A stretch of 64,000 bases of DNA, from positions 1,302,001-1,366,000 of the forward strand of contig NZ_VATY01000001.1 in NCBI RefSeq assembly GCF_005885635.1, read 5' to 3'. Below, piece after piece: positions 1 to 64,000 of this stretch (position 1 is the stretch's first letter; each line of letters begins with the position of its first letter). The position numbers and the translations under genes are program-made. This stretch comes from Maribacter algarum (ex Zhang et al. 2020). Its GTDB lineage: Bacteria > Bacteroidota > Bacteroidia > Flavobacteriales > Flavobacteriaceae. The notes beneath the pieces were generated by a model. That model did not search any database. It saw only the letters and a list, made by a program, of their open reading frames with translations, and was not told the origin of the DNA.

Positions 1-461
1 GCAACATTTACTATTTTGACTATTGAATAACGTGTTGGTTTTTCATTCGCGCGGAGCCATGCAAATGGAATAATCACTAGAGCATCCAAGCCTAAAATGC
101 AGAGCACATAATTAATGTATTTGGGGTCAATATTCAATAAGTCAGCCAAACTATTTTGATATATAAACCCTATTCCAACAAATAGAATACTGCTAACAAG
201 TATTGAAATCAATGATGTTGAAACTACCGTTTCTTTATTTTCTGATTTACTAAAGAATCGGAAGAAAGCGGTTTCCATTCCATAAGCTAATAAAACATTC
301 AAAATTGCGACCCATGAGAAAATTATGGATAACTCTCCATAGAATTCCGGCTTCATTGCGCTTGTGTAGACAGGCACCAAAATAACGTTCAACAAACGGG
401 GAACAACCGTAGCCAAACCATAAATGGCCGTCTGTTTAAATAGTTTTTTAAGCGGATTCAA
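1..461 (-). CDS. Oligosaccharide flippase family protein (N-terminal part, cut by window edge)
   Basis: Read from the reverse strand: an open frame from a TTG at 461 to the window edge gives about 153 residues and continues outside. It begins LNPLKKLFKQTAIYGLA, the usual opening of flavobacterial Wzx/MurJ-like lipid-linked oligosaccharide flippases, followed by hydrophobic segments compatible with the first transmembrane helices (about 12-35, 42-62, 75-97, 108-130). An in-frame stop lies 8 codons upstream and no ATG occurs between, so TTG is the likely start. The family moves undecaprenyl-linked glycans across the inner membrane. A TAATTTTG box at 481-488 could drive it with a short leader. 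It is separate from the large polysaccharide cluster further right. The substrate is unknown. Confidence 0.75.
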   Translation of the reverse strand, partial: MNPLKKLFKQTAIYGLATVVPRLLNVILVPVYTSAMKPEFYGELSIIFSWVAILNVLLAYGMETAFFRFFSKSENKETVVSTSLISILVSSILFVGIGFIYQNSLADLLNIDPKYINYVLCILGLDALVIIPFAWLRANEKPTRYSIVKIVNV

Positions 462-480
462 TAGCGCGAAGGTTAAGTGC

Positions 481-488
481 CAAAATTA
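481..488 (-). promoter_or_regulatory. Candidate -7 promoter box for the left-edge flippase
   Basis: The minus strand reads TAATTTTG, a match to the Bacteroidota -7 consensus TAnnTTTG, 19 bases before the TTG start. No convincing TTG/TTTG element sits 19-21 bases upstream, so this is a half-match. Confidence 0.3.
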
Positions 489-526
489 GACATTTCAGAA
501 CAATCTCTGAAGCCTTTGGTGAAAGT

Positions 527-1033
527 TTACCTTCTGGCCTTCAAAGATTCATAAATAACTACAGGGTTCTGTCGAATACCTGATAGTTTTATATACTTGA
601 CCTTGTCTTTTTGAAGATAGCTTAAAACTGCCTCAGTATCTCGTAATTCGAAAGGAAAAAGCTCCATCTTTTTATTATCCTTCTTTTTCTTACTATTAGG
701 AGCTTCGGGCACAAGAATGTCTTTTTTCAATAAATCTTCTTTACTATATTCGGCAAGGGCAATCATCCCAAAATCACGAAGTTCAATAGAAATATCGACC
801 ATCTTGCCTTTATGATATAGGTTTTGTAAAACTGCCTCATTTTCATCAAGACTCATAACAGGGATTACTACCTCATAGCCCGAATCTTTAGCAGCATTTT
901 CTACAATCCAGTTTTGGCCATATACCTCACCAAGTGTAAAAGGAGCGGATGTTTCTAATTTCTTTTGAGATGAACAGGCTACGATTAATATCGAGCTAAT
1001 TAATATTAGAAAATGTGTTCTTTTCATAATCAT
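527..1033 (-). CDS. Putative lipoprotein, function unknown
   Basis: 168 residues with an N-terminal hydrophobic stretch and a lipobox (LIVAC, Cys at about residue 20), so it is probably lipidated and facing the periplasm. The rest is soluble with a lysine-rich patch near residues 114-122. I do not recognise the family. It lies 45 bases downstream of the membrane protein gene and ends an apparent four-gene operon with the ECF sigma factor. Two Met codons are close together (residues 1 and 3), so the exact start is uncertain by two codons. Confidence 0.65.
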   Translation of the reverse strand: MIMKRTHFLILISSILIVACSSQKKLETSAPFTLGEVYGQNWIVENAAKDSGYEVVIPVMSLDENEAVLQNLYHKGKMVDISIELRDFGMIALAEYSKEDLLKKDILVPEAPNSKKKKDNKKMELFPFELRDTEAVLSYLQKDKVKYIKLSGIRQNPVVIYESLKARR

Positions 1034-1078
1034 ATCTATTTGTGCTTTATAGATACGTATGAAAGTGAAATGAAGTTG

Positions 1079-1633
1079 TTAGTCTTTCAATTCCTTTAAA
1101 ATGGCCAGCTCTTTCCATACTTCTCTAGCAATGAAAATAGATAGTACAATCAACAAAACCATTGAAGAAACTACAACGTAATTATAAAACCCAGAAGAAA
1201 GGCTTTCCTTGAATGCCGGAAGCAGCATCAAAAACCCAATACAATACACAAGAATTATAATAGGCGTGAGAACGAAATGTACTTTTTTTCTTTTCATATA
1301 GTAGCGAATCATCTGCTTTTTAAACTTTTCTGCTGAAGTCGAAACATTCAAATTTTTCAATGTTCGAATACTTGAAAATTCCAATCCTATTCTTAAAACC
1401 AGTGCACCTATCATTAGGAAAAGTCCAATCATTACGGTTTGAAATTTATACGCAGAAACATAAAAGAAAAAGGCGACCAGAACTAGTCCCGTTGCGGTAA
1501 GAACAATATTGGTAATAACTTGTTTCTTGCGGACCGATGTGATTTTCTTCAGAATCTGTTTTGCTCCATCTTTGGGGATTTCTGATTTAGCTTGATTTTC
1601 CCACTGTGATTTTAAATCTTCAAATGCTGTCAT
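1079..1633 (-). CDS. Four-helix membrane protein paired with ECF sigma factor (possible anti-sigma)
   Basis: 184 residues: a cytoplasmic N-terminus of about 36 residues containing LKSQWENQ, then two helix pairs (about 37-60, 66-84, 118-141, 150-169). The start overlaps the end of the sigma factor gene by 14 bases, so the two are translationally linked. Small membrane proteins opening with a LKxxWxxQ-like motif commonly follow ECF genes in Bacteroidota. An anti-sigma role is inferred from position and topology only; no zinc-binding HxxxCxxC motif is visible. Confidence 0.6.
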   Translation of the reverse strand: MTAFEDLKSQWENQAKSEIPKDGAKQILKKITSVRKKQVITNIVLTATGLVLVAFFFYVSAYKFQTVMIGLFLMIGALVLRIGLEFSSIRTLKNLNVSTSAEKFKKQMIRYYMKRKKVHFVLTPIIILVYCIGFLMLLPAFKESLSSGFYNYVVVSSMVLLIVLSIFIAREVWKELAILKELKD

Positions 1634-2117
1634 TTTTCACACATTGTGTTAAACTATTTTTTATGCGATGTATTCGAACGCGAACTGCCTCATGCGATAA
1701 TCCCATTATTTCTGCAATCTCTTTTTGGGGTAGTCCTTCTAGTTCCAGAAGAATAACTCCCCGACTATTCTTTGGAAGTTTATTTATACATTGATACATC
1801 TTTTTCAATTGATTTTCTTTGGATGGATTAGATTCCTCGGGTGTTTCAGTCAACTTCTCAAATATTTCATTACCCCTTAGATACTTCTTCTTTCGAAGTT
1901 GGAGTAAACAGGTATTTACAGTTATACGATATATCCAAGTGGCAATACTTGCTTCTTCTCGGAAGGATGCTAAATTTTCCCAAACTTTGACAAAGACTTC
2001 TTGGGTCAAATCTTTTGCTAAAGCGTCATTGCCATTTACATATCCCATACAAACTCGAATTACCTTTTGATAATTCGATTGATAAATCTTCTCAAAATGG
2101 GATTGTTCTTCATTCAT
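1620..2117 (-). CDS. ECF-type RNA polymerase sigma factor
   Basis: 165 residues from the preferred ATG at 2117 (MNEEQSHF). A longer frame to 2156 would run into the upstream hydrolase gene and adds non-conserved residues. Region 2 shows DLTQEVFVKVWENL and FREEASIATWIYRI, typical of sigma-70 region 2.2-2.4. Region 4 has the helix-turn-helix LEGLPQKEIAEIMGLSHEAV. The gene starts 2 bases after the hydrolase stop and overlaps the membrane protein, so all three are likely co-transcribed. The target regulon is unknown. Confidence 0.9.
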   Translation of the reverse strand: MNEEQSHFEKIYQSNYQKVIRVCMGYVNGNDALAKDLTQEVFVKVWENLASFREEASIATWIYRITVNTCLLQLRKKKYLRGNEIFEKLTETPEESNPSKENQLKKMYQCINKLPKNSRGVILLELEGLPQKEIAEIMGLSHEAVRVRIHRIKNSLTQCVKNDSI

Positions 2118-2119
2118 AC

Positions 2120-2959
2120 CTACTCTAACTCTCTTGTAATTTGTTCCAAAAACCACTCTGGTTGATCGTACATGATAAAATGGGCAGAATCCACTGCAAA
2201 CTCTATATTAAAATTTTCCAAATTCTTGTATTGCTCCTCATAGGTCTTTTTCGCTGTTTCCAATCCATAAGGATGGGTTGCTCCTAAAACGCTCACCGGA
2301 ATTGTTATTTGGGCGATATCTTCCCTTAGATCCAATTTCAATAAATCAGTATATCCATAGACGTAAGTTTCTCTGTCAGATTGCATAATCCAGTCTTTCA
2401 GTTGTTGATGCCTTTCAGTGTTTAAGGTCATTCCCGATACCATTTGTGATGCCATTTTTTCAAAGGCTTCGGCATCCATTTCTAACATTTGACTATTCCA
2501 GGGGTTGTCATAAACCATATCTTCACTTTTAAAGTTGGGTATCATCAATGCCCCTGTGGAAGGAAGTGCATCAACAATAATCAATTTGGAATAGGGATGG
2601 ATGTCATCACTTGCTAACCATAATCCAAGGGTGCCTCCCAGGCTATGTCCGATAATGATTGCATCTACTAGTTTCTTTTCCTGAACGTACTTCACTATTC
2701 CTTCCTTGATTTTCGGAAGCCATGGTTTTTTAATAGGCGCAACTGCTCCGAAACCGGCAAATGTAAAAATATGGCATTCATAATTCTTTGAAAGCTCGAC
2801 AACGGTATCCTCCCATACTTCTCCTGTACAGGTAAACCCGGGAAAGAGCAAAACAGGTTGCCCCTGACCTTTTAAAGTTACCTCAAAAGGGGCTTGTGCA
2901 TTCAGTCCAAATACGGATATAAAAAATGAAAGGATTACTACTATATTAAAGATTTTCAT
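2120..2959 (-). CDS. Secreted alpha/beta-fold hydrolase
   Basis: 279 residues with an N-terminal signal peptide (about 1-22, ending LNAQA). The nucleophile elbow is GHSLGG at 104-109 (Ser106), the oxyanion region is FPGFTCTG near 39-46, and the C-terminal SAHF (His260) supplies the catalytic histidine. This is the prolyl aminopeptidase/haloperoxidase-like alpha/beta hydrolase class; the substrate cannot be read from sequence. First gene of the operon with the ECF sigma factor, which may mean it is part of a stress response. I found no TAnnTTTG box upstream. Confidence 0.85.
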   Translation of the reverse strand: MKIFNIVVILSFFISVFGLNAQAPFEVTLKGQGQPVLLFPGFTCTGEVWEDTVVELSKNYECHIFTFAGFGAVAPIKKPWLPKIKEGIVKYVQEKKLVDAIIIGHSLGGTLGLWLASDDIHPYSKLIIVDALPSTGALMIPNFKSEDMVYDNPWNSQMLEMDAEAFEKMASQMVSGMTLNTERHQQLKDWIMQSDRETYVYGYTDLLKLDLREDIAQITIPVSVLGATHPYGLETAKKTYEEQYKNLENFNIEFAVDSAHFIMYDQPEWFLEQITRELE

Positions 2960-3021
2960 GATTTTATTTTATACGATTCTTTCTTTAGATACATTTTTTA
3001 AAAAATGTTACATCTAAAAAC

Positions 3022-3050
3022 AAAAAACTCCACAATAATTGTGAAGTTTA
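3022..3050 (-). terminator. Rho-independent terminator after the MFS gene
   Basis: The minus strand gives AAACTTCACAA, loop, TTGTGGAGTTT (one mismatch in 11 pairs) followed by a T-rich run. It lies about 30 bases past the MFS stop codon. Confidence 0.75.
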
Positions 3051-3080
3051 CTATTCTTTAAATATTTACAATTGAAGTAA

Positions 3081-4334
3081 TTAATCGGCAATCGTATTCT
3101 CTAGAACCGGTGTTTCATCTTCCTTCAAATCCATTCTTTTCATAGCCAAAACCGCGAATAGAAGTGCTACAAAAAGCAACATCGCTGCAAGAACATAAGG
3201 TGCTCCTGGGAAGTATATCTCTGTTTCTGGGCGAATGAAATAGTAGAAAACCGGTGCAAATGTCAACTGTCCGAGAATGGCGGTTACACTCACCAAACCG
3301 GTTATGGCGCCTTGTAAGTTTCCTTGTTCTTTTTCTGATACCTGATTTGAGATTACGCCTTGAATGGTTGGCCCGGCAACTCCTCCAAAAGCATATGGAA
3401 TTAAGAACGCATACAACATCCAAGGTTCAGAAGCTTGCGAAAAGAGAAACATCCCGATGGTCCATAAAAGGAATCCACTAATTATAGTTCTTTTCTTTCC
3501 AATTTTTTTCACCACAATGCCCACCAAAAACCCTTGTGCAATTGCAACTAGTAAACCTACAGCCATCAAAGAAATACCTATTTCCTGGGGACTCCAGTCA
3601 TATCTTTCAATTCCGTAGTAAGACCATACAGATGGTAATGCTTGCCCTGCTAAATTTGCTAGAAAAAATGCAAAGATTAGTAATAGAACCCCTTTGTAGT
3701 TTCTTAGACTTACTAACGATACCCCTGGTATCATTTTTAATGGATTGATAGGTCTTCTATTTTCAGTAGTCAGTGATTCAGGAACGAAGAAATACCCAAA
3801 AACAAAGTTGGCAAAAGTCAATCCGGCCGCAATGTAAAACGGAAGTCGAATATCGATTTCTCCGAAAAAACCTCCTATTCCTGGGCCGATAATAAAGCCT
3901 AATCCGAAAGCCGCTCCGATTAATCCAAAGTTTTTTGCCTTCTCTTCAGGCGTGCTGATATCTGCAATATAGGCGGAGGCTACTGTAAAACTTGCCCCTG
4001 TGATTCCCGCTAAAAATCTTCCTATGAATAGGAAAGTAATTGTTGGTGCCCAAGCATGGATTAAGTAATCAATACTTAATCCTAGCAGCGCAATCAGAAG
4101 AATTGGTCTTCTTCCGTACTTATCCGAAATCTCCCCCAGCACTGGTGAAAACAAGAATTGCATTCCAGCGAAAGCGGTAGTCAACCACATACCATAAATT
4201 ACGGCTTGGGCCGTGCCTTCTCCAGTCAACTCCATTATTAAATCGGGAATGATAGGAATAATTATACCGATGCCGATTACATCAACCAGAATCGTAATAA
4301 ATATAAAAAGTAAGGCGGTTTTGTTGGATTTCAT
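3081..4334 (-). CDS. TCR/Tet-family MFS efflux transporter
   Basis: 417 residues with about 12 membrane helices, normal for drug:H+ antiporters. Motif A of the superfamily is present after helix 2 ([10 protein letters not shown], 67-76). The antiporter-type motif C region [12 protein letters not shown] is in helix 5. The opening ([19 protein letters not shown]) is characteristic of the TetA-like TCR group. It probably exports a hydrophobic or amphiphilic compound; tetracycline resistance is not implied. No TetR gene is adjacent. The start lies only about 20 bases past the atpG terminator hairpin, so it may be expressed by readthrough. Confidence 0.88.
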
Positions 4335-4353
4335 CGAAGTGACAAAAATCGGT

Positions 4354-4389
4354 TAAAAAAAAGAAACCCCACATTACTGTGAGGTTTTA
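4354..4389 (-). terminator. Rho-independent terminator closing the ATP synthase operon
   Basis: The minus strand reads AAAACCTCACA, a 3-5 base loop, then TGTGGGGTTT and a run of T. The hairpin starts about 50 bases after the atpG stop and separates atpG from the MFS gene. Confidence 0.75.
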
Positions 4390-4440
4390 TTTTTTAGAAT
4401 TACTAAGAAACAAATTGCTTCGCTTTGCTCGCAAAAATAT

Positions 4441-5301
4441 TTAATTATTCAATGCCTCAGCACCACCAACAATCTCCAAAATTTCATTAGTAATCGCTGC
4501 TTGACGGGCTTTATTATAAGTCAATTTCAACTGATCACGAAGTTCAGTAGCATTATCTGTTGCCTTATGCATCGCCGTCATACGTGCACCGTGCTCACTA
4601 GCAAATGAATCACGAATGCCTTTGTACAATTGTGTCTTTAAAGACTTTGGAATCAATTGCTCAACGATTTCAACTTTAGAGGGCTCAAAGATGTAATCAC
4701 CACTTGAACCTTCAGCACCTTCAATCGGAACAATTGGTAAGAACTGTTCCGTCATTATAATTTGGGTCGCAGCATTTTTGAATTTGTTGTAAACGATATC
4801 TATTCTGTCATACTCACCTGAAGTAAACTTCTCCATTAAGTCTTCAGCAATAACGGCGACATTGTCGAAAGTCAACTCTTCGTATAAATCACTGTGATTC
4901 GCAAGAACAGTCGATTTTTTACTCAGAAAATCATTCGCTTTCTTTCCAATAGCTACAAAATCAACCTGCTTTCCAGCATAGGTTTCATCAATCAAGATGG
5001 AACATTGCTTCAAAATATTGGAATTGAAAGCTCCTGCAAGACCTCTGTTTGAGGTAACCGCAACCACCAATACTTTATTCACCTCTCGATTGTCGGAAAA
5101 TTTACTTCCTGAATCGCCGTCCAAACTTGCACTTAAACTCTGTAAAAGTTCGGTTAGCTTGTCAGCGTATGGACGCATGGCAGTAATAGCATCCTGAGCT
5201 TTCTTCAATTTCGCAGCAGAAACCATTTTCATGGCACTGGTAATCTGCATCGTTGATGATACCGACGCTATTCTATTTCTAATTTCCTTTAGATTCGCCA
5301 T
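4441..5301 (-). CDS. atpG: ATP synthase F1 subunit gamma
   Basis: 286 residues, the usual length. The N-terminus (MANLKEIRNRIASV..T..ITSAMKMVSAAKL) and the C-terminal helix (KLTYNKARQAAITNEILEIVGGAEAL) are the paired coiled-coil rotor shaft of F1 gamma. It is the last gene of the F-ATPase operon here, 24 bases after atpA, and is followed by a terminator. It forms the central stalk in the alpha3beta3 ring and joins the c-ring. The beta and epsilon genes are not in this window. Confidence 0.97.
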   Translation of the reverse strand: MANLKEIRNRIASVSSTMQITSAMKMVSAAKLKKAQDAITAMRPYADKLTELLQSLSASLDGDSGSKFSDNREVNKVLVVAVTSNRGLAGAFNSNILKQCSILIDETYAGKQVDFVAIGKKANDFLSKKSTVLANHSDLYEELTFDNVAVIAEDLMEKFTSGEYDRIDIVYNKFKNAATQIIMTEQFLPIVPIEGAEGSSGDYIFEPSKVEIVEQLIPKSLKTQLYKGIRDSFASEHGARMTAMHKATDNATELRDQLKLTYNKARQAAITNEILEIVGGAEALNN

Positions 5302-5325
5302 TTTCTATTGTTATAAAAGGACTAA

Positions 5326-6906
5326 TTAAGCTCTATACTTTCCTGAAAGGTCTTTGGCAACTGTGGTTAAAGTATCAATTACCTCATCTGTTAGTTTACC
5401 AGATTTTAGGGTATCCAATACATCTCTGTGTTTTGCATTTAAGAACTCAATAAAATCCGTTTCGAATTCCTTTACTTTCTCAACAGGAACATCTCTTAAC
5501 AAGTTTTTAGAACCTGCATAGATAATTGCTACTTGGTCTTCTACTGTAAAAGGGTCATTTTGTGCTTGCTTCAAGATTTCAACGTTACGACGACCTTTTT
5601 CAATTACGTTTAAGGTTGCAGCATCCAAATCCGAACCGAACTTCGCAAAAGCTTCCAATTCACGGAACTGAGCTTGATCCAATTTCAAGGTGCCTGCAAC
5701 TTTCTTCATTGATTTAATCTGAGCATTACCTCCCACACGCGATACCGAAATACCTACATTAATCGCAGGACGAACACCTTGGTTGAACAAATCTTGCTCC
5801 AAGAATATTTGCCCGTCAGTAATCGAAATTACGTTTGTTGGAATATATGCAGAAACGTCACCTGCTTGTGTTTCAATGATTGGCAATGCTGTCAATGAAC
5901 CACCACCTTTTACCATTGGTTTCAATGAATCAGGTAAGTCATTCATATCTTTTGCAATCGCATCATCATTAATGACTTTTGCGGAACGCTCTAATAAACG
6001 AGAATGTAGGTAGAAAACATCACCAGGATATGCTTCACGCCCTGGAGGTCTTCTTAATAAAAGAGATACCTCACGATAAGCAACTGCTTGTTTTGATAAA
6101 TCGTCATAGATAATCAAAGCTGGACGACCGGTATCACGGAAGTACTCACCAATCGCAGCACCTGCCATTGGAGCATATACCTGCATTGGTGCAGGATCGG
6201 ATGCATTTGCAGCAACAATAGTTGTATAAGCTAAAGCACCTTTATCTTCTAGCGTCTGGGCAATACCTGCAACAGTAGAAGCTTTTTGTCCGATAGCTAC
6301 ATAGATACAATATACAGGCTCGCCTGCATCGTAAAATTCTTTTTGATTCAAAATAGTATCAATGCAAACTGTAGTCTTACCAGTTTGACGGTCACCAATT
6401 ACAAGTTCCCTTTGTCCTCTACCTACAGGAATCATAGCATCAATCGCTTTAATACCTGTTTGTAATGGCTCAGTTACTGGCTCACGAAAGATTACCCCAG
6501 GCGCTTTGCGCTCCAATGGCATTTCGTAAGTCTCACCCGAAATAGGACCTTTACCATCGATAGGCAATCCTAGAGTATTTACCACACGACCTGTAATTCC
6601 TTCACCAACATTGATAGAAGCAATCGTTTGTGTTCGCTTAACAACCGAACCTTCTTTCACATCACGTGATGGGCTCAAAAGTACCACACCAACATTATCT
6701 TCTTCCAAGTTCAAAACGATACCTTTTAGTCCTCCTTCGAACTCCACCAATTCGCCGTATTCAGCATTCGATAGTCCGTATACACGCGCGATACCATCAC
6801 CTACTTGCAATACTGTTCCTACCTCATCTAAAGAAGCTGATGCTTCGAATTCTGATAATTGTTTCTTTAAAATTGCTGATACTTCAGCGGCTTTTACTCC
6901 TGCCAT
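5326..6906 (-). CDS. atpA: ATP synthase F1 subunit alpha
   Basis: 526 residues from the ATG at 6906 ([16 protein letters not shown]). A 9-codon extension to 6933 is encoded by a heptamer repeat and is unlikely to be used. The Walker A motif GDRQTGKT is at 171-178 and the alpha signature [13 protein letters not shown] is near 380. It is the non-catalytic nucleotide-binding subunit of the F1 hexamer. It lies between atpH and atpG, with a 60-base gap before it that holds the repeat. Confidence 0.98.
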
Positions 6907-6913
6907 ATGTTCT

Positions 6914-6949
6914 AGATATAAGACGTAAGACATAAGACGTAATACGTCT
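6914..6949. repeat. Heptamer repeat with internal palindrome between atpH and atpA
   Basis: On the plus strand five imperfect 7-base units follow each other: AGATATA, AGACGTA, AGACATA, AGACGTA, ATACGTC. The last two copies form an odd palindrome AGACGTA-A-TACGTCT (6935-6949). It fills most of the untranslated gap before atpA. Confidence 0.7.
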
Positions 6950-6966
6950 CATCTCTAAATATTTAT

Positions 6967-7506
6967 TTATAGACTACTTGTAAACTCTCTTTTTAAACTA
7001 CTCAACTTATTCGCAATGCTGGCGTCATATTGCAAGTCGCCAACGCGTAAGACGAAACCACCAATAATGCTTTCGTCAATTTTATTTTCTAAGGATACTT
7101 TGTTCCCTGTCATTTCAGTAACCTTTGCCAAAATCTTCTTTTCCAAGTCGGCTGTTAAAGGGACCGCTGTTGTAACGTGAGCAATATCTTTTCCTTTCAA
7201 CTTTTCATTGAGGATAAGATATTTAGAAGCAACCTCGTTTAGCATTGAAACTCTTTTATTGGAAACCAACATTGAAATAGTTCCTTCAGTTATTGAATGG
7301 CTCCCTTTGAAGACAGACAATAAAGCTTCTTTCTTTGCACTCCCTTTTACAACAGGGCTAGCCAACATCTCACGAAGTTCAGCACTCCCGGAAATCGTAC
7401 CGACCACATTCTGCATGTCCTTTTCTAAGGCATCTGTAGCTTTGTTCTCAACGGCTAGGTCAAGAATAGCTTTTGCGTAACGAAGGGCTGCTCTAGAATC
7501 GCTCAT
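6967..7506 (-). CDS. atpH: ATP synthase F1 subunit delta
   Basis: 179 residues, standard for the delta/OSCP family. The N-terminal helical domain (RAALRYAKAILDLAVENKA) and the C-terminal signature region VTEMTGNKVSLENKIDESIIGGFVL..GD match the family. It links the peripheral stalk (b subunits) to the top of F1. It starts 6 bases after atpF. Confidence 0.95.
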   Translation of the reverse strand: MSDSRAALRYAKAILDLAVENKATDALEKDMQNVVGTISGSAELREMLASPVVKGSAKKEALLSVFKGSHSITEGTISMLVSNKRVSMLNEVASKYLILNEKLKGKDIAHVTTAVPLTADLEKKILAKVTEMTGNKVSLENKIDESIIGGFVLRVGDLQYDASIANKLSSLKREFTSSL

Positions 7507-7512
7507 GGGCTC

Positions 7513-8013
7513 TTAGTTCAATTTGATATCTCCTAATAAATCGTCAACCAATTTCAATTGCTTGTCTTTATCAGAAAGTTGTTCTTTAATTACTTTTTCG
7601 GCAATATCAACAGAAAGATTCGCTACTTGACTTTTAATGTCAGCAACCGCAGCTTTCTTTTCACTTTCGATAGCAGCTTGGGCTTGCTTAATCATTTTAT
7701 CTCCCTCTACTTTTGCTTGCTCTTTAGAATCTGCAATCAATTTATCTTTTATTTCGCGAGCTTCTTTCAACATCGCTTCGCGTTCTGCTCTAGCTTCCTT
7801 CAATAACTTCTCGCTATCCGCAGTAACATTCTGCATTTCTTTCTTTGCATCTTCAGCTGCTGCTAAGGCATCTTTGATTCCATCTTCACGCTCATTAACG
7901 GCGCTAAGGATAGGCTTCCATGCAAATTTCCACAATAAGAAAAGTAGTAGTCCAAACAATAAACACTGCCAAAAAAACAGTCCTAGTGAAAATTCTTCTA
8001 ATAATTTTGCCAT
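7513..8013 (-). CDS. atpF: ATP synthase F0 subunit b
   Basis: 166 residues: a single N-terminal membrane helix (about 8-28, LGLFFWQCLLFGLLLFLLWKF) followed by a long charged coiled coil rich in Ala, Glu and Lys, as expected for the peripheral stalk. It lies 86 bases after atpE and 6 bases before atpH. Confidence 0.95.
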   Translation of the reverse strand: MAKLLEEFSLGLFFWQCLLFGLLLFLLWKFAWKPILSAVNEREDGIKDALAAAEDAKKEMQNVTADSEKLLKEARAEREAMLKEAREIKDKLIADSKEQAKVEGDKMIKQAQAAIESEKKAAVADIKSQVANLSVDIAEKVIKEQLSDKDKQLKLVDDLLGDIKLN

Positions 8014-8099
8014 TTCTTTTTACTTTATAAAAAATCTTAATTTTTAAAGAAAGTAACAGCTACAACCAACCGTTGTAGCCGTTACTTGACATTTTAGAA

Positions 8100-8291
8100 T
8101 TATACTGCAAATAATGCAGCAAATCCAATACCTTCAATAAGTGCAGCAGCAATCAACATCGCTGTCTGAATCTTACCGTAAGCCTCTGGTTGACGAGCAA
8201 TTGCTTCCATAGCAGAGCCACCGATTTTACCGATACCTATACCAACACCAATTACAACTAAACCTGCACCTACCATTACTGGAATTTCCAT
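8100..8291 (-). CDS. atpE: ATP synthase F0 subunit c
   Basis: 63 residues: two glycine/alanine-rich helices separated by the polar loop ARQPEAYGK (about 32-40). The ion-binding carboxylate is Glu53 in LIEGIGFAALF. It is followed by Gly rather than Ser/Thr, and the Na+-type ligand set is not evident, so proton coupling is inferred. Confidence 0.95.
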   Translation of the reverse strand: MEIPVMVGAGLVVIGVGIGIGKIGGSAMEAIARQPEAYGKIQTAMLIAAALIEGIGFAALFAV

Positions 8292-8366
8292 AATATATAT
8301 AGTTTAAAAATTAAAAATTCATTCTTTAGATTCCCAATCTCGCAGGGAACTACAATAAAAAATCAT

Positions 8367-9482
8367 TTAGTGTGCTTCTGCATGGTCATGCTCTACTGCA
8401 GCAAAACCAAAGTACAATGCCGAAAGCATAGTAAATATATATGCCTGTAATAAAGCAACCAATACTTCAATCAACGAAATAGCAAAAGCAAGTCCAAATG
8501 ACAATGGACTACCTATCCAACTCTTAAATAAAAACATTAATCCAATCAAACTCATTAATACAATATGACCAGCCTGCATGTTTGCGTACAAACGAATTAG
8601 TAATGAGAAAGGTTTAATGAATACTCCCAATAATTCGATAGGAATCAATATGGGGTATAAAACCAATTTACCATACCAGGGTAAGGTATCTCCTAAAGGA
8701 TCAAAAATATGCATCCAATAATCTTTTGTACCTGTTAAATTGGTGAACAAAAATGTCAACAAAGCCAAAGCAAATGTGATTGCAATGTTACCTGTAACAT
8801 TTACTCCTAAGGGAGTCAATCCGAAAATATTAAGGAACCAAACAAAGAAAAAGATAGAGAGTAAATACGGCATGTACCTTTTATACTTTTTCTCTCCAAT
8901 GTTAGGTCTGGCGATATCATCTCTAATGTATAAAACTATAGGTTCGAAAAAACGACCAACACCGGTTGGAATTCCGTTATTCTTAGCATAAGATTTTGCT
9001 AAACCTCTAAACAATAAAAACATTAAAAGTCCCGTAATGAAAATCATTACTACACTTTTTGTGATTGAAAAATCAATAGGCTTCGCGTTTGTTGGATGAT
9101 GCTCTTCGTCATAGTTTATAGTGCCTTGAGCATCAGTTTTGTAAATCTTACTATGATATAATTTGTAGTGGTTACCGTCTACCTCGGCTAAGGTCTCCCC
9201 ATGATGAAATTTAGATGAAGAAAAAACCTTTAGGCCATCATCCCACAAGATTACAGGAAGAGGAAAACCTACATATTTATGCTCTCCTTCGTCAGTAGTG
9301 TATGAGAATAACGAAAAATCATGCGAATCTTTAAGGTGATGTTGAATATACTCTTTAATCTCTGTTTTAAGGTCTTCTTTAGACCCTTCTGAAGTCTCTT
9401 TTTCTTTGGCAAAAGAATTGGCACTTAAAAGTAGTGCCATCACCAAAAGAATTTTTGTAAAGTTTGTGCGCATATTCCTCAA
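8367..9482 (-). CDS. atpB: ATP synthase F0 subunit a
   Basis: 371 residues, longer than the enterobacterial protein because of an extension of about 135 residues that begins with a signal-like segment (ILLVMALLLSANSFA) and then a charged, His-rich periplasmic part. Long subunit a proteins of this kind are usual in Bacteroidota. The essential stator arginine is Arg297 in SLLIRLYANMQAGH. The membrane part begins near residue 140. Met4 is a possible alternative start. Confidence 0.95.
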   Translation of the reverse strand: MRNMRTNFTKILLVMALLLSANSFAKEKETSEGSKEDLKTEIKEYIQHHLKDSHDFSLFSYTTDEGEHKYVGFPLPVILWDDGLKVFSSSKFHHGETLAEVDGNHYKLYHSKIYKTDAQGTINYDEEHHPTNAKPIDFSITKSVVMIFITGLLMFLLFRGLAKSYAKNNGIPTGVGRFFEPIVLYIRDDIARPNIGEKKYKRYMPYLLSIFFFVWFLNIFGLTPLGVNVTGNIAITFALALLTFLFTNLTGTKDYWMHIFDPLGDTLPWYGKLVLYPILIPIELLGVFIKPFSLLIRLYANMQAGHIVLMSLIGLMFLFKSWIGSPLSFGLAFAISLIEVLVALLQAYIFTMLSALYFGFAAVEHDHAEAH

Positions 9483-9592
9483 AAATATCGGTCTCTAAAA
9501 ATCGCTGCAAATGTACGGCATTCTTGTAAAAAGAAAAAAGCATTTTAGATGTTTATTTCGAAGAGATTTAGGAAGTTGAATATTCCCTGTTT

Positions 9593-9985
9593 TTAATCCA
9601 ATTTTTGAAGCATTTTGGCGGTAAAAACGGTTTCCAAAACAAGACAAATAGCATAGGGAATGAAGAAAGCAGCAAACTCCAATCTACTCATATCTCCATC
9701 TAACTTATAACTGGGATAGAATACAATAAAAAAGAAAATAAACTTTAAAAAACTGCCTGCCATAAATAAGAACCCAATATAATTTTGCAACTTATTTCGA
9801 TAGATATAGAGGGAAACAAAAATAACGGTTGCCAAAATCGCATTAATCAAATATGACAAAACGATTTTGTTATTGTACTTAGGATGACCCACATTTTCTA
9901 ATAAGGTGATATGGATAAAAAAAGCTAATCCTAGGGAACAAACAAGAAGCACTAGAAACCTAACTATGACATTATTCTTGGGCAT
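9593..9985 (-). CDS. DUF6168-like small membrane protein in the atp operon
   Basis: 130 residues from the ATG at 9985 (MPKNNVIVRF), whose first base is shared with the last base of the preceding AtpZ stop codon. The longer frame to 10024 lies within atpZ and is not preferred. Four hydrophobic helices (about 8-28, 44-64, 72-92, 102-122). It occupies the AtpI-like position between AtpZ and subunit a. A role in c-ring assembly or cation supply is inferred from that position only. Confidence 0.75.
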   Translation of the reverse strand: MPKNNVIVRFLVLLVCSLGLAFFIHITLLENVGHPKYNNKIVLSYLINAILATVIFVSLYIYRNKLQNYIGFLFMAGSFLKFIFFFIVFYPSYKLDGDMSRLEFAAFFIPYAICLVLETVFTAKMLQKLD

Positions 9986-10215
9986 TAGTATTGTATTCTT
10001 TTTAGCTGCCGCAAAACTACCCAAATAGAAATTGCCACACCAATGAGTGTGGCAAATGCAGTAAAAATTCTTTTATCGGTTTGGTAATGTTCATCTAACC
10101 ATATACCACCCTTGGCTGCCAAAAAAATAATGGCACCCATTTCAAAGGCAATGCCCGAAAGCATTGCTACATTTTTAAGATTGTTTTTTTTCTTAGGATG
10201 CTTTTGCTGGTCCAT
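9985..10215 (-). CDS. AtpZ/AtpI-family protein
   Basis: 76 residues with two helices (about 17-35 and 48-66). The pattern GIAFEMGAIIFLAAKGGIWLDE is typical of AtpZ, which accompanies F-ATPase operons and is thought to help assembly or Mg/Ca import. The gene starts inside the last 23 bases of the bactofilin gene and shares one base with the next gene (TAATG), so the three are translationally coupled. Confidence 0.85.
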   Translation of the reverse strand: MDQQKHPKKKNNLKNVAMLSGIAFEMGAIIFLAAKGGIWLDEHYQTDKRIFTAFATLIGVAISIWVVLRQLKRIQY

Positions 10216-10669
10216 TTACATTACTTCCCAAAGAAGATTTAAATCCACCAGAAGTATTTGAACTTGAGCTCGAGCTTGAAGAAGAACTACTGCTCATTGA
10301 AGCGCCGCCTTTCCCTTTCATAGTACACGAAGCATTGAACGTTGCACCAGGCTCAACAGCTAGTTTTGTTACGGCAACTGTTCCTTCTATTACCGCAGAA
10401 GATTTTAAAGAGAGGAGGTCAGAAACCAAAAGCTCTCCATTGAAGCTTCCTTCTATATCTGCGTTTACACATTCTACTTTTCCATGGATGTAGCCATCTT
10501 TACCGATGACCACTTTACCAGAAGTCTTTACGTTACCATCAAGCTTTCCGTCAATTCTAAAATCAGCTTCGGAAACGATATCTCCTTTGATCTTAGTATT
10601 CTTTTCAATTCTGTTGGGTTGTCCGCCTATTTCGTTCATAGTTCTAGGTTTTTTGTTATCTGAAAACAT
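10193..10669 (-). CDS. Bactofilin (polymer-forming cytoskeletal protein)
   Basis: 158 residues. The core at about 18-118 is a short right-handed beta-helix with glycine-spaced repeats (IKGDIVSEADFRIDGKLDGNV, then KVVIGKDGYIHGKV). The tail is unusual: a run of about a dozen serines near residues 125-137 and a Gly/Ser/Asn-rich end. Bactofilins self-assemble into filaments at the inner membrane. It lies 6 bases after PorW/SprE and overlaps atpZ. Confidence 0.92.
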   Translation of the reverse strand: MFSDNKKPRTMNEIGGQPNRIEKNTKIKGDIVSEADFRIDGKLDGNVKTSGKVVIGKDGYIHGKVECVNADIEGSFNGELLVSDLLSLKSSAVIEGTVAVTKLAVEPGATFNASCTMKGKGGASMSSSSSSSSSSSSNTSGGFKSSLGSNVNGPAKAS

Positions 10670-10675
10670 TGTAGT

Positions 10676-13231
10676 TTATGGTTTTGGGGTTAAAACTGAA
10701 TTTCTATACTCTTTAATATTTTTGTGTACCTGTACGATTTTGTAGTTCGATGATAAAATCACAAAACGTGGATTTCTAATCTTATAGTCCTTGTTCTTTT
10801 CAATCAACTCTGAGTAACCGAGTGCCCTATCTTTTGATTTAAAGCCATGTACGATTACAAATTGGTCTTCCAAGGTATAAATATCTTTTGAAACGACATT
10901 ACTATATTTTAAATCTTTTATTGATTTCTCTAGTTTTTCCTTCAACTTTAACGCTTCTTCATTCTTACTGCGCTTGAAGGGGAATACTACCTTCCAATTT
11001 CCAGAACCTGAAGAGGTTACTTCAGGTGAGAATTCCTTTGGCGCCAATTTTGGTAATTGTTCCGCTACCATTTGCTCGGCTTTCTTACCTTCAGCATTAT
11101 TAGGATAGGTAAGCGCCACATAGTTCAAAGCCTCTTTAAAAGGTTCAAAGCCATTTAGTCTGCCGATTGCATTAGCTTTCAACATTTCGAACTTTGGAAC
11201 TATCGGGTCTCCCGTAAATCGATTGATGTTCTCTTCAGCACCAGTAATCACTTGCAAGAATTCTTGATCTCTAAACTTTTCAAAAAGTGCGCCATAGCGA
11301 GCATCAGGACTATCAGCCCCCTCCGCTATAACGGCAGACGGATTCAATAAGATTTCCGCATAACGGGAATCACCATGGTTTTGAAGGATATTAGCTTTCA
11401 TATCAGCGGCCAACGGACTTCTTTCCTCCTCATAAATCTTGTATAAATTATACTTCGAAGGAAGTATCAAACGCTCCTCCGGATTCGATTTCAAAACATC
11501 CTCTAACTTTCCGGCTGCTAAAAGATTTTCTTTGAATTTCTCCTTATATATTAATCCCAATTGGTAATTCGCGAAGTTTCGTTCTCCATGAAGACTGTCA
11601 ATTGCTGCTTCATCCTTAGGGATACGGTCCATATAAAAAGCTACATCGTATTTTTCCTCATCGGTAGGCTCAGCACTCAAACTGTCATTGGCAACAACGG
11701 CATCACCGGTTGCTTCTGACGGTAACGCTCTTGTTTTGTTGCTCCATCGCCAATCATCTTCCAACTCGCGATTTCCCCATTTGTTGGTAAAGTCATTTTT
11801 GCCATATCCAAGGCTAGTAACATTGTAGAAATAGAATTTGCCTTTATTTTCTTTACCTCCTTTAGATTCCCCAAAGGATGCAAAACTCGCGGTAATCTTT
11901 TCTTCTGCCTTCTTTTTCGCCTCCTCCTCAGCAGCTTTCATCTTATCAATAAAATCCTGAAAATAGGCAAGTTGATCATCAACTGGCAAATTATATAAGG
12001 TGATCACACTATCGCTGTACTGAACAATGTCTTCATATTTGATAACATCTTCGAGGTTATCGAGCTTCTTTTTAGTAGCCCTGAATTTTTTCGTATTCTC
12101 TGGAAGGTTGGTTAGCATACTATCATAATATGCTCCCGCAACCTTGTATACGTTTTCATCAAAATTATACTCCGCCAAATTCTCATAGTTCAGAGCGTTC
12201 AATTTTGGCTCATTCTGGGTTGCCCGTAAGGATTTATTAAAATAGAGCAATGCCAAGCTATCAGATTCATTTCCCAAGTGGAACTCTGCAACCTGACGGT
12301 ATATCTTATCTAAAAAAGGTCGATTCTCGCGATTCTCTTCCAATTCCGTTAAGTACTCTAGAACTTCTTCTTTATTTGCTGAAGTAATTTCGGTATTCCT
12401 GATTTTTTGAATCTCGGCATTAATCATATATACCCGAGGGGATTTCCGATTCAAGTCAATCACCTTGTCAAAGGCATAATTTGCGCTGTCCTTATAGCCC
12501 AGTTGGTTATATAGCTGACCTATAATATAGTAGTATCTCCCTTTTTCAGGATTTTTTTTCGTGTAGTAGGATGCAATCTTCAACTGTTGAATTGCAGTGT
12601 CCGGGGCCTTTAAATTGATAAATGCTTGTGCCATCATCGCTCTGGCATCTGCATATTCTTGGTCTTTAAGTTCTTCGTATTTAAAAAGACGCTTTAAATT
12701 TTTAATTGCTAATTCTTCGTTTTCTAAACGAATGTTGACCTTCTCTCTCCAAATATGGGCTTCGTTAAGTTTATTGCTATACGAATACTTTTTGATGATG
12801 TAGTTAAAAGCTTCTAATGCCGGAATGTAGCGTTGGTCAAAGTATCTTCCTTTTCCCAATAGTAGAAAAGCTTCATCCGTTTGAGGATTGCGCTCCTCGT
12901 CTTTGATATCCATACTGTGTTTCTGTATGGCCTTGGTTGCCTTTTCTTCTGCAATAATAAAGTTTGGGTTGTTGTCTTCAGAATCTAACTTGATTTCATC
13001 AGTGACTTCAAGGCGTTCAATAGGAAGTATTTCCCAGTAATCGTCTTTATAATTCGCGTTGAGTTCTTCACGCCCAGTTTCGAATGCAATATTACCATTA
13101 TACAATGTATTGTACTTGGTGTTCAAAGCATGCCAGTTGCGGTTGATGAATTTGTCTTTTTTGACGGAGCAAGCATTGAAGAACATGCCGCCCAAAATTG
13201 CCAAAAGAATAAGTCTAAATTGAATCTTCAA
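10676..13231 (-). CDS. sprE: Type IX secretion/gliding lipoprotein PorW/SprE
   Basis: 851 residues. The N-terminal signal ends in a lipobox with Cys21 (FFNAC). It is then helical with TPR-like repeats, including LNTKYNTLYNGN (about 37-48), a conserved opening of SprE, and LLLGKGRYFDQRYIPALEAF near 123-142. The C-terminus (about 750-851) resembles an SPOR-like or ferredoxin-like fold. PorW/SprE is a periplasmic lipoprotein needed for T9SS and gliding. The start is TTG; an in-frame stop lies 9 codons upstream with no ATG between. It heads the run leading into bactofilin and the ATP synthase. Confidence 0.9.
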   Translation of the reverse strand: MKIQFRLILLAILGGMFFNACSVKKDKFINRNWHALNTKYNTLYNGNIAFETGREELNANYKDDYWEILPIERLEVTDEIKLDSEDNNPNFIIAEEKATKAIQKHSMDIKDEERNPQTDEAFLLLGKGRYFDQRYIPALEAFNYIIKKYSYSNKLNEAHIWREKVNIRLENEELAIKNLKRLFKYEELKDQEYADARAMMAQAFINLKAPDTAIQQLKIASYYTKKNPEKGRYYYIIGQLYNQLGYKDSANYAFDKVIDLNRKSPRVYMINAEIQKIRNTEITSANKEEVLEYLTELEENRENRPFLDKIYRQVAEFHLGNESDSLALLYFNKSLRATQNEPKLNALNYENLAEYNFDENVYKVAGAYYDSMLTNLPENTKKFRATKKKLDNLEDVIKYEDIVQYSDSVITLYNLPVDDQLAYFQDFIDKMKAAEEEAKKKAEEKITASFASFGESKGGKENKGKFYFYNVTSLGYGKNDFTNKWGNRELEDDWRWSNKTRALPSEATGDAVVANDSLSAEPTDEEKYDVAFYMDRIPKDEAAIDSLHGERNFANYQLGLIYKEKFKENLLAAGKLEDVLKSNPEERLILPSKYNLYKIYEEERSPLAADMKANILQNHGDSRYAEILLNPSAVIAEGADSPDARYGALFEKFRDQEFLQVITGAEENINRFTGDPIVPKFEMLKANAIGRLNGFEPFKEALNYVALTYPNNAEGKKAEQMVAEQLPKLAPKEFSPEVTSSGSGNWKVVFPFKRSKNEEALKLKEKLEKSIKDLKYSNVVSKDIYTLEDQFVIVHGFKSKDRALGYSELIEKNKDYKIRNPRFVILSSNYKIVQVHKNIKEYRNSVLTPKP

Positions 13232-13354
13232 AATTGTGTGTATACGTATGTAAACTTAACTGAAAAACAACGGGTTTATTATGTACTTCATCGACAAAAT
13301 ACATTAAAACGAGGAAAGTGAATTCTTGAGAAGCTAAATCGTGTGCCTTGTTTT

Positions 13355-13452
13355 ACAAACTAAGAAGTTTGTTAAAGATGTTTTCCATCGAAAAAACACC
13401 TTAAATACTGTACTTCACAGATTATTTAGGGTTCGAAAACCGATTTGTGAAG
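13355..13452. other. Two perfect-arm hairpins upstream of sprE
   Basis: The gap between sprE and the ECF42 gene holds ACAAACT-aaga-AGTTTGT (13355-13372) and a larger dyad CTTCACA...TGTGAAG (13413-13452) with an inner GGTT-cgaa-AACC stem. Neither is followed by a clear T run on either strand, so they are not obvious terminators. Confidence 0.5.
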
Positions 13453-13501
13453 AAAAAGGATTTTAGATTGCCATGTGAAACCAACTGGATAGTCGGTTAC
13501 C

Positions 13502-14752
13502 TTATTTCGAAGCTTGAAGCTCTAACTGTAGCTTCTTTTTTATTAAATAGGAGATTTCTAACCGATTCGATGTCTTTGAAATAGCTGTTTCCAAATAGGA
13601 AATTGCTAAAACAAAATCCCCTCGTTTAGCATAATATTCGGCATAACATCCATAAAACAAATATGCTCTTTGTTCGAGGTCTTCAATGGGTAGTGTTTCT
13701 AAAATATCTTTTACCACTTCAAAATTGCTCAACTGCAAATTAACAATCGCCATATTCAAAAGGTTAAAAGTACTTGGTTGTAATTTTTGAAGTTCAGTAT
13801 ACCATTTTAAAATTTTCTCCCAGTTGGTTTCTACAAAGGTCTTCGCCTTTATATGTTCAGCGGCAATGGCAGCTTCGTAATGGTAAATGGATACATCTTC
13901 ATAGTCCATTGCCTTGTTCATGGCAGAATTTCCCATTTGAATCAAAGGGAAGAACCATTTTTTGCGGTCTTGCTCTCGAATATCAACAATCTCATTGGCA
14001 TCATTGGTTTTGCTTTCAAGCCGAGAAGCATGAAAACACTGTAGCGCGAACAAAGCATAAAGGCTTCCGGAGCGGAATTTCTCCTTTTTAAGTAAAAGTT
14101 TGCAAAGACGAATCGCCTCACCACACAGGTCTTCTCGAATGAGATTTTCTTTATTAGTCGAGTGAAACCCTTCATTAAAGGTCAAATATACAACCTCCAT
14201 TACTCGGGCAAGTCGATCTTGAACTTCGTTAGGAGAAGGGAAATCGAATTGAATATTATTTTTGACAATGGCCTTTTTCGCTCGATTGAGCCTTTTGGTA
14301 ATCGTATCCTCCTTGGTCAACAGAGCAGCAGCGATTTCCTTTGTGCTAAAACCAGAAATGGTTTTTAAGGCGAAGGCAATTTGTTCTTTAGGCTTTAAAC
14401 TAGGGTGACAAGCGACAAAAATCATACGGAGTTGGCTATCCTCTATTTCATGCTCAAGAAATAGTTCGTTCAATTGAATAGCGGATGCTCCGTTTGCAAT
14501 TTTATCAACACGTTGCTTCTCGGCTTTAATACTGCGAAGCAAATCAATTGTCCGGTTTTTGGCAACTTTGGTCAGCCAAGCTTCTGGATTATCAGGAAGC
14601 TGTTTCCGCCATTTAAGGGTAGCCTTTACAAATGTATCTTGAACCGCATCTTCAATGGTCTCGATATGCGACAGACCGAAGAAGCGTGTTAAAATAGCGA
14701 CCATCTTTCCATAATGGTGTCTGAAAAGATGGTCGACAATTTTGTGTTCCAT
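13502..14752 (-). CDS. ECF42-type RNA polymerase sigma factor with C-terminal TPR-like extension
   Basis: 416 residues, more than twice a normal ECF factor. Region 2 (about 10-75, ETIEDAVQDTFVKATLKW, NPEAWLTKVAKNRTIDLLR) and region 4 (about 115-165, ALKTISGFSTKEIAAALL) are followed by about 250 residues of helical repeats (DUF6596/TPR-like). That architecture defines group ECF42. The group has no classical anti-sigma factor; the extension is thought to control activity. The gene starts 3 bases after a DGPF/YciI gene, the hallmark partner of this group. Confidence 0.92.
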   Translation of the reverse strand: MEHKIVDHLFRHHYGKMVAILTRFFGLSHIETIEDAVQDTFVKATLKWRKQLPDNPEAWLTKVAKNRTIDLLRSIKAEKQRVDKIANGASAIQLNELFLEHEIEDSQLRMIFVACHPSLKPKEQIAFALKTISGFSTKEIAAALLTKEDTITKRLNRAKKAIVKNNIQFDFPSPNEVQDRLARVMEVVYLTFNEGFHSTNKENLIREDLCGEAIRLCKLLLKKEKFRSGSLYALFALQCFHASRLESKTNDANEIVDIREQDRKKWFFPLIQMGNSAMNKAMDYEDVSIYHYEAAIAAEHIKAKTFVETNWEKILKWYTELQKLQPSTFNLLNMAIVNLQLSNFEVVKDILETLPIEDLEQRAYLFYGCYAEYYAKRGDFVLAISYLETAISKTSNRLEISYLIKKKLQLELQASK

Positions 14753-14755
14753 AAT

Positions 14756-15103
14756 CTACTGGTCAAAAACCATTATTTCGCGTATTTCAACGGTCCCATC
14801 TAAATCCCAATCAGGATAGTCTTGGGCTATTTCCACTACGGCTTCGGCACTTTCGGCTGAGACGATGTAATAGCCTCCAACAATTTCCTTGATATCCGCG
14901 AAAGGTCCATCGCTGACAGTCCTGTCTTTTCCGATAACACGTTTGATGGTTGGCACCAATGCCTCCCCACCTTTAAGAATGCCTTGGGCTTCCATTTTTT
15001 GACCCCAGGCAAACCATTTTCCCATGCGGCCTTGTAATTCATCAGGCGATAAACCTAATTGCTGATAATCAGCCCCAATAAAAATCATCATAAAATCTTT
15101 CAT
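14756..15103 (-). CDS. DGPF/YciI-family protein, ECF42 partner
   Basis: 115 residues: a ferredoxin-like YCII fold with the signature SDGPFADIKEIVGGYYIV near 68-85. The family is linked to ECF42 sigma factors and is often their target. The biochemical role is unsettled. It is the first gene of a two-gene operon with a candidate ECF42 promoter 41 bases upstream. Confidence 0.93.
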   Translation of the reverse strand: MKDFMMIFIGADYQQLGLSPDELQGRMGKWFAWGQKMEAQGILKGGEALVPTIKRVIGKDRTVSDGPFADIKEIVGGYYIVSAESAEAVVEIAQDYPDWDLDGTVEIREIMVFDQ

Positions 15104-15144
15104 TTCTTTACTATTTAAAGATTAATAAAACTGTTTACCTCTAT

Positions 15145-15172
15145 GACGGAGGAAGAATCAAAATTTTGGACA
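15145..15172 (-). promoter_or_regulatory. Candidate ECF42-dependent promoter (TGTCCA-N18-CGTC)
   Basis: The minus strand has TGTCCA at 15172-15167 and CGTC at 15148-15145, with an 18-base spacer, ending 41 bases before the DGPF gene. The published ECF42 motif, as I recall it from Streptomyces work, is TGTCGA (-35) and CGA/TC (-10), so this is one mismatch plus a full match. Autoregulation is inferred. Confidence 0.45.
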
Positions 15173-15287
15173 AAATTTTTGACTTTTTTGTTTCTATCCT
15201 GAGGTTTTGATAATAGGGTTGTGAAATTTATCTACAAAGAAGTAATTATTTCTTAGCTATCCAATTTTATATGGTGTTTGCAATGCC

Positions 15288-15295
15288 TAAATTTG
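15288..15295 (+). promoter_or_regulatory. Candidate -7 promoter box for the ferredoxin reductase gene
   Basis: TAAATTTG matches TAnnTTTG and ends 26 bases before the ATG at 15322. The -33 position holds only a T run. Confidence 0.35.
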
Positions 15296-15321
15296 CATTC
15301 TAATTTTTTGAAAAAGAAAAC

Positions 15322-16371
15322 ATGGCCGATTTTCATACGCTTACGGTAAAGCATATTAAAAAACTTACCCCGAGTTCTGTCGCAATTACTTTTGACATTC
15401 CAAAAGAACTAATTCAGACTTTTAATTTTGAAGCGGGTCAATATATCACCATAAAAAAGGAAATTAAAGGAAAAGAATTGCGAAGAGCCTATTCCATAAG
15501 TTCAGTTCCGAAAAAAGATTCGATTACTATCGGAGTCAAAAAAGTTGACCGTGGTGGTTTTTCAGATTTCGCACATTCAAAATTAGCCGAAGGAGATACA
15601 CTTGAAGTTATGCCTCCAGAAGGACGATTTGTTTTTGTTCCTACGGAAAGTTCAAAGAATATAGCAGCCTTCGCAGCGGGAAGCGGAATCACTCCGATCA
15701 TGAGTATTGCGAAAACCGTTTTGGACAGCAATTCAGCAAATACCTTTGTGTTGGTTTACGGAAACAAATCGTATGAAGAAACCATGTTTTACACGGACTT
15801 GGTAAAGCTTCAGTTAGATTATACCAATCGGTTTTTTGTTTATTTCACGAATAGTCAAGCCCAGGAAAAAGATTCCCTTTTTGGACGAATTGATACTTCT
15901 ACGGTGAATTACGCTCTAAAAAATAAACACAAGAATGTTGATTTTGATGGCTACTATCTATGCGGACCTGAGGCCATGATTAACAAGGTCACCGATACCT
16001 TAACTGAAAACAGCATTCCAAAAGACAAAATTCATTTTGAGTTATTTACGGCTACAGAGATAAAAGAGGAACTACCTATTTCTGCCGAAGGGGAAGCACA
16101 GATAGAGGTCCTTGTTGATGATGAAACCTTTTCTTTTACCATGGACAAGAAGATGGTGGTTCTTGATGCGGTCTTAAAAGAAAATATTGATGCTCCCTAT
16201 TCTTGTCAAGGAGGAGTTTGTAGTAGTTGTATCGCCCGTGTTACGGAAGGAAAAGCTGAAATGGCGAACAATCAAATATTGACGGATAGCGAAATCGAAG
16301 AAGGTTTTATCTTAACCTGTCAGGCACATGTGGTTACGCCTACTTTGAAAGTAGATTATGATGATGTGTAA
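15322..16371 (+). CDS. 2Fe-2S/flavin oxidoreductase (PaaE-like ferredoxin reductase)
   Basis: 349 residues in the class IB phthalate-dioxygenase-reductase/PaaE order: an FAD domain with RRAYSISS (about 54-61), an NAD(P) domain with AAGSGITPIMSI (about 118-129), and a plant-type ferredoxin domain with YSCQGGVCSSC (CxxxxCxxC) and a later Cys in ILTCQAH. It transfers electrons from NAD(P)H to a partner oxygenase, desaturase or other acceptor; no such partner is adjacent. The Crp-like gene follows after 19 bases and may regulate or share its transcript. Confidence 0.88.
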   Translation: MADFHTLTVKHIKKLTPSSVAITFDIPKELIQTFNFEAGQYITIKKEIKGKELRRAYSISSVPKKDSITIGVKKVDRGGFSDFAHSKLAEGDTLEVMPPEGRFVFVPTESSKNIAAFAAGSGITPIMSIAKTVLDSNSANTFVLVYGNKSYEETMFYTDLVKLQLDYTNRFFVYFTNSQAQEKDSLFGRIDTSTVNYALKNKHKNVDFDGYYLCGPEAMINKVTDTLTENSIPKDKIHFELFTATEIKEELPISAEGEAQIEVLVDDETFSFTMDKKMVVLDAVLKENIDAPYSCQGGVCSSCIARVTEGKAEMANNQILTDSEIEEGFILTCQAHVVTPTLKVDYDDV

Positions 16372-16390
16372 ATAAACCCCAAACCTTCTT

Positions 16391-16951
16391 TTGGAAACCT
16401 TTAAAACTTTTGTTCAGTGCTATGTTTCTTTAGCTCCCAAGGAATGGCAAATCATTTCTTCGAAATTTGATTCAAAAGTATACAAGAAAGGAGAACTGCT
16501 GTTGGAAGAAGATAAAGTTTGTAATCACCTCTCTTTTCTAGAGTCGGGCCTACTTCATTTTTTCATTTGGAACGATGGCGAAATTAAAACCAAGTTTTTT
16601 ACTGAAGCTCCTTACATTTTTACCTCTCAAAGAAGTTTTAATAATAGGATTCCAGCTAAAGAAAATATTCAAGCGATAGAAAATAGCATAGTCTGGCAGG
16701 TATCATATAAAGATCATCAAGAACTTCTCAAAATCCCTGTTTGGAATACACTCGCACAAAAAATCACACAGGAAGTACAATTCTTTACCGAAAATATACT
16801 TGAAGAACTGCAGAATAAAACAGCAGAAGAACGCTATTCACTTCTTTTAAAGAATAGATCAGATTTAGTGAAAAGAGTACCCTTGAAATATTTGGCTTCT
16901 TATTTAGGGATTACTCCTCAATCCTTAAGTCGCATTCGAAGAAATATATAA
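16391..16951 (+). CDS. Crp/Fnr-family transcriptional regulator
   Basis: 186 residues from a TTG (METFKTFVQCYVSLAPKEWQ). The cyclic-nucleotide-like beta-roll covers about 20-110. The C-terminal helix-turn-helix is LKYLASYLGITPQSLSRIRRNI. The effector pocket lacks the full cAMP-binding RxS motif, so cAMP need not be the ligand. Proteins of this size with a C-terminus ending at the recognition helix are common in Bacteroidota. A 14-bp palindrome lies just downstream, before the next gene. Confidence 0.85.
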   Translation: METFKTFVQCYVSLAPKEWQIISSKFDSKVYKKGELLLEEDKVCNHLSFLESGLLHFFIWNDGEIKTKFFTEAPYIFTSQRSFNNRIPAKENIQAIENSIVWQVSYKDHQELLKIPVWNTLAQKITQEVQFFTENILEELQNKTAEERYSLLLKNRSDLVKRVPLKYLASYLGITPQSLSRIRRNI

Positions 16952-16954
16952 AAT

Positions 16955-16968
16955 TTACCATATGGTAA
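16955..16968. promoter_or_regulatory. Perfect 14-bp palindrome, possible operator
   Basis: TTACCATATGGTAA is fully symmetric. It lies 4 bases after the Crp-like gene and 41 bases before the SRPBCC start. It could be a binding site for the neighbouring Crp-like regulator; its sequence differs from classical Crp (TGTGA) and Fnr (TTGAT) half-sites. Confidence 0.4.
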
Positions 16969-17009
16969 GTAGCTAGTGGTAGTTGGCTTTTAATTTTGTC
17001 ATAAAAAAG

Positions 17010-17498
17010 ATGAAAAGACTAAAAGTAACCTTAGTCCTGCTTTTTATGGCAACAATCGGCAACTCACAGGAAGTAACACAAACGAACAAACATTTTTCAA
17101 ACACCACTGAAACGAAAGCTTCACCCAATAAAATTTGGAAGATTTGGACAGATGTCCCTAATTGGAAAATTTGGGATTCTGGTTTAAAAGATGCAAACTT
17201 AGATGGAGCATTCGAATTAAATGAAAAAGGAAAAATAACCTCTTTAGAAGGAAAAACTTCTAGCTTTAAGATAGTCTCATTTGAACAAGGTAAATCGTAC
17301 ACTTTTAAATCAAATTTACCTTTAGGAAGTCTTTATGTTAAGCGTTATCTAAGTATAACTAATGATGGCACTACGTTTACGCATGAAGTTTGGTTCAAAG
17401 GTTTGACGGGAGGCCTTTTCGCGAAAAAATTTGGCCCGAAATTCAGAGAAATGTTGCCTCAAGTAATGCAAAATATTAAAAAGCTAGCTGAGGAATGA
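17010..17498 (+). CDS. Secreted SRPBCC-family protein
   Basis: 162 residues from the ATG at 17010, giving a clean signal peptide (MKRLKVTLVLLFMATIGNSQ). An earlier TTG at 16983 adds nine residues that spoil the signal. The body has the START/polyketide-cyclase pattern: S.NKIWKIWTDVPNWKIWDSGLKDANL, a beta-sheet with ITSLEGKTSSFKIVSFE, and a C-terminal helix. The fold binds small hydrophobic molecules; the ligand is unknown. It overlaps the next gene by 4 bases (ATGA). Confidence 0.75.
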   Translation: MKRLKVTLVLLFMATIGNSQEVTQTNKHFSNTTETKASPNKIWKIWTDVPNWKIWDSGLKDANLDGAFELNEKGKITSLEGKTSSFKIVSFEQGKSYTFKSNLPLGSLYVKRYLSITNDGTTFTHEVWFKGLTGGLFAKKFGPKFREMLPQVMQNIKKLAEE

Positions 17499-17875
17499 TT
17501 GCACTTAAAACAGTTTACATCGCAAATATACTTGTGGCCGGATGGATAAGTATTACCAGCTTATTCCGCCCCAAAAAGGCATTGGCCAACATTTTTGAAA
17601 ATTCTTTGGAATATTCTGAAGTTATACGATTAGTGGGAGCACTTTGGACTGGCATTTTTATACTGTCAATTCTTGGGTTATTCCACCCCAAGAAAATGGC
17701 TCTTGTACTTCTTTTTCAATTAGTTTATAAAAGTTCGTGGTTGCTTTTTGTTGCTGTTCCCGCTGCATTGACCAAACAGCCCTGCCCAAAAGGTATGGCC
17801 GTCTTTTTCATGATTTGGTGTATCATACTTCCTTTTGTTATTCCTTGGAAAGAAATTTTTGCAATATCCGTTTAG
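17495..17875 (+). CDS. Small four-helix membrane protein, function unknown
   Basis: 126 residues with four hydrophobic segments (about 4-22, 44-65, 68-88, 99-118). I do not recognise the family. It is coupled to the SRPBCC gene by an ATGA overlap, so the two probably act together. Its end overlaps the convergent patatin gene by 38 bases. Confidence 0.65.
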   Translation: MIALKTVYIANILVAGWISITSLFRPKKALANIFENSLEYSEVIRLVGALWTGIFILSILGLFHPKKMALVLLFQLVYKSSWLLFVAVPAALTKQPCPKGMAVFFMIWCIILPFVIPWKEIFAISV

Positions 17876-18623
17876 CTTCTTGATATCCGATAACATAGGC
17901 TTTTTCAATTCCCTTTCGGTCTAGAACACCAATTTCCTCGAGAGCTTCAGGGGCGCACATTAAATCGCAAGCGTCTAGTTTTTGCTGGTTAATGGCATAA
18001 ATCATCAGCGCAGTAACTCTGCTTGTTAATTGCAAGGAATTCCGCAAGTCTTTTTTCTGAAGGTCACCAACGATAGAAACATTGCTTCCTACAATAAAAT
18101 CAACCTTCTTTTTAATCGGTTCTAAGGGGAAGTTATTCATTATGCCTCCATCGGCATATAATTCCCTATCCAATTCTAAGGGACTAAACAAAGGTGGAAG
18201 TGCCGCGGATGCTAAAAGTGGACGAATCAATTCTCCTTCTGTAAAAAATCGCTGCTCTGCTTTTTGAAGGTTGGTCGCCACAACATGCAATTCCTTTTCC
18301 AAGGCTTCAAAACTATCCTCGGGAAAATAGCCTTTAAAAATTTCAAAGTAGCGATCTGTATCTATGAATCCGGACTTCACTAAAGTCAAAAAGTTGTATT
18401 TGAACAAAGGAGTTTCCTTAAAAAAAGCAAGCATATCTGCGACACTATTTCCATTAGCGTAAAGAGCACCAACAAGGGCGCCTACACTACTTCCAGATAC
18501 GATATTTGCTGAAATTCCGTACTCATTCAATGCTTGAATTAAGCCAATATGAGCCATTCCCCTGACCCCTCCGCCAGATAAGACCAATCCAATAGATTTT
18601 GATTGTAATCCCTCCAATTTCAT
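17838..18623 (-). CDS. Patatin-like phospholipase
   Basis: 261 residues. The oxyanion loop GGGVRG is at 17-22, the nucleophile motif GSSVG at 44-48 (Ser46), and the second catalytic residue is in DGG at 158-160, so the Ser-Asp dyad is intact. This is the short cytoplasmic RssA-like class without signal peptide. Likely activity: hydrolysis of acyl groups from phospholipids. Its 3' end overlaps the convergent membrane protein gene. Confidence 0.9.
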   Translation of the reverse strand: MKLEGLQSKSIGLVLSGGGVRGMAHIGLIQALNEYGISANIVSGSSVGALVGALYANGNSVADMLAFFKETPLFKYNFLTLVKSGFIDTDRYFEIFKGYFPEDSFEALEKELHVVATNLQKAEQRFFTEGELIRPLLASAALPPLFSPLELDRELYADGGIMNNFPLEPIKKKVDFIVGSNVSIVGDLQKKDLRNSLQLTSRVTALMIYAINQQKLDACDLMCAPEALEEIGVLDRKGIEKAYVIGYQEAKRILQKFLSKE

Positions 18624-18805
18624 GGCCTAAAAATACATCGTTTCATCATCTTTAAAAGACTTCTTGGTATGTAAAGTTTAAAAAATCGGTTTTCTCTATG
18701 CTTATTTGTGTATTTCATCGATGAGAACCCATATTTTAAAGGACATCTCTACAATTAATACCTTTTGAAGCACCTAAAAACGGACTAAAGCGTCGGTTTT
18801 CGTTG

Positions 18806-18895
18806 ATTACCCCAAATGAGGTAATTAAACAATTATTGTAATTCATTTAAGAGTCTGACGACCAAGGTGAAGTACAATTCTTTGTAAATTTGTAC
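18806..18895. promoter_or_regulatory. Three dyads in the arsenosugar operon promoter region
   Basis: ATTACC-N8-GGTAAT (18806-18825), ACAAT-T-ATTGT (18829-18839) and GTACAA-N12-TTGTAC (18872-18895). The last one covers a TAAATTTG -7 box (18885-18892) that ends only 8 bases before the ATG at 18901, so a protein bound there would block transcription start. Confidence 0.45.
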
Positions 18896-18900
18896 AGTTC

Positions 18901-19593
18901 ATGGGTTATCCTTCAAAACATAAAACGGCTATTTTGGTTTTTGCCCGCTCATCTCAGGAAGAGGTAGCGCACAAATCAATCTACAATGGCGGACAATTGT
19001 TTGATGCACTTACAAATCATGTTTTAGAAACTGTAGTAAAAACTCAACTTCCGTACTTTCATTTTTCCGAAGAAAAACAAACAGGCAATACGTTTGGAGA
19101 ACGTTTTACAAATGCCATAAAAACGATTTTCGAAAAGGGATATGAGCAAATTATCACGATTGGCAACGATACCCCTCAGCTCGAAGCGTCTCATATTCTT
19201 GAGGCAGAAAAACAGCTCTCTTTGAACAAATCTGTTTTAGGTCCTTCTGTAGATGGTGGTTTTTACTTGATGGGACTGCATAAATCTCAATTCGATGCGT
19301 ATGCCTTCCAACAATTGGCTTGGCAAACCTCTGATTTATCAAAACAATTATTAGGACTTTTAAAACTTCGAAATGCCGACGTTTACCGACTCCGAACGCT
19401 TAGTGATATTGATACTCAGGCGGATATAAAATCAATTATTCCGTATTCCTACAAGCTTACCTGCGAACTACTTATTGCAATTCTTCAAACATTAGAATCA
19501 GGCGAAAACAGTCATTTTATTCCCTCACAAAAATTTTACCCTCTTACTCTTGGAGTACGACATAACAAAGGTTCTCCAATATTTATTTCATAA
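18901..19593 (+). CDS. DUF2064-family protein (TIGR04282-like, arsenosugar locus)
   Basis: 230 residues with a nucleotidyltransferase/glycosyltransferase-A-like fold: TAILVFARS near the N-terminus, IGNDTPQLEASHI at about 86-98 and GPSVDGGFYLMGL near 113-125. The family is often found next to ArsS-type radical SAM genes, as here. The exact reaction is not established. First gene of the three-gene set with peroxidase-like protein and ArsS, followed by a 121-base gap. The C-terminal 40 residues look poorly conserved. Confidence 0.8.
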   Translation: MGYPSKHKTAILVFARSSQEEVAHKSIYNGGQLFDALTNHVLETVVKTQLPYFHFSEEKQTGNTFGERFTNAIKTIFEKGYEQIITIGNDTPQLEASHILEAEKQLSLNKSVLGPSVDGGFYLMGLHKSQFDAYAFQQLAWQTSDLSKQLLGLLKLRNADVYRLRTLSDIDTQADIKSIIPYSYKLTCELLIAILQTLESGENSHFIPSQKFYPLTLGVRHNKGSPIFIS

Positions 19594-19714
19594 TAGTCGC
19601 TCTTCTTTGGACTATTCATTTTTCACAGCTAATTACACCACGACATCATTTTAGAGCGAGTAATTTCGTTCGTGGTATCAAAGCATTTAATTTCAAACAC
19701 ATAAAAAATATAAC

Positions 19715-20050
19715 ATGGCAGATTCATATTACAATCCCGCAGACCTTAGAAAATTTGGAAAAATCACAGAATGGAGTGAAGAAATCGGAAACAAATTTTT
19801 TGATTATTATGGTAAGGTTTTCGAGGAAGGCGCACTAAGTGCGAGAGAAAAGTCCTTAATCGCTCTTGCAGTTGCACATGTGGTCAAATGTCCATACTGC
19901 ATTGATGCCTATACAAAAGATGGATTACAAAAAGGAATTACAAAGGAGGAAATGATGGAAGCCGTTCACGCAGGTGCCGCCATTGAAAGTGGTGCGACAT
20001 TGGTGCATGGTGTTCAAATGATGAATAAATACAACAAGTTGTCGATGTAG
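19715..20050 (+). CDS. Arsenosugar biosynthesis-associated peroxidase-like protein
   Basis: 111 residues of the AhpD/carboxymuconolactone decarboxylase fold. The redox motif is C59-P-Y-C62 in HVVKCPYCIDAYTKDG, with a downstream helix HAGAAIESGATLVHGV. This small subfamily (TIGR04169-like) is encoded beside ArsS. It may protect or reduce an intermediate; the precise role is unknown. It precedes arsS by 42 bases that contain a GC-rich hairpin. Confidence 0.88.
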   Translation: MADSYYNPADLRKFGKITEWSEEIGNKFFDYYGKVFEEGALSAREKSLIALAVAHVVKCPYCIDAYTKDGLQKGITKEEMMEAVHAGAAIESGATLVHGVQMMNKYNKLSM

Positions 20051-20077
20051 GCTCGCCCCCTAACCCCCTGAAGGGGG
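20051..20077. repeat. GC-rich hairpin element (CCCCCT-GA-AGGGGG)
   Basis: A run of C-rich tracts, then a perfect 6-bp stem at 20064-20069 and 20072-20077. It stands out sharply in AT-rich surroundings and resembles a short dispersed repeat seen between genes in this family. It could modulate arsS translation or mRNA stability. Confidence 0.5.
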
Positions 20078-20092
20078 ATAAAAATTTATACC

Positions 20093-21184
20093 ATGGAGAA
20101 AAGTATTTTACCAAAAAAGACAAAAAAACCAATGCAAAAGTCCTTAAAGTCCAGGGACAACGAACTTGCAATAACTAATAAACAGCTCGAAATATTAAAC
20201 GGAGGAATTTTTGCAGATGGCGAACTCCCTTATTTTAAGGATAAAATCAATGAAATAGGACATTTTCCACTGCGCCCGAACAAATTGGAAATACTGCAAA
20301 TCAACGTTGGTTATATGTGTAATCAGGTTTGTGAACATTGCCATGTGGATGCAGGTCCTGACCGTAAGGAAATCATGACTCGCGAAACCATGTCTCAATG
20401 TTTGGATATTATTCGCAATACGGGTGCTCATACATTGGACTTAACAGGTGGAGCACCTGAAATGAACCCTGATTTCCGTTGGTTTGTTGAAGAAGCGGCT
20501 AAGGCAGGTATCAAAGATTTTATAGTTCGTTCGAACCTGACAATTATTAGAGCAAATAAGAAATACCATGACTTACCTGATTTCTTCAAAAAGCATAATG
20601 TGCATGTAATCTCATCAATGCCCCATTATACAAGAGGAAAGACTGATAAGCAGCGTGGAGACGGTGTTTTTGATAAATCCATCAAGGCATTACAGGAACT
20701 TAATGAAAGAGGCTATGGAATGCCAGATAGCAGTTTACGATTGGATTTGGTTTATAACCCCTCGGGGGCATATCTACCGGGAGACCAAATGGCGTTGGAA
20801 GCAGATTTCAAAAAGGCTTTAAAAGAGGATTTTGATATTCAATTCCACAATCTTTTTGCCATCACCAATTTACCGATTGCTCGCTTTTTAGACTATTTGA
20901 TTGCATCAGAAAACTATGAGGACTATATGTATTCTTTAGTTGAGGCATACAACCCTGCAGCAGTAGAAAATGTGATGTGTACTAACACCATTTCTATCAG
21001 TTGGGATGGCTGGATTTACGATTGTGATTTCAACCAGATGCTCGACTTAAAAGTGGCGAGTAAGGTGAAGCACATTAAAGACTATAATGAGGATATCATA
21101 AATGATAGAAACATCATTATTTCACAGCATTGTTACGGCTGTACCGCTGGAGCGGGAAGTAGTTGTCAAGGAACTGTGGCTTAG
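20093..21184 (+). CDS. arsS: Arsenosugar biosynthesis radical SAM protein ArsS
   Basis: 363 residues. The radical SAM cluster motif is C76-x3-C80-x2-C83 in YMCNQVCEHCHVDAG. A C-terminal Cys group (CYGCTAGAGSSCQG, about 347-358) suggests an auxiliary FeS site or substrate contact. The match to the ArsS/TIGR04167 family is strong (LTGGAPEMNP, SSMPHYTRGKTD). The family is proposed to make the dimethylarsinoyl-deoxyadenosine precursor of arsenosugars from dimethylarsinite. No ArsM methyltransferase gene lies nearby. A terminator follows. Confidence 0.93.
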   Translation: MEKSILPKKTKKPMQKSLKSRDNELAITNKQLEILNGGIFADGELPYFKDKINEIGHFPLRPNKLEILQINVGYMCNQVCEHCHVDAGPDRKEIMTRETMSQCLDIIRNTGAHTLDLTGGAPEMNPDFRWFVEEAAKAGIKDFIVRSNLTIIRANKKYHDLPDFFKKHNVHVISSMPHYTRGKTDKQRGDGVFDKSIKALQELNERGYGMPDSSLRLDLVYNPSGAYLPGDQMALEADFKKALKEDFDIQFHNLFAITNLPIARFLDYLIASENYEDYMYSLVEAYNPAAVENVMCTNTISISWDGWIYDCDFNQMLDLKVASKVKHIKDYNEDIINDRNIIISQHCYGCTAGAGSSCQGTVA

Positions 21185-21218
21185 TCTTCCACCCAAATTA
21201 AAAAAACAACAGATTAAG

Positions 21219-21262
21219 AACCCGAAAAACAGACCCATTAGTCAGTTTTTCGGGTTTTTTGA
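21219..21262 (+). terminator. Rho-independent terminator after arsS
   Basis: AACCCGAAAAAC (21219-21230) and GTTTTTCGGGTT (21245-21256) pair perfectly over 12 bases, followed by T residues, 35 bases after the arsS stop. Confidence 0.88.
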
Positions 21263-21362
21263 AATGTTAAAGTCTCTTATCAGACAACACATTTCTTATC
21301 ATTCACAACATTGATTACTCAAAACCCCAATAAAATAGGCATCTTCGAGATAACTAAAAAAT

Positions 21363-21378
21363 CCGACGTTTTGGTCGG
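21363..21378. promoter_or_regulatory. Candidate TetR operator
   Basis: CCGAC-GTTTTG-GTCGG is a perfect 5-bp dyad whose last base lies 28 bases before the preferred TetR start at 21407. GAC/GTC half-sites are common for TetR regulators, so autoregulation is plausible. Confidence 0.4.
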
Positions 21379-21406
21379 TTTATCAACTAATCTAGAAGAA
21401 AATCTA

Positions 21407-22024
21407 ATGGAAAAATCATTAAAGAGAATGGCAACCATGAACCGAATGCAAGTCACTGGTCTTGAGCTTTTCTATAAAAACGGATATTACAACACCAGTG
21501 TCGATGACATTCTCAAAGAACTTTCTTTATCAAAAGGTGCCTTCTATTATCACTTTGATTCGAAAGAAGATTTCTTCGTACAAATTATCCAGAACCTCTT
21601 GGTTCGAAAAATATACAGCTCACTAATCGAGCCAATCGAAGGCCATGAACATACCTTAGATTTAATTATTAACTGTTTTGAAGATGCTTTAGAAACTGCA
21701 GTTCACAACGAAATGGATTATGGTTTTCTACTGAGCAATTTTATCAATGAATTCAATGGAAGAAATGAGGAGGTTATGAAGCACCTCAATGAAATCTTAC
21801 GCATTTGGGAAGTTACCTTAGTTTCCGCCATTCAAAGAGGAAAATTCAACGGACATATTGATAGACATGTTGACGCCGAAGGTGTCGCAGTGTATTTAAT
21901 GAGTTCATATATTGGTATTCGAACCTTAATGGTGGAAAACACGCCAAGTGCTAGAAAGTATCGATTTATGTCACAATTGCGTCAATACTTTAAGTCCATT
22001 GAAATAAAGCAGTCTTCTTTTTAG
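21407..22024 (+). CDS. TetR/AcrR-family transcriptional regulator
   Basis: 205 residues from the ATG at 21407 (MEKSLKRMATMNRM). A TTG at 21311 would add 32 residues and place the candidate operator inside the gene, so I prefer the ATG. The N-terminal DNA-binding domain has GLELFYKNGYYNTSVDDI and LSKGAFYYHFDSKEDFF, the usual TetR helix-turn-helix. The C-terminal ligand domain is generic. It follows the arsenosugar operon after a terminator and ends 10 bases from the convergent GT9 gene. Its target is unknown. Confidence 0.88.
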   Translation: MEKSLKRMATMNRMQVTGLELFYKNGYYNTSVDDILKELSLSKGAFYYHFDSKEDFFVQIIQNLLVRKIYSSLIEPIEGHEHTLDLIINCFEDALETAVHNEMDYGFLLSNFINEFNGRNEEVMKHLNEILRIWEVTLVSAIQRGKFNGHIDRHVDAEGVAVYLMSSYIGIRTLMVENTPSARKYRFMSQLRQYFKSIEIKQSSF

Positions 22025-22034
22025 AAAGCTTCAG

Positions 22035-23069
22035 CTATTTTTCTAAAATTGTATTTATTTTTCTTAGGATGTCTTCCGGAAGAATAGTCCGCATGGACTC
22101 AGAATAGCCATCTGGCATCTTATTTCCGTACACGGAGGTGGGAATTAATGGAAACTTCTCCCTATCAGACAATAAAGCATTTTCAATATCCTGACCAAAA
22201 GGATAAAACCCAGCATACGGATGCGTTACACCCCAAAGTGTAACGGTAGGAATACCAAAAATAGAAGCTAAATGTGCATTTCCACTATCCATAGCTAGCA
22301 TCATATCAAGATTAGAAATCAGGTCCAATTCTTCGGAAAAGGTAAGTTTACCTACGATACTGACCGTATTTGGAAAATGTTTTTCCCAAGCCTCAAGCTG
22401 TTTTCGTTCTTTTTCACCACCTCCAAAAAGAAGAACCCTATTGTCAGGACTTAATTGAGAAACGACCTGTTCCGTTAAATCCAATGGATACATTTTACCT
22501 TCAAATGCTGCAAAAGGGGCTATTCCAAGTAGTTTCCCCTTTTCAGATTCAAATAGTTTTTCTGTCTTTTCAGACAACAGTCGCTTGGGTAAAAACGAAG
22601 CATTCGTTAAATCTAAGGGAAGGTTTAGTGCTGCAAAAACATCCGCATAACGCTGATGAGTAGTCTTTAACGGTTTGAAAACCTTATTCTCCGAAGCAGT
22701 TAGAGCTTTTTTTTCTGCTCTTCCTTTTTCGATTTGTTCAAAAGGAAATCCCCCTAACATAAAATAACATTTTAGAATATTGCTCCGAAGGACATTGTGC
22801 AAATCTGCTACGGCGTCTATTTTAAGTGTTTTCAGCTCTTTATAAAGTTTTAGAAGACCAAGTACACCTTTGTGTTTCCCCTTTATATCAGCGACATAAA
22901 CTTTGACATTTGCTAATTGGGAAAATATAGGTTTAAAAAAATCCTTAGTAAGAACCGTTATTTGTAAATCTGGGTATTGCTTCTCCAAAGCAGAAAGTAC
23001 CGGGACGGTCATCGCAACATCTCCCATGGCGGACAAGCGTATGACCAAGAGATGTTTGCTAGCACTCAT
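22035..23069 (-). CDS. Glycosyltransferase family 9 (heptosyltransferase-like)
   Basis: 344 residues. The N-terminus HLLVIRLSAMGDVAMTVPVL and the C-terminal donor-site part MLAMDSGNAHLASIFGIPTVTLWG are diagnostic of GT9, the ADP-heptose:LPS transferase family. It probably adds a sugar to the lipopolysaccharide core. It is downstream of the DUF4254 gene (12 bases) in a three-gene minus-strand unit that seems devoted to the envelope. Confidence 0.9.
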   Translation of the reverse strand: MSASKHLLVIRLSAMGDVAMTVPVLSALEKQYPDLQITVLTKDFFKPIFSQLANVKVYVADIKGKHKGVLGLLKLYKELKTLKIDAVADLHNVLRSNILKCYFMLGGFPFEQIEKGRAEKKALTASENKVFKPLKTTHQRYADVFAALNLPLDLTNASFLPKRLLSEKTEKLFESEKGKLLGIAPFAAFEGKMYPLDLTEQVVSQLSPDNRVLLFGGGEKERKQLEAWEKHFPNTVSIVGKLTFSEELDLISNLDMMLAMDSGNAHLASIFGIPTVTLWGVTHPYAGFYPFGQDIENALLSDREKFPLIPTSVYGNKMPDGYSESMRTILPEDILRKINTILEK

Positions 23070-23081
23070 AAATTGTTTCGC

Positions 23082-23684
23082 TTACTTCTGACCTCTGAGA
23101 ACCGGGTTGAGTTCGTCATCATTATACATTTTCATCTGTTTGTAGACTTTCATGTACTTATTACCGCTTTCAATATCACCTAATAATTGATCAATAGCGG
23201 TTGACAAATCTTTCTTTTGTTCAAGTAATACTTGAAGTTTTTGTTGGCATTTTTCCAAATGCTCAGCAGAAGCATCTTTTCTTGTGGCTTCTTCATTCAT
23301 GTGATATACTTTCAAAGCTAAAATAGAAAGGCGATCAATAGCCCAAGCAGGGCTTTCTGTATTAATTGTAGCATCTTCCTTAATTTCTACCGATTGGTAT
23401 TTATTTAGGAAATAACTATCGATATACTCTACCAAATCTGTTCGGTCTTGATTACTAGCGTCAATCTTACGCTTTAAAGTTAGCGCTGCGTCGGGGTTGA
23501 TATTCGGGTCACGAATGATATCTTCATAATGCCATTGCACGGTATCAATCCAATTCTTACGATACAACAAGTGCGCAATTTCATCTTTTGGATATGGATT
23601 TGCAAAAGATTGGTACACATCATCTTTAATATGATATGTTGCTATGCTTTCATCAAAAATTTTAAATGCAAATTCGCTGAACAT
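23082..23684 (-). CDS. DUF4254-family protein
   Basis: 200 residues, soluble and mostly helical, with IAHLLYRKNWIDTVQWHYED (about 37-56) and RKIDASNQDRTDLVEYID (about 75-92), recognised as DUF4254. The family is typical of Bacteroidota and is often encoded with LPS glycosyltransferases, as here with GT9. No biochemical function is known to me. Confidence 0.85.
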   Translation of the reverse strand: MFSEFAFKIFDESIATYHIKDDVYQSFANPYPKDEIAHLLYRKNWIDTVQWHYEDIIRDPNINPDAALTLKRKIDASNQDRTDLVEYIDSYFLNKYQSVEIKEDATINTESPAWAIDRLSILALKVYHMNEEATRKDASAEHLEKCQQKLQVLLEQKKDLSTAIDQLLGDIESGNKYMKVYKQMKMYNDDELNPVLRGQK

Positions 23685-23708
23685 CTGAGTTAAATTTTCG
23701 CAAAGTTA

Positions 23709-24647
23709 CTATTTAATAACTAGAGTTGTAAGCAAGATTACCAAAGGAATAAAAACCGAGACCATCAAGACAACTTCCTTGATATTGGGCTTCTTAATGG
23801 ACTCTACATAATTTGTAATAAATACTGCTGCGGGAAAGAATGTCACCATAATGGGGTGCGCATCAGCAGATGAAGTCAATATCTTAAGAATTATGCCTAA
23901 GACAAACGAGAAACCAATTAACCGCATGGTAACAATCTGTCCAAGACCTGCTTTTCCCAACTTTAAGAAGGCGAATATCATGGCTAACAAAGTTAATATG
24001 ACATAGATTACAAGTTTCGTGCTGTTGGCCCATTCGGAAAAGTAAGCAACATTGAATTCAAATGAAAATTGATAATGATTGACTAAGAATTCCGTCTTAT
24101 TCGACAAAACCAATACACAATAGGTAATCATAAATACCGTAAACACACCCGTTAGGGGCACCATCCAATTTCGAATGTTTTTTGGTTCATAAATATATAT
24201 CGCCAAAAAGACTAAAACTAAATAGATCATGGACCATTCGTAGAACAAGCTCGAAACCATCACCCACAAAGTTGCATCAAATACTTTAAGCTTAATATTC
24301 TTAAGCGAACGAATGCTTATCAAACGCCTTGTTGCCATTAAGAGGAAGAGACTGCAAAAAATAGCGCTTCTATCCGACAATGTTTCAGGAAAAACAAGTA
24401 TTAACAAGGCATAGAATAAAATTGCAAAGGAATTAGGGGCCGTTATCTTATTTCTTTTAACAATAAAATCTACTACAAAAATGCTAAAAGCTAAAACTGC
24501 AAAAAACAGTACTTGAAGAAAGAGTTCATAGATATCATATGTACTGTTGTACAGAACAAAATGAACCAACCAAAAAGCAGCAAACAAAAAGGATAAAACA
24601 ATGATGAAGTTTATGGGTTTAGTTTTTCCAAAAATGCTTGAAATCAT
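23709..24647 (-). CDS. DUF6427-family polytopic membrane protein
   Basis: 312 residues with 8-10 hydrophobic segments and few loops. It resembles DUF6427 (start ISSIFGKTKPINF), a Flavobacteriaceae family found beside DUF4254 and DUF6341. The function is unknown; a polytopic membrane protein of LPS assembly is a guess from its neighbours. Confidence 0.8.
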   Translation of the reverse strand: MISSIFGKTKPINFIIVLSFLFAAFWLVHFVLYNSTYDIYELFLQVLFFAVLAFSIFVVDFIVKRNKITAPNSFAILFYALLILVFPETLSDRSAIFCSLFLLMATRRLISIRSLKNIKLKVFDATLWVMVSSLFYEWSMIYLVLVFLAIYIYEPKNIRNWMVPLTGVFTVFMITYCVLVLSNKTEFLVNHYQFSFEFNVAYFSEWANSTKLVIYVILTLLAMIFAFLKLGKAGLGQIVTMRLIGFSFVLGIILKILTSSADAHPIMVTFFPAAVFITNYVESIKKPNIKEVVLMVSVFIPLVILLTTLVIK

Positions 24648-24667
24648 CTGATGTTTTTGTATTTTTG
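24638..24667 (+). promoter_or_regulatory. Candidate promoter for the DUF6341 gene (TTG-N19-TATTTTTG)
   Basis: TTG (24638-24640), 19 bases, TATTTTTG (24660-24667) gives a full match to the Flavobacterium-type -33/-7 arrangement. The leader would be about 105 bases and holds two dyads: CTTAA-AG-TTAAG (24718-24729) and CTCGAT-T-ATCGAG (24752-24764), the latter 14 bases before the ATG. Confidence 0.45.
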
Positions 24668-24778
24668 CTTTTTAAACGCCCATATACCTTGGTTCAAGAG
24701 CGTTAATTTAAGAATAACTTAAAGTTAAGGGCAAACCTTATAACACATAATCTCGATTATCGAGTAAATATAGCTAAC

Positions 24779-25000
24779 ATGACTTCATTTTTTAGAGGGA
24801 TAGAAGATTTATTTGTAAACGTACTTTTTGCTCCTTACGATTTCTTTCGTTTTATGGAAAGTTGGTGGGCATCAAATGCCATCAACTGGATTTTAGCAAT
24901 CATTGGTATGGTAGCCTTTGTTTATTGGATGCTTGAACTTAAAAAGTACAATGATAACGGGGAAGAAGACAAGAGCATTAGTTCGCATTCTTACCTTTAA
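24779..25000 (+). CDS. DUF6341-family small membrane protein
   Basis: 73 residues with one clear helix (about 36-54, WILAIIGMVAFVYWMLEL) and an amphipathic aromatic N-terminus (GIEDLFVNVLFAPYDFFRFM). It is recognised as DUF6341. The gene sits between DUF6427 and purD as in other Flavobacteriaceae. The charged tail is probably cytoplasmic. The function is unknown. Confidence 0.82.
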   Translation: MTSFFRGIEDLFVNVLFAPYDFFRFMESWWASNAINWILAIIGMVAFVYWMLELKKYNDNGEEDKSISSHSYL

Positions 25001-25067
25001 CTTCGGTAACGCTCAACTATCCATACTTTTCTAAAATATTCTCCAAAACGTATATTTTATTGGGTTT

Positions 25068-26339
25068 TTACAGGTCAAAACCAATATCTTTTCGGTAGTT
25101 CATCTTATCAAAACGGACTTTTTCGATGTTTGCGTAGGACTTCTTTAGAGCCTCTTTAAAATCAGTCCCATAGGATGTAACAGCCATTACTCTTCCTCCA
25201 TTGGTGACTACTTTGCCATCTTTCAATATTGTACCCGCATGAAAGACCAGGGAATCATCGATTTGGTCATAACCAGTCATTTCTTTCCCCTTTTCATAAG
25301 CTTCAGGATAGCCTCCAGAAACTAGCATTACCGTAGTCGCTGTACGTTCATCCAATTCTAAATCGATGGCGTCCAAGCTCTGGTTGGCGACTGCCTCGAA
25401 TACCTCAACCAAGTCATTCTTAATCCGTGGGATAACAACTTCAGTCTCTGGATCACCTAGTCTTACATTGTATTCGATAACGAAGGGGTCGTCACCAACC
25501 TTAATAAGACCTATGAACACAAAGCCTTTATAGGGCAAATTATCTTTTTTAAGCCCTTCTACGGTAGGAATAACCACGCGCTCGCGTATTTTCTCCATAA
25601 ACTCCTTATCAGCAAAAGGAACAGGGGATATGGCTCCCATACCGCCTGTATTGAGACCCGTGTCTCCTTCACCAATGCGTTTATAATCTTTTGCGGTAGG
25701 TAAAACTTTGTAACCCTTACCATCTGTTAGAACAAAAACACTGAGTTCAATGCCCGCGAGGAACTCTTCTATGACCACTGTTGCGCTAGCATTACCAAAT
25801 TTGGCATCTACCAACATAGTCCGCAGCTCTTCCTTAGCTTCATCCAAATCTTGAAGGATTAAAACGCCCTTTCCCGCTGCTAATCCATCAGCCTTTAATA
25901 CATAGGGTGGACTTAAGCTTTCCAAAAAAGCGTAGCCTTGCTCTAGGTCAGATGCCGTAAAGCTTTGATATGCAGCGGTTGGAATAGCATGGCGGATCAT
26001 AAACTTCTTTGCAAATTCCTTACTCCCCTCTAATTCGGCCGCAGCGCTCTGTGGGCCAATAACCGGAACACTCCTTAATGCGGTATCTTTCAAGAAAAAA
26101 TCATGGACACCATTCACCAAAGGGTCTTCAGGACCAACCACAACCATTTCGATGTTTTCCGCAAGAACCAAATCCTTGATTTGCGCAAAGTCATTTACAC
26201 CAATTGGTACATTTTGAGCTATCTCCGCTGTACCTGCATTTCCCGGGGCTACAAATAGCTTTGAAAGTCTAGGGCTTTGGTGCAATTTCCAGGCGAGTGT
26301 ATGTTCACGACCACCAGACCCAAGTATAAGAATGTTCAT
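25068..26339 (-). CDS. purD: Phosphoribosylamine--glycine ligase
   Basis: 423 residues, normal for GAR synthetase. N-terminal MNILILGSGGREHTLAWKL, ATP-grasp region with PPYVLKADGLAAGKGVLIL (about 143-161), and the signature RLGDPETEVVIPRI near 290. It catalyses step 2 of purine synthesis: ATP + glycine + phosphoribosylamine to GAR. It stands alone with its own promoter (26356-26385) and is convergent with DUF6341. Confidence 0.97.
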   Translation of the reverse strand: MNILILGSGGREHTLAWKLHQSPRLSKLFVAPGNAGTAEIAQNVPIGVNDFAQIKDLVLAENIEMVVVGPEDPLVNGVHDFFLKDTALRSVPVIGPQSAAAELEGSKEFAKKFMIRHAIPTAAYQSFTASDLEQGYAFLESLSPPYVLKADGLAAGKGVLILQDLDEAKEELRTMLVDAKFGNASATVVIEEFLAGIELSVFVLTDGKGYKVLPTAKDYKRIGEGDTGLNTGGMGAISPVPFADKEFMEKIRERVVIPTVEGLKKDNLPYKGFVFIGLIKVGDDPFVIEYNVRLGDPETEVVIPRIKNDLVEVFEAVANQSLDAIDLELDERTATTVMLVSGGYPEAYEKGKEMTGYDQIDDSLVFHAGTILKDGKVVTNGGRVMAVTSYGTDFKEALKKSYANIEKVRFDKMNYRKDIGFDL

Positions 26340-26355
26340 TTGTACGGATTTGGGG

Positions 26356-26385
26356 CAAAAATAGAAATGTTCTTCGCAATAGCAA
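26356..26385 (-). promoter_or_regulatory. Candidate purD promoter (TTG-N19-TATTTTTG)
   Basis: On the minus strand TTG at 26385-26383, a 19-base spacer, and TATTTTTG at 26363-26356, 16 bases before the purD ATG. It has the same spacing and the same -7 sequence as the DUF6341 candidate. Confidence 0.5.
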
Positions 26386-26407
26386 TAGCAGCATTGATTA
26401 TATAAAC

Positions 26408-26564
26408 AAAAAGATCTTTTTCAAAGCTTTGAATAGCTAGAAATTTGTTATTTAAATGCTTCTCTTACTATTTGCTGAAAATTGTATTTCACCGATGAAA
26501 TGCAACAGCTAATCTGCTGTCAAATCGCCTATTTTAAGGATTCTTACGAAATCGTATACGATTT
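26408..26564. other. Palindrome-rich non-coding stretch upstream of purD
   Basis: The 403-base gap between purD and the UXS-like gene holds no credible ORF but five dyads: AAAAAGATCTTTTT (26408-26421), TTCAAAGCTTTGAA (26420-26433), ATTTCA-ccga-TGAAAT (26486-26501), ACAGC-N6-GCTGT (26505-26520) and AAATCGTATACGATTT (26549-26564). The remainder up to the terminator at 26701 shows nothing I can name. Confidence 0.6.
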
Positions 26565-26693
26565 TTTAAGTTTTAACATTTTCAATAATACAATGATTAT
26601 TTCACTAATTAAGGCGAAATAAGCCGGTCTTTTCAAAGTAATATATTCTCTTTTGACGAAGTGACAATTTCATCAAATTATTTTGCTAAAAGG

Positions 26694-26732
26694 CATAAAA
26701 AAACCCAACTGATTGAGTTGGGTTTTTTTATA
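26694..26732 (-). terminator. Rho-independent terminator after the UXS-like gene
   Basis: AAACCCAACT (26701-26710), loop GATTG, AGTTGGGTTT (26716-26725): ten perfect pairs with A and T runs on both sides, so it could work in both directions. It lies about 10 bases beyond the stop of the minus-strand gene. Confidence 0.9.
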
Positions 26733-26742
26733 AGTAACTTTC

Positions 26743-27729
26743 TTATTTTTTATTTCGCTCGGAAAAATCTCGATGCTCAGTTTTCTCTAAATCTTCTTTT
26801 GATAAGGTTTTGAAATATTCAAATGTTTTGCGCATTCCCTCTTCGCGACCTACTTTCGGCTCCCATCCTAATATTTCTTTTGCTTTGCTAATATCTGGCT
26901 GACGTTGCATTGGGTCATCCTGTGGTAAATCTTTGTAAATAACCTTTTGCGTGGTTCCTGTAAGTTTAATAATCTCCTCAGCAAAGTCTCGAATTGTTAT
27001 TTCATGAGGGTTTCCAATATTAACAGGCAAATCATAATCACTCATCAACAATCGATATATGCCCTCTACTTCATCATCTACATAGCAGAAAGAGCGGGTT
27101 TGAGAACCATCTCCAAAAACTGTAAGATCCTCTCCTCGTAGCGCTTGTCCCATAAAAGCGGGGATTACACGTCCGTCATTGAGGCGCATTCTTGGTCCGT
27201 AGGTGTTAAATATACGTACGATACGCGTCTCTACACCATGAAAACGATTGTATGCCATGGTTATAGATTCCTGAAAACGTTTGGCTTCATCGTAGACTCC
27301 TCTTGGCCCTATGGTATTTACATTTCCGTAGTACTCTTCCGTTTGGGGGTGAACTAAAGGGTCTCCGTATATCTCAGATGTAGAGGCAATTAATACTCTT
27401 GCTCCCTTCTCCTTGGCTAAACCTAAAAGATTATGTGTTCCTAAAGCGCCTACTTTCAAGGTTTGAATAGGAATCTTCAAATAGTCAATAGGACTAGCAG
27501 GTGAAGCAAAATGTAAGATATAATCAAGTTTACCAGGCACGTGTACAAACTTCGTGACATCATGGTGATAATACTCAAACTGTTCTAACTTGAATAAATG
27601 CTCTATATTTTTAAGGTCTCCTGTAATCAGGTTATCCATAGCGATAACGTGATATCCTTCCTTGATAAAACGGTCACAAAGATGAGATCCAAGGAATCCT
27701 GCCGCTCCAGTAATTAAAATTCGCTTCAT
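26743..27729 (-). CDS. UDP-glucuronate decarboxylase-family NAD-dependent epimerase/dehydratase
   Basis: 328 residues, extended SDR. The NAD motif G8xxG11xxG14 ([10 protein letters not shown]), catalytic Y146xxxK150 (VYDEAKRFQ) and the region [17 protein letters not shown] match UDP-xylose synthase (UXS). The expected reaction is UDP-GlcA to UDP-xylose, possibly feeding the adjacent polysaccharide cluster. It has its own candidate -7 box (TAATTTTG, 27782-27789) and terminator, so it can be a separate unit. A related UDP-sugar 4-epimerase is less likely. Confidence 0.88.
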
Positions 27730-27781
27730 GAAATGGGTTGTTTTGTCTATCTAACGTAAGTATTGTCCAAAAATTGGGATG

Positions 27782-27789
27782 CAAAATTA
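27782..27789 (-). promoter_or_regulatory. Candidate -7 box for the UXS-like gene
   Basis: TAATTTTG on the minus strand, about 52 bases before the ATG. No -33 match at the expected distance. Confidence 0.3.
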
Positions 27790-27862
27790 GTTTTTACCTA
27801 AGGCTAATAAAAAAATTCTAGACCAAATGTCGTAAACATAGAAGAACCCTATATAATTGGGG

Positions 27863-29080
27863 TCAAAGGACAGTTTCATCGGTAGAATTAACCTTTGCCT
27901 CTTCTTCCTTAAATTTTCCGTTTAACTGATTGGCTTGGGGATTTGAATTTTTATTAGACTCACTCTTCTTACCCGTAATCTTATCCACCTTTCGCTTTAG
28001 CATAATCTTTTGCTTCAAAGTCGCAAAGCTGTAGTTATATCTAAAGAATATGTACCCTAAAAACACTACAACGGATACTAACATCAATACCATCCCTAGA
28101 TTCCTGGCTTTGCTGCCTAAAACAATGAACAACATCACAAAAAGCAGGTTAAAGCATCCAATGATAAAGCTTGCTTGTTTATGGGTTAGTCCCCAATAGT
28201 CAATTAAAACGTGGTGTGTATGATTTCTATCAGGGGAAAACGGGCCTTTTTTGTTTGCAATACGAATGGCAAAAACCCGCGCAGTGTCGAATAGCGGCAC
28301 AATTAAAATACTTATAGCGATCAACGGTGCGTTTTCAAGTAAGAAAGGTAATTCAGTATAATCACTTGGATTAAGCGCCAAAAACTTAAGCGTCAAAATA
28401 CTTATAACGAAACCCACAATCAAAGAACCCGTGTCTCCCATAAAAATTTTCTTATCCGAAGAAACGTTGAACCCTAAAAACGCCATCAAACTTGCATTTA
28501 CGGTAATAGCCAATAGAGCGAAGAAGTACTCTTGAGTGAGGTAAAAAATCGTAGTGTATATTACCATTATAACAATGCCTACCACAGATGCCAAGCCATC
28601 AATGCCATCAATTAAATTGTACGAGTTTATTATCGTCAGCATCATAAAACCAGCGATAATCAGGTAAAGATAATGAGGGATTTCATGGATATTCAAAAAC
28701 CCATTCAAAGAATCAATTGTAAAACTTGGATTGGCCAATATAAAGATGATGGCAAATACCTGGGTAATTAATTTTGCGCCTGGGGAAATAACAACCAAAT
28801 CATCCTTAAGCCCCACAATAAATAAGATTGTCAGCCCTGGGATAACATAAATAGCCTCGTCGAAACTGCCCCAACTTTTCATAAAGAAAAGCGCAAAAAT
28901 CAGAGTGTAAAAGAAGGAAACTCCACCAAGCGTAGGTGTTTTACTAGCATGTGAACTGCGGTGGTCAGGGTCGTCCATCAAGCGTTTATACTCAACAACC
29001 TTGATGATTTTGGGTATTGTTAAATAAATCAGGAGAAAGGACCCAATAAATAGTAATATGGCGGTTTCTAGAAAGTTCAC
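27863..29080 (-). CDS. WecA/TagO/MraY-family undecaprenyl-phosphate sugar-1-phosphate transferase
   Basis: 405 residues, about 11 helices. Family motifs are all present: DDPDHRSSHASKTPTLGG (about 37-54), LKDDL near 91, NLIDGIDGLA (about 154-163), KKIFMGDTGSL (about 210-220) and the His motif RNHTHHVL near 282-289. It transfers a sugar phosphate, probably GlcNAc-1-P, to undecaprenyl phosphate and so would start the glycan repeat. The C-terminal 45 residues are charged and probably cytoplasmic. It lies 33 bases after the GT4 gene. Confidence 0.92.
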   Translation of the reverse strand: MNFLETAILLFIGSFLLIYLTIPKIIKVVEYKRLMDDPDHRSSHASKTPTLGGVSFFYTLIFALFFMKSWGSFDEAIYVIPGLTILFIVGLKDDLVVISPGAKLITQVFAIIFILANPSFTIDSLNGFLNIHEIPHYLYLIIAGFMMLTIINSYNLIDGIDGLASVVGIVIMVIYTTIFYLTQEYFFALLAITVNASLMAFLGFNVSSDKKIFMGDTGSLIVGFVISILTLKFLALNPSDYTELPFLLENAPLIAISILIVPLFDTARVFAIRIANKKGPFSPDRNHTHHVLIDYWGLTHKQASFIIGCFNLLFVMLFIVLGSKARNLGMVLMLVSVVVFLGYIFFRYNYSFATLKQKIMLKRKVDKITGKKSESNKNSNPQANQLNGKFKEEEAKVNSTDETVL

Positions 29081-29113
29081 TTGTTAGATTGAGACTCTAA
29101 AAGTAGAAAAACT

Positions 29114-30325
29114 TTAGGCATTTTGACTGGAATCCTTTAAAAACATGAGCATTTTAGTTGCTAGGGCATTTCTGTCAAAATCTTTAAGAATTGCTGTATA
29201 GCTACTTTCGTCGATTCTATTTTCTTTGCTCATGACTTCAACTTTGGCGATAAAGTCTTTTTCATTCTCTGGTTCAAAAGCCAGACCCACGCCATAGTCC
29301 TCAACTAGTTTCTGCGCTTCTCCCTCAACCCCAATCAAAATCGGCTTATGCATACCTGAAAGTTCAAAAATCTTTGATGGGAGAACTGATTTGAAGGTGT
29401 TTGATTTTTTTAGATTTACTAAGCCTACATCTAAAATCGAAATGTACTCCTTGACTTCTTCCTTAGCCACTGGCGGAAGCATCGTAACATTTGTCAAGCG
29501 TAGCTTTTCCTTAAGTTTCACGAGATTTTCCTTTTCAGCACCTGTCCCCAAAAACAGAAAATGAATAGTGCCATTCTCTACTTTGCTTGCAGCTTCTAGT
29601 ATGAAATCAAGTTTGTGCGCCATACCATGCGTTCCGATATAGCCTAAGATAAATTTATCTTGAAGCCCTAGCCTACTTAATAGTACTTTATTTTTTGGCA
29701 TAGGTTTGAACATCTCTGCGTTAATCCCATTTTTAACCACTTCTACTTTGTTGGACGGAATTCCTCTTTCATTTATCAATTGTTCTTTGAATGAATCGGT
29801 CACTGTAATGACCTTCCATGTACTTTTATACATGCGGAGTTCAAGAAATTCGAAAAAGCGAATGATTAGGTTTCTATCCATAGCGCCAACGGCTCTGATG
29901 GATTCCGGCCAAATATCCCGGACTTCCATCACCCATCGCTTTCTTTTCCAAAAGGAAAGCCATCGGCCTGAAACTGCGGTGAAGAACTGCGGGGAGGTCG
30001 CAACTATCAAATCTGTTTTAATAAAAAGGCCTGCCCAGAAAGACATCACCATAAAACTTAAGAAGTCAATGATTCGTTTTAGGAAGCCTTTATTCGCCGA
30101 GATGTACGTCCAAACGCGAATCACTTTGATTCCGTCTACCATTTCAGTTTGACGCCATTTGTTTTTATAGCCTTTGAACACTTTCCCTTCAGGAAAGTTA
30201 GGCACACAGGTAATTACCGTGACCTCAACACCAGCTTTCACCCATTCCCTGCAATGCTCGTAGGTTCGCGTTGCCGGAGCATTGAACTCTGGAGGGAAAT
30301 TATCGGTTAAGAAAAGTAATTTCAT
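29114..30325 (-). CDS. Glycosyltransferase family 4 (WbuB-like)
   Basis: 403 residues, GT-B fold. N-terminal LFLTDNFPPEFNAPATRTYEH is typical of WbuB-like transferases. The donor domain shows LGYIGTHGMAHKLDFILEAA (about 227-246) and the late VLPSKIFELSGMHKPIL. It adds a sugar to a lipid-linked glycan on the cytoplasmic face. It overlaps the heparinase gene by 4 bases (ATGA), so the pair is coupled. Confidence 0.9.
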   Translation of the reverse strand: MKLLFLTDNFPPEFNAPATRTYEHCREWVKAGVEVTVITCVPNFPEGKVFKGYKNKWRQTEMVDGIKVIRVWTYISANKGFLKRIIDFLSFMVMSFWAGLFIKTDLIVATSPQFFTAVSGRWLSFWKRKRWVMEVRDIWPESIRAVGAMDRNLIIRFFEFLELRMYKSTWKVITVTDSFKEQLINERGIPSNKVEVVKNGINAEMFKPMPKNKVLLSRLGLQDKFILGYIGTHGMAHKLDFILEAASKVENGTIHFLFLGTGAEKENLVKLKEKLRLTNVTMLPPVAKEEVKEYISILDVGLVNLKKSNTFKSVLPSKIFELSGMHKPILIGVEGEAQKLVEDYGVGLAFEPENEKDFIAKVEVMSKENRIDESSYTAILKDFDRNALATKMLMFLKDSSQNA

Positions 30326-31902
30326 ATTTGAATGGAGGTCTTAAGGGTCTTCTGAAAAGATACCGCGATTTTTTGGGACTTTTCTCTTTTGTTGAACCCG
30401 TTAGCAAAGTGGAAGGACATTAGTTCAATTTTCAAATGATTTTCAAATGTGATATGAATGTTCTCCTTAGGAAGCTTTACCCCATTATCAAGAATTATAA
30501 TTTCTTTTACATTCGGATGAAAATGAAAAAACGCTATCTGATTCAGCTTCGTCTCTTTGTCTATTTCATCTACTAATAGAATTTGGGCGGCTTTAGCGGT
30601 AAAAGTTCTTGAATGTTTCAAACCTAAGTTTCTATAACCGTTATGCACAGCTTTTACTTGGCTTTTCGTATCCTCTAGTATATTTACTTCTGCTCTTTTG
30701 GCTACTCGAAATCCGCCCCAAACTTGGGTTTGCTCTTGATTACCAATTTTGACCGTATTGTGTGATGCGGTTTCTCGTTCTTCGTGTCGCAAGGCATTCT
30801 TTTCGTAGGTGGATGTTCCTGTATCAACGATAATTGGATTGCCGGCAACATATAATTCAAAATTGAAGGTGTCCGAATGGGCATGCCCTGGCTGATAATT
30901 TGGCCCGACAGTTCCAACATCTACAAAAAGCTCATAATTCGATTGGACGAATTTGCGATAGCCTGAATCTGAGAGCTTTCCTTTATACCATTCCAGCCCC
31001 AATTCTTTGGCATAATCAAAAAGCTGTTTTGATTTGGGAGCAATTCCATAGGCACTATCATTAACCATTGGGATATTTCCATTAGAAAATGATGCCTCCT
31101 GAAGCCAAGACAGCATTTTTAAGGCCTTTTCTTTAAGAAATGAACCAAGTCCATCTTCTTTCCAAGAATTTAGCTGTAAGAGGTTAATACAGTCCAACAA
31201 GCGGTGTAAAAGTATCTGGTGATACATGGGGCTGAGCTCAAAATGCGCTCCGTCTTTCAAAATTTGCTCATTCAACTCTTCCTCCAAAATTTGCTTTGTC
31301 CTTTTATAGAGCAATTCATCCTTGAAATAATAGGCGCCAAAGAAAAGGGAAAAGCCATTCTCTAGGAGATGGTTCCCTAAAAGATGATATTCTAGATTAT
31401 TTAGAAGCGTTTGGTAGTGATTATAAAGAGTTTGATTGATTTCGGGGTTCGAAATTGAATGTTTTGATAGGAATTTTACCCAATTAATTCCTCTCAAGGA
31501 AATAGGATAAGGTTCTTTTCCATCTTTTAAAACGGAATCCTTTCCAAGGTAATCTTGAACTAACGCTAAGCCTTCATCAGAGGAAATAGAAGATTGATTT
31601 AAAAAATCAAAATAATTCAGGTTGTAGGTCCAGAGTTTGCCGAAAGCCTTGTAATTCCAATCAATTTCAGTGTCAAACGTATGAGACAGATTTAAAAAAT
31701 CAAAAGTTTTATCTTTTTTATAACTATCAGTATATAAAAAAGAATCCTTCCATTGCAAAGGGGCAACAACTTTTTCTAGAGGATTCTTGTACTCTTTTTT
31801 GAAAAAGCGATTCCGAATCAAATAGTAACCACGAAAGTAGAGCTGTTTAAAACGAAGGTATTTTAGGGTATGGAAAAGTAGTCCTAGTTTACGGGGATCC
31901 AT
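30322..31902 (-). CDS. Heparinase II/III-family protein
   Basis: 526 residues: an alpha-helical toroid domain (about 60-320) then a beta-sandwich with QPGHAHSDTFNFEL (about 340-353) and ASHNTVKIG, the typical HepII/III motifs. No signal peptide is visible, so it may act in the cytoplasm. Such genes occur regularly in capsule clusters beside bi-domain oxidoreductases; the role may be synthesis (epimerase-like) rather than degradation. It overlaps the oxidoreductase gene by 19 bases. Confidence 0.85.
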   Translation of the reverse strand: MDPRKLGLLFHTLKYLRFKQLYFRGYYLIRNRFFKKEYKNPLEKVVAPLQWKDSFLYTDSYKKDKTFDFLNLSHTFDTEIDWNYKAFGKLWTYNLNYFDFLNQSSISSDEGLALVQDYLGKDSVLKDGKEPYPISLRGINWVKFLSKHSISNPEINQTLYNHYQTLLNNLEYHLLGNHLLENGFSLFFGAYYFKDELLYKRTKQILEEELNEQILKDGAHFELSPMYHQILLHRLLDCINLLQLNSWKEDGLGSFLKEKALKMLSWLQEASFSNGNIPMVNDSAYGIAPKSKQLFDYAKELGLEWYKGKLSDSGYRKFVQSNYELFVDVGTVGPNYQPGHAHSDTFNFELYVAGNPIIVDTGTSTYEKNALRHEERETASHNTVKIGNQEQTQVWGGFRVAKRAEVNILEDTKSQVKAVHNGYRNLGLKHSRTFTAKAAQILLVDEIDKETKLNQIAFFHFHPNVKEIIILDNGVKLPKENIHITFENHLKIELMSFHFANGFNKREKSQKIAVSFQKTLKTSIQI

Positions 31903-34004
31903 TTGCCTTGTTTCAATGATTCGATAGCTGCAAACGATGCTTTTGTAGTATTAACGATTTCATCGATAGGAATTATGGGGCTCCCTCCTTTTTGCTGTTG
32001 TTCAATCAAGGCCTGAAATTGGTTGAAATGACCTTTGTCCTGTTTTGAAGATGCATTTCCGCCACCTTTAAATCCGAAGGACTTCAATTTTCGCCAATTG
32101 TCCATCACCAAGGTGCGTTCCTGAGAATAGACCTCAACGCGCTCCTTTGAATACGCTTTGCTTCCGTTTGCAAAATAATTTATGACCGCATTAGAACCAT
32201 TCTCATATTGCAACAGAATACTAGCGTTATCTGTGTTTTCTTCCGGATTTACTCCCATTGCATTCATACAAACTGCTTTAACTCGGCTTCCGGCAAAATA
32301 CGTGCATAAATCAATGTAGTGACAAGCTTCCCCAATGATTCTTCCGCCTCCAACTTCCATATCGTGCACCCAAACATCTGCAGGAATAAACCCTGCATTC
32401 ATGGTTGCAACAATATTTATTGGGGTATTGTCATTACCCAAAAGCTTTTTCATGTTTTGGGCCAAAGGAGCGAAACGCCTATTAAAACCAACGCTTACAT
32501 TAACATTTTGAGCATTATATTCTGCAATTATGGACTCTAATTCCAACTCTGTTAGGGCCAAAGGTTTTTCTACGAAAACACTTTTCCCTGCTTTTAGGGA
32601 TTCTAAAACCATTGGAGCATGCATGTTATGTTGAGTGGTTATCAAAACCAAATCAACATCAGTATCCGTCAAAATCTCTTTGTAGTTGGATGTTGAATTA
32701 CCGATAGCGTGACGCTTTGCCATAATGGTTGAAGACAATCCACCTGAACTTGCAATGTATTTGATATTGGCATTCAACTTCTTCAAATTCGGAAGTATGG
32801 TTGAGCTCGTAAAATTACCCGAACCCACAATTCCGATTACTCCTTTCTTACCTTCAAACGATTTATCTGCAATACTAACCGTATTTACAGGAGCTTTGGT
32901 TTGGTCATATTCCAAAATAGAGGCGATGGATTTCGAATTCCCCATATCACCATAAATTTTATCAAAGTCCTTAAGCGGTATGCGCTCCGTAATCAAAGGT
33001 TTGACGTCTAAAGTGCCTTTTGAGATAGCATTTAAAATTGCTTCGAAGTTTCGTTTCTCTGTCCAGCGGACATATCCGATAGGATAATCATTCCCTTTTT
33101 GCTCGTACTCCTCATCATAGCGCCCAGGTCCATAGGAACAAGAAACCTGAAAAGATATCTCTTTTTCATAAAAATCTGCTCGGCTGATATCCAAGCCTAT
33201 GACACCTACCAAAATAACACGGCCACGCTTTCTGCACATCTGCGCAGATTGGGCTATAATTTCATTGCTTTTATTGGAAGCGGTAATGATTACTCCGTCT
33301 GCGCCGATTCCGTTAGTGTAAGATTCAACAAATTTTACTTGGTCGGTACCTTCGGCAGGGTTGATGGCAACAATACCTTTTTCATTTGCAATTCGGACTT
33401 TCTCCGGATCAAAATCAAAACCGATGACATTACAGCCGTTTGCCAATAACAACTCCGCAGTTACCAAACCGATAAGTCCGAGGCCAACCACGACCATAGT
33501 TTCCCCAAAAGTTGGATTTAAGAGGCGGATGCCCTGTAAACCGATAGAACCAATTACTGTAAATGCAGCTTCTTCATCGGTAACATTATCCGGAATCTTA
33601 GCCACTAAATTCTTGGGAAGATTTACATATTCCGCATGATTGCCATTAGATGCCACGCGGTCACCTACTTGAAATTCCGTAACCCCTTTGCCAACACCGA
33701 CAACTTCTCCAACATTACAATACCCAAGTGGTAAGGGCTGATTGAGTTTATTCAAAACTGCATCCATTGTCGGTTTTAGGCCATCAGTTTTTACCTTGTT
33801 CAAAACCATTTTTACCTTATCAGGTTGTTGCTTGGCCTTTTGAATAAAATTCGCCTTTCCGAATTCTACTAACATGCGTTCGGTACCCAATGAAACTAAA
33901 GTTCTAGAAGTTTTGATCAAAACACAGCCCGATTTTACCATGGGTACTGGTACTTCTTCTAATATGGTTTCTCCGTTCTTAAGATCTTGGATGATTTGTT
34001 TCAT
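31884..34004 (-). CDS. Bi-domain oxidoreductase (zinc-dehydrogenase-like plus Gfo/Idh/MocA)
   Basis: 706 residues made of two enzymes. Residues about 1-360 are a medium-chain dehydrogenase-like domain (GNHAEYVNLPKNLVAKIP, GLGLIGLVTAELLLANGC). Residues about 385-706 are a Gfo/Idh/MocA domain (IGIVGSGNFTSSTILPNL, FVEKPLAL). This fusion is a recurrent capsule/LPS cluster protein, probably acting on a nucleotide sugar. It overlaps the heparinase-like gene and has a candidate promoter upstream. Confidence 0.9.
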   Translation of the reverse strand: MKQIIQDLKNGETILEEVPVPMVKSGCVLIKTSRTLVSLGTERMLVEFGKANFIQKAKQQPDKVKMVLNKVKTDGLKPTMDAVLNKLNQPLPLGYCNVGEVVGVGKGVTEFQVGDRVASNGNHAEYVNLPKNLVAKIPDNVTDEEAAFTVIGSIGLQGIRLLNPTFGETMVVVGLGLIGLVTAELLLANGCNVIGFDFDPEKVRIANEKGIVAINPAEGTDQVKFVESYTNGIGADGVIITASNKSNEIIAQSAQMCRKRGRVILVGVIGLDISRADFYEKEISFQVSCSYGPGRYDEEYEQKGNDYPIGYVRWTEKRNFEAILNAISKGTLDVKPLITERIPLKDFDKIYGDMGNSKSIASILEYDQTKAPVNTVSIADKSFEGKKGVIGIVGSGNFTSSTILPNLKKLNANIKYIASSGGLSSTIMAKRHAIGNSTSNYKEILTDTDVDLVLITTQHNMHAPMVLESLKAGKSVFVEKPLALTELELESIIAEYNAQNVNVSVGFNRRFAPLAQNMKKLLGNDNTPINIVATMNAGFIPADVWVHDMEVGGGRIIGEACHYIDLCTYFAGSRVKAVCMNAMGVNPEENTDNASILLQYENGSNAVINYFANGSKAYSKERVEVYSQERTLVMDNWRKLKSFGFKGGGNASSKQDKGHFNQFQALIEQQQKGGSPIIPIDEIVNTTKASFAAIESLKQGKWIPVN

Positions 34005-34059
34005 ATAATAGGTCGAGAAAGATAATAATGGGTTTACTTGTTGAATACTTTCGGTTTAA

Positions 34060-34067
34060 CAAAAGTA
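34060..34067 (-). promoter_or_regulatory. Candidate -7 box for the bi-domain oxidoreductase operon
   Basis: TACTTTTG on the minus strand, 55 bases before the ATG at 34004 and just past the pyrophosphatase gene. The -33 element is missing. Confidence 0.3.
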
Positions 34068-34091
34068 CCCACTGTAGACACATAATAAAAA

Positions 34092-34682
34092 CTATTTTTT
34101 GACAGCTTGTCTTATTTCCTTTATTGCTTCCTTTCCATCACCCCATCCTTCAACTACCGCTACATCATTTTTATTATAGTTCAAGAACCACAATTCAATG
34201 ATTTCAATTACCATTGGGTAGTTCTTCTGCAATTCTGCATATGTGGAAGCCTTTACAATCCTTTTCTCTTTTTCCATGGGCACGGCTATTATCTTATAAT
34301 CTTGCTCACCTTTGTCCACTAGTTTTAGCATTGCAATGGGTAGCACTTCAACAATAGTTCCCGTTTCGTGACTTTCTGAAAGCACCAATATATCCAGGGC
34401 GTCGCCATCACCGCCTGTTTTCTTATCGGAAATAGTAGAAGGTATAAAACCATAATTTCCAGGATAGGACAGAAAATCAATAACTCGGTCTTTGCCGTTT
34501 TCTTGGTCAATGATAAACTCCTTTGAATCGTGGTCATACTCGTATTTTGAATTTGTGCCTGCCGGAATTTCTATGACTGCATTTACTGCACCTTTTGCAG
34601 AAAAACTTGGGGTTTCGTAATAATCTCTTTTCTGGTTGCAAGAACAGACTAAAAAGAATAACAAAATAGCGGTGCCTTTCAT
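34092..34682 (-). CDS. Lipoprotein-type family I inorganic pyrophosphatase
   Basis: 196 residues. A short hydrophobic leader with lipobox LVCSC (Cys15) indicates a membrane-anchored extracytoplasmic form. The catalytic core is clear: KYEYD (46-50), YPGNYGFIP (73-81) and metal motif DGDALD (92-97), where Pro of the usual DGDPLD is Ala. The Asp and Lys of the DxxxxDxK block are kept. Hydrolysis of PPi is expected, but outside the cytoplasm. It is 7 bases after the CotH-like gene, so it belongs to the CotH/VTC/DUF4956 unit. Confidence 0.88.
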   Translation of the reverse strand: MKGTAILLFFLVCSCNQKRDYYETPSFSAKGAVNAVIEIPAGTNSKYEYDHDSKEFIIDQENGKDRVIDFLSYPGNYGFIPSTISDKKTGGDGDALDILVLSESHETGTIVEVLPIAMLKLVDKGEQDYKIIAVPMEKEKRIVKASTYAELQKNYPMVIEIIELWFLNYNKNDVAVVEGWGDGKEAIKEIRQAVKK

Positions 34683-34689
34683 TGACTAG

Positions 34690-35961
34690 TTATTCTTTAT
34701 CTATTATTCGTTTTGAAAGTTCTTGCCTAAGCACCTCTTGATTTTCCTTCAAAATATCCAAGGACAAAACAGCCTCACCCTTAAACTCGGCTTGTTGGGC
34801 TTTTGCCAAGCGATTTAAATCATCTTGGTATTTGATTTGTAGGTTTTCAAGATATTGCGGATTGGAAACTTCTTCCAAGGCAGCATACAATGCCTTTTGA
34901 AAAATCAGATCCGATTCAGACTTCCAGTAGTGTTTTAATGCAGGGAGTTTGTATCCAGAGTTGCCGTCAAAAGCAACAGGTTCTATCAATGATGAAATGG
35001 GGTTATAAAACCAGCGCAGATTATGTGCAGTCAAGCCATGCGTTCCTCCGAAGAGATTTGCAATAGCCGTAAATTTGGCGGTCTTCTCCACATCAAAAAC
35101 CTTGGAAATAGGAAGCTCTCCTCTTTTGTAGCGATTCAAGAGATTCTTTGCCAAGGTAAATTGCTTATTCAACGTAGTATCTGCAAAAATAGTGCTAAGG
35201 GAGTATGCCGTAATGGTCATATCATTGTTGCTACCGTATCTAGGATTGTATTTACCATCTACTTGGGTTCCTGTACGTTTGCTAATTTCGAATACTTTGG
35301 CACTCTCGCGCCACATATCAGCCTCTGTTAGCTTAAGTATTACGCCTACCTTGCGCCCGTTGTTCTCAATCAAGCGTTTATCAAAGGTTTCCTCAATTGC
35401 ATAAATACCTACATTTTTGGTTTCGGCAGTGTCATTGCTTCTCATTTTTACCTGAAGGAATCCTTCTAGAAAGTCATACCGAAGCCCAACCAAACCCTCT
35501 TGTTTGATTGCCTTATGGTACAACCATTCATTTAAATAGCCTCTTGAACCTGGGTGATGCACTGAAAACTTGCGCATGCCCTTAATGGTTCGGTCATCGG
35601 CTAATTTTATGCGATAGCTCCATTTCAATCCTTCCAAATGATCTGTCCAATCGCCTTTGAGTCGCAAACTCGCTTTATAATCTTCCTTCATATAACGAAT
35701 CGTCGCAGGTACATAATCATCATCGGAAGTTTGCAACACGCCAATACTCACAGCTTCATCGCGTTTGGCTTTCAGTGTTTCGAAATGCTTTTCATTGAGA
35801 ATTACTTGAAGGGAATTGTAGTTGGTGTTTTGAGAAATCTCAGGAATCACTTTCACCGTTTTCGAATTTCCCTTTTTATGGGAGAGTAAAACCAGCAATA
35901 GCAGAAAACTGCCTAAAGCGACAAGTAAAAACGGGTTGGATCTCTTCTTTTTGACCAGCAT
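34690..35961 (-). CDS. CotH kinase-like protein, membrane-anchored
   Basis: 423 residues: an N-terminal membrane anchor (about 11-27), then CotH-like blocks ASLRLKGDW (97-105), FSVHHPGSRGYLNEWLYHKA (132-151), VGIYAIEETFDKRLIE (184-199), FDVEKTAKF (289-297), and HNLRWFYNP...EPVAFDGN (313-334) with the presumed metal-binding Asp332. CotH proteins are atypical kinases that phosphorylate surface proteins in spores. The substrate here is unknown. It is sandwiched between DUF4956 (9 bases) and the pyrophosphatase (7 bases). Confidence 0.82.
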   Translation of the reverse strand: MLVKKKRSNPFLLVALGSFLLLLVLLSHKKGNSKTVKVIPEISQNTNYNSLQVILNEKHFETLKAKRDEAVSIGVLQTSDDDYVPATIRYMKEDYKASLRLKGDWTDHLEGLKWSYRIKLADDRTIKGMRKFSVHHPGSRGYLNEWLYHKAIKQEGLVGLRYDFLEGFLQVKMRSNDTAETKNVGIYAIEETFDKRLIENNGRKVGVILKLTEADMWRESAKVFEISKRTGTQVDGKYNPRYGSNNDMTITAYSLSTIFADTTLNKQFTLAKNLLNRYKRGELPISKVFDVEKTAKFTAIANLFGGTHGLTAHNLRWFYNPISSLIEPVAFDGNSGYKLPALKHYWKSESDLIFQKALYAALEEVSNPQYLENLQIKYQDDLNRLAKAQQAEFKGEAVLSLDILKENQEVLRQELSKRIIDKE

Positions 35962-35970
35962 TTGATTTCT

Positions 35971-36636
35971 CTAGTGTCTTTCGATAAAACTAAATTCCAT
36001 TTCTCCCAATTTGGATAGGGCTTCCTTGGCTTGAATTAAACCTTCAACCGTTTTAAATTCAACATTTAGGGAAAGCTCGGCCATCTCATTAGATTGGTCA
36101 ATTCTTTTGATATCTACTTGGGAACAAAATTCCTTAAGTGTATTAATAATTTCGGTTTCGTTTACTTTTCCACTTCCACCGGCAATGGATAAAATCAAGT
36201 TTTGCTGTGCGTGCTTTTTCTTGTTTGAAGCTCCTGTTATTATTACAAACAATAAAACAAACAATACCCCGACCAAAGTGATGGTTTTTTGATCCGCCCC
36301 AAAACCTAAACCTATCGAAATTGCAATAAAGAAATAGGCAAGTTCCTCTGGTTCTTTAATAGCCGTTCGAAAACGAACGATAGATAATGCCCCCACCAAA
36401 CCAAGGGAAAGTGCTAATGATGATTTCACGATGGTTATGATAATCATTGTGGTGATACTTAATAAAACCAGGGTTTGTGCTAGTTTATTTCGATTAGACA
36501 ACGAAGCACCATATCGTGAATAGACGAAACTTAAAAGGTAAGCTGTAATCAAAGTCAACAACAGATTGATGAGAAAATCGACAATGGAAATATTCTCAGT
36601 ATTAAATTGGGATAGTAAATCGTTAAACTCGTTCAT
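35971..36636 (-). CDS. DUF4956-family membrane protein
   Basis: 221 residues. Four helices (about 20-40, 53-72, 76-86 with 96-112, 118-136) and a soluble C-terminal domain (about 145-221) resembling a ferredoxin-like fold. The signature GALSIVRFRTAIKEPEE lies at 82-98. The family regularly accompanies VTC-domain and CotH genes in bacteria. I suggest it is the membrane partner of the polyphosphate polymerase, but that is inference. Confidence 0.88.
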   Translation of the reverse strand: MNEFNDLLSQFNTENISIVDFLINLLLTLITAYLLSFVYSRYGASLSNRNKLAQTLVLLSITTMIIITIVKSSLALSLGLVGALSIVRFRTAIKEPEELAYFFIAISIGLGFGADQKTITLVGVLFVLLFVIITGASNKKKHAQQNLILSIAGGSGKVNETEIINTLKEFCSQVDIKRIDQSNEMAELSLNVEFKTVEGLIQAKEALSKLGEMEFSFIERH

Positions 36637-36661
36637 AATAGTTGGTTTGTTCTTCTATTTA

Positions 36662-37384
36662 TTATTCAGGAAAAGATTGAAAATTATTTACTCCGTTCAC
36701 ATATTTTGAGTTCTTGCTCAATCGAAACGGGAATTGAGCAGAAATGCTATTTGCTATACCATCGTCTTCTAGCCCGTATTTTAGTTCAACCACATTGAAT
36801 GGGTCTGACTGTGGCATTTTGCTAAAATTATTCATTCGTGTTTTGATATTTCTATAAAACACTTCGTAATCCAAGGTTATTCGAAACTTTTGGTTTGCAG
36901 AAATAAAATACCGCCTGGTATATGAATTAATCAACGTAGGGTTCAAACTGCGAACTATTTCGTAAATGGGTCTTGGAAGGTTTGAGTCATGGAATAATTT
37001 ACCCAAATCTCGACCAGTAATCGAACTGTCGAGTGTGAATGAATTCAAATCATAGGTCCATTTATCGCCAACCAATCCGTTTTTGATCTTGATTTCAAGC
37101 TTTGGATTTTTGATACTCCCCAAAATATCTTCGTACCATCGAATACGAACTTTTTGTCGGTCCGCGACGCCATCTACATTGTCAAAATAGTATTTGAAAT
37201 CGTTTGTATCGAAATAGATATTGTTTACCTGTCGTTCATGAAAAACTTCTCTAAAGTGTGCTGAATTGTCTTTAACAATCGCCACTAGTTCATTCAAATG
37301 CATTGATTTGGGAACGATATATTTTCTTTCGTACCGAAAGTTATTAGCGATTTTTAAAGCATGTTCTATCTGCTCTTCTATCAT
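36662..37384 (-). CDS. VTC-domain polyphosphate polymerase
   Basis: 240 residues covering one VTC tunnel domain: RYERKY (17-22), NIYFDT (55-60), RQKVRIRWY (76-84), LEIKIK (96-101) and VELKYG near 210. These Lys/Arg/Glu positions line the active tunnel in yeast Vtc4, which makes polyphosphate from ATP. It has no membrane helix, unlike eukaryotic Vtc4, so it presumably works with the DUF4956 protein encoded 25 bases downstream. It overlaps the upstream beta-helix gene by 4 bases. Confidence 0.9.
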   Translation of the reverse strand: MIEEQIEHALKIANNFRYERKYIVPKSMHLNELVAIVKDNSAHFREVFHERQVNNIYFDTNDFKYYFDNVDGVADRQKVRIRWYEDILGSIKNPKLEIKIKNGLVGDKWTYDLNSFTLDSSITGRDLGKLFHDSNLPRPIYEIVRSLNPTLINSYTRRYFISANQKFRITLDYEVFYRNIKTRMNNFSKMPQSDPFNVVELKYGLEDDGIANSISAQFPFRLSKNSKYVNGVNNFQSFPE

Positions 37385-40011
37385 TGTGTTTTCTTAACTC
37401 GCGTTTCCTTGCTATCTACACCAAATTCCACTCCGTACATCTGCTCTTTTACCGCTTCAATGGTTTCCGCTTGTTCGCCATTTAAAAGTAATGAAGATTT
37501 ATTCTCAATGAGGTATTCCGTTTCAACCTGAGTCATTTTTACATTATCAGCAGTGATATTTGAGGCACCAAACTCGGGTTTTTTTTGAAAGGCAGTAAAG
37601 CCTAATTTGGAGTTTGTAATTTTAGCACCCTGAACTTCCACTATAGACAAGTCCTTTCCGGCAACAGCAATTTCACATTGATCAATGGTAATTCTTTCAG
37701 CTTTCATTACACTATCCTCTCCGGCGCTCAGCGCCTTATCTCCAGCCTTGATAATTTTGAGGTCGTACATTTCTAATTTTGAGCCCGAAACGTCAACCGC
37801 ATCGTTTCCTAAATTTTCAAAAGTGCAGTTCGTCAATGTGCCTTGTACAAAATCCCCATCAAAAGCATCTGATTGTGTATTGCGAAAAGTAGTATTCTTC
37901 ATAGTGAAGTGGGTTCGAATGATGTTCAAGCCATCTTCACAGCTGTTATCGGCAATTAGAACATGGTCTAAATTAACCGGGCTTTCATAAAAAACAACCG
38001 CGCCTGTCAAATCCCATAAACCATGTGTCTGATTGGTTAGATTATCAAATTCTACGTAATTCAATTCTGAGGTTTCCTTTGCGCTGACCACAAAAATGCC
38101 CTGTCCTTTTCTATCGGAAGAATGTATTTTAATCGGCTTCTCTTTTGAGCCTTGAAAATTAAGCGGGGATTTCGAGATTATTTTTCCACCAGATTTGATG
38201 TCTATTTGCAATCCAGATTTGGCATTAACCACATAACCTGCCGGAAGTAGTAAAGGTGAACTCAAAACAATAGAATCCGAAGCAAACTTAATTTCTTTGT
38301 TTTCCTCATCAATAGCTATAAATTCAAATTGGGATAGGTCGCTATTTACGCGCAATAAATCATCATCTTCAGACAATTCATCCAAATCCTTAAAAGGAGT
38401 TATTTCATTGTACTTCACTCCAAATGTTCCCACCAAACGATACCCTACGGAAAGACTGAAAATGTCTTTTTCAAAAACGAAACCTGTGGTTTTCTTTTTC
38501 TTTTGGACAAATAAATTATCATAACTATCTGGAAGACTAAAGACAACTTTTGTTTTTTCCGAAGGCATTATTATAAGATTCTCGATAGGAGGTCCCGTGA
38601 TGAACTTTTCTTGTTTATAGGATAATTCCTCAACCTCAAGAGGAAAGTTGGTCAGGTTCTGGATCTCAACTTCTATTTGGTTCTCATCATACCGCACTAA
38701 AGCCATTTTGGTAATTGTAGAAGGGTTCAAAGACTTTTCAAGAACCAACTTGTTATGCTGAAAAAGTTCCATTTCAAAGAGGTTCTTTGGATTGTTTTGA
38801 TGAGTGACTTCCAATATTTCTTTGAGTTCTCGTCGATTTTTAGACACCAATTCCTGAACGTCTTGTAGCGTCGCCATCTGTGCTAATTGTTGCGCGTATT
38901 GCTCGGCAAAAGTAATATCTTGAATTTTCAAGTTTTTGATATATGTATTCAGACGGCCTAAATCTTTAGTGACATGAAAGGGTTCAAGTAAACCGGTTTT
39001 TTCATTATAGTTGAGGTACAGACTATTATTCGTGCGATTAGAATAGAGGCTTAGTAAGGAGTAATAAGTTGCTAATTTTTCGATATCAAAAACTTCTTCA
39101 AATTCATGCCCTCCCTCGATGTAGACCATAAATTTCGGGGTAATGAGTAGATTGTCTAAATTCAGATATTCGACCTCAGGAACACTTTTTCGCTGCGTAA
39201 GACTTTCCCAAAAAGAAATATCATCTTCGATGTAAACTAACTGCAAGCCCTTTTCCTTTAAATAAGCATTGAAAGATTCCGAATTTTTTAGCACATCCGT
39301 TTCTTTAAAGTTTTCCCCAGCAGATATATACGGAATCCTGTTGTTTCCTAAAGTCTTTGCGAATAGAAGTTCATAAGCCGACGTTTCCGTATTTAATCCA
39401 ATGGTCAATGAGTCTATTTTACCCTGTTCTTTTATTCTTGACTGGATTACTTCTTTTGAGGAAAGTATGCTGTTATCTATGGTCGGGATGGCTGTTTGCC
39501 AATTTTTAGTGTAAGGAACAATTTTAGCTATCTCAATGTTAGGAAGCACTTGTTTCGCAACATAATAATTTAGACCATTATGCGAGTAAGTAATGGTATT
39601 TGCGGAATAGGTAATATACTTTCTTTCACCCTTTTTCCTTTCTGTGGGGTAGATATCTAAACGGATAGATTCAATCAAAGTATCATTTGGAGTCGCTTTT
39701 TTTATTAAAACTACTTCGCGATATATTTTATTCTGGAAAAAGTGGGCGTCAAATTTTAAAGCCTTGATTCTCTCAAAACGTCCTTGGGTTGAATCAAGAA
39801 TGATATCTATTGGCTCGTCTCTAGTAAACCTCTCATAAGGCTCAGGAAGCTGCTCAAACGAATTATTATAACTCAGGGTATGGTCAAATATAGAATCGGA
39901 AACATTGTTTTTAATGCTATTCTTTGATTTAAATGCAAACAGGCCTATGACCAAAACGATTAGCCCTAGAATGAGGTAAAGTTCTTTGTTTTTAAAATGA
40001 GGTTGATTCAT
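37381..40011 (-). CDS. Membrane-anchored protein with degenerate CotH-like segment and beta-helix domain
   Basis: 876 residues from the ATG at 40011; a TTG at 40044 would add 11. N-terminal anchor about 9-28. A middle part contains FDIEKLATYYSLLSLY (about 308-323) and LLEPFH (about 341-346), which align by eye with FDVEKTAKF and IEPVAF of the CotH-like neighbour but lack its DGN. Residues about 595-830 are a right-handed beta-helix with short Asn/Asp-rich turns. It may bind a surface polymer. It is the first gene of the VTC/DUF4956/CotH/pyrophosphatase unit. Confidence 0.75.
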   Translation of the reverse strand: MNQPHFKNKELYLILGLIVLVIGLFAFKSKNSIKNNVSDSIFDHTLSYNNSFEQLPEPYERFTRDEPIDIILDSTQGRFERIKALKFDAHFFQNKIYREVVLIKKATPNDTLIESIRLDIYPTERKKGERKYITYSANTITYSHNGLNYYVAKQVLPNIEIAKIVPYTKNWQTAIPTIDNSILSSKEVIQSRIKEQGKIDSLTIGLNTETSAYELLFAKTLGNNRIPYISAGENFKETDVLKNSESFNAYLKEKGLQLVYIEDDISFWESLTQRKSVPEVEYLNLDNLLITPKFMVYIEGGHEFEEVFDIEKLATYYSLLSLYSNRTNNSLYLNYNEKTGLLEPFHVTKDLGRLNTYIKNLKIQDITFAEQYAQQLAQMATLQDVQELVSKNRRELKEILEVTHQNNPKNLFEMELFQHNKLVLEKSLNPSTITKMALVRYDENQIEVEIQNLTNFPLEVEELSYKQEKFITGPPIENLIIMPSEKTKVVFSLPDSYDNLFVQKKKKTTGFVFEKDIFSLSVGYRLVGTFGVKYNEITPFKDLDELSEDDDLLRVNSDLSQFEFIAIDEENKEIKFASDSIVLSSPLLLPAGYVVNAKSGLQIDIKSGGKIISKSPLNFQGSKEKPIKIHSSDRKGQGIFVVSAKETSELNYVEFDNLTNQTHGLWDLTGAVVFYESPVNLDHVLIADNSCEDGLNIIRTHFTMKNTTFRNTQSDAFDGDFVQGTLTNCTFENLGNDAVDVSGSKLEMYDLKIIKAGDKALSAGEDSVMKAERITIDQCEIAVAGKDLSIVEVQGAKITNSKLGFTAFQKKPEFGASNITADNVKMTQVETEYLIENKSSLLLNGEQAETIEAVKEQMYGVEFGVDSKETRVKKTQ

Positions 40012-40098
40012 AAGAAAGCAACTCCTTACGGAATTGAGATTCAAGGTTTCTTTCGGGGTGGAAAGTTACACAAACTTTAGCCTAATGTCAATTGAGGT

Positions 40099-40863
40099 CT
40101 ATTTCAGAAGTTCTTTGATTTCCTCTCTATTGGGGTAGTTAATAAGCACTGCCTTGTACTTTCCCTTGAAAACAAAAAGACTGCCTGCCGCCACGCCAAT
40201 TACCTTATATTTTTTGATAATTCCTTTAATATCATCCAAAGTTCCTGCTCCGCCTAACACCGTCATTGGAAGGTTGATAGCAGAACGAATCATATCAATC
40301 AACTTACCATCATACCCTTTCATTATACCGTCGTTATCAATTGAATTTACCACGATTTCTCCAGCACCCAATGCTTCAAACTGCTTTGCTAACTCTTTTG
40401 GGTCCTTTCCTGTGGATTTTGTTCCGTTGTGCGTATATACCTGATACTTCCCAAAAAGACCTTTCTTTTTGACATCTAGCACTACTATCACACTCTGAAC
40501 TCCGACAGCTTTTGCAATTTCCGTTACCAAGTTAGGGTTTGCTATCACAGCAGAACTCAAGGCAACTTTTTCAGCTCCTAGATGAATGATTTTTTTGGCA
40601 TGCTCAACGGTTTTAACTCCGCCCCCATAACACAAAGGCATTCGAGATTCATTCGCCAGATTTTCTATCATCTTGAAATCGGGTTCACGCCCTTCTTTGG
40701 TGGCGTCAATATCAAGAACAATCAATTCATCGACTTCCTTTTCATTGAAAATCTTAACGGCATTGATGGGATCCCCAACATATTTACCTTCTTTAAACTG
40801 AACCGTCTTGACAAGGCCTTTGTTTCGAACCAATAAACAGGGAATTATACGAGACCTTAGCAT
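40099..40863 (-). CDS. hisF: HisF-like cyclase of acetamidino-sugar synthesis
   Basis: 254 residues, (beta/alpha)8 barrel with catalytic-type Asp in VLDIDATKEG and VLDVKKKG and phosphate loops VLGGAGTL and GVAAGSLF. Its place next to HisH and an N-acetyl-sugar amidotransferase shows it is the HisF2/AglZ-type paralogue rather than the histidine enzyme. It pairs with HisH to channel ammonia that WbpG uses to turn an acetamido group into acetamidino. It is the last gene of the operon. Confidence 0.9.
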   Translation of the reverse strand: MLRSRIIPCLLVRNKGLVKTVQFKEGKYVGDPINAVKIFNEKEVDELIVLDIDATKEGREPDFKMIENLANESRMPLCYGGGVKTVEHAKKIIHLGAEKVALSSAVIANPNLVTEIAKAVGVQSVIVVLDVKKKGLFGKYQVYTHNGTKSTGKDPKELAKQFEALGAGEIVVNSIDNDGIMKGYDGKLIDMIRSAINLPMTVLGGAGTLDDIKGIIKKYKVIGVAAGSLFVFKGKYKAVLINYPNREEIKELLK

Positions 40864-40866
40864 AGC

Positions 40867-41481
40867 TTATAAGTTTGCAAAATTTTTAAATAATTGAACT
40901 CCATTACTATGGCTTTTCTCGGGATGGAATTGCATTCCAAATACATTATCATTATTAACTGCGGATGAGTATTCAAGTCCGTAGTAGGTACTTGCCAGTC
41001 TATTTTCTATTGAAGTACAAGAGAAGTAATAGGTATGTAAAAAATAAAAACCCCTTTCGAAATCGATATTCTCAAAAATAGGATGCTCTTTTGTCGGATT
41101 GATACTATTCCAACCCAAATGTGGTATATGTGGCTTTTCTTCAAAAAACAAACTATCGAACTTTTTCACATGACCATCAACATAGCCCAAGCCAGATAAT
41201 TTCCCCTCATCACTACTTTTGGCCAAAATTTGCATGCCAACACAGATCCCCATTACAGGAATCTTCTTTTCTAATACCAATCGGTCTAATTCTGTCTGAA
41301 AGCCAGAATCTAATAACTCTTGCATGGTTTCATCGAAAGCACCAACGCCTGGCAGGATAAGTTTGGTCGAATCTGAAAGTTCTTCGGGAGTACTAGCTAC
41401 AAAACATTCAATATTTAATTGCTTATAGATATTAAGAATGGCTTGAATATTCCCCGAGCCGTAATTAACGATTTTTATCAT
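40867..41481 (-). CDS. hisH: HisH-like glutamine amidotransferase of acetamidino-sugar synthesis
   Basis: 204 residues, class I glutamine amidotransferase. The nucleophile Cys is in VMGICVGMQIL (about 74-84) and the His-Glu pair in MQFHPEKSH near the C-terminus. It releases ammonia for HisF. It overlaps the WbpG-like gene by 4 bases and is 3 bases from hisF. No other histidine genes are nearby, supporting the sugar pathway. Confidence 0.9.
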   Translation of the reverse strand: MIKIVNYGSGNIQAILNIYKQLNIECFVASTPEELSDSTKLILPGVGAFDETMQELLDSGFQTELDRLVLEKKIPVMGICVGMQILAKSSDEGKLSGLGYVDGHVKKFDSLFFEEKPHIPHLGWNSINPTKEHPIFENIDFERGFYFLHTYYFSCTSIENRLASTYYGLEYSSAVNNDNVFGMQFHPEKSHSNGVQLFKNFANL

Positions 41482-42629
41482 CGTTTTCCTCCTTTTTCAA
41501 GTCCGACCATTCGCATCACTCTTGCTCCTATATTATAAATACTATCTTGTGACTTATAATCTTTGTAGGTTTTATTAGGGGCGTCCATATAGCTCTGTAG
41601 TTCTTCCACTGATATTCCCAATTTGTTTGCTATAAATTCAAAGTCTTGTTTTATGGTTTCAGGGTCATAGGCCGGTGTTTTAAGTTCCTCCAAGGCTTCT
41701 TCCCTTGTCATCTGATCGGTCAGTATCAAACTTGAATACTGCACTTTTCTAGTGTCGAAACCAAACTTTTTTGGTAGCCAATAGGCTTCATAAAATCGGG
41801 TAAAACGCGATTCAAAGTGTTTTTGTGGATACTTTTGATATCCGTAGTTATCCACTAAAAACTGCATGGCTTCTTCTTTATGATAGGGAATATAGTCCAA
41901 CGGGCGAATCAATTTAATCCCTTTGAAATAAGGCAAATAGACCTTATGCCACAGAATATTGGTGACGGGGTAGTCTTTCAATGTTCCTGTGCCATGTTTT
42001 TTATGAATATCCCGTAATTGAATAGAGTCTGATTGGTAATACATCCACTCTAAAGGATTGCGAACACATTCCGTAGAATAATTTCCGCCTGTTAGAATGT
42101 ATTTGATTTTATGCTTCGATGCAAACTTATACATAGTGGCAAAAAAGGCGTGGTCTTGAGGGGTGTCTACATGAGAAACTCCTGATTTGAAAAATGAGAG
42201 TTGTAAATCTTTCATTTCTTCCCAGTTGATTACCTCTGTATATAGATCTAATCCCAATCCATCTACCAAACGCTCGATATTATTAACGGCAACCTGCGAA
42301 TTCCAACCTGCATCAACATGAAAAACCAAGGGACGTAACCCATACTTTTCTTTCATGGCATACAGAAGAAAGGAGCTGTCGATACCACCACTCATACCCA
42401 TTAAACAGTCAAAATCTTTGCCTCTCCCTTCTTTCTTAATTTTAGCCACTATTTCCTTTAGGGCTTTATCACCCCGTTCATCAGTATGCCATTTGGGTAA
42501 AATGTCTTGAAAGTAGGTATTGCAATGGTCACAAACCCCATTTTCATCAAAAACGATTTTCGAATCCGTGGTATCCATCACGCAATTTGTACATATTTGG
42601 TATTCTCTGTTATTCATGGTCATCTTCAT
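41478..42629 (-). CDS. wbpG: N-acetyl sugar amidotransferase (WbpG/PseA-like)
   Basis: 383 residues. Two CxxC pairs near the N-terminus (CTNC, CDHC) suggest zinc; the PP-loop ATPase motif is MGMSGGIDSSFLLYA (about 81-95). The family uses ATP and ammonia from HisH/HisF to convert a sugar N-acetyl to an acetamidino group. The start at 42629 overlaps the epimerase stop (ATGA); Met5 is an alternative start. Confidence 0.9.
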   Translation of the reverse strand: MKMTMNNREYQICTNCVMDTTDSKIVFDENGVCDHCNTYFQDILPKWHTDERGDKALKEIVAKIKKEGRGKDFDCLMGMSGGIDSSFLLYAMKEKYGLRPLVFHVDAGWNSQVAVNNIERLVDGLGLDLYTEVINWEEMKDLQLSFFKSGVSHVDTPQDHAFFATMYKFASKHKIKYILTGGNYSTECVRNPLEWMYYQSDSIQLRDIHKKHGTGTLKDYPVTNILWHKVYLPYFKGIKLIRPLDYIPYHKEEAMQFLVDNYGYQKYPQKHFESRFTRFYEAYWLPKKFGFDTRKVQYSSLILTDQMTREEALEELKTPAYDPETIKQDFEFIANKLGISVEELQSYMDAPNKTYKDYKSQDSIYNIGARVMRMVGLEKGGKR

Positions 42630-43690
42630 TTCGAAAGGAAACTCTCTATTTTTTTGGCTATTAAATGAGCAGAATTACCTTTTCCGTATGGTTCTATTGT
42701 CTTAACAAAAGGTTTTTTAATTAAGATATTATAACTCTCCAATATTTTATCTTCATCCGCACCAGCTAAAATATTGAAGTTGTATTCAACCATTTCAACC
42801 CACTCGGTTTCATCTCTCGTAGTAACGCAATATTTACCGAAAAAGAAAGCTTCTTTTTGCAAGCCACCGCTATCAGTGATAACAAGGTTTGCGTACTTTA
42901 TAAGATTAACCATTTTTAAATATCCCACAGGTTCCAAAATTTTAAAGTTTACCTGTAGGTCAAGGTTATCTATTATTTTTCTTGTTCTTGGATGTAGTGG
43001 AACAACAACTGAAATATCTTCATTGATTTTGTTCAAGGCCGAAATAATTCCTGTTAATCTGGAAACATCATCGGTGTTTTCTGCTCTGTGAATTGTTGAA
43101 AGAACATAATCATTTTCAATAGCTCTTTCCTTAATTGACTTTGCATAGTGCAATGCTCCATCGTACATAACATCCCCTACATTCAACACCTCACAATCAA
43201 TAGTATCAAAACCTTCCTTTTTCAGATTTTCAACAGCATTCTCGGTTGGGCAAAATAATAGGTCACTAATTCTATCTGTTAGAATACGATTGATTTCCTC
43301 AGGCATTTTTATATTGAAACTTCGTAATCCTGCTTCTACATGAGCTATTGGAATATGGAGTTTTTTGGCAGCCAATGCACCCGCCAAAGTAGAATTTGTA
43401 TCGCCATATACCAACACTATACTCGGTTTTTCAGCTATTAAAATTTCTTCTATCTCTTTGAGCATCTGTCCGGTCATTGCACCATGACCTTTATTATTTA
43501 CATCCAGTCTGAAATCAGGCTTCGGAATACCCATTTCTTCAAAAAAAACATCCGACATGTTCACATCGTAATGCTGTCCCGTATGTAGTATTTTCTCTTC
43601 TAGGTTTGAATTGCTTGCTTTTAAAGCTCTGGAAACTGTGGCAGCTTTAACAAATTGTGGGCGAGCGCCAAGCACTGTTATTATTTTCAT
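42626..43690 (-). CDS. wbpI: Non-hydrolysing UDP-sugar 2-epimerase (WbpI/WecB family)
   Basis: 354 residues: VLGARPQFVKAATVS, the His pair HTGQHYD, GDTNSTLAGALAA, HVEAGLRSF and DSGGLQKEAFF. By eye it resembles WbpI (UDP-GlcNAc(3NAc)A 2-epimerase) more than WecB, and the adjacent WbpG/HisH/HisF genes support this. WecB (UDP-GlcNAc to UDP-ManNAc) remains possible. It heads the operon wbpI-wbpG-hisH-hisF, with a promoter-like box and palindrome upstream. Confidence 0.9.
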   Translation of the reverse strand: MKIITVLGARPQFVKAATVSRALKASNSNLEEKILHTGQHYDVNMSDVFFEEMGIPKPDFRLDVNNKGHGAMTGQMLKEIEEILIAEKPSIVLVYGDTNSTLAGALAAKKLHIPIAHVEAGLRSFNIKMPEEINRILTDRISDLLFCPTENAVENLKKEGFDTIDCEVLNVGDVMYDGALHYAKSIKERAIENDYVLSTIHRAENTDDVSRLTGIISALNKINEDISVVVPLHPRTRKIIDNLDLQVNFKILEPVGYLKMVNLIKYANLVITDSGGLQKEAFFFGKYCVTTRDETEWVEMVEYNFNILAGADEDKILESYNILIKKPFVKTIEPYGKGNSAHLIAKKIESFLSK

Positions 43691-43739
43691 GTGTATTTTA
43701 CAGTCTTTTTAATCGAGGGCTCTTTTGTAATTTTATCTT

Positions 43740-43766
43740 ATTTGAGTCAAATGTGTTTCAAAAATA
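43740..43766 (-). promoter_or_regulatory. Candidate promoter and operator upstream of wbpI
   Basis: On the minus strand a TATTTTTG box (43766-43759) is followed after 6 bases by the palindrome ATTTGA-C-TCAAAT (43752-43740), which would overlap the transcription start. No -33 element at 19 bases. Confidence 0.4.
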
Positions 43767-43831
43767 GGATATCTCGGCGTATTTTGTTCTCAAACCCTTC
43801 ATTTTACTTCTACAGGGGAATGAATCGCAAA

Positions 43832-44899
43832 TCAACTTTCAATAAGCTCCTTTAAAACATTCCAACGAATTGATTTGTAGTGATCTTTTAAAAAGGTTTC
43901 GATGTCCGGTTGTATTTCATAGAAATTCTCATGAAAAAAGGCCAAAGTATCTACATATTCTCCTGCGGTTTTATTTGTTCTAATAATGGTTTTGGAAGAT
44001 CTAATCAAATTTCTAAGGTCTGCATAAGCCAGCGGCAGGCCTAAAGAAAGTAGATTAAACGCCCGATTACTTACCGTGGTCGCCTGAACGTTCCCTAAAG
44101 TTGCATCATAGGGTAAAATGGAGCAAAAGACATCATCCACTTCGAGTTCCTCTATCTTACTATAGGGCACATATGAGAAAGTAGTATAGGTGTTTTTCAA
44201 ATGGGCAACCATTTTTTCGTCGCTTTTACGAATTGTGGGCCCAACAAACCTGAAGTTATATGGGGTGTTTTTAATTATCGCTTCGGTGACTTCCCAGTTT
44301 AATCTTCCAACAAAGCCAAAATATAAAACCGTATTTCGTCGCCCATTTTCTAATGGTCTCATATAAGTTCTTTGGCTCCATGGAAAAAACAGAGTCACAT
44401 TATCTTGATAGCTGTTCAACTTGTCATAAAGAGGATAGGAAACCGTTAGGACATGGTCTGAGTTTTGACATGTTTTTCGAATCTGGTTTCTAATCTGCTT
44501 GGTCATTCCGAATTTGGCTTGCGCTTCAAAATCATCTTCCATCATGGTAATGATTTTTTTACCTGGAGCAAGTTTCTTAAGAAATGAATAGTTATAGCTG
44601 AAGTTCATTATAAAGTCAAACTCCAACTTTTTCATGATTTTCTTAAGGTAGAATTTTACCAAACTATTATTCAATTTCTGAATGAGGGGGAAGTACCTCA
44701 ATTGATGGTGTATCAACTGCGCATGAGAATAAAAATCAATGCCTTCTTCTTTTCTATGTTTGATGAAAATACTCTTATAGCTATTTTTCTCAACGAAAGT
44801 AATGCTGTATCCTTCCTCCTTTAGCAAACGCGTAATTTGATGCCGGATTCTTGGAGGTTCGCTCCAATCTGTTTTTGTTAGTATCAGGACTTTTTTCAT
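43832..44899 (-). CDS. Glycosyltransferase, GT-B type
   Basis: 355 residues. N-terminal VLILTKTDWSEPPRIRHQI and the C-terminal donor part (FVGRLNWEVTEAIIKN, FNLLSLGLPLAYADLRNL) point to a Rossmann-type GT-B enzyme, loosely family 1/4. The acceptor and donor are not deducible. It is the only transferase gene in the wzx-wzy section, 3 bases after the polymerase-like gene. Confidence 0.75.
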   Translation of the reverse strand: MKKVLILTKTDWSEPPRIRHQITRLLKEEGYSITFVEKNSYKSIFIKHRKEEGIDFYSHAQLIHHQLRYFPLIQKLNNSLVKFYLKKIMKKLEFDFIMNFSYNYSFLKKLAPGKKIITMMEDDFEAQAKFGMTKQIRNQIRKTCQNSDHVLTVSYPLYDKLNSYQDNVTLFFPWSQRTYMRPLENGRRNTVLYFGFVGRLNWEVTEAIIKNTPYNFRFVGPTIRKSDEKMVAHLKNTYTTFSYVPYSKIEELEVDDVFCSILPYDATLGNVQATTVSNRAFNLLSLGLPLAYADLRNLIRSSKTIIRTNKTAGEYVDTLAFFHENFYEIQPDIETFLKDHYKSIRWNVLKELIES

Positions 44900-44902
44900 T
44901 GA

Positions 44903-46183
44903 TTAGAGCATTTGTTTGCGCGTATCTTTTAAAACAAAAATAGCGAGTAATAACAGTACAAATCCGCCATGTGTCAATAATACTGTAGTTAATGATGAAC
45001 TTATTAGGGAAAATATAAATAGGAAGATCAATCCAAAAAATTTACCGCTGATATTCAATTGATTCAAAGTGGAAAAATAAAGTCCCACAATAACTGCATT
45101 AATGGTTACTCCAATCATTCCGAAATTCATGAATCCATCAGAAATAATTCCATTATTGGCATTCCACTCTGCCTTGCCAAAATACTCCTCCCCAACAATA
45201 TAAGAGTGCGGCTTGTCGTAGGGATATTCAATAAAAGAGCCCGTTATGGATTCTGACCAAAACAAGTTATTACCATCGAAGAAATCGAAGTAAAGCAGAT
45301 CTAATAACCCTGGTAATAAAAAGGGACGCCGTACAGTCAAAACCATCAAATCATTATTTTTGAAAACCAGTGAACTAAATAAAGACAGTAAAGTAACTCC
45401 TATCAAGAAGAGCAACAAGTAGTTCATTTTCTTTCTATAGTCAAAACGATACAAAACCAACACCATAATCAAACCTGCAAATACAGCCTTATTTGCCCCA
45501 CACAAATACAAAAAAATCAGAGAGCTAATTCCCAAAAACACAGTTGTTTTGTTTTTTCTAAACAGTCCGAAAACAAGCAAGCTTGGTATAATCAGTTTAC
45601 TAAACCAAGAATATGTGTAATCGGTATAAAGGTTGCTTATGTTAGAGGCCATTATCGCCCTTGTCTCATAAACTTCACGAAGTAACAGGTTATTAAGATT
45701 AATATAAGGCAGATACAAAACAACAAAAGGAACGATTCCAACTAACACGACAACCAACAGTAAGTTTTTCGATGATCTTAAACTCGTCTTTTTCGAACTG
45801 AATTTGATTTTTATTTTCCCTATTAAGAGAATACTCCAAAAGAATATGTTTTGAGAAAGGAAGATTCTCATGTCCACTCCATCCACATTTATAAATAAAA
45901 CAGCGCTGGGGAAAACAAAGAAAACCAACACCAAAACAAGTACGGCATATAGCATGTCCTTTAGTTTTACCGATGACAACACAAATATGTTCGCTAGTAC
46001 GATAAGTGATCCAAAACAAAATTTCAAAAAACTGAAATCATAAACCAATCCCGCTGTTTCACTGGCTTTTAAAAAAACATAGAGGTCTTTTATAACCAAT
46101 GAGAAAGAGGTTAAAAAAAGCACGTATAAAACCACCAAGAGTTTTAGATTGCCGTACTTTATTTTGTCCGTCTTAATTACCAT
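44903..46183 (-). CDS. O-antigen/oligosaccharide repeat polymerase-like membrane protein (Wzy)
   Basis: 426 residues, about 11-12 helices. Between late helices it has a large periplasmic loop with ESITGSFIEYPYDKPHSYIVG and then NNGIISDGFMNFGMIGV, the layout of repeat-unit polymerases. Sequence similarity in this group is low, so the call rests on topology and place beside wzx, a glycosyltransferase and a second Wzy_C-type protein. It overlaps the upstream ligase-like gene by 11 bases. Confidence 0.65.
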   Translation of the reverse strand: MVIKTDKIKYGNLKLLVVLYVLFLTSFSLVIKDLYVFLKASETAGLVYDFSFLKFCFGSLIVLANIFVLSSVKLKDMLYAVLVLVLVFFVFPSAVLFINVDGVDMRIFLSQNIFFWSILLIGKIKIKFSSKKTSLRSSKNLLLVVVLVGIVPFVVLYLPYINLNNLLLREVYETRAIMASNISNLYTDYTYSWFSKLIIPSLLVFGLFRKNKTTVFLGISSLIFLYLCGANKAVFAGLIMVLVLYRFDYRKKMNYLLLFLIGVTLLSLFSSLVFKNNDLMVLTVRRPFLLPGLLDLLYFDFFDGNNLFWSESITGSFIEYPYDKPHSYIVGEEYFGKAEWNANNGIISDGFMNFGMIGVTINAVIVGLYFSTLNQLNISGKFFGLIFLFIFSLISSSLTTVLLTHGGFVLLLLAIFVLKDTRKQML

Positions 46184-47447
46184 TAACCATCGTTTTTCGC
46201 TCTTCTTGGGTAATAATCAAATAGTAAAAAAAGAAGAAAAATGATATCCCAGAAAATCTATTCAAAACACTTTCAAATAGAAAACTCAAAGTTATCATTA
46301 TTAAAAATAGCAGATTGAAAAGTCGGTTATTTGGTGTGTTTGAAAGTCTACTTTTTCGAATAAGGTTCCAGAGAAGCCATATGAAAATCAACACCCCAAC
46401 AACACCGCAAACCAGTGCAATTTGCAAAAATTGATTGTGGGCATTTAGCTCCTCTTTTAGGGGTTGGGTATATCCTTTGGACTCATATACTGCATTCAAT
46501 TCCTTTTGAGTGTCTCCCACACCGACCCCTAAAAATGGATTTTTGGAGGCTACGTACAAAGCAGCATCCCAACTCATCAATCTCAAGCTATAACCATACC
46601 TTTCACTGGGCTCTATAGTAAACCCCCTTTCAAAAAGTGTTTCAATCATGATTTTACTTCTTGGATTTTGAAGTAGAAACAGTGTTCCAATTGAAAAAAT
46701 AATAGCAACAAACAACCCTTTGTAAACTTTATTTCCAATTCTGGATAGCCCATATACAACATAAATCAGGCCGCATATTAGTAGACTTATTTTACTAGAA
46801 AGTTGAAAAATTACCAAAGGGAAAAGCAGTAGTAGGATGAAATGTATTTTGCTTTTCTTCCACAGCGAAAAGGCTAATATTATGGCAATCGCTGTATTCA
46901 AATAGATTGCAAAATAGGTGGTTTGATGAAATACAGAAAAATGGGATGAGAAAAAATAATTTCCATCTCGCACAACGGAATACATAAAAGAAAACGCATC
47001 GTTTACGACAGGTTTGAAAATAAGTTCACCATCTATAATTGAAAAAGAATTATAAAATGCATTCCCAAAACAAATCAAAACAGCAAGTGCACAACCCAAA
47101 ACAAAATATTCAAATAGTTTAACCCTATCTTTTGAAGTTAGTCTTGAAGCCGAAAAAATAATTGGGAAAGCCATAAGTGACGCCCTTTGCTCCAAATAAC
47201 GAAATTCCATTCGCTCTGAATACAAAAGCGATAAGGCAATCATGAGATATAAAATTGGAGGTAGAAGGAAGGGTAAACTCCAAAAAGTAGCTTTGTGTTT
47301 TTTTGAAACTAAAGAAACTACGACCAAAGCCAGTAAAACTATCGTTGACCATTTTTGATGAAGTGGCATACAAAATGCAAGTAAAACCAAGAGAAAAATT
47401 CTTGTTTTTTCAAGTCGTTCTAAACCAAATACATTTTCTAAAAACAT
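46173..47447 (-). CDS. O-antigen ligase-family membrane protein (Wzy_C domain)
   Basis: 424 residues, about 11 helices. The Wzy_C loop shows WDAALYVASKNPFLGVGVGD (about 294-313) and AHNQFLQIALVCGVVGVLIF, typical of WaaL/Wzy enzymes with the conserved Arg and His. It could ligate finished glycan or act as polymerase; the neighbouring gene is the other candidate. It starts directly after wzx with no gap. Confidence 0.82.
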   Translation of the reverse strand: MFLENVFGLERLEKTRIFLLVLLAFCMPLHQKWSTIVLLALVVVSLVSKKHKATFWSLPFLLPPILYLMIALSLLYSERMEFRYLEQRASLMAFPIIFSASRLTSKDRVKLFEYFVLGCALAVLICFGNAFYNSFSIIDGELIFKPVVNDAFSFMYSVVRDGNYFFSSHFSVFHQTTYFAIYLNTAIAIILAFSLWKKSKIHFILLLLFPLVIFQLSSKISLLICGLIYVVYGLSRIGNKVYKGLFVAIIFSIGTLFLLQNPRSKIMIETLFERGFTIEPSERYGYSLRLMSWDAALYVASKNPFLGVGVGDTQKELNAVYESKGYTQPLKEELNAHNQFLQIALVCGVVGVLIFIWLLWNLIRKSRLSNTPNNRLFNLLFLIMITLSFLFESVLNRFSGISFFFFFYYLIITQEERKTMVNGN

Positions 47448-48719
47448 CTAGGGTTTTAAGCCTTTTAAGGTTTTGTATTGCAATACTAGGTATAATCCGT
47501 AAAGAATGCACTCGTGCACCACATATACCAAAAATAAAGTTTCAACATCTAGTTTTAGATAGTATGCGCAAATACCCAATGTAATGAAGGTTGTTATAAA
47601 ATAAAAGGTCTGCCAAATAGAGGCGATTTTCAATCGATTCACAGCATTAAATACCGAAGATAAAGGACTAGCCACCAGTTTCACCAAAAAACTAAATGCT
47701 AATATGGATGCGAATGTACCTGCTCTTTCCCAAGTATCTCCAAACACAAAAGAAAAGAGTTGGGGGCCGAAAAAATAAAGAATCGCACAAATTGGCAATC
47801 CAATAGCAAAAAGCCCTAAGGCTGATTTTTTAAAGAACTTAACGGACAAGTCAATAGCCCCATCCGTATTAATCATATAGGCAATTTTCTGATAAAATAC
47901 ATCTTTAAAAGACGCGCCAATAAGTCCCATAGGGGCTCCCAAAACCAATGTTGTCAATCCGAAATGACCTAAATCGTCAGTGCCATAAAATTTAGCCAGA
48001 ACCAATATAATAGCTTGTATGGAAATCGTATTTAAAAAGGTTGGGATGATACCATATTTGGGATAATCGATATATTCTTTGGCCACCCCTTTTAATGAGC
48101 TCCATTGAACAAAGGCGGCTTTAATATTGGACCTTTTAAACAGATAGACCCAAGAGCTAAGAAATCCTGTAATTTTTCCGACCACCAACCCATATAAAGT
48201 GAAATTTGTTAACCCCAGTCCGATACTGGTGAGAACGTAAAAGAAGGATTGTAGCACCTTTGCTACGGCATTATCTTTAAAGGTTTTATGTCGAATAGAT
48301 AAATTAGAAAAAGAACTCCAAATACCAAAAAATAACACGTGAAGCGGAACAAAATATAGGGCTTTGCCAATTTTAAACCCATTATCTTCGGGCACAACTA
48401 AGGTTACTAGGAAGAGCAACACGGAATAAAGAATCGTAAGATAAATACTTAGTGCGAAAATACGGTTGGCTTTATCTTCTTCTTTTGGAATAACAATAGC
48501 AAACTGGTACCTGCCTCCAGAAACTACTTCAAAAACTCCTGCAATGGCAAAAAATGAGGTGTAGAGGGCGAATTCCTTTTCTGAGTATAATCGCGTTAAA
48601 ATAGGGGTAACGGCAAATGGTAGGGCCTGTGCTATTCCGGTTCCTATCATCTGCGAGGAGACGTTCCTCATAAATTCCGATCCGGAAAACTTAGCCCATA
48701 TTTTAGTAACAAAGTTCAC
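47448..48719 (-). CDS. wzx: Wzx-type oligosaccharide flippase
   Basis: 423 residues, about 12 helices. The N-terminus (MRNVSSQMIGTGIAQALPFAVTPILTRLYSEKEFALYT) is characteristic of the polysaccharide_synt flippases. It translocates the undecaprenyl-linked repeat unit to the periplasm. It lies directly before the ligase-like gene in the transcript and 56 bases after the WbpB-like gene. Confidence 0.88.
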   Translation of the reverse strand: MNFVTKIWAKFSGSEFMRNVSSQMIGTGIAQALPFAVTPILTRLYSEKEFALYTSFFAIAGVFEVVSGGRYQFAIVIPKEEDKANRIFALSIYLTILYSVLLFLVTLVVPEDNGFKIGKALYFVPLHVLFFGIWSSFSNLSIRHKTFKDNAVAKVLQSFFYVLTSIGLGLTNFTLYGLVVGKITGFLSSWVYLFKRSNIKAAFVQWSSLKGVAKEYIDYPKYGIIPTFLNTISIQAIILVLAKFYGTDDLGHFGLTTLVLGAPMGLIGASFKDVFYQKIAYMINTDGAIDLSVKFFKKSALGLFAIGLPICAILYFFGPQLFSFVFGDTWERAGTFASILAFSFLVKLVASPLSSVFNAVNRLKIASIWQTFYFITTFITLGICAYYLKLDVETLFLVYVVHECILYGLYLVLQYKTLKGLKP

Positions 48720-48775
48720 TTCAATAACTTAATGAATTAGTATTGTGAATAAGACTATTTAAACTGAACTTTCTT

Positions 48776-50318
<1,543 letters not shown>

Positions 50319-50337
50319 TCGGAACAAATTGAAAGTG

Positions 50338-51111
50338 TTATTCTAAAATACTTCTCCTTGGTCTTTTGGCAAAAGTACGATAATTCTTAGCCCTGTCAAG
50401 TCTCACGTTTTTATCCAACTTATTTTCTTTCAAAATTAGTTTAGCAAAATCATACCATGTCATCGCTTCACCATCGGTAAAATGTTGGATACCATAATTT
50501 TTACCATTTCTAGCAACGAGATTTAGGATGTAAGCAGCTAAATTGTTAGCATTTGTAGGACATCCCGTTTGTTCGTCCGTGATATTCAAGACGGATTCTG
50601 TTTTTGCCTTTTCAACAATAGTTTTATAGAAGTTCTTTCCAAATTCAGAGTATAACCACGAAGTTCTTATTATAAAATGTTCTTTTAAATTATTTTGAAT
50701 ATGCCGTTCGCCTGCTAACTTGGACTTCCCATATTCATTTATGGGATTTGTCTTATCTGATGTAGTATACGGGGACTTTTTCTCTCCGTCAAATACATAG
50801 TCCGTGGAAATATGTACAAGAGAGACCTTATATTCAAAGCAAGCCAGGGATAAATGTCGTACGGCTTCTGCATTAATAGCAAATGCCAGTTTTGGGGTCT
50901 TTTCAGCTTGTTCTACATTGGTATATGCAGCACAGTTAATACAATAATCAAAATTTTCCTTTGAAAATACTTCTGTTATTAGTTCAGGATTGGTAATATC
51001 AAAAGTCTTGGAGTTGTGGAAAACAAATTCAAATTTAGAGTACTTAGGTACTATTTTTTGGATGCATTTGCCCAACTGCCCATCTGAACCCGTTACCAAT
51101 ATCCTAATCAT
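50338..51111 (-). CDS. rfbD: dTDP-4-dehydrorhamnose reductase
   Basis: 257 residues. NADPH motif LVTGSDGQLGKCI, substrate-site STDYVFDGEK (about 104-113) and catalytic YGKSK (about 128-132). It makes dTDP-L-rhamnose, the last step of the rfb pathway. It is somewhat shorter than many RfbD proteins (often 280-300) and stops right after KRPRRSILE. It overlaps rfbC by 4 bases. Confidence 0.93.
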   Translation of the reverse strand: MIRILVTGSDGQLGKCIQKIVPKYSKFEFVFHNSKTFDITNPELITEVFSKENFDYCINCAAYTNVEQAEKTPKLAFAINAEAVRHLSLACFEYKVSLVHISTDYVFDGEKKSPYTTSDKTNPINEYGKSKLAGERHIQNNLKEHFIIRTSWLYSEFGKNFYKTIVEKAKTESVLNITDEQTGCPTNANNLAAYILNLVARNGKNYGIQHFTDGEAMTWYDFAKLILKENKLDKNVRLDRAKNYRTFAKRPRRSILE

Positions 51112-51653
51112 GGGAATAACTCTTTAAACTTAGGAAGTTCTTCGTCTTTCTGCGAGAGTATGATATCCTTTACTGGATATCCCCAATCTATTTGCAGGGT
51201 TTCATCGTTGTAAATAATCCCGTTTTCAGACGCTTTATGGTAGTATTCATCGCATTTATATGTAAATAGAGCTTCTTCTGAAAGTGTTACAAATCCGTGA
51301 GCCATACCTTTTGGTATAAAAATCATTTTATTGTTCTTACCAGAAAGATTGAGTTTGAAGTGCTGGCCAAATGTTTCACTTTTTTCTCTAAGGTCAACTA
51401 CCACATCAAGCACTTCTCCTTGAACCACTCGCACTAATTTGGATTGCGCAAATTTTCCTTTTTGAAAGTGAAGTCCGCGAAGTACTCCTTTCTTAGAAAT
51501 GGATTGATTGTCTTGCAAAAAATTGACTTGCTTCCCTATTGCTTCTTCAAACTTACTCTGATTATAAGACTCAAAAAACAACCCTCTTTCATCTTCGAAA
51601 ACTTGAGGTTCTAAAACGAAACAATCCTTTAAATTTGTTGAGATACAATTCAC
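51108..51653 (-). CDS. rfbC: dTDP-4-dehydrorhamnose 3,5-epimerase
   Basis: 181 residues, cupin fold. FEDERGLFFESYNQSKFEE (about 18-36), GVLRGLHFQKG (about 56-66, catalytic His) and VVDLREKSETFGQ match RmlC. It epimerises C3 and C5 of the 4-keto sugar. It sits between rfbA (11 bases) and rfbD (overlap). Confidence 0.96.
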   Translation of the reverse strand: MNCISTNLKDCFVLEPQVFEDERGLFFESYNQSKFEEAIGKQVNFLQDNQSISKKGVLRGLHFQKGKFAQSKLVRVVQGEVLDVVVDLREKSETFGQHFKLNLSGKNNKMIFIPKGMAHGFVTLSEEALFTYKCDEYYHKASENGIIYNDETLQIDWGYPVKDIILSQKDEELPKFKELFP

Positions 51654-51664
51654 AAATAGTAGTA

Positions 51665-52519
51665 TTAAAGATGTAATAAGTATTCCCCATAGCCACTTTT
51701 TAGCAATGGTACCGCCAAACTATGAAGCTGTTTTTTATCAATATAGCCCATAGTATAGGCTACTTCTTCAATGGCACCTACCTTAAGGCCTTGTCTCTCT
51801 TGAATTACTTCAACTAATTGAGAGGCCTGCATTAGGGAGCTGAATGTTCCTGTATCCAACCATGCCGTTCCTCTGTCCAGAATACTTACCTGTAGTTTTC
51901 CCTCATTTAAATAGGCCCTATTTACATCTGTTATTTCTAATTCTCCCCGTTTACTCGGCTTAATGTTCTTGGCGATATCAATCACAGAATTATCGTAGAA
52001 ATAGATTCCCGGAACTGCAAAATTCGACTTGGGTTTTTCTGGTTTTTCTTCAATAGAAATGGCTTTCCCTTTCTCATCAAATTCTACAACGCCGTAACGT
52101 TCTGGGTCTTGCACATGATATCCGTAAATAACTCCTCCATCAGGATTATTGTTCGTTTGAAGTAGTTTGGCCAATCCGGAACCATAAAAAATGTTATCTC
52201 CTAAAATGAGCGCCACTTTATCATCGCCAATAAAACTTTTCCCTATTATAAAGGCTTCTGCCAATCCGTTCGGATTCTCCTGAATCTCAAAATGAAAACT
52301 ACAGCCCAGCTGGGAACCATCACCCAATAATCGAAGAAATAAAGGTGCGTCTTGAGGGGTAGTTATGAATAGTATTTCACGGATTCCCGCAGACATCAAG
52401 GTCGCCAACGGGTAATAAATCATAGGCTTATCATAAATAGGCATAAGTTGTTTACTTACCGCAATCGTTATGGGATGCAAACGTGTTCCTGAACCTCCTG
52501 CAAGTATGATTCCTTTCAT
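51665..52519 (-). CDS. rfbA: Glucose-1-phosphate thymidylyltransferase
   Basis: 284 residues. [18 protein letters not shown] is the nucleotidyltransferase signature; [19 protein letters not shown] and [16 protein letters not shown] are typical RmlA blocks. First step of dTDP-L-rhamnose synthesis: dTTP + Glc-1-P. It lies 3 bases after rfbB. Confidence 0.97.
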
Positions 52520-52522
52520 TTT

Positions 52523-53557
52523 CTAAGCTGTTTGATATTTGCGAATATACCAAGCTATCGTCTTTTCTATTCCTGATTCAAAGTTCTCATCCGCTCTCCA
52601 CTTGAGCTCTCCTTCAATTTTACCAGCATCTATTGCATAACGATAGTCATGACCTAACCTGTCTTTTACAAAACTAATCTGCTCAGAATAACTTCCAGAA
52701 TTCTTGGGTTGAAGTTTATCTAACAAGCTACATATCTTTTGGGCAATGTAGAGGTTGTTATGTTCATTATTGCCTCCGATGGCGTAGGTATCTCCTGTTT
52801 TTCCACTGGTAAAAACCAATTTGATTCCCTTGCAATGGTCTAGGACATACAACCAATCACGTACATTTGAACCGTCACCATAAATGGGAATTTCCTCCCC
52901 ATCCAAAGCTTTTCGTATAATAGTAGGTATCAACTTTTCATCATGCTGTTTCGGTCCATAATTGTTCGAGCAATTACTCGTAACAACATTTAAACCATAG
53001 GTGTGAAAGTAACTGCGCACCAAAAAATCAGAAGATGCTTTCGAAGCACTGTACGGACTATTGGGGGCATATGCCGTTTCTTCAGTGAAGAAACCTTCAC
53101 TACCTAAACTTCCATAAACCTCATCAGTTGAAACATGATGAAATCTTGCGTTTTCGTAACTTTTTTTGGGGACATTCGGAGACTCCATCCAAAACTTTTT
53201 GGCAACTTCCAATAAGACAAAGGTCCCTTCAATATTAGTTTTGATAAAACTATCTGGTCTTTCTATTGAATTATCTACATGAGATTCTGCTGCAAAATGA
53301 ATAACGCTATTAATCTGATATTTTTCAAATAGCTCTTCTATTAAGGCTCTATTACATATATCGCCTTCAACAAAATGATACCGCTTATTTTGAGCTATCT
53401 CTTCAAGATTTTGAAGATTTCCGGCATAGGTCAACTTGTCTAGATTGACTACTTGAACCTCGGGGTTATTTTCTAAAAAATAGGGAATGAAATTGCTGCC
53501 GATAAAGCCCGCACCTCCGGTAATCAAAACACATTGATTTGTGATCTCAATGGTCAT
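52523..53557 (-). CDS. rfbB: dTDP-glucose 4,6-dehydratase
   Basis: 344 residues, extended SDR. NAD motif ITGGAGFIGSNF, active-site STDEVYGSLG and YSASKASSD (Tyr-x3-Lys), then SNNYGPKQHDEKLIP. It converts dTDP-glucose to the 4-keto-6-deoxy sugar. It follows the Wzz-like gene by 1 base, so chain-length control and rhamnose supply share a transcript. Confidence 0.97.
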   Translation of the reverse strand: MTIEITNQCVLITGGAGFIGSNFIPYFLENNPEVQVVNLDKLTYAGNLQNLEEIAQNKRYHFVEGDICNRALIEELFEKYQINSVIHFAAESHVDNSIERPDSFIKTNIEGTFVLLEVAKKFWMESPNVPKKSYENARFHHVSTDEVYGSLGSEGFFTEETAYAPNSPYSASKASSDFLVRSYFHTYGLNVVTSNCSNNYGPKQHDEKLIPTIIRKALDGEEIPIYGDGSNVRDWLYVLDHCKGIKLVFTSGKTGDTYAIGGNNEHNNLYIAQKICSLLDKLQPKNSGSYSEQISFVKDRLGHDYRYAIDAGKIEGELKWRADENFESGIEKTIAWYIRKYQTA

Positions 53558-53558
53558 A

Positions 53559-54569
53559 CTATTCGATTTCTTTTGCCTTTCGACTTAAATAGTTAAAAAA
53601 GGAAAGCAATAAGAATCCCGCTACTAATAAAACAGGAATTAAGAAATAGGTTTGGTTAAAAAAGGACTTTTTCACTTCTTGGGTCTTTCCAAAATTTAAT
53701 ATACTTAAAACACCTGTTTGTTGGGCAACTTCCAGTCGCTTTACCTCTATTTCTTTTAAAAGCTCATTCTTCATCTGAATTAATGACGGTACATTTAAAG
53801 TATTCTCTTTTTCCATATACACAACGCCTGTACCCGACTTCTGTTTTTCAGCTAACAGCGCTTTTGAATAATTGTCCACAAGACCATCTATTTGTTCAAT
53901 AAGCTGAGTGTTTTGCACTATTCGAGACTTGGCGTTCGCCGCATAGACGGTCTTCAGGTCATTAAAATACTCATTGGTATTTATATAGCCCATCATCTTT
54001 TCTACTATGGCCGGTCCTTTAGCGGCATCTTTGTAGGTGAAAGTAATTTTATGGTCTATTACGCTTTTTTCTGAAAGCTCAGAACGCAAAATATCAATTA
54101 CAAAGCTTTCGTCTTTGAAGTTTTGAAGAACTTCTAAATACTTCATTTCATTTAAAATACTATCATCCGTCTTGACTTCTTCATCTTCTATTGCCTCAAC
54201 TTCTATCTTAAAGCCCTCAAGGTCCGCTATAGAAATATCCATTGTGCCAAAAAAAGCTTCATTTCTAGACTTGATATTTGCCGCTAACTCATCGACAACG
54301 TCATACAAATAATTTTTGCTCTCAAAGTTAGGGCGGACAATAACGTCAGTTTTTAATTTTTTAGAAATAATCTGGTTCAGCCCAAAACTTATGGCCAAAC
54401 CTAAAATCGCTAAGCCTATTAACTTTAAAATATTCCTTCTTAGATAAATGAATACCCGAAGAAAGAAATTACCAAGATTATGGAAACCCTTTTTAACCAG
54501 TTGCAACAATTGGCCCAAATCAATCTCGTCTGAAACGTTGGAATTTTTCGGTTTTATATGTTCTGCCAT
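53559..54569 (-). CDS. Wzz-like chain-length determinant protein
   Basis: 336 residues. Two membrane helices at about 48-68 and 305-327 enclose a periplasmic domain of about 235 residues with coiled-coil character, the Wzz/PCP-1 topology. It lacks a C-terminal kinase domain. The family sets the length of O-antigen or capsule chains. Sequence identity to known Wzz looks low; topology and place next to the rfb genes support the call. Confidence 0.72.
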   Translation of the reverse strand: MAEHIKPKNSNVSDEIDLGQLLQLVKKGFHNLGNFFLRVFIYLRRNILKLIGLAILGLAISFGLNQIISKKLKTDVIVRPNFESKNYLYDVVDELAANIKSRNEAFFGTMDISIADLEGFKIEVEAIEDEEVKTDDSILNEMKYLEVLQNFKDESFVIDILRSELSEKSVIDHKITFTYKDAAKGPAIVEKMMGYINTNEYFNDLKTVYAANAKSRIVQNTQLIEQIDGLVDNYSKALLAEKQKSGTGVVYMEKENTLNVPSLIQMKNELLKEIEVKRLEVAQQTGVLSILNFGKTQEVKKSFFNQTYFLIPVLLVAGFLLLSFFNYLSRKAKEIE

Positions 54570-54572
54570 GTC

Positions 54573-56258
54573 TTACGCGTTGAATAGTTGATTCAAAATT
54601 TTATCGGTTATCAAATATGTTGGTTTTACACCTGTAGTACCCAATCCGCCCGAGGCCAATGTGCTTCCTGTTTCTAAAGGGTTATCGGAAGCGTAATATG
54701 CATATCTAACTTTTACATCTTCATTGATACTCTTGCGTATTTTAGATGCCGATTGAATTGCTTTCTGGTAATGCACCCCTTCCATTTCTAGTCCAATTAC
54801 ATTCCAAGTGGATTGATGGAAAAACTTCAAAATGTCTTTGTTCTGCAGGGATGTTCCTAAAACGGTTACCATTGTTCCCTCGAAAACTTTCAAACCATGT
54901 CCTTTGAAATCTGCTGCACACAATTCATTTTTAAAGGGATAATTATCTGCAGTGCCCTCAAAAATATGTGCGGACGGAATCATTAAATCTCCTTTTCCTC
55001 CCTCTAAAATACCTGCCTTTCCCATAATGGAAACAGAAGCAATATTCAAATAAATCGTGTCCTCTTCCTTATCTCCAAAGGGCTTTAGTAACTCATCAAT
55101 CGTCTCATAAGCTTGTTCACCAAAAGCATAGTCCATAACAAAGATAACAGGTTTTTCACTATCGGGAAGACCCATCTCGAGTTCATAACAGCAGGCGTCT
55201 TTGCCGATTTTTGCCATGTCGAATATCTGTACATCGATGTTCGTACCTGATACATCATCGATTGAAATCATTCCATTTTTCTTTGCTATAGATTCCACCT
55301 TATCTCGCAAAACCTTATTTCCTGAAGAGCTCAATGCTTCATATATTTCCAAAGAATCAGAATTTGGAAACTCTTTTGCCAAGGCAGTTCGGGCAAATAA
55401 GGAATTCATGACACTATGCATATTGGCACTAATAATATGAATTGGTCGTTCTAGGAGATCATTTTTCTTTAGAGTTTCTTTAATCGTATCCGACCAACGC
55501 TCACCGTGAATATGGTGGCCAAGACGCTCACGTAATTGTGCGCTAAAAGTAATGACCCTTTTTTCACCCGTCACCTCCTCTTCTATGGCCAGTTTGCCCA
55601 ACCACCAAACGATTTTTAAAAACCGCTCGGGATCGTCTTTGGTGGCGAATTTTTCATAAACCCATAGAACTTCTTCAAAACTTCTTCCCAGGATATTTGC
55701 AGTATGTATTAATGCTACTTCCCGTTCTGATTGACTCAACTCCTCTTTTTTTGCCGCATCTTCAAGTTTCGTCCAGTCACGAATAGTTTTGTCAGTATCT
55801 TCTATTAGAACCCGTTTACATATCTTCTCTGATTCGACAAAAAGAAAGGTCAAGTGAGTAAGAATATCATAAATATCAGAGCGACCTCTGGTAATCTCAA
55901 TATTCATTTGTTCGTCATCGATACGATAACAGTTTCGCCTTCTTTTAGGAGGCACAATCGGCTTGAAATGTGATTTTCCATAGCCCTCATCAGATGTAAG
56001 GTTGATGAATCGGCACTGTTCAATACCTTCAGGCAAACGTTCTAAAACGTATATGAGTCCATTGAATTCGGCTTTCTCCTCAGCTATCGTACCGTAAATT
56101 TCAGGGCGTAATTGTAAGAGGGCATTTTTTAATGATTCTCCTGAGACTCCTGTTGGTTTGTAAAATCCTCGATTAAACAGGTGACGCATGGTGATATACA
56201 ATCGCTCAATAGCATTGGTCGATTCTTGTGCGCGAGTAGTATTGGTTGTTTTGCTCAT
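54573..56258 (-). CDS. DUF6909-family protein with nucleoside-phosphorylase-like C-terminus
   Basis: 561 residues, no membrane helix. The N-terminal half is helical (about 1-280). The C-terminal part (about 360-561) has GLEMEGVHYQKAI and YASDNPLETGSTLASGG, reminiscent of the EME and SDNP-type blocks of purine nucleoside phosphorylases. I know the family only as DUF6909; the activity is unproven. It heads the polysaccharide operon, 3 bases before the Wzz-like gene, with a TAATTTTG box 14 bases before the start. Confidence 0.7.
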   Translation of the reverse strand: MSKTTNTTRAQESTNAIERLYITMRHLFNRGFYKPTGVSGESLKNALLQLRPEIYGTIAEEKAEFNGLIYVLERLPEGIEQCRFINLTSDEGYGKSHFKPIVPPKRRRNCYRIDDEQMNIEITRGRSDIYDILTHLTFLFVESEKICKRVLIEDTDKTIRDWTKLEDAAKKEELSQSEREVALIHTANILGRSFEEVLWVYEKFATKDDPERFLKIVWWLGKLAIEEEVTGEKRVITFSAQLRERLGHHIHGERWSDTIKETLKKNDLLERPIHIISANMHSVMNSLFARTALAKEFPNSDSLEIYEALSSSGNKVLRDKVESIAKKNGMISIDDVSGTNIDVQIFDMAKIGKDACCYELEMGLPDSEKPVIFVMDYAFGEQAYETIDELLKPFGDKEEDTIYLNIASVSIMGKAGILEGGKGDLMIPSAHIFEGTADNYPFKNELCAADFKGHGLKVFEGTMVTVLGTSLQNKDILKFFHQSTWNVIGLEMEGVHYQKAIQSASKIRKSINEDVKVRYAYYASDNPLETGSTLASGGLGTTGVKPTYLITDKILNQLFNA

Positions 56259-56272
56259 GAAAGAATTTCACG

Positions 56273-56280
56273 CAAAATTA
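56273..56280 (-). promoter_or_regulatory. Candidate -7 box at the head of the polysaccharide operon
   Basis: TAATTTTG on the minus strand, 14 bases before the DUF6909 ATG. It would drive DUF6909, wzz and rfb genes. No matching -33 element. Confidence 0.35.
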
Positions 56281-56309
56281 CAAATAAAAATCAGGTTTTA
56301 ATGACTACC

Positions 56310-57812
56310 TTATAGCCCTACTTTTTGTAGGGTGAGCAGGTCTGCAACTTTTCTATCGTTCGCCAAGCGCTGTACTTTATTTTGCCCACCTAATTTTCCG
56401 ATGGATTTCATATAGGCTTGGAATCCGCCTTTTTTAATGGCAGTGATATTTAAAGTTTGCAGGATTTTACCATCGACTAGATCAAAGTAATAACTATTTT
56501 GTTTTTGAAGGGATGAATCAAGTATTTCAATAAATTTTGTTTTATCCGATGGCTCTTTTTCAAATTCAATCAACCACTCATGATAAGGAAGCTGTTCTCC
56601 CTCTGGCGTAATCTGTGGTGCTACGGTAAATTCGTTTACTTGAGCATCAGTTTTCGAAATTGCCTCTTGCATTGCTTGCTCAACTTCTTTGGCAATTACG
56701 TGTTCGCCAAAGGCAGAGATAAAATGTTTTATCCTTCCGGAAACTATTATTTTATAGGGTTCAAGGGAAATAAACTGAATGGTATCTCCTAAGTTGTAAG
56801 CCCATAAACCAGCATTTGTTGAGATAATCATTACATAGTTTACATTAAGCTCAACATCCTTTAAGGTGATTCTTTGCCGATTTTCCTCAAAAAACTCATC
56901 CGATTTAACGAATTCATAGAAGATTCCTGATTTTAAGAGTAGAAGCATCCCATTTTCTGATTGGCAATTTTGATACGCAAAAAACCCTTCGCTTGCTGGA
57001 AAGAGCTCAATACTATCTACTTTACGGCCAATCAAACTTTCAAATTTTGAACGATAAGGTTCGTAATTGACGCCTCCGTAGATAAACAATTGAAAGTTCT
57101 TGAAAAGTTCTCCTATGGGTTTATTAGTCCTTTCGTAGAGTTTTTCAAAATACATCTGCACCCAGGAAGGAATACCTGCAATGACCGTCATATCTTCATC
57201 TTTGGTTTCTTCCACTATAGCATTTACCTTGGTTTCCCAATCATCTATGCAATTGGTCTCCCAACTTGGCAATCGGTTTTTTTGAAGATAATTCGGAACA
57301 TAATGTGCGGATATACCTGATAATCGTCCCAGTTGAATTCCGTTCTTTTCCTGCATTTCAGGACTTCCCTGCAAAAAAATCATTTTTCCGTCAACAAAAC
57401 TGGTATTCCCCGTTTCGTGTATATAGTTCAAAATAGCATTTCGAGACGATTCAATTTGATGTTTGATAGATTCCTTGGTAATAGGAATATACTTTGCTCC
57501 TGAGGTAGTGCCTGAAGTCTTTGCAAAATAAAGCGGTTTCCCTGGCCAAAGAATATTTTCTTTTCCATCAACCACTCTTTCAATATAGGGTTTGAGCTCC
57601 TCATAATCTCGAATGGGTACATTTTTCACAAAATCGGAATGAGTATGAATGGAAGTAAAATTATGGTCCTTACCAAACTGGGTTCCCGAAGCTTTTTTAA
57701 TAATTTCTCTGAAAACCTGGTTCTGCGTTTCAATCGGATTTTTCACCCAACGCTCAACTCTTTTGGTAACGTTACTTGCAAAAATTTTGGCTCCCAAAGA
57801 CTTTAAAGACAT
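56310..57812 (-). CDS. GH3 auxin-responsive promoter family protein (acyl-adenylating enzyme)
   Basis: 500 residues of the GH3/ANL-type fold: AKTSGTTSGAKYIPITKES (about 107-125) is the ATP-binding P-loop-like motif, followed by IELFPASEGFFAYQ (about 268-281) and LGDTIQFISLEPYKIIVSGRIKHFISAFGEHV. The family adenylates carboxylic acids and often conjugates them to amines. The substrate in bacteria is mostly unknown. It is 5 bases after the M23 peptidase gene, suggesting an envelope role. Confidence 0.9.
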   Translation of the reverse strand: MSLKSLGAKIFASNVTKRVERWVKNPIETQNQVFREIIKKASGTQFGKDHNFTSIHTHSDFVKNVPIRDYEELKPYIERVVDGKENILWPGKPLYFAKTSGTTSGAKYIPITKESIKHQIESSRNAILNYIHETGNTSFVDGKMIFLQGSPEMQEKNGIQLGRLSGISAHYVPNYLQKNRLPSWETNCIDDWETKVNAIVEETKDEDMTVIAGIPSWVQMYFEKLYERTNKPIGELFKNFQLFIYGGVNYEPYRSKFESLIGRKVDSIELFPASEGFFAYQNCQSENGMLLLLKSGIFYEFVKSDEFFEENRQRITLKDVELNVNYVMIISTNAGLWAYNLGDTIQFISLEPYKIIVSGRIKHFISAFGEHVIAKEVEQAMQEAISKTDAQVNEFTVAPQITPEGEQLPYHEWLIEFEKEPSDKTKFIEILDSSLQKQNSYYFDLVDGKILQTLNITAIKKGGFQAYMKSIGKLGGQNKVQRLANDRKVADLLTLQKVGL

Positions 57813-57817
57813 AATGC

Positions 57818-58687
57818 TTATTTAAAATCAATAAAATCTTGTGGGTTTATGGGCGCACCTTTATCCCACAACTCGAAATGAAGGTGGGGTCCTGTGGTCA
57901 ACTCCCCAGTATTACCTACTGAGGCAATTACTTCTCCCGATCTAACAACATCACCTTGACTCTTGTTTAGAGAACCATTGTGCTTGTAGACACTTAAAAG
58001 ACCGTCTTTGTGCTCAATAATTATCACATGGCCTGTATCCGCGGTCCACTCTGCGAAAATGACCATTCCGTCAGCGGTTGCCTTTACGGGGGTTTCTCTT
58101 GGCGCAACCACATCTATAGCATAATGTTTCTTTTTGGCATCATAAATTTGAGTGATTGTTCCACTTACTGGTGGAAATAAGACAATCTCGGTTTTTGCAG
58201 TGCTTCTTTCAAAAAGATTGTATTTGTCTTCAAGAGCAACTTCCGCCCGCAACAATGAATCTTGCTTAATAGGAGTTAAATCAACAGTTGAAGGGTCCAA
58301 TTTAAACTGTTCTAACAATGAATCTCGATTAATCTCGTTATTCTCGATGTCTCCTTTTAAGACCATTCTAATATTATCTAAATACCTATTGGTATTATTC
58401 AAGACTCGAACTAAGGAATCAGTTTGATAGGTAAGGTCGGTCGCTTGTTTTTTCAATTTGGTTGAGGAATAGCCTGGAATATATTCCCGAAGTGGAGTAA
58501 AAGCTATTAACAATGTAGTCAATCCAATAAGTCCGATAATACATAGTGAGCCCGTGACGAAAACGTTGAGTCTGCTAAGTTTAAAAGATATTTTTTCTTC
58601 AAACGTACTTTCATTCAATATAACTAAGCGATACTTGTGAAGTAGCTTTCTTTTTATTTCCTTTCTTTTTTTGACTCCCTTCGCCAT
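57818..58687 (-). CDS. M23-family membrane-anchored metallopeptidase
   Basis: 289 residues. A cytoplasmic N-terminus, one helix (about 45-67), a coiled-coil region (about 80-150), and a C-terminal LytM domain with HYAIDVVAPR (HxxxD zinc site), GHVIIIEHKDGLLSVYKH and GPHLHFELW, so zinc ligands are intact. It probably cuts peptidoglycan cross-links or regulates amidases. It has a TATCTTTG box (58694-58701) very close to its start. Confidence 0.92.
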   Translation of the reverse strand: MAKGVKKRKEIKRKLLHKYRLVILNESTFEEKISFKLSRLNVFVTGSLCIIGLIGLTTLLIAFTPLREYIPGYSSTKLKKQATDLTYQTDSLVRVLNNTNRYLDNIRMVLKGDIENNEINRDSLLEQFKLDPSTVDLTPIKQDSLLRAEVALEDKYNLFERSTAKTEIVLFPPVSGTITQIYDAKKKHYAIDVVAPRETPVKATADGMVIFAEWTADTGHVIIIEHKDGLLSVYKHNGSLNKSQGDVVRSGEVIASVGNTGELTTGPHLHFELWDKGAPINPQDFIDFK

Positions 58688-58693
58688 AGCTTA

Positions 58694-58701
58694 CAAAGAT
58701 A
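58694..58701 (-). promoter_or_regulatory. Candidate -7 box for the M23 peptidase gene
   Basis: TATCTTTG on the minus strand ends 6 bases before the ATG at 58687, which would make the transcript nearly leaderless. The -33 element is not found. Confidence 0.3.
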
Positions 58702-58860
58702 AACTTAGAATTGAATTACACATGGGTTCATATTAAATTTATATATTTCAGTAAAGCAAAAAGCTATTATTTGATTTACGGTTAAAATGTTCTCCTAGGT
58801 CATGACAATTAAAACACCTTGCTTAACGTTTGTATTAACAACAAACTAAATACTTTTTAC

Positions 58861-58868
58861 TACCTTTG
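58861..58868 (+). promoter_or_regulatory. Candidate -7 box for tatA
   Basis: TACCTTTG matches TAnnTTTG and ends 21 bases before the tatA ATG at 58890. Confidence 0.35.
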
Positions 58869-58889
58869 ATATCCAATAAATTTTCAATT

Positions 58890-59069
58890 ATGATAGCTCA
58901 AACATTTTTAGCCATTGGTGCTCCTCAAATTATATTAGTAGTAGTGGTTGTGCTTCTTTTATTTGGAGGCAAAAAGATTCCTGAATTAATGCGCGGATTA
59001 GGAAGTGGCATTAAAGAGTTTAAAGATGCTTCCAAAGACGATGAGAAATTAGAAGAAAACAAAGAATAA
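58890..59069 (+). CDS. tatA: Twin-arginine translocase TatA/TatE-family protein
   Basis: 59 residues from the ATG at 58890; an upstream TTG at 58866 lies within the promoter box. One helix (about 9-26, [19 protein letters not shown]), the FGGKKIPEL hinge and an amphipathic helix, then an acidic tail. TatA forms the pore for folded proteins. tatC is not in this window. Confidence 0.93.
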
Positions 59070-59088
59070 TATATTCACTTTTTATATC

Positions 59089-59116
59089 AAACCCCTAGCA
59101 AAACTAGGGGTTTTTT
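59089..59116 (+). terminator. Rho-independent terminator after tatA
   Basis: AAACCCCTAG, loop CAAAA, CTAGGGGTTT, then a T run: ten perfect pairs, 20 bases after the stop codon. Confidence 0.92.
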
Positions 59117-59258
59117 GTTTCTCTCACCTAAGACTATTTCTTAACTTTCCGATTGCTTTGATCAGCTTATATCTACAAATTCTTAAGTGTCCTGTATTCT
59201 AGTATTTTACATACGCTTCTATCTTATCACACAACAATTCTCCCTTACCTCACAACAT

Positions 59259-59290
59259 ATTTTAATGTTTACGTATACAAATGTTAAAAT
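59259..59290. promoter_or_regulatory. Interrupted dyad upstream of the large secreted protein gene
   Basis: ATTTTAA (59259-59265) and TTAAAAT (59284-59290) are perfect arms with further TTT/AAA matches inside. It lies about 55 bases upstream of the -7 box and could be an activator or repressor site. Confidence 0.3.
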
Positions 59291-59344
59291 CTACGTTAAG
59301 AGTATAATAATTAAAGTATTACTGCATGCCTAGCCCAAGGCTGG

Positions 59345-59352
59345 TAGTTTTG
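59345..59352 (+). promoter_or_regulatory. Candidate -7 box for the large secreted protein
   Basis: TAGTTTTG fits TAnnTTTG and ends 23 bases before the ATG. A convincing -33 element is lacking. Confidence 0.35.
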
Positions 59353-59375
59353 TGAGACCAAGTTTTGCGCTAACT

Positions 59376-62300
59376 ATGATTGACCTACAGCCAAAAAACT
59401 CTTTTTTAAAGAAATCGGTAGCTTTTACAGCCTTCTTTTTCACTTTTTCACTTTTTGCAACCCAAATCGCTATTGCTCAAATTAATAATAATCGTTTTCG
59501 GGTAAACCTGAACTCTCTTGATATGGGGCCTTGTGGTGGTCCAAATGATTCACATTCACGTATAGGTGTTCTCGCCAAAAATAACACGGTCAATAATTTT
59601 GAGATTGCCTTTGATTTACCAGACGGTGTTAACTTCATACCTGGCACCGAAAGGATAACGTTTCAACAAGGATCGTCTGATTTCACTTTGACTGTAGTAG
59701 ATATGTCTAACTTGAATGCTCCCGTCTTTAGACTTGAGCGTCCTGGCAATGCAAATTGGGAAGTCGCGGATCTCGTTCGGTTTCGATTTGATAAAACAGC
59801 ATCTTGTGATGCAGTAACTTTTTCTTATGGCGGTGGACTTTTTAAAGATGCACACACCATCACTTATGATGATTTAAATGGGCCGCAATCCGCAAGCGAC
59901 ACGGACCCAACCATAAATTCATATAATTTTTTGCGTGCATATTTAGCCGTATTGAACTATAACAATATTACGGCTCGTGTTGACGATGTGGTAACTCGCC
60001 CAATTGAAGTGACCAATTCCGGCAACGGTAACATAACTTCTTTTACCCATAATGTGGTTGTAGGGTCAAGCTTAGGCTCATATACCTTAGCATTTAATGG
60101 TTCCTCTTTAACACCAACTTCTGTTTCAGGCAGTACTTATAGCTATACCATAGATTTTTCTCAAGCCCCTTTTGCAGGAAACATTGGAGATGGCGATTCT
60201 GAATTCGAAAATGAGACGGTATTTCTCGAAGAGACGTTTGCTGTTCTTGATTGCAATGATTTAGACATTGGTCACCAACCAACATGGGGGTGTAATCCAT
60301 TAGAGATTTGTCAGGCTCTAGAACCGGTTAGCGCAGCTGTAGTTGTTAACGAAGAATTGCCTGAAATCAATGTGACCAAAATAAATGATCCATCAAATAC
60401 CGATTTATGCCTTGCCACGACTTATACAGTTCGCATTAGTAACGACGCACCAACTGCAATTGCCTATAATGTTGAAATAAATACTGGTTTTGGTACAAAC
60501 TCTTCGATTCTAACTTCCACAACGGAAAATGGAATGTGGGGAAATGACAGGCCGAATAATACGAAATCGTTATCTAATTTTCGTTTTGGATCAAACCCCT
60601 CTTTTACACCTGTTCAAAGGCCTTCAACACAATACACAGGTACAGGTGCAGGCTCCTATTTTGTGACCAATACACTATTCTCATCGGACCCTGATGGACC
60701 CGGGGGACTTGAAGACTTAGATGGTGATGGCTTTTTCGATGACATGGCGCCAGGAGAAAGTACTGATTTGTTATATGACCACAATGTTACTTCTAACAGT
60801 AATTCTTGTGGTGAAAACTATGCTTCATATGTTAGTTCATACTATCTCAGGTCTGATGCGTACGCCAATAATCAATGTGATAACTTCTCCCCAACCGGAA
60901 GGGAATTTTTGACCAATGCTTCTTTAGCTCGGGGAGCGTCTTCTCCATCGGCCCCAACAGACATCTTTGACGGTGTTGGCTTTAATGTCGGGATTCAAGG
61001 TATACTGTCCACGGGAGGCACTGATCCACTATTTTGCAATGGCACAAGAATGTTTTCAAATGATCCCAGCTCCTCATGGACGGTTACTATGAATGTTCCT
61101 GATGGAATTTCCTTGGATGGCACACCGGCCGGGTTTACACAGGTAAACCCAAATACAATTGTTTATTCCACAACAAACCTTCCAGCTGTAAACTATTTGG
61201 ACATGAACGTCGATTTTCCACTAATAATGGATTGTGGCGTTTATTCAGGACCTACCAATGTACCCATTACATACACCACTCGGTATGAATGTGATTGTTT
61301 TGCCCAAGATATTCAGTGCGGTTCCGTGACAGGTATTAGGTCTCAGTGCCCCTCACCATGCAATGGCCCCGCAATCACTGCATTTGAAGCGCAACGAGAA
61401 ACCGCGGGATGGACGGACGAATCCATGACAACTCGTGTAGTTCTAGACCCTAACGTTCACAATTTGGAAACCTACATGGCGAAGGATGAAATGGTTTTGC
61501 ACGCAAGTGCGGTTATGTCAAACACTAATCCAAATAGCTTGTCTTTTACTTTGGATTATGAAACTCTAGGGGCTGCAGCCGGCGGAGCTGACATTATTCA
61601 ATTCCTTAATGGAAGCATTACTATTAACGATTTGTCTTCAGGTGCTCAAACTGTCCCGATTACAGTTCCTCCAGTTATAAACACCAACGGCACTACTACA
61701 CATAGCTTAACCTTTGATCTCTCTACTTATACAACGGCGATTAGTCCAACTTATACTTATGGAGAACCTACTGTGCCATTGGGTACACCTGAAGCAGATG
61801 AAATAGATTTGGAACTACATTTTGTGTTTGAAGAGGACTTCACTACGCATTCTTTCTTGGAGCTCAACAATTTCAGTGGATCCTTTTCAGATGAAAATGG
61901 GGTAAGCTGTAACATATTGGGAGATCGCGTTTTCTATTTCAAAAATCGGATTAGACCTTATGATAGACTTTCAACCAGCACAGAGGGGTGTACGGAAACT
62001 TTTATAGAACTATTAATAGAACAAAGATCTGTTTCAGGAGATCGCTTCCCGAACGAATATCGCCCGCCTTCTATTTGGCAATTCTCAGAATTAGAAATTC
62101 CAGCAGGAGCAACATTCACAGGTTTGGTGACCTCGACTGATTTTCAGGGAACTGACCCCTCAACCACGAATGGAGGTCTTACGGTAAGCCAAGTAGGGAA
62201 TATTTTGACCATTACACCTACTAGTATTCAAGAATACGATCAAAGTGGAAACCATTATCCAAGAATACGTGTGCATTTACAAGGTAGTAGTATTTCGGCC

Positions 62301-64000
62301 CCATCCACTTTAGTAAATTGGACAACAAACTATGAAGAATTCTCCTATTCTTCTGCACCAGTCAATCAAACTACATCAGATACCCATAACTTTAATTTTA
62401 CGCAACCAGACTACTCTTTAACATCAACGACCCCTATAGTAAGTGGTGATCGAGCCACAGCCCGATTCGAAGTAGACCTTTGTATGAACAGCCCTTCTGA
62501 TATAGATTTTAATTGGCTACAAATCAACAATGGTTCACAATTTACAGTTCTAAGTGCGTACGAAATAGTTGGGGCAGCACAGAACCCTTTGACTTTTTCG
62601 TCAAATAGCGGCAGCAGTTGGGTGGAACTCGGGCAATATGTAGGAGGTACGACCTGTAAAAAAGTTGGCTTTGAAGTGGCTTTCACAGAATGTTCAAACT
62701 TCAACTTTACAGTTGAGAATGCATGGAGTTGTACGGGCTATCCTACGGACTTTTCTATCCCAAACTATCTCAATCCATTAGTGCTTCGATTAGAGCCAAA
62801 AGAAGCTGCATTGCAAATTGCTATTGTTGACGAGCCTTCAGATACAATAGACACTTGTTCTAGTTTCAATATTGATATCGAGTTACGAAATGCAGGTAAT
62901 GGGGATTTAATCAATCCCATAGTGACTTTTGATATACCTGGCGATGCAACTAGCCTAGTACTGAATGGTATAAATCTGGAGTACCCAAGGAATTCGGGAG
63001 ATATACAGACAATTTCTTCAAATCTTACAGGTAACACGGTCACCTTGAATATTCTTGATCATACTGCCATCGCAGCAGGCTCAGGAATTCAAGGGTCTAT
63101 TAATGCTAGTGTAATTGATGAGCAAATTGCCTTGATTCAACTGGACTTAAGTGTTCAGTGTAATTTCAGCTCTAACACCGCATTTACATACGAGGCAACA
63201 GGATATAATCCATGTGGAAGTCCGGCTACCGGAAATGGTAGTCGTTTATCTACAAATCCGTTAGTCGTTACTGGTGCAGAGCCGACCTATGATGCTATCA
63301 GTAATATTACGGTTCCTCCGGGAGGTCTTTTTGCAGGATGCAACACAGAAACTATTACCGTACAAACAACGATTGTTGGGGGACCGAGTTCTAGTTTAGA
63401 TTACGCTAGAATTATTCTGCCAGATGGACTTGCATTTGATGAAACTAGCTTTGTTTCCAATAATCCCGCATATCCTGTAAGCTATGGATCAGTTACAACA
63501 GTGGGCAACCACGAAGAGTTTACAGTGCAAATGCCCGACGGAGCTAATAATGGGGCCGATCCAAGCTATTCATTCGACGTTACTTTGAAGAACACCACAA
63601 CAACTTGTTCTCCCGGCACTCGTATAGAAGTGAATAACTATGTCGTTACAAGCGCCTTAACTTGTGGAGCGGTTTCTTGTGGAACCACCGAAATCGCCAA
63701 CGGCAGTACTTTTGAGGATGTAATAATAACAAAACCCGAATTAATTGAATCTACCTTCACTACCAATTCGGATTACACCACTGACGGAATTGGCAATTAT
63801 GAATATCATATCGAATTTGGAGTGGAGAATACTGGAACAGTAGATATTGCATCTGGTTTTATCTATAATGTATACTGTGCCGATGGTGCAGGAACAAGAA
63901 TCGGTTCCTCAGTCTACAATGGAACCGTAAACCAAGCAATTCCTGCTGGGAGTTCGATAAGCGAAGACATTTTCTTCAGCACCAACTCCTTTTGCGGAGA
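59376..64000 (+). CDS. Very large secreted repeat protein (N-terminal part, cut by window edge)
   Basis: I read one uninterrupted frame from ATG 59376 to the window end, about 1541 codons. The signal peptide covers about 1-34 (cleavage after AIA). The rest is beta-rich, Ser/Thr/Asn/Gly-rich and contains repeated DUF11-like units such as VTNSGNGNITSF, IELRNAGNGDLINP and FGVENTGTVDIASG. A calcium-type acidic motif DLDGDGFFDD lies near residue 448. Many Cys residues are spaced along the repeats. Such giants in Flavobacteriaceae are often type IX secreted adhesins, but the C-terminal sorting domain would be outside the window. Confidence 0.8.
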   Translation, partial: MIDLQPKNSFLKKSVAFTAFFFTFSLFATQIAIAQINNNRFRVNLNSLDMGPCGGPNDSHSRIGVLAKNNTVNNFEIAFDLPDGVNFIPGTERITFQQGSSDFTLTVVDMSNLNAPVFRLERPGNANWEVADLVRFRFDKTASCDAVTFSYGGGLFKDAHTITYDDLNGPQSASDTDPTINSYNFLRAYLAVLNYNNITARVDDVVTRPIEVTNSGNGNITSFTHNVVVGSSLGSYTLAFNGSSLTPTSVSGSTYSYTIDFSQAPFAGNIGDGDSEFENETVFLEETFAVLDCNDLDIGHQPTWGCNPLEICQALEPVSAAVVVNEELPEINVTKINDPSNTDLCLATTYTVRISNDAPTAIAYNVEINTGFGTNSSILTSTTENGMWGNDRPNNTKSLSNFRFGSNPSFTPVQRPSTQYTGTGAGSYFVTNTLFSSDPDGPGGLEDLDGDGFFDDMAPGESTDLLYDHNVTSNSNSCGENYASYVSSYYLRSDAYANNQCDNFSPTGREFLTNASLARGASSPSAPTDIFDGVGFNVGIQGILSTGGTDPLFCNGTRMFSNDPSSSWTVTMNVPDGISLDGTPAGFTQVNPNTIVYSTTNLPAVNYLDMNVDFPLIMDCGVYSGPTNVPITYTTRYECDCFAQDIQCGSVTGIRSQCPSPCNGPAITAFEAQRETAGWTDESMTTRVVLDPNVHNLETYMAKDEMVLHASAVMSNTNPNSLSFTLDYETLGAAAGGADIIQFLNGSITINDLSSGAQTVPITVPPVINTNGTTTHSLTFDLSTYTTAISPTYTYGEPTVPLGTPEADEIDLELHFVFEEDFTTHSFLELNNFSGSFSDENGVSCNILGDRVFYFKNRIRPYDRLSTSTEGCTETFIELLIEQRSVSGDRFPNEYRPPSIWQFSELEIPAGATFTGLVTSTDFQGTDPSTTNGGLTVSQVGNILTITPTSIQEYDQSGNHYPRIRVHLQGSSISAPSTLVNWTTNYEEFSYSSAPVNQTTSDTHNFNFTQPDYSLTSTTPIVSGDRATARFEVDLCMNSPSDIDFNWLQINNGSQFTVLSAYEIVGAAQNPLTFSSNSGSSWVELGQYVGGTTCKKVGFEVAFTECSNFNFTVENAWSCTGYPTDFSIPNYLNPLVLRLEPKEAALQIAIVDEPSDTIDTCSSFNIDIELRNAGNGDLINPIVTFDIPGDATSLVLNGINLEYPRNSGDIQTISSNLTGNTVTLNILDHTAIAAGSGIQGSINASVIDEQIALIQLDLSVQCNFSSNTAFTYEATGYNPCGSPATGNGSRLSTNPLVVTGAEPTYDAISNITVPPGGLFAGCNTETITVQTTIVGGPSSSLDYARIILPDGLAFDETSFVSNNPAYPVSYGSVTTVGNHEEFTVQMPDGANNGADPSYSFDVTLKNTTTTCSPGTRIEVNNYVVTSALTCGAVSCGTTEIANGSTFEDVIITKPELIESTFTTNSDYTTDGIGNYEYHIEFGVENTGTVDIASGFIYNVYCADGAGTRIGSSVYNGTVNQAIPAGSSISEDIFFSTNSFCG

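Follow-up and report, generated by a model that had tools for sequence, protein, structure and literature searches.

The yeast VTC complex (Vtc1/3/4) is reported to move polyphosphate through a basic channel as it is synthesised, the two processes being coupled, with E426 of Vtc4 among the tunnel residues (PMC9911596), and Vtc4 residues R264 and R266 are described as required for polyphosphate synthesis (PMC8749416). The spore coat kinase CotH of B. subtilis is reported to use ATP in vitro, and the source of that ATP in spores is called an open question in print (PMC7821199). Genes for CotH, a polyphosphate polymerase and a DUF4956 protein occur as accessory genes at Gram-positive Pel loci (PMC7112168), as in SIR_1592-1594 of S. 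intermedius (PMC12345266); that 2025 paper states that the trio was not found outside Pel loci. SIR_1592, named an MgtC/ACT membrane protein in print, is probably a DUF4956 member. In the same paper no aggregation effect is reported for deletion of the polymerase gene SIR_1593, from which the SIR_1592 and SIR_1594 deletions differ, and the latter two mutants have altered amounts of Pel, which is still produced (PMC12345266).

A module that joins these families may show how cells power surface phosphate chemistry, where ATP is absent. To our knowledge, kinases outside the cytoplasm have no evident ATP supply, and the regularity with which VTC and a membrane protein accompany an extracytoplasmic protein of CotH-fold/glycan type means that power from polyphosphate can be tested directly as an answer. 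A literature search listed no paper of apparent relevance to polyphosphate as an extracytoplasmic phosphate donor. We analysed 64,000 nucleotides of Maribacter algarum (hereafter the window), which carry a conserved module in a derived form with five genes; the constant core of the module comprises DUF4956, CotH/beta-helix and VTC proteins. Our preferred reading, to which we assign a probability of roughly 0.37, is that of an envelope module in which VTC makes polyphosphate, DUF4956 exports it, the CotH/beta-helix part phosphorylates a glycan and phosphatases clear the products.

The gene block and its setting

An ORF check of the window recovered the five tightly spaced minus-strand genes of the original prediction, with gaps of 7, 9 and 25 bases plus a 4-base overlap, and their predicted setting within a glycan locus, of Wzx/Wzy type, is likewise borne out by neighbouring genes:

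34092..34682, minus strand: family I inorganic pyrophosphatase with lipoprotein signal (PF00719, 1.9e-36), an accessory part
34690..35961, minus strand: CotH-fold protein of 423 aa with a membrane anchor, predicted to be a phosphotransferase outside the cytoplasm; gap of 7 to the pyrophosphatase
34966..34968, minus strand: codon of D332, the metal-binding Asp (taken as equivalent to B. subtilis D251)
35038..35040, minus strand: codon of H308, at the CotH catalytic Asp position (taken as B. subtilis D228)
35971..36636, minus strand: DUF4956 membrane protein (PF16316, 7.7e-21); gap of 9 to the CotH-like ORF
36662..37384, minus strand: soluble VTC polyphosphate polymerase domain (PF09359, 3.6e-29); gap of 25 to DUF4956
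37381..40044, minus strand: membrane-anchored beta-helix protein, TTG start at 40044; 4-base overlap with VTC
37413..38340, minus strand: beta-helix domain, residues about 569-878 (TTG numbering), located by aligning the protein with the fused relative L132
37651..37935, minus strand: invariant acidic/Lys ladder of the beta-helix, from alignment of beta-helix proteins
46173-47447: Wzy
47448-48719: flippase
51665-52519: nucleotidyltransferase
52523-53557: sugar dehydratase

The PF00719, PF16316 and PF09359 matches all exceed the curated Pfam cut-offs. The beta-helix protein, for which an in-frame ATG at 40011 is the likely start (giving 876 aa), comprises an N-terminal region, a CotH stretch and a C-terminal right-handed beta-helix; the CotH-like segment predicted for it is present in degenerate form, at residues about 315-440. 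The extracytoplasmic placement of the CotH/beta-helix part and the pyrophosphatase also holds as a prediction, from an N-terminal hydrophobic segment and a lipobox-like pattern respectively. Membership of a Pel locus was ruled out by PelG (PF16933), the single marker used, which had no match in the M. algarum genome and none above cut-off in 20 module genomes (0/20; a match of 18.9 bits in G456 fell short of the cut-off of 29).

Conservation of the module

Relatives were gathered by the CotH part, the best 80 of 459 being examined, and 30 of these 80 were excluded from the neighbourhood count because they had less than 2.5 kb on one side or no CotH ORF (L160). Among the loci with enough flank, 47 of 50 have both DUF4956 and VTC nearby; the CotH-selected loci span several bacterial phyla and archaea, and CotH and beta-helix usually form one fused protein adjoining DUF4956 and VTC. 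The locus sets overlap (L101=L028, L104=L029, L125=L033, L130=L031, L142=L036, with L110 and L111 near-identical; also taken as overlaps were L207=L140, L208=L117, L209=L134, L214=L105, L215=L107 and L216=L109), so the 47/50 count and the survey of sister loci L203-L206 described below are not independent. Across 395 Bacteroidota genomes DUF4956 lies within 4 kb of 64 of 65 VTC places, an adjacency that argues against chance; VTC is absent nearby at 32 of 96 DUF4956 places. Hence the neighbourhood originally predicted is conserved with a core of DUF4956, CotH/beta-helix and VTC, not of five families; the pyrophosphatase, found in 16/50 loci, is accessory.

In the VTC and DUF4956 trees (quick LG+G4 trees, which carry a warning that long branches meet) the module is separated from the rest by one change each, with SH-aLRT support of 98 and 97, and forms one side of the supported branch in both despite spanning bacteria and archaea. 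These trees set 45 VTC and 42 DUF4956 module rows against 42/73 other loci, the module rows being 37 of the 80 loci, hand-picked to thin near-copies, together with the window and seven G-handle loci; one further tree left out ten incomplete or duplicate loci. That unrelated genes share a glycan locus by accident is hardly credible: a Wzx/Wzy cluster is indeed a place of gene exchange, yet the set is kept in 47/50 loci across phyla, CotH and beta-helix are fused, and the matching trees and the 64/65 VTC-DUF4956 places contradict accidental co-location and rule out a chance neighbourhood.

Once 11 of the 50 loci, shorter than 17 kb, had been dropped, five context profiles found glycan genes in 23 of 39 long module loci vs 4 of 20 control stretches. 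A metallophosphatase was found in 23 of the full 50 module loci vs 0/20 controls; both comparisons favour the loci, since the profiles were built from clusters within those same loci and the controls came from ten genomes, all Bacteroidota. The glycan setting stands for the window and does not extend to 16/39 relatives, in which these profiles found none.

Polymerase and membrane protein

The VTC protein matches PF09359 at 102.4 bits (cut-off 23) and, by profile, yeast Vtc4 (3g3q) at 9e-15. Ten Vtc4 tunnel residues, K200, R264, R266, K281, K294, R361, R373, E426, K428 and K458 (yeast numbers counted by hand), align in the window protein and are identical in 64/64 relatives and in L203-L206 (4/4). 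We take K200, K281, K294, R361, R373, K428 and K458 to be tunnel residues. The polymerase residues are thus intact, which supports the predicted role of this protein as a putative polyphosphate maker; the synthesis step rests on them.

The DUF4956 protein, at 75 bits to PF16316 (cut-off 30.6), is modelled by AlphaFold2 (pLDDT 81) with about five transmembrane helices and a C-terminal ACT-like domain, and its R88, R90 and K94 are invariant in 62 sequences. PDB matches to the model were weak and of ACT type, all above E 0.001 and none at or below it; hence a channel-like solved relative was not found. DUF202, the Vtc1 family, was not detected, PF16316 being the sole Pfam match at E up to 0.1, and in view of this the Vtc1-like role originally proposed would be one of analogy.

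The CotH-fold protein

One N-terminal hydrophobic segment is present in the window CotH-like protein, as in 78 of 79 CotH proteins. The window protein gave no Pfam match at E up to 0.1 and nothing in a phmmer search of the PDB. Fused relatives L081 and L176 match PF08757 above its cut-off (another, L031, does not), a nine-sequence profile of six classical CotH rows, the window protein and two relatives matches B. cereus CotH 5jd9 at 7.8e-21, HHalign joins the module branch to classical CotH (98.7%, 1.5e-16), and the predicted structure of fused relative L132 matches CotH kinase at Z 26.8.

In the register set by the 5jd9 profile alignment and HHalign, the catalytic-Asp position is His in 80/80 of the branch (best 80 of 459, a count that excludes the later-discovered L203-L206), vs Asp in 23/23 classical CotH proteins. 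The metal-binding Asp, an Asn and N-lobe residues are invariant in the same 80/80 (best 80 of 459), and argue for catalysis in the main branch. The four sister loci L203-L206 retain VTC, DUF4956 and beta-helix but have lost either the metal Asp (in L203 and L206, by eye) or all of the recognisable kinase. The Asp-to-His swap and these losses weaken a strict kinase reading and make kinase action uncertain; CotH homology and the metal Asp of the window protein stand.

A kinase fed from outside by ATP or another nucleotide, with VTC-DUF4956 serving only as local phosphate supply or regulation, appears quite improbable: we know of nothing that would supply ATP beyond the inner membrane, and VTC is constantly linked (47/50 loci; 64/65 places). 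The title of structure 5jda, with AMP bound to CotH, and the in vitro work of B. subtilis CotH with ATP favour it, although the ATP source for spores is an open question in the same paper (PMC7821199).

The beta-helix part

The beta-helix protein has a weak match to PF13229 (0.005), below its cut-off, and is homologous to the C-terminal ~570 residues of fused CotH/beta-helix proteins. The right-handed beta-helix fold was seen on the relative L132, the window protein being placed by alignment: residues 554-860 of the predicted L132 structure align with AlgG (4ozz) at Z 26.5 over 280 residues, and a structure search puts this domain closest to AlgG, AlgE4, GH87 and GH28 enzymes. The ladder consists of D704, D726, D729, D731, D748, D751, D769, K770, E776, K797 and D798 (TTG numbering), each identical in 73/73 aligned beta-helix proteins and retained in L203-L206.

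Such folds and the invariant ladder would suit a beta-helix that is itself a working epimerase, lyase or hydrolase on a glycan, with the CotH-fold domain no kinase (a pseudokinase scaffold or other transferase) and VTC-DUF4956 a regulator. The Asp-to-His swap agrees with this, as do the S. intermedius SIR_1592 and SIR_1594 mutants, reported to change Pel amounts with Pel still made (PMC12345266); we nevertheless consider it somewhat unlikely, for it leaves unexplained the constant VTC catalytic residues in the rows examined and the recurring predicted exported pyrophosphatase and metallophosphatase genes. It is also unlikely that the CotH-fold/beta-helix protein binds or anchors exported polyphosphate itself, as a structural or metal-binding polymer, and makes no use of it as donor. 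The constancy of VTC, DUF4956 and beta-helix where kinase residues are dispensable (L203-L206), the replaced catalytic Asp (80/80, best 80 of 459) and the acid/Lys ladder point that way; the residues invariant in the main branch point to catalysis instead, and an acidic ladder is odd for a polyanion site unless metal-bridged.

Accessory phosphatases

The window pyrophosphatase scores 125.7 bits to PF00719, keeps the DGDxLD motif (alignment to 1qez) and has a lipobox-like N-terminus with Cys at residue 15. A crude lipobox pattern occurs in 9 of 19 pyrophosphatases, besides that of the window; among metallophosphatase ORFs it occurs in 18 of 31. For the archaeal L176 metallophosphatase, which had no PDB match by phmmer and no Pfam name, BLASTP provided the link to the family. 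A second pyrophosphatase, lacking a signal, is encoded at another place in this genome (G000, contig C14).

Proposed mechanism

In our preferred reading, cytosolic VTC would turn ATP into polyphosphate at the membrane's inner face, and we infer that DUF4956 keeps VTC or the chain at the membrane and passes polyphosphate outward. The CotH-fold/beta-helix pair, mostly one fused membrane-anchored protein, would receive it outside, and an envelope glycan lying in the beta-helix groove would be phosphorylated; polyphosphate would serve as the donor, since that side of the membrane has no ATP. The lipoprotein pyrophosphatase may remove PPi and spent phosphate, joined in many relatives by an exported metallophosphatase. 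The intact tunnel residues, VTC-DUF4956 adjacency, the 47/50 loci with both, trees, L132 folds, N-terminal segments and lipobox patterns, the higher frequency of metallophosphatase and glycan genes than in controls and the coupled synthesis and translocation reported for yeast VTC support this reading. Against it count the Asp-to-His swap, L203-L206, the SIR_1593 phenotype, the 16/39 loci without glycan genes, the 32/96 DUF4956 places without VTC and the lack of a channel-like solved DUF4956 relative. A stricter version, in which a glycan kinase outside the cytoplasm of bacteria and archaea draws its phosphate from polyphosphate that was made inside and passed through DUF4956, and in which the invariant His reflects the change of donor, possibly via a phospho-His intermediate, is doubtful. 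The polyphosphate-donor reading, if true, would mean ATP-independent phosphorylation of the cell surface. The module suggests a role for DUF4956, bacterial VTC domains and Pel-locus accessory genes, and extends to many phyla a trio whose reported occurrence was confined to Pel loci.

Comparison with known systems

The window shares with the yeast VTC complex a homologous polymerase domain and the same tunnel residues, but its protein consists solely of the polymerase domain (240 aa), its DUF4956 protein lacks a DUF202/Vtc1 match, and the module has extracytoplasmic partners. Spore CotH (5jd9, 5jda) has in common with the module the fold, seen on relative L132, and the metal Asp and Asn, whereas module CotH has His for the catalytic Asp and is predicted to be membrane-anchored outside the cytosol with a beta-helix partner. 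The alginate epimerases AlgG and AlgE4 and GH28 polygalacturonases are similar in having a right-handed beta-helix (relative L132 reaches Z 26.5 against AlgG), although that of the module has its own invariant ladder. Finally, in the Pel-locus trio these three families are likewise neighbours, in an exopolysaccharide setting; the module differs in having no PelG above cut-off, a CotH with a beta-helix as fusion or as partner protein, an altered CotH catalytic residue, predicted exported phosphatases, and a distribution across both bacteria and archaea.

The five-gene block and its setting

Reading the open frames of the window places five minus-strand genes head to tail at 34092-40044, separated by 7, 9 and 25 bases and by one 4-base overlap, and flanked by a Wzx/Wzy-type glycan locus. 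The genes, their tight spacing and the glycan setting given in the original prediction are thereby confirmed.

Genes of the block
Within 34092-40044, minus strand: pyrophosphatase with a lipoprotein signal
Within 34092-40044, minus strand: CotH-like protein with a single N-terminal membrane segment
Within 34092-40044, minus strand: DUF4956 protein (Pfam)
Within 34092-40044, minus strand: soluble VTC domain protein (Pfam)
Within 34092-40044, minus strand: beta-helix protein with a single N-terminal membrane segment; likely start, the ATG at 40011

Upstream, at 40099-42629, Pfam identifies a hisF family member, beside what, from sequence, we take to be a hisH-like gene and a WbpG-like amidotransferase; a hisF/hisH-like pair is also matched next to the module in one relative (locus L121). 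The border of the glycan locus (54573-57812) holds a DUF6909 protein and a GH3-family protein. The block is not the sole source of its families, since the genome also encodes a signal-less second pyrophosphatase on another contig, a PPK1-type polyphosphate kinase and an ordinary CotH.

Distribution and arrangement of the module

VTC was found in 57 of 395 sampled Bacteroidota genomes (65 places) and DUF4956 in 88 (96 places). DUF4956 lies within 1 kb of VTC at 61 of the 65 VTC places and within 4 kb at 64, the sole exception being a 54-residue fragment; VTC adjoins 64 of the 96 DUF4956 places, and hence DUF4956 also exists without VTC. The 32 DUF4956 places without VTC nearby include those in genomes G082, G226, G257, G261, G277 and G371. 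Among 59 relatives, the window's own genome counted, 17 have VTC, and all 18 other VTC loci fetched from these carry DUF4956 within the stretch obtained.

A scan with the CotH alignment over a genome collection described as 84,980 species returned 459 relatives; the analysis kept the 80 best, 79 of them with a CotH reading frame. Neighbours were scored within 5 kb in the 50 of these CotH-selected loci that had at least 2.5 kb on either side: DUF4956 was present in 48, VTC in 47 and both in 47. The neighbourhood is conserved for these two families; the pyrophosphatase, present in 16 of the 50, is an accessory. Titles among the best 80 of 459 include Bacteroidetes, KSB1, Chloroflexi, Phycisphaeraceae, Omnitrophota, Poribacteria, Zixibacteria and Vogelbacteria, as well as two archaea, Methanogenium marinum and a Pacearchaeote. 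In the Zixibacteria locus (L163) DUF4956 is present and a profile search found no VTC.

Relative to this wider module, the block is a derived variant. In most loci the CotH part and the beta-helix form a single protein of approximately 840-1010 aa, usually encoded between DUF4956 and VTC. In the split form one gene carries the kinase part and the other the beta-helix with a worn CotH stretch, as if, we infer, a fused gene had duplicated and the copies then specialised; a kinase-domain tree of 12 split and 58 fused rows places the window in an 11-row split clade (SH-aLRT 98). In three Chloroflexi loci (L171, L174, L175) VTC or DUF4956 is flanked by a pair of CotH/beta-helix-like genes, which makes another split or duplicated arrangement. 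The CotH/beta-helix form is not common: a profile of the fused protein matched strongly in 3 of the 395 Bacteroidota genomes, each of which has VTC, while 50 others gave short, weaker matches alone, almost all of them to the beta-helix. In the window's family 17 of 397 genomes matched strongly, and the loci fetched from 14 of these 17, six of them already among the CotH-scan records, all contain DUF4956 and VTC.

Within the window's genus the VTC loci of G002, G003, G007, G009, G012 and G013 are of different kinds (split, fused and classical) and seven other searched members have no VTC locus, a mixture that suggests locus exchange. Module rows are separated from other VTC-DUF4956 loci by one change in both the VTC tree (87 rows, SH-aLRT 98) and the DUF4956 tree (84 rows, SH-aLRT 97), several phyla falling on the module side; the module label was taken from the CotH/beta-helix gene, and these were quick trees of selected rows that drew a program warning of long branches meeting. 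By these trees, the VTC, DUF4956 and CotH/beta-helix genes have a common history.

Active sites and the kinase reading

A VTC profile hits yeast Vtc4 at 9e-15, and across 64 of 64 relatives and four divergent family loci (L203-L206) the ten tunnel residues in the alignment do not vary; R264 and R266 of yeast Vtc4 are described as required for synthesis (PMC8749416). DUF4956 is predicted to have about five membrane helices and an ACT-like domain, and R88, R90 and K94 are the same in all 62 sequences compared.

Sequence comparison shows homology of the CotH part with CotH kinases, and in the model of L132, a fused relative (pLDDT 89), its alignment with 5jd9 covers 321 residues (Z 26.8). The catalytic Asp of B. 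subtilis CotH is D228, and D228Q is inactive (PMC7821199). At the equivalent position His stands in 80 of 80 members of the module branch, whereas Asp stands in 23 of 23 classical relatives; the position after RxKG holds Asp in 80 of 80, against Asn in 19 of 23; and the metal Asp (D251) and Asn are retained in 80 of 80, the equivalence of D228 and D251 being based on alignments and residue spacing in the B. cereus chain. One main rival holds that the CotH fold is not a kinase and that the beta-helix is the enzyme. The best alignments of the L132 beta-helix are with the alginate epimerase AlgG (Z 26.5) and other glycan-acting beta-helices, and an Asp/Glu/Lys ladder is identical in 73 of 73 aligned beta-helix proteins. 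L203-L206, four of the 14 fetched family loci, count further against the kinase reading: by eye, the kinase-like part of L203 and L206 has lost the metal Asp, while the beta-helix protein of L204 and L205 is shorter (572 and 529 aa), lacks a kinase part, begins like a lipoprotein and is adjoined by a 503-515 aa protein without significant CotH match. All four retain the VTC residues and ladder motifs, so that VTC, DUF4956 and the beta-helix form the constant core and kinase chemistry is putative for every member.

Accessory enzymes and proposed working

A calcineurin-like metallophosphatase often accompanies the module (loci including L103-L112, L114-L116, L130, L140, L159, L164, L172, L176 and L178). 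PF00149 scores over cut-off in L103, L130 and L164, with no Pfam match in L176. Even in the archaeal L176 the gene is placed between CotH/beta-helix and VTC; none was found in the window. A crude lipobox pattern occurs in 18 of 31 metallophosphatase reading frames, with different export-type N-termini in some of the rest, and in 9 of 19 pyrophosphatases (one doubtful) besides that of the window. More distant metallophosphatases with twin-arginine type signals adjoin the module at L144:5236-6186 and L161:10055-10948. The metallophosphatase occurs in 23 of 50 module loci against 0 of 20 control stretches (p 6e-5), and five context profiles detect glycan genes in 23 of 39 long loci against 4 of 20 controls (p 0.004), both contrasts being generous because the profiles were built from the same loci and the controls were Bacteroidota only. 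With no glycan gene by these profiles in 16 of the 39, a glycan locus is frequent, not the rule.

What the analysis shows is which genes occur together, with their residues, folds and predicted locations; beyond these, we infer every transport and transfer step of what is most likely the working of the module: VTC would make polyphosphate inside the cell, DUF4956 would serve as its channel, the CotH-fold/beta-helix protein would phosphorylate glycan outside using the polyphosphate chain, and what is left over would be removed by the lipoprotein pyrophosphatase and the metallophosphatase. The other main rival is that polyphosphate itself is anchored at the surface. The surface phosphorylation system originally proposed, in which DUF4956 would pass polyphosphate out and a CotH kinase would phosphorylate a surface target, holds in part: the conserved VTC-DUF4956-CotH/beta-helix set and VTC residues favour it, and the change of the catalytic Asp to His and the losses in L203-L206 count against the kinase.

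Comparison with known systems

Genes for cotH, a polyphosphate polymerase, DUF4956 and DUF4832 are described as accessory to streptococcal and clostridial Pel loci (PMC7112168). In a study of S. intermedius, four mutants deleted for such genes all still produced Pel; deletion of SIR_1592 or SIR_1594 (CotH) altered Pel amounts and, in one medium, lowered aggregation to less than half, and for SIR_1593 (polymerase) no effect is reported (PMC12345266). SIR_1592, published as an MgtC/ACT membrane protein, would correspond to DUF4956. The same study states that the trio was not found outside Pel loci (PMC12345266). A search for PelG gave no match in the window's genome and, in 20 further module genomes, nothing over cut-off; by this marker the trio does exist outside Pel. 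Three consecutive C. perfringens genes, for VTC, for a membrane protein named tubulin/GTPase and for CotH (PMC2879425), are probably the same trio, judging from order and length. No description of the beta-helix form was found among the matches listed in the open PMC literature. The Pel-locus trio and the module share the cotH, polymerase and DUF4956 families and differ in that no PelG over cut-off was found in the searched module genomes. The yeast VTC complex is described as coupling synthesis with movement of the chain across the membrane by way of a basic channel (PMC9911596), and DUF4956 may be likened to that channel by analogy, not homology.
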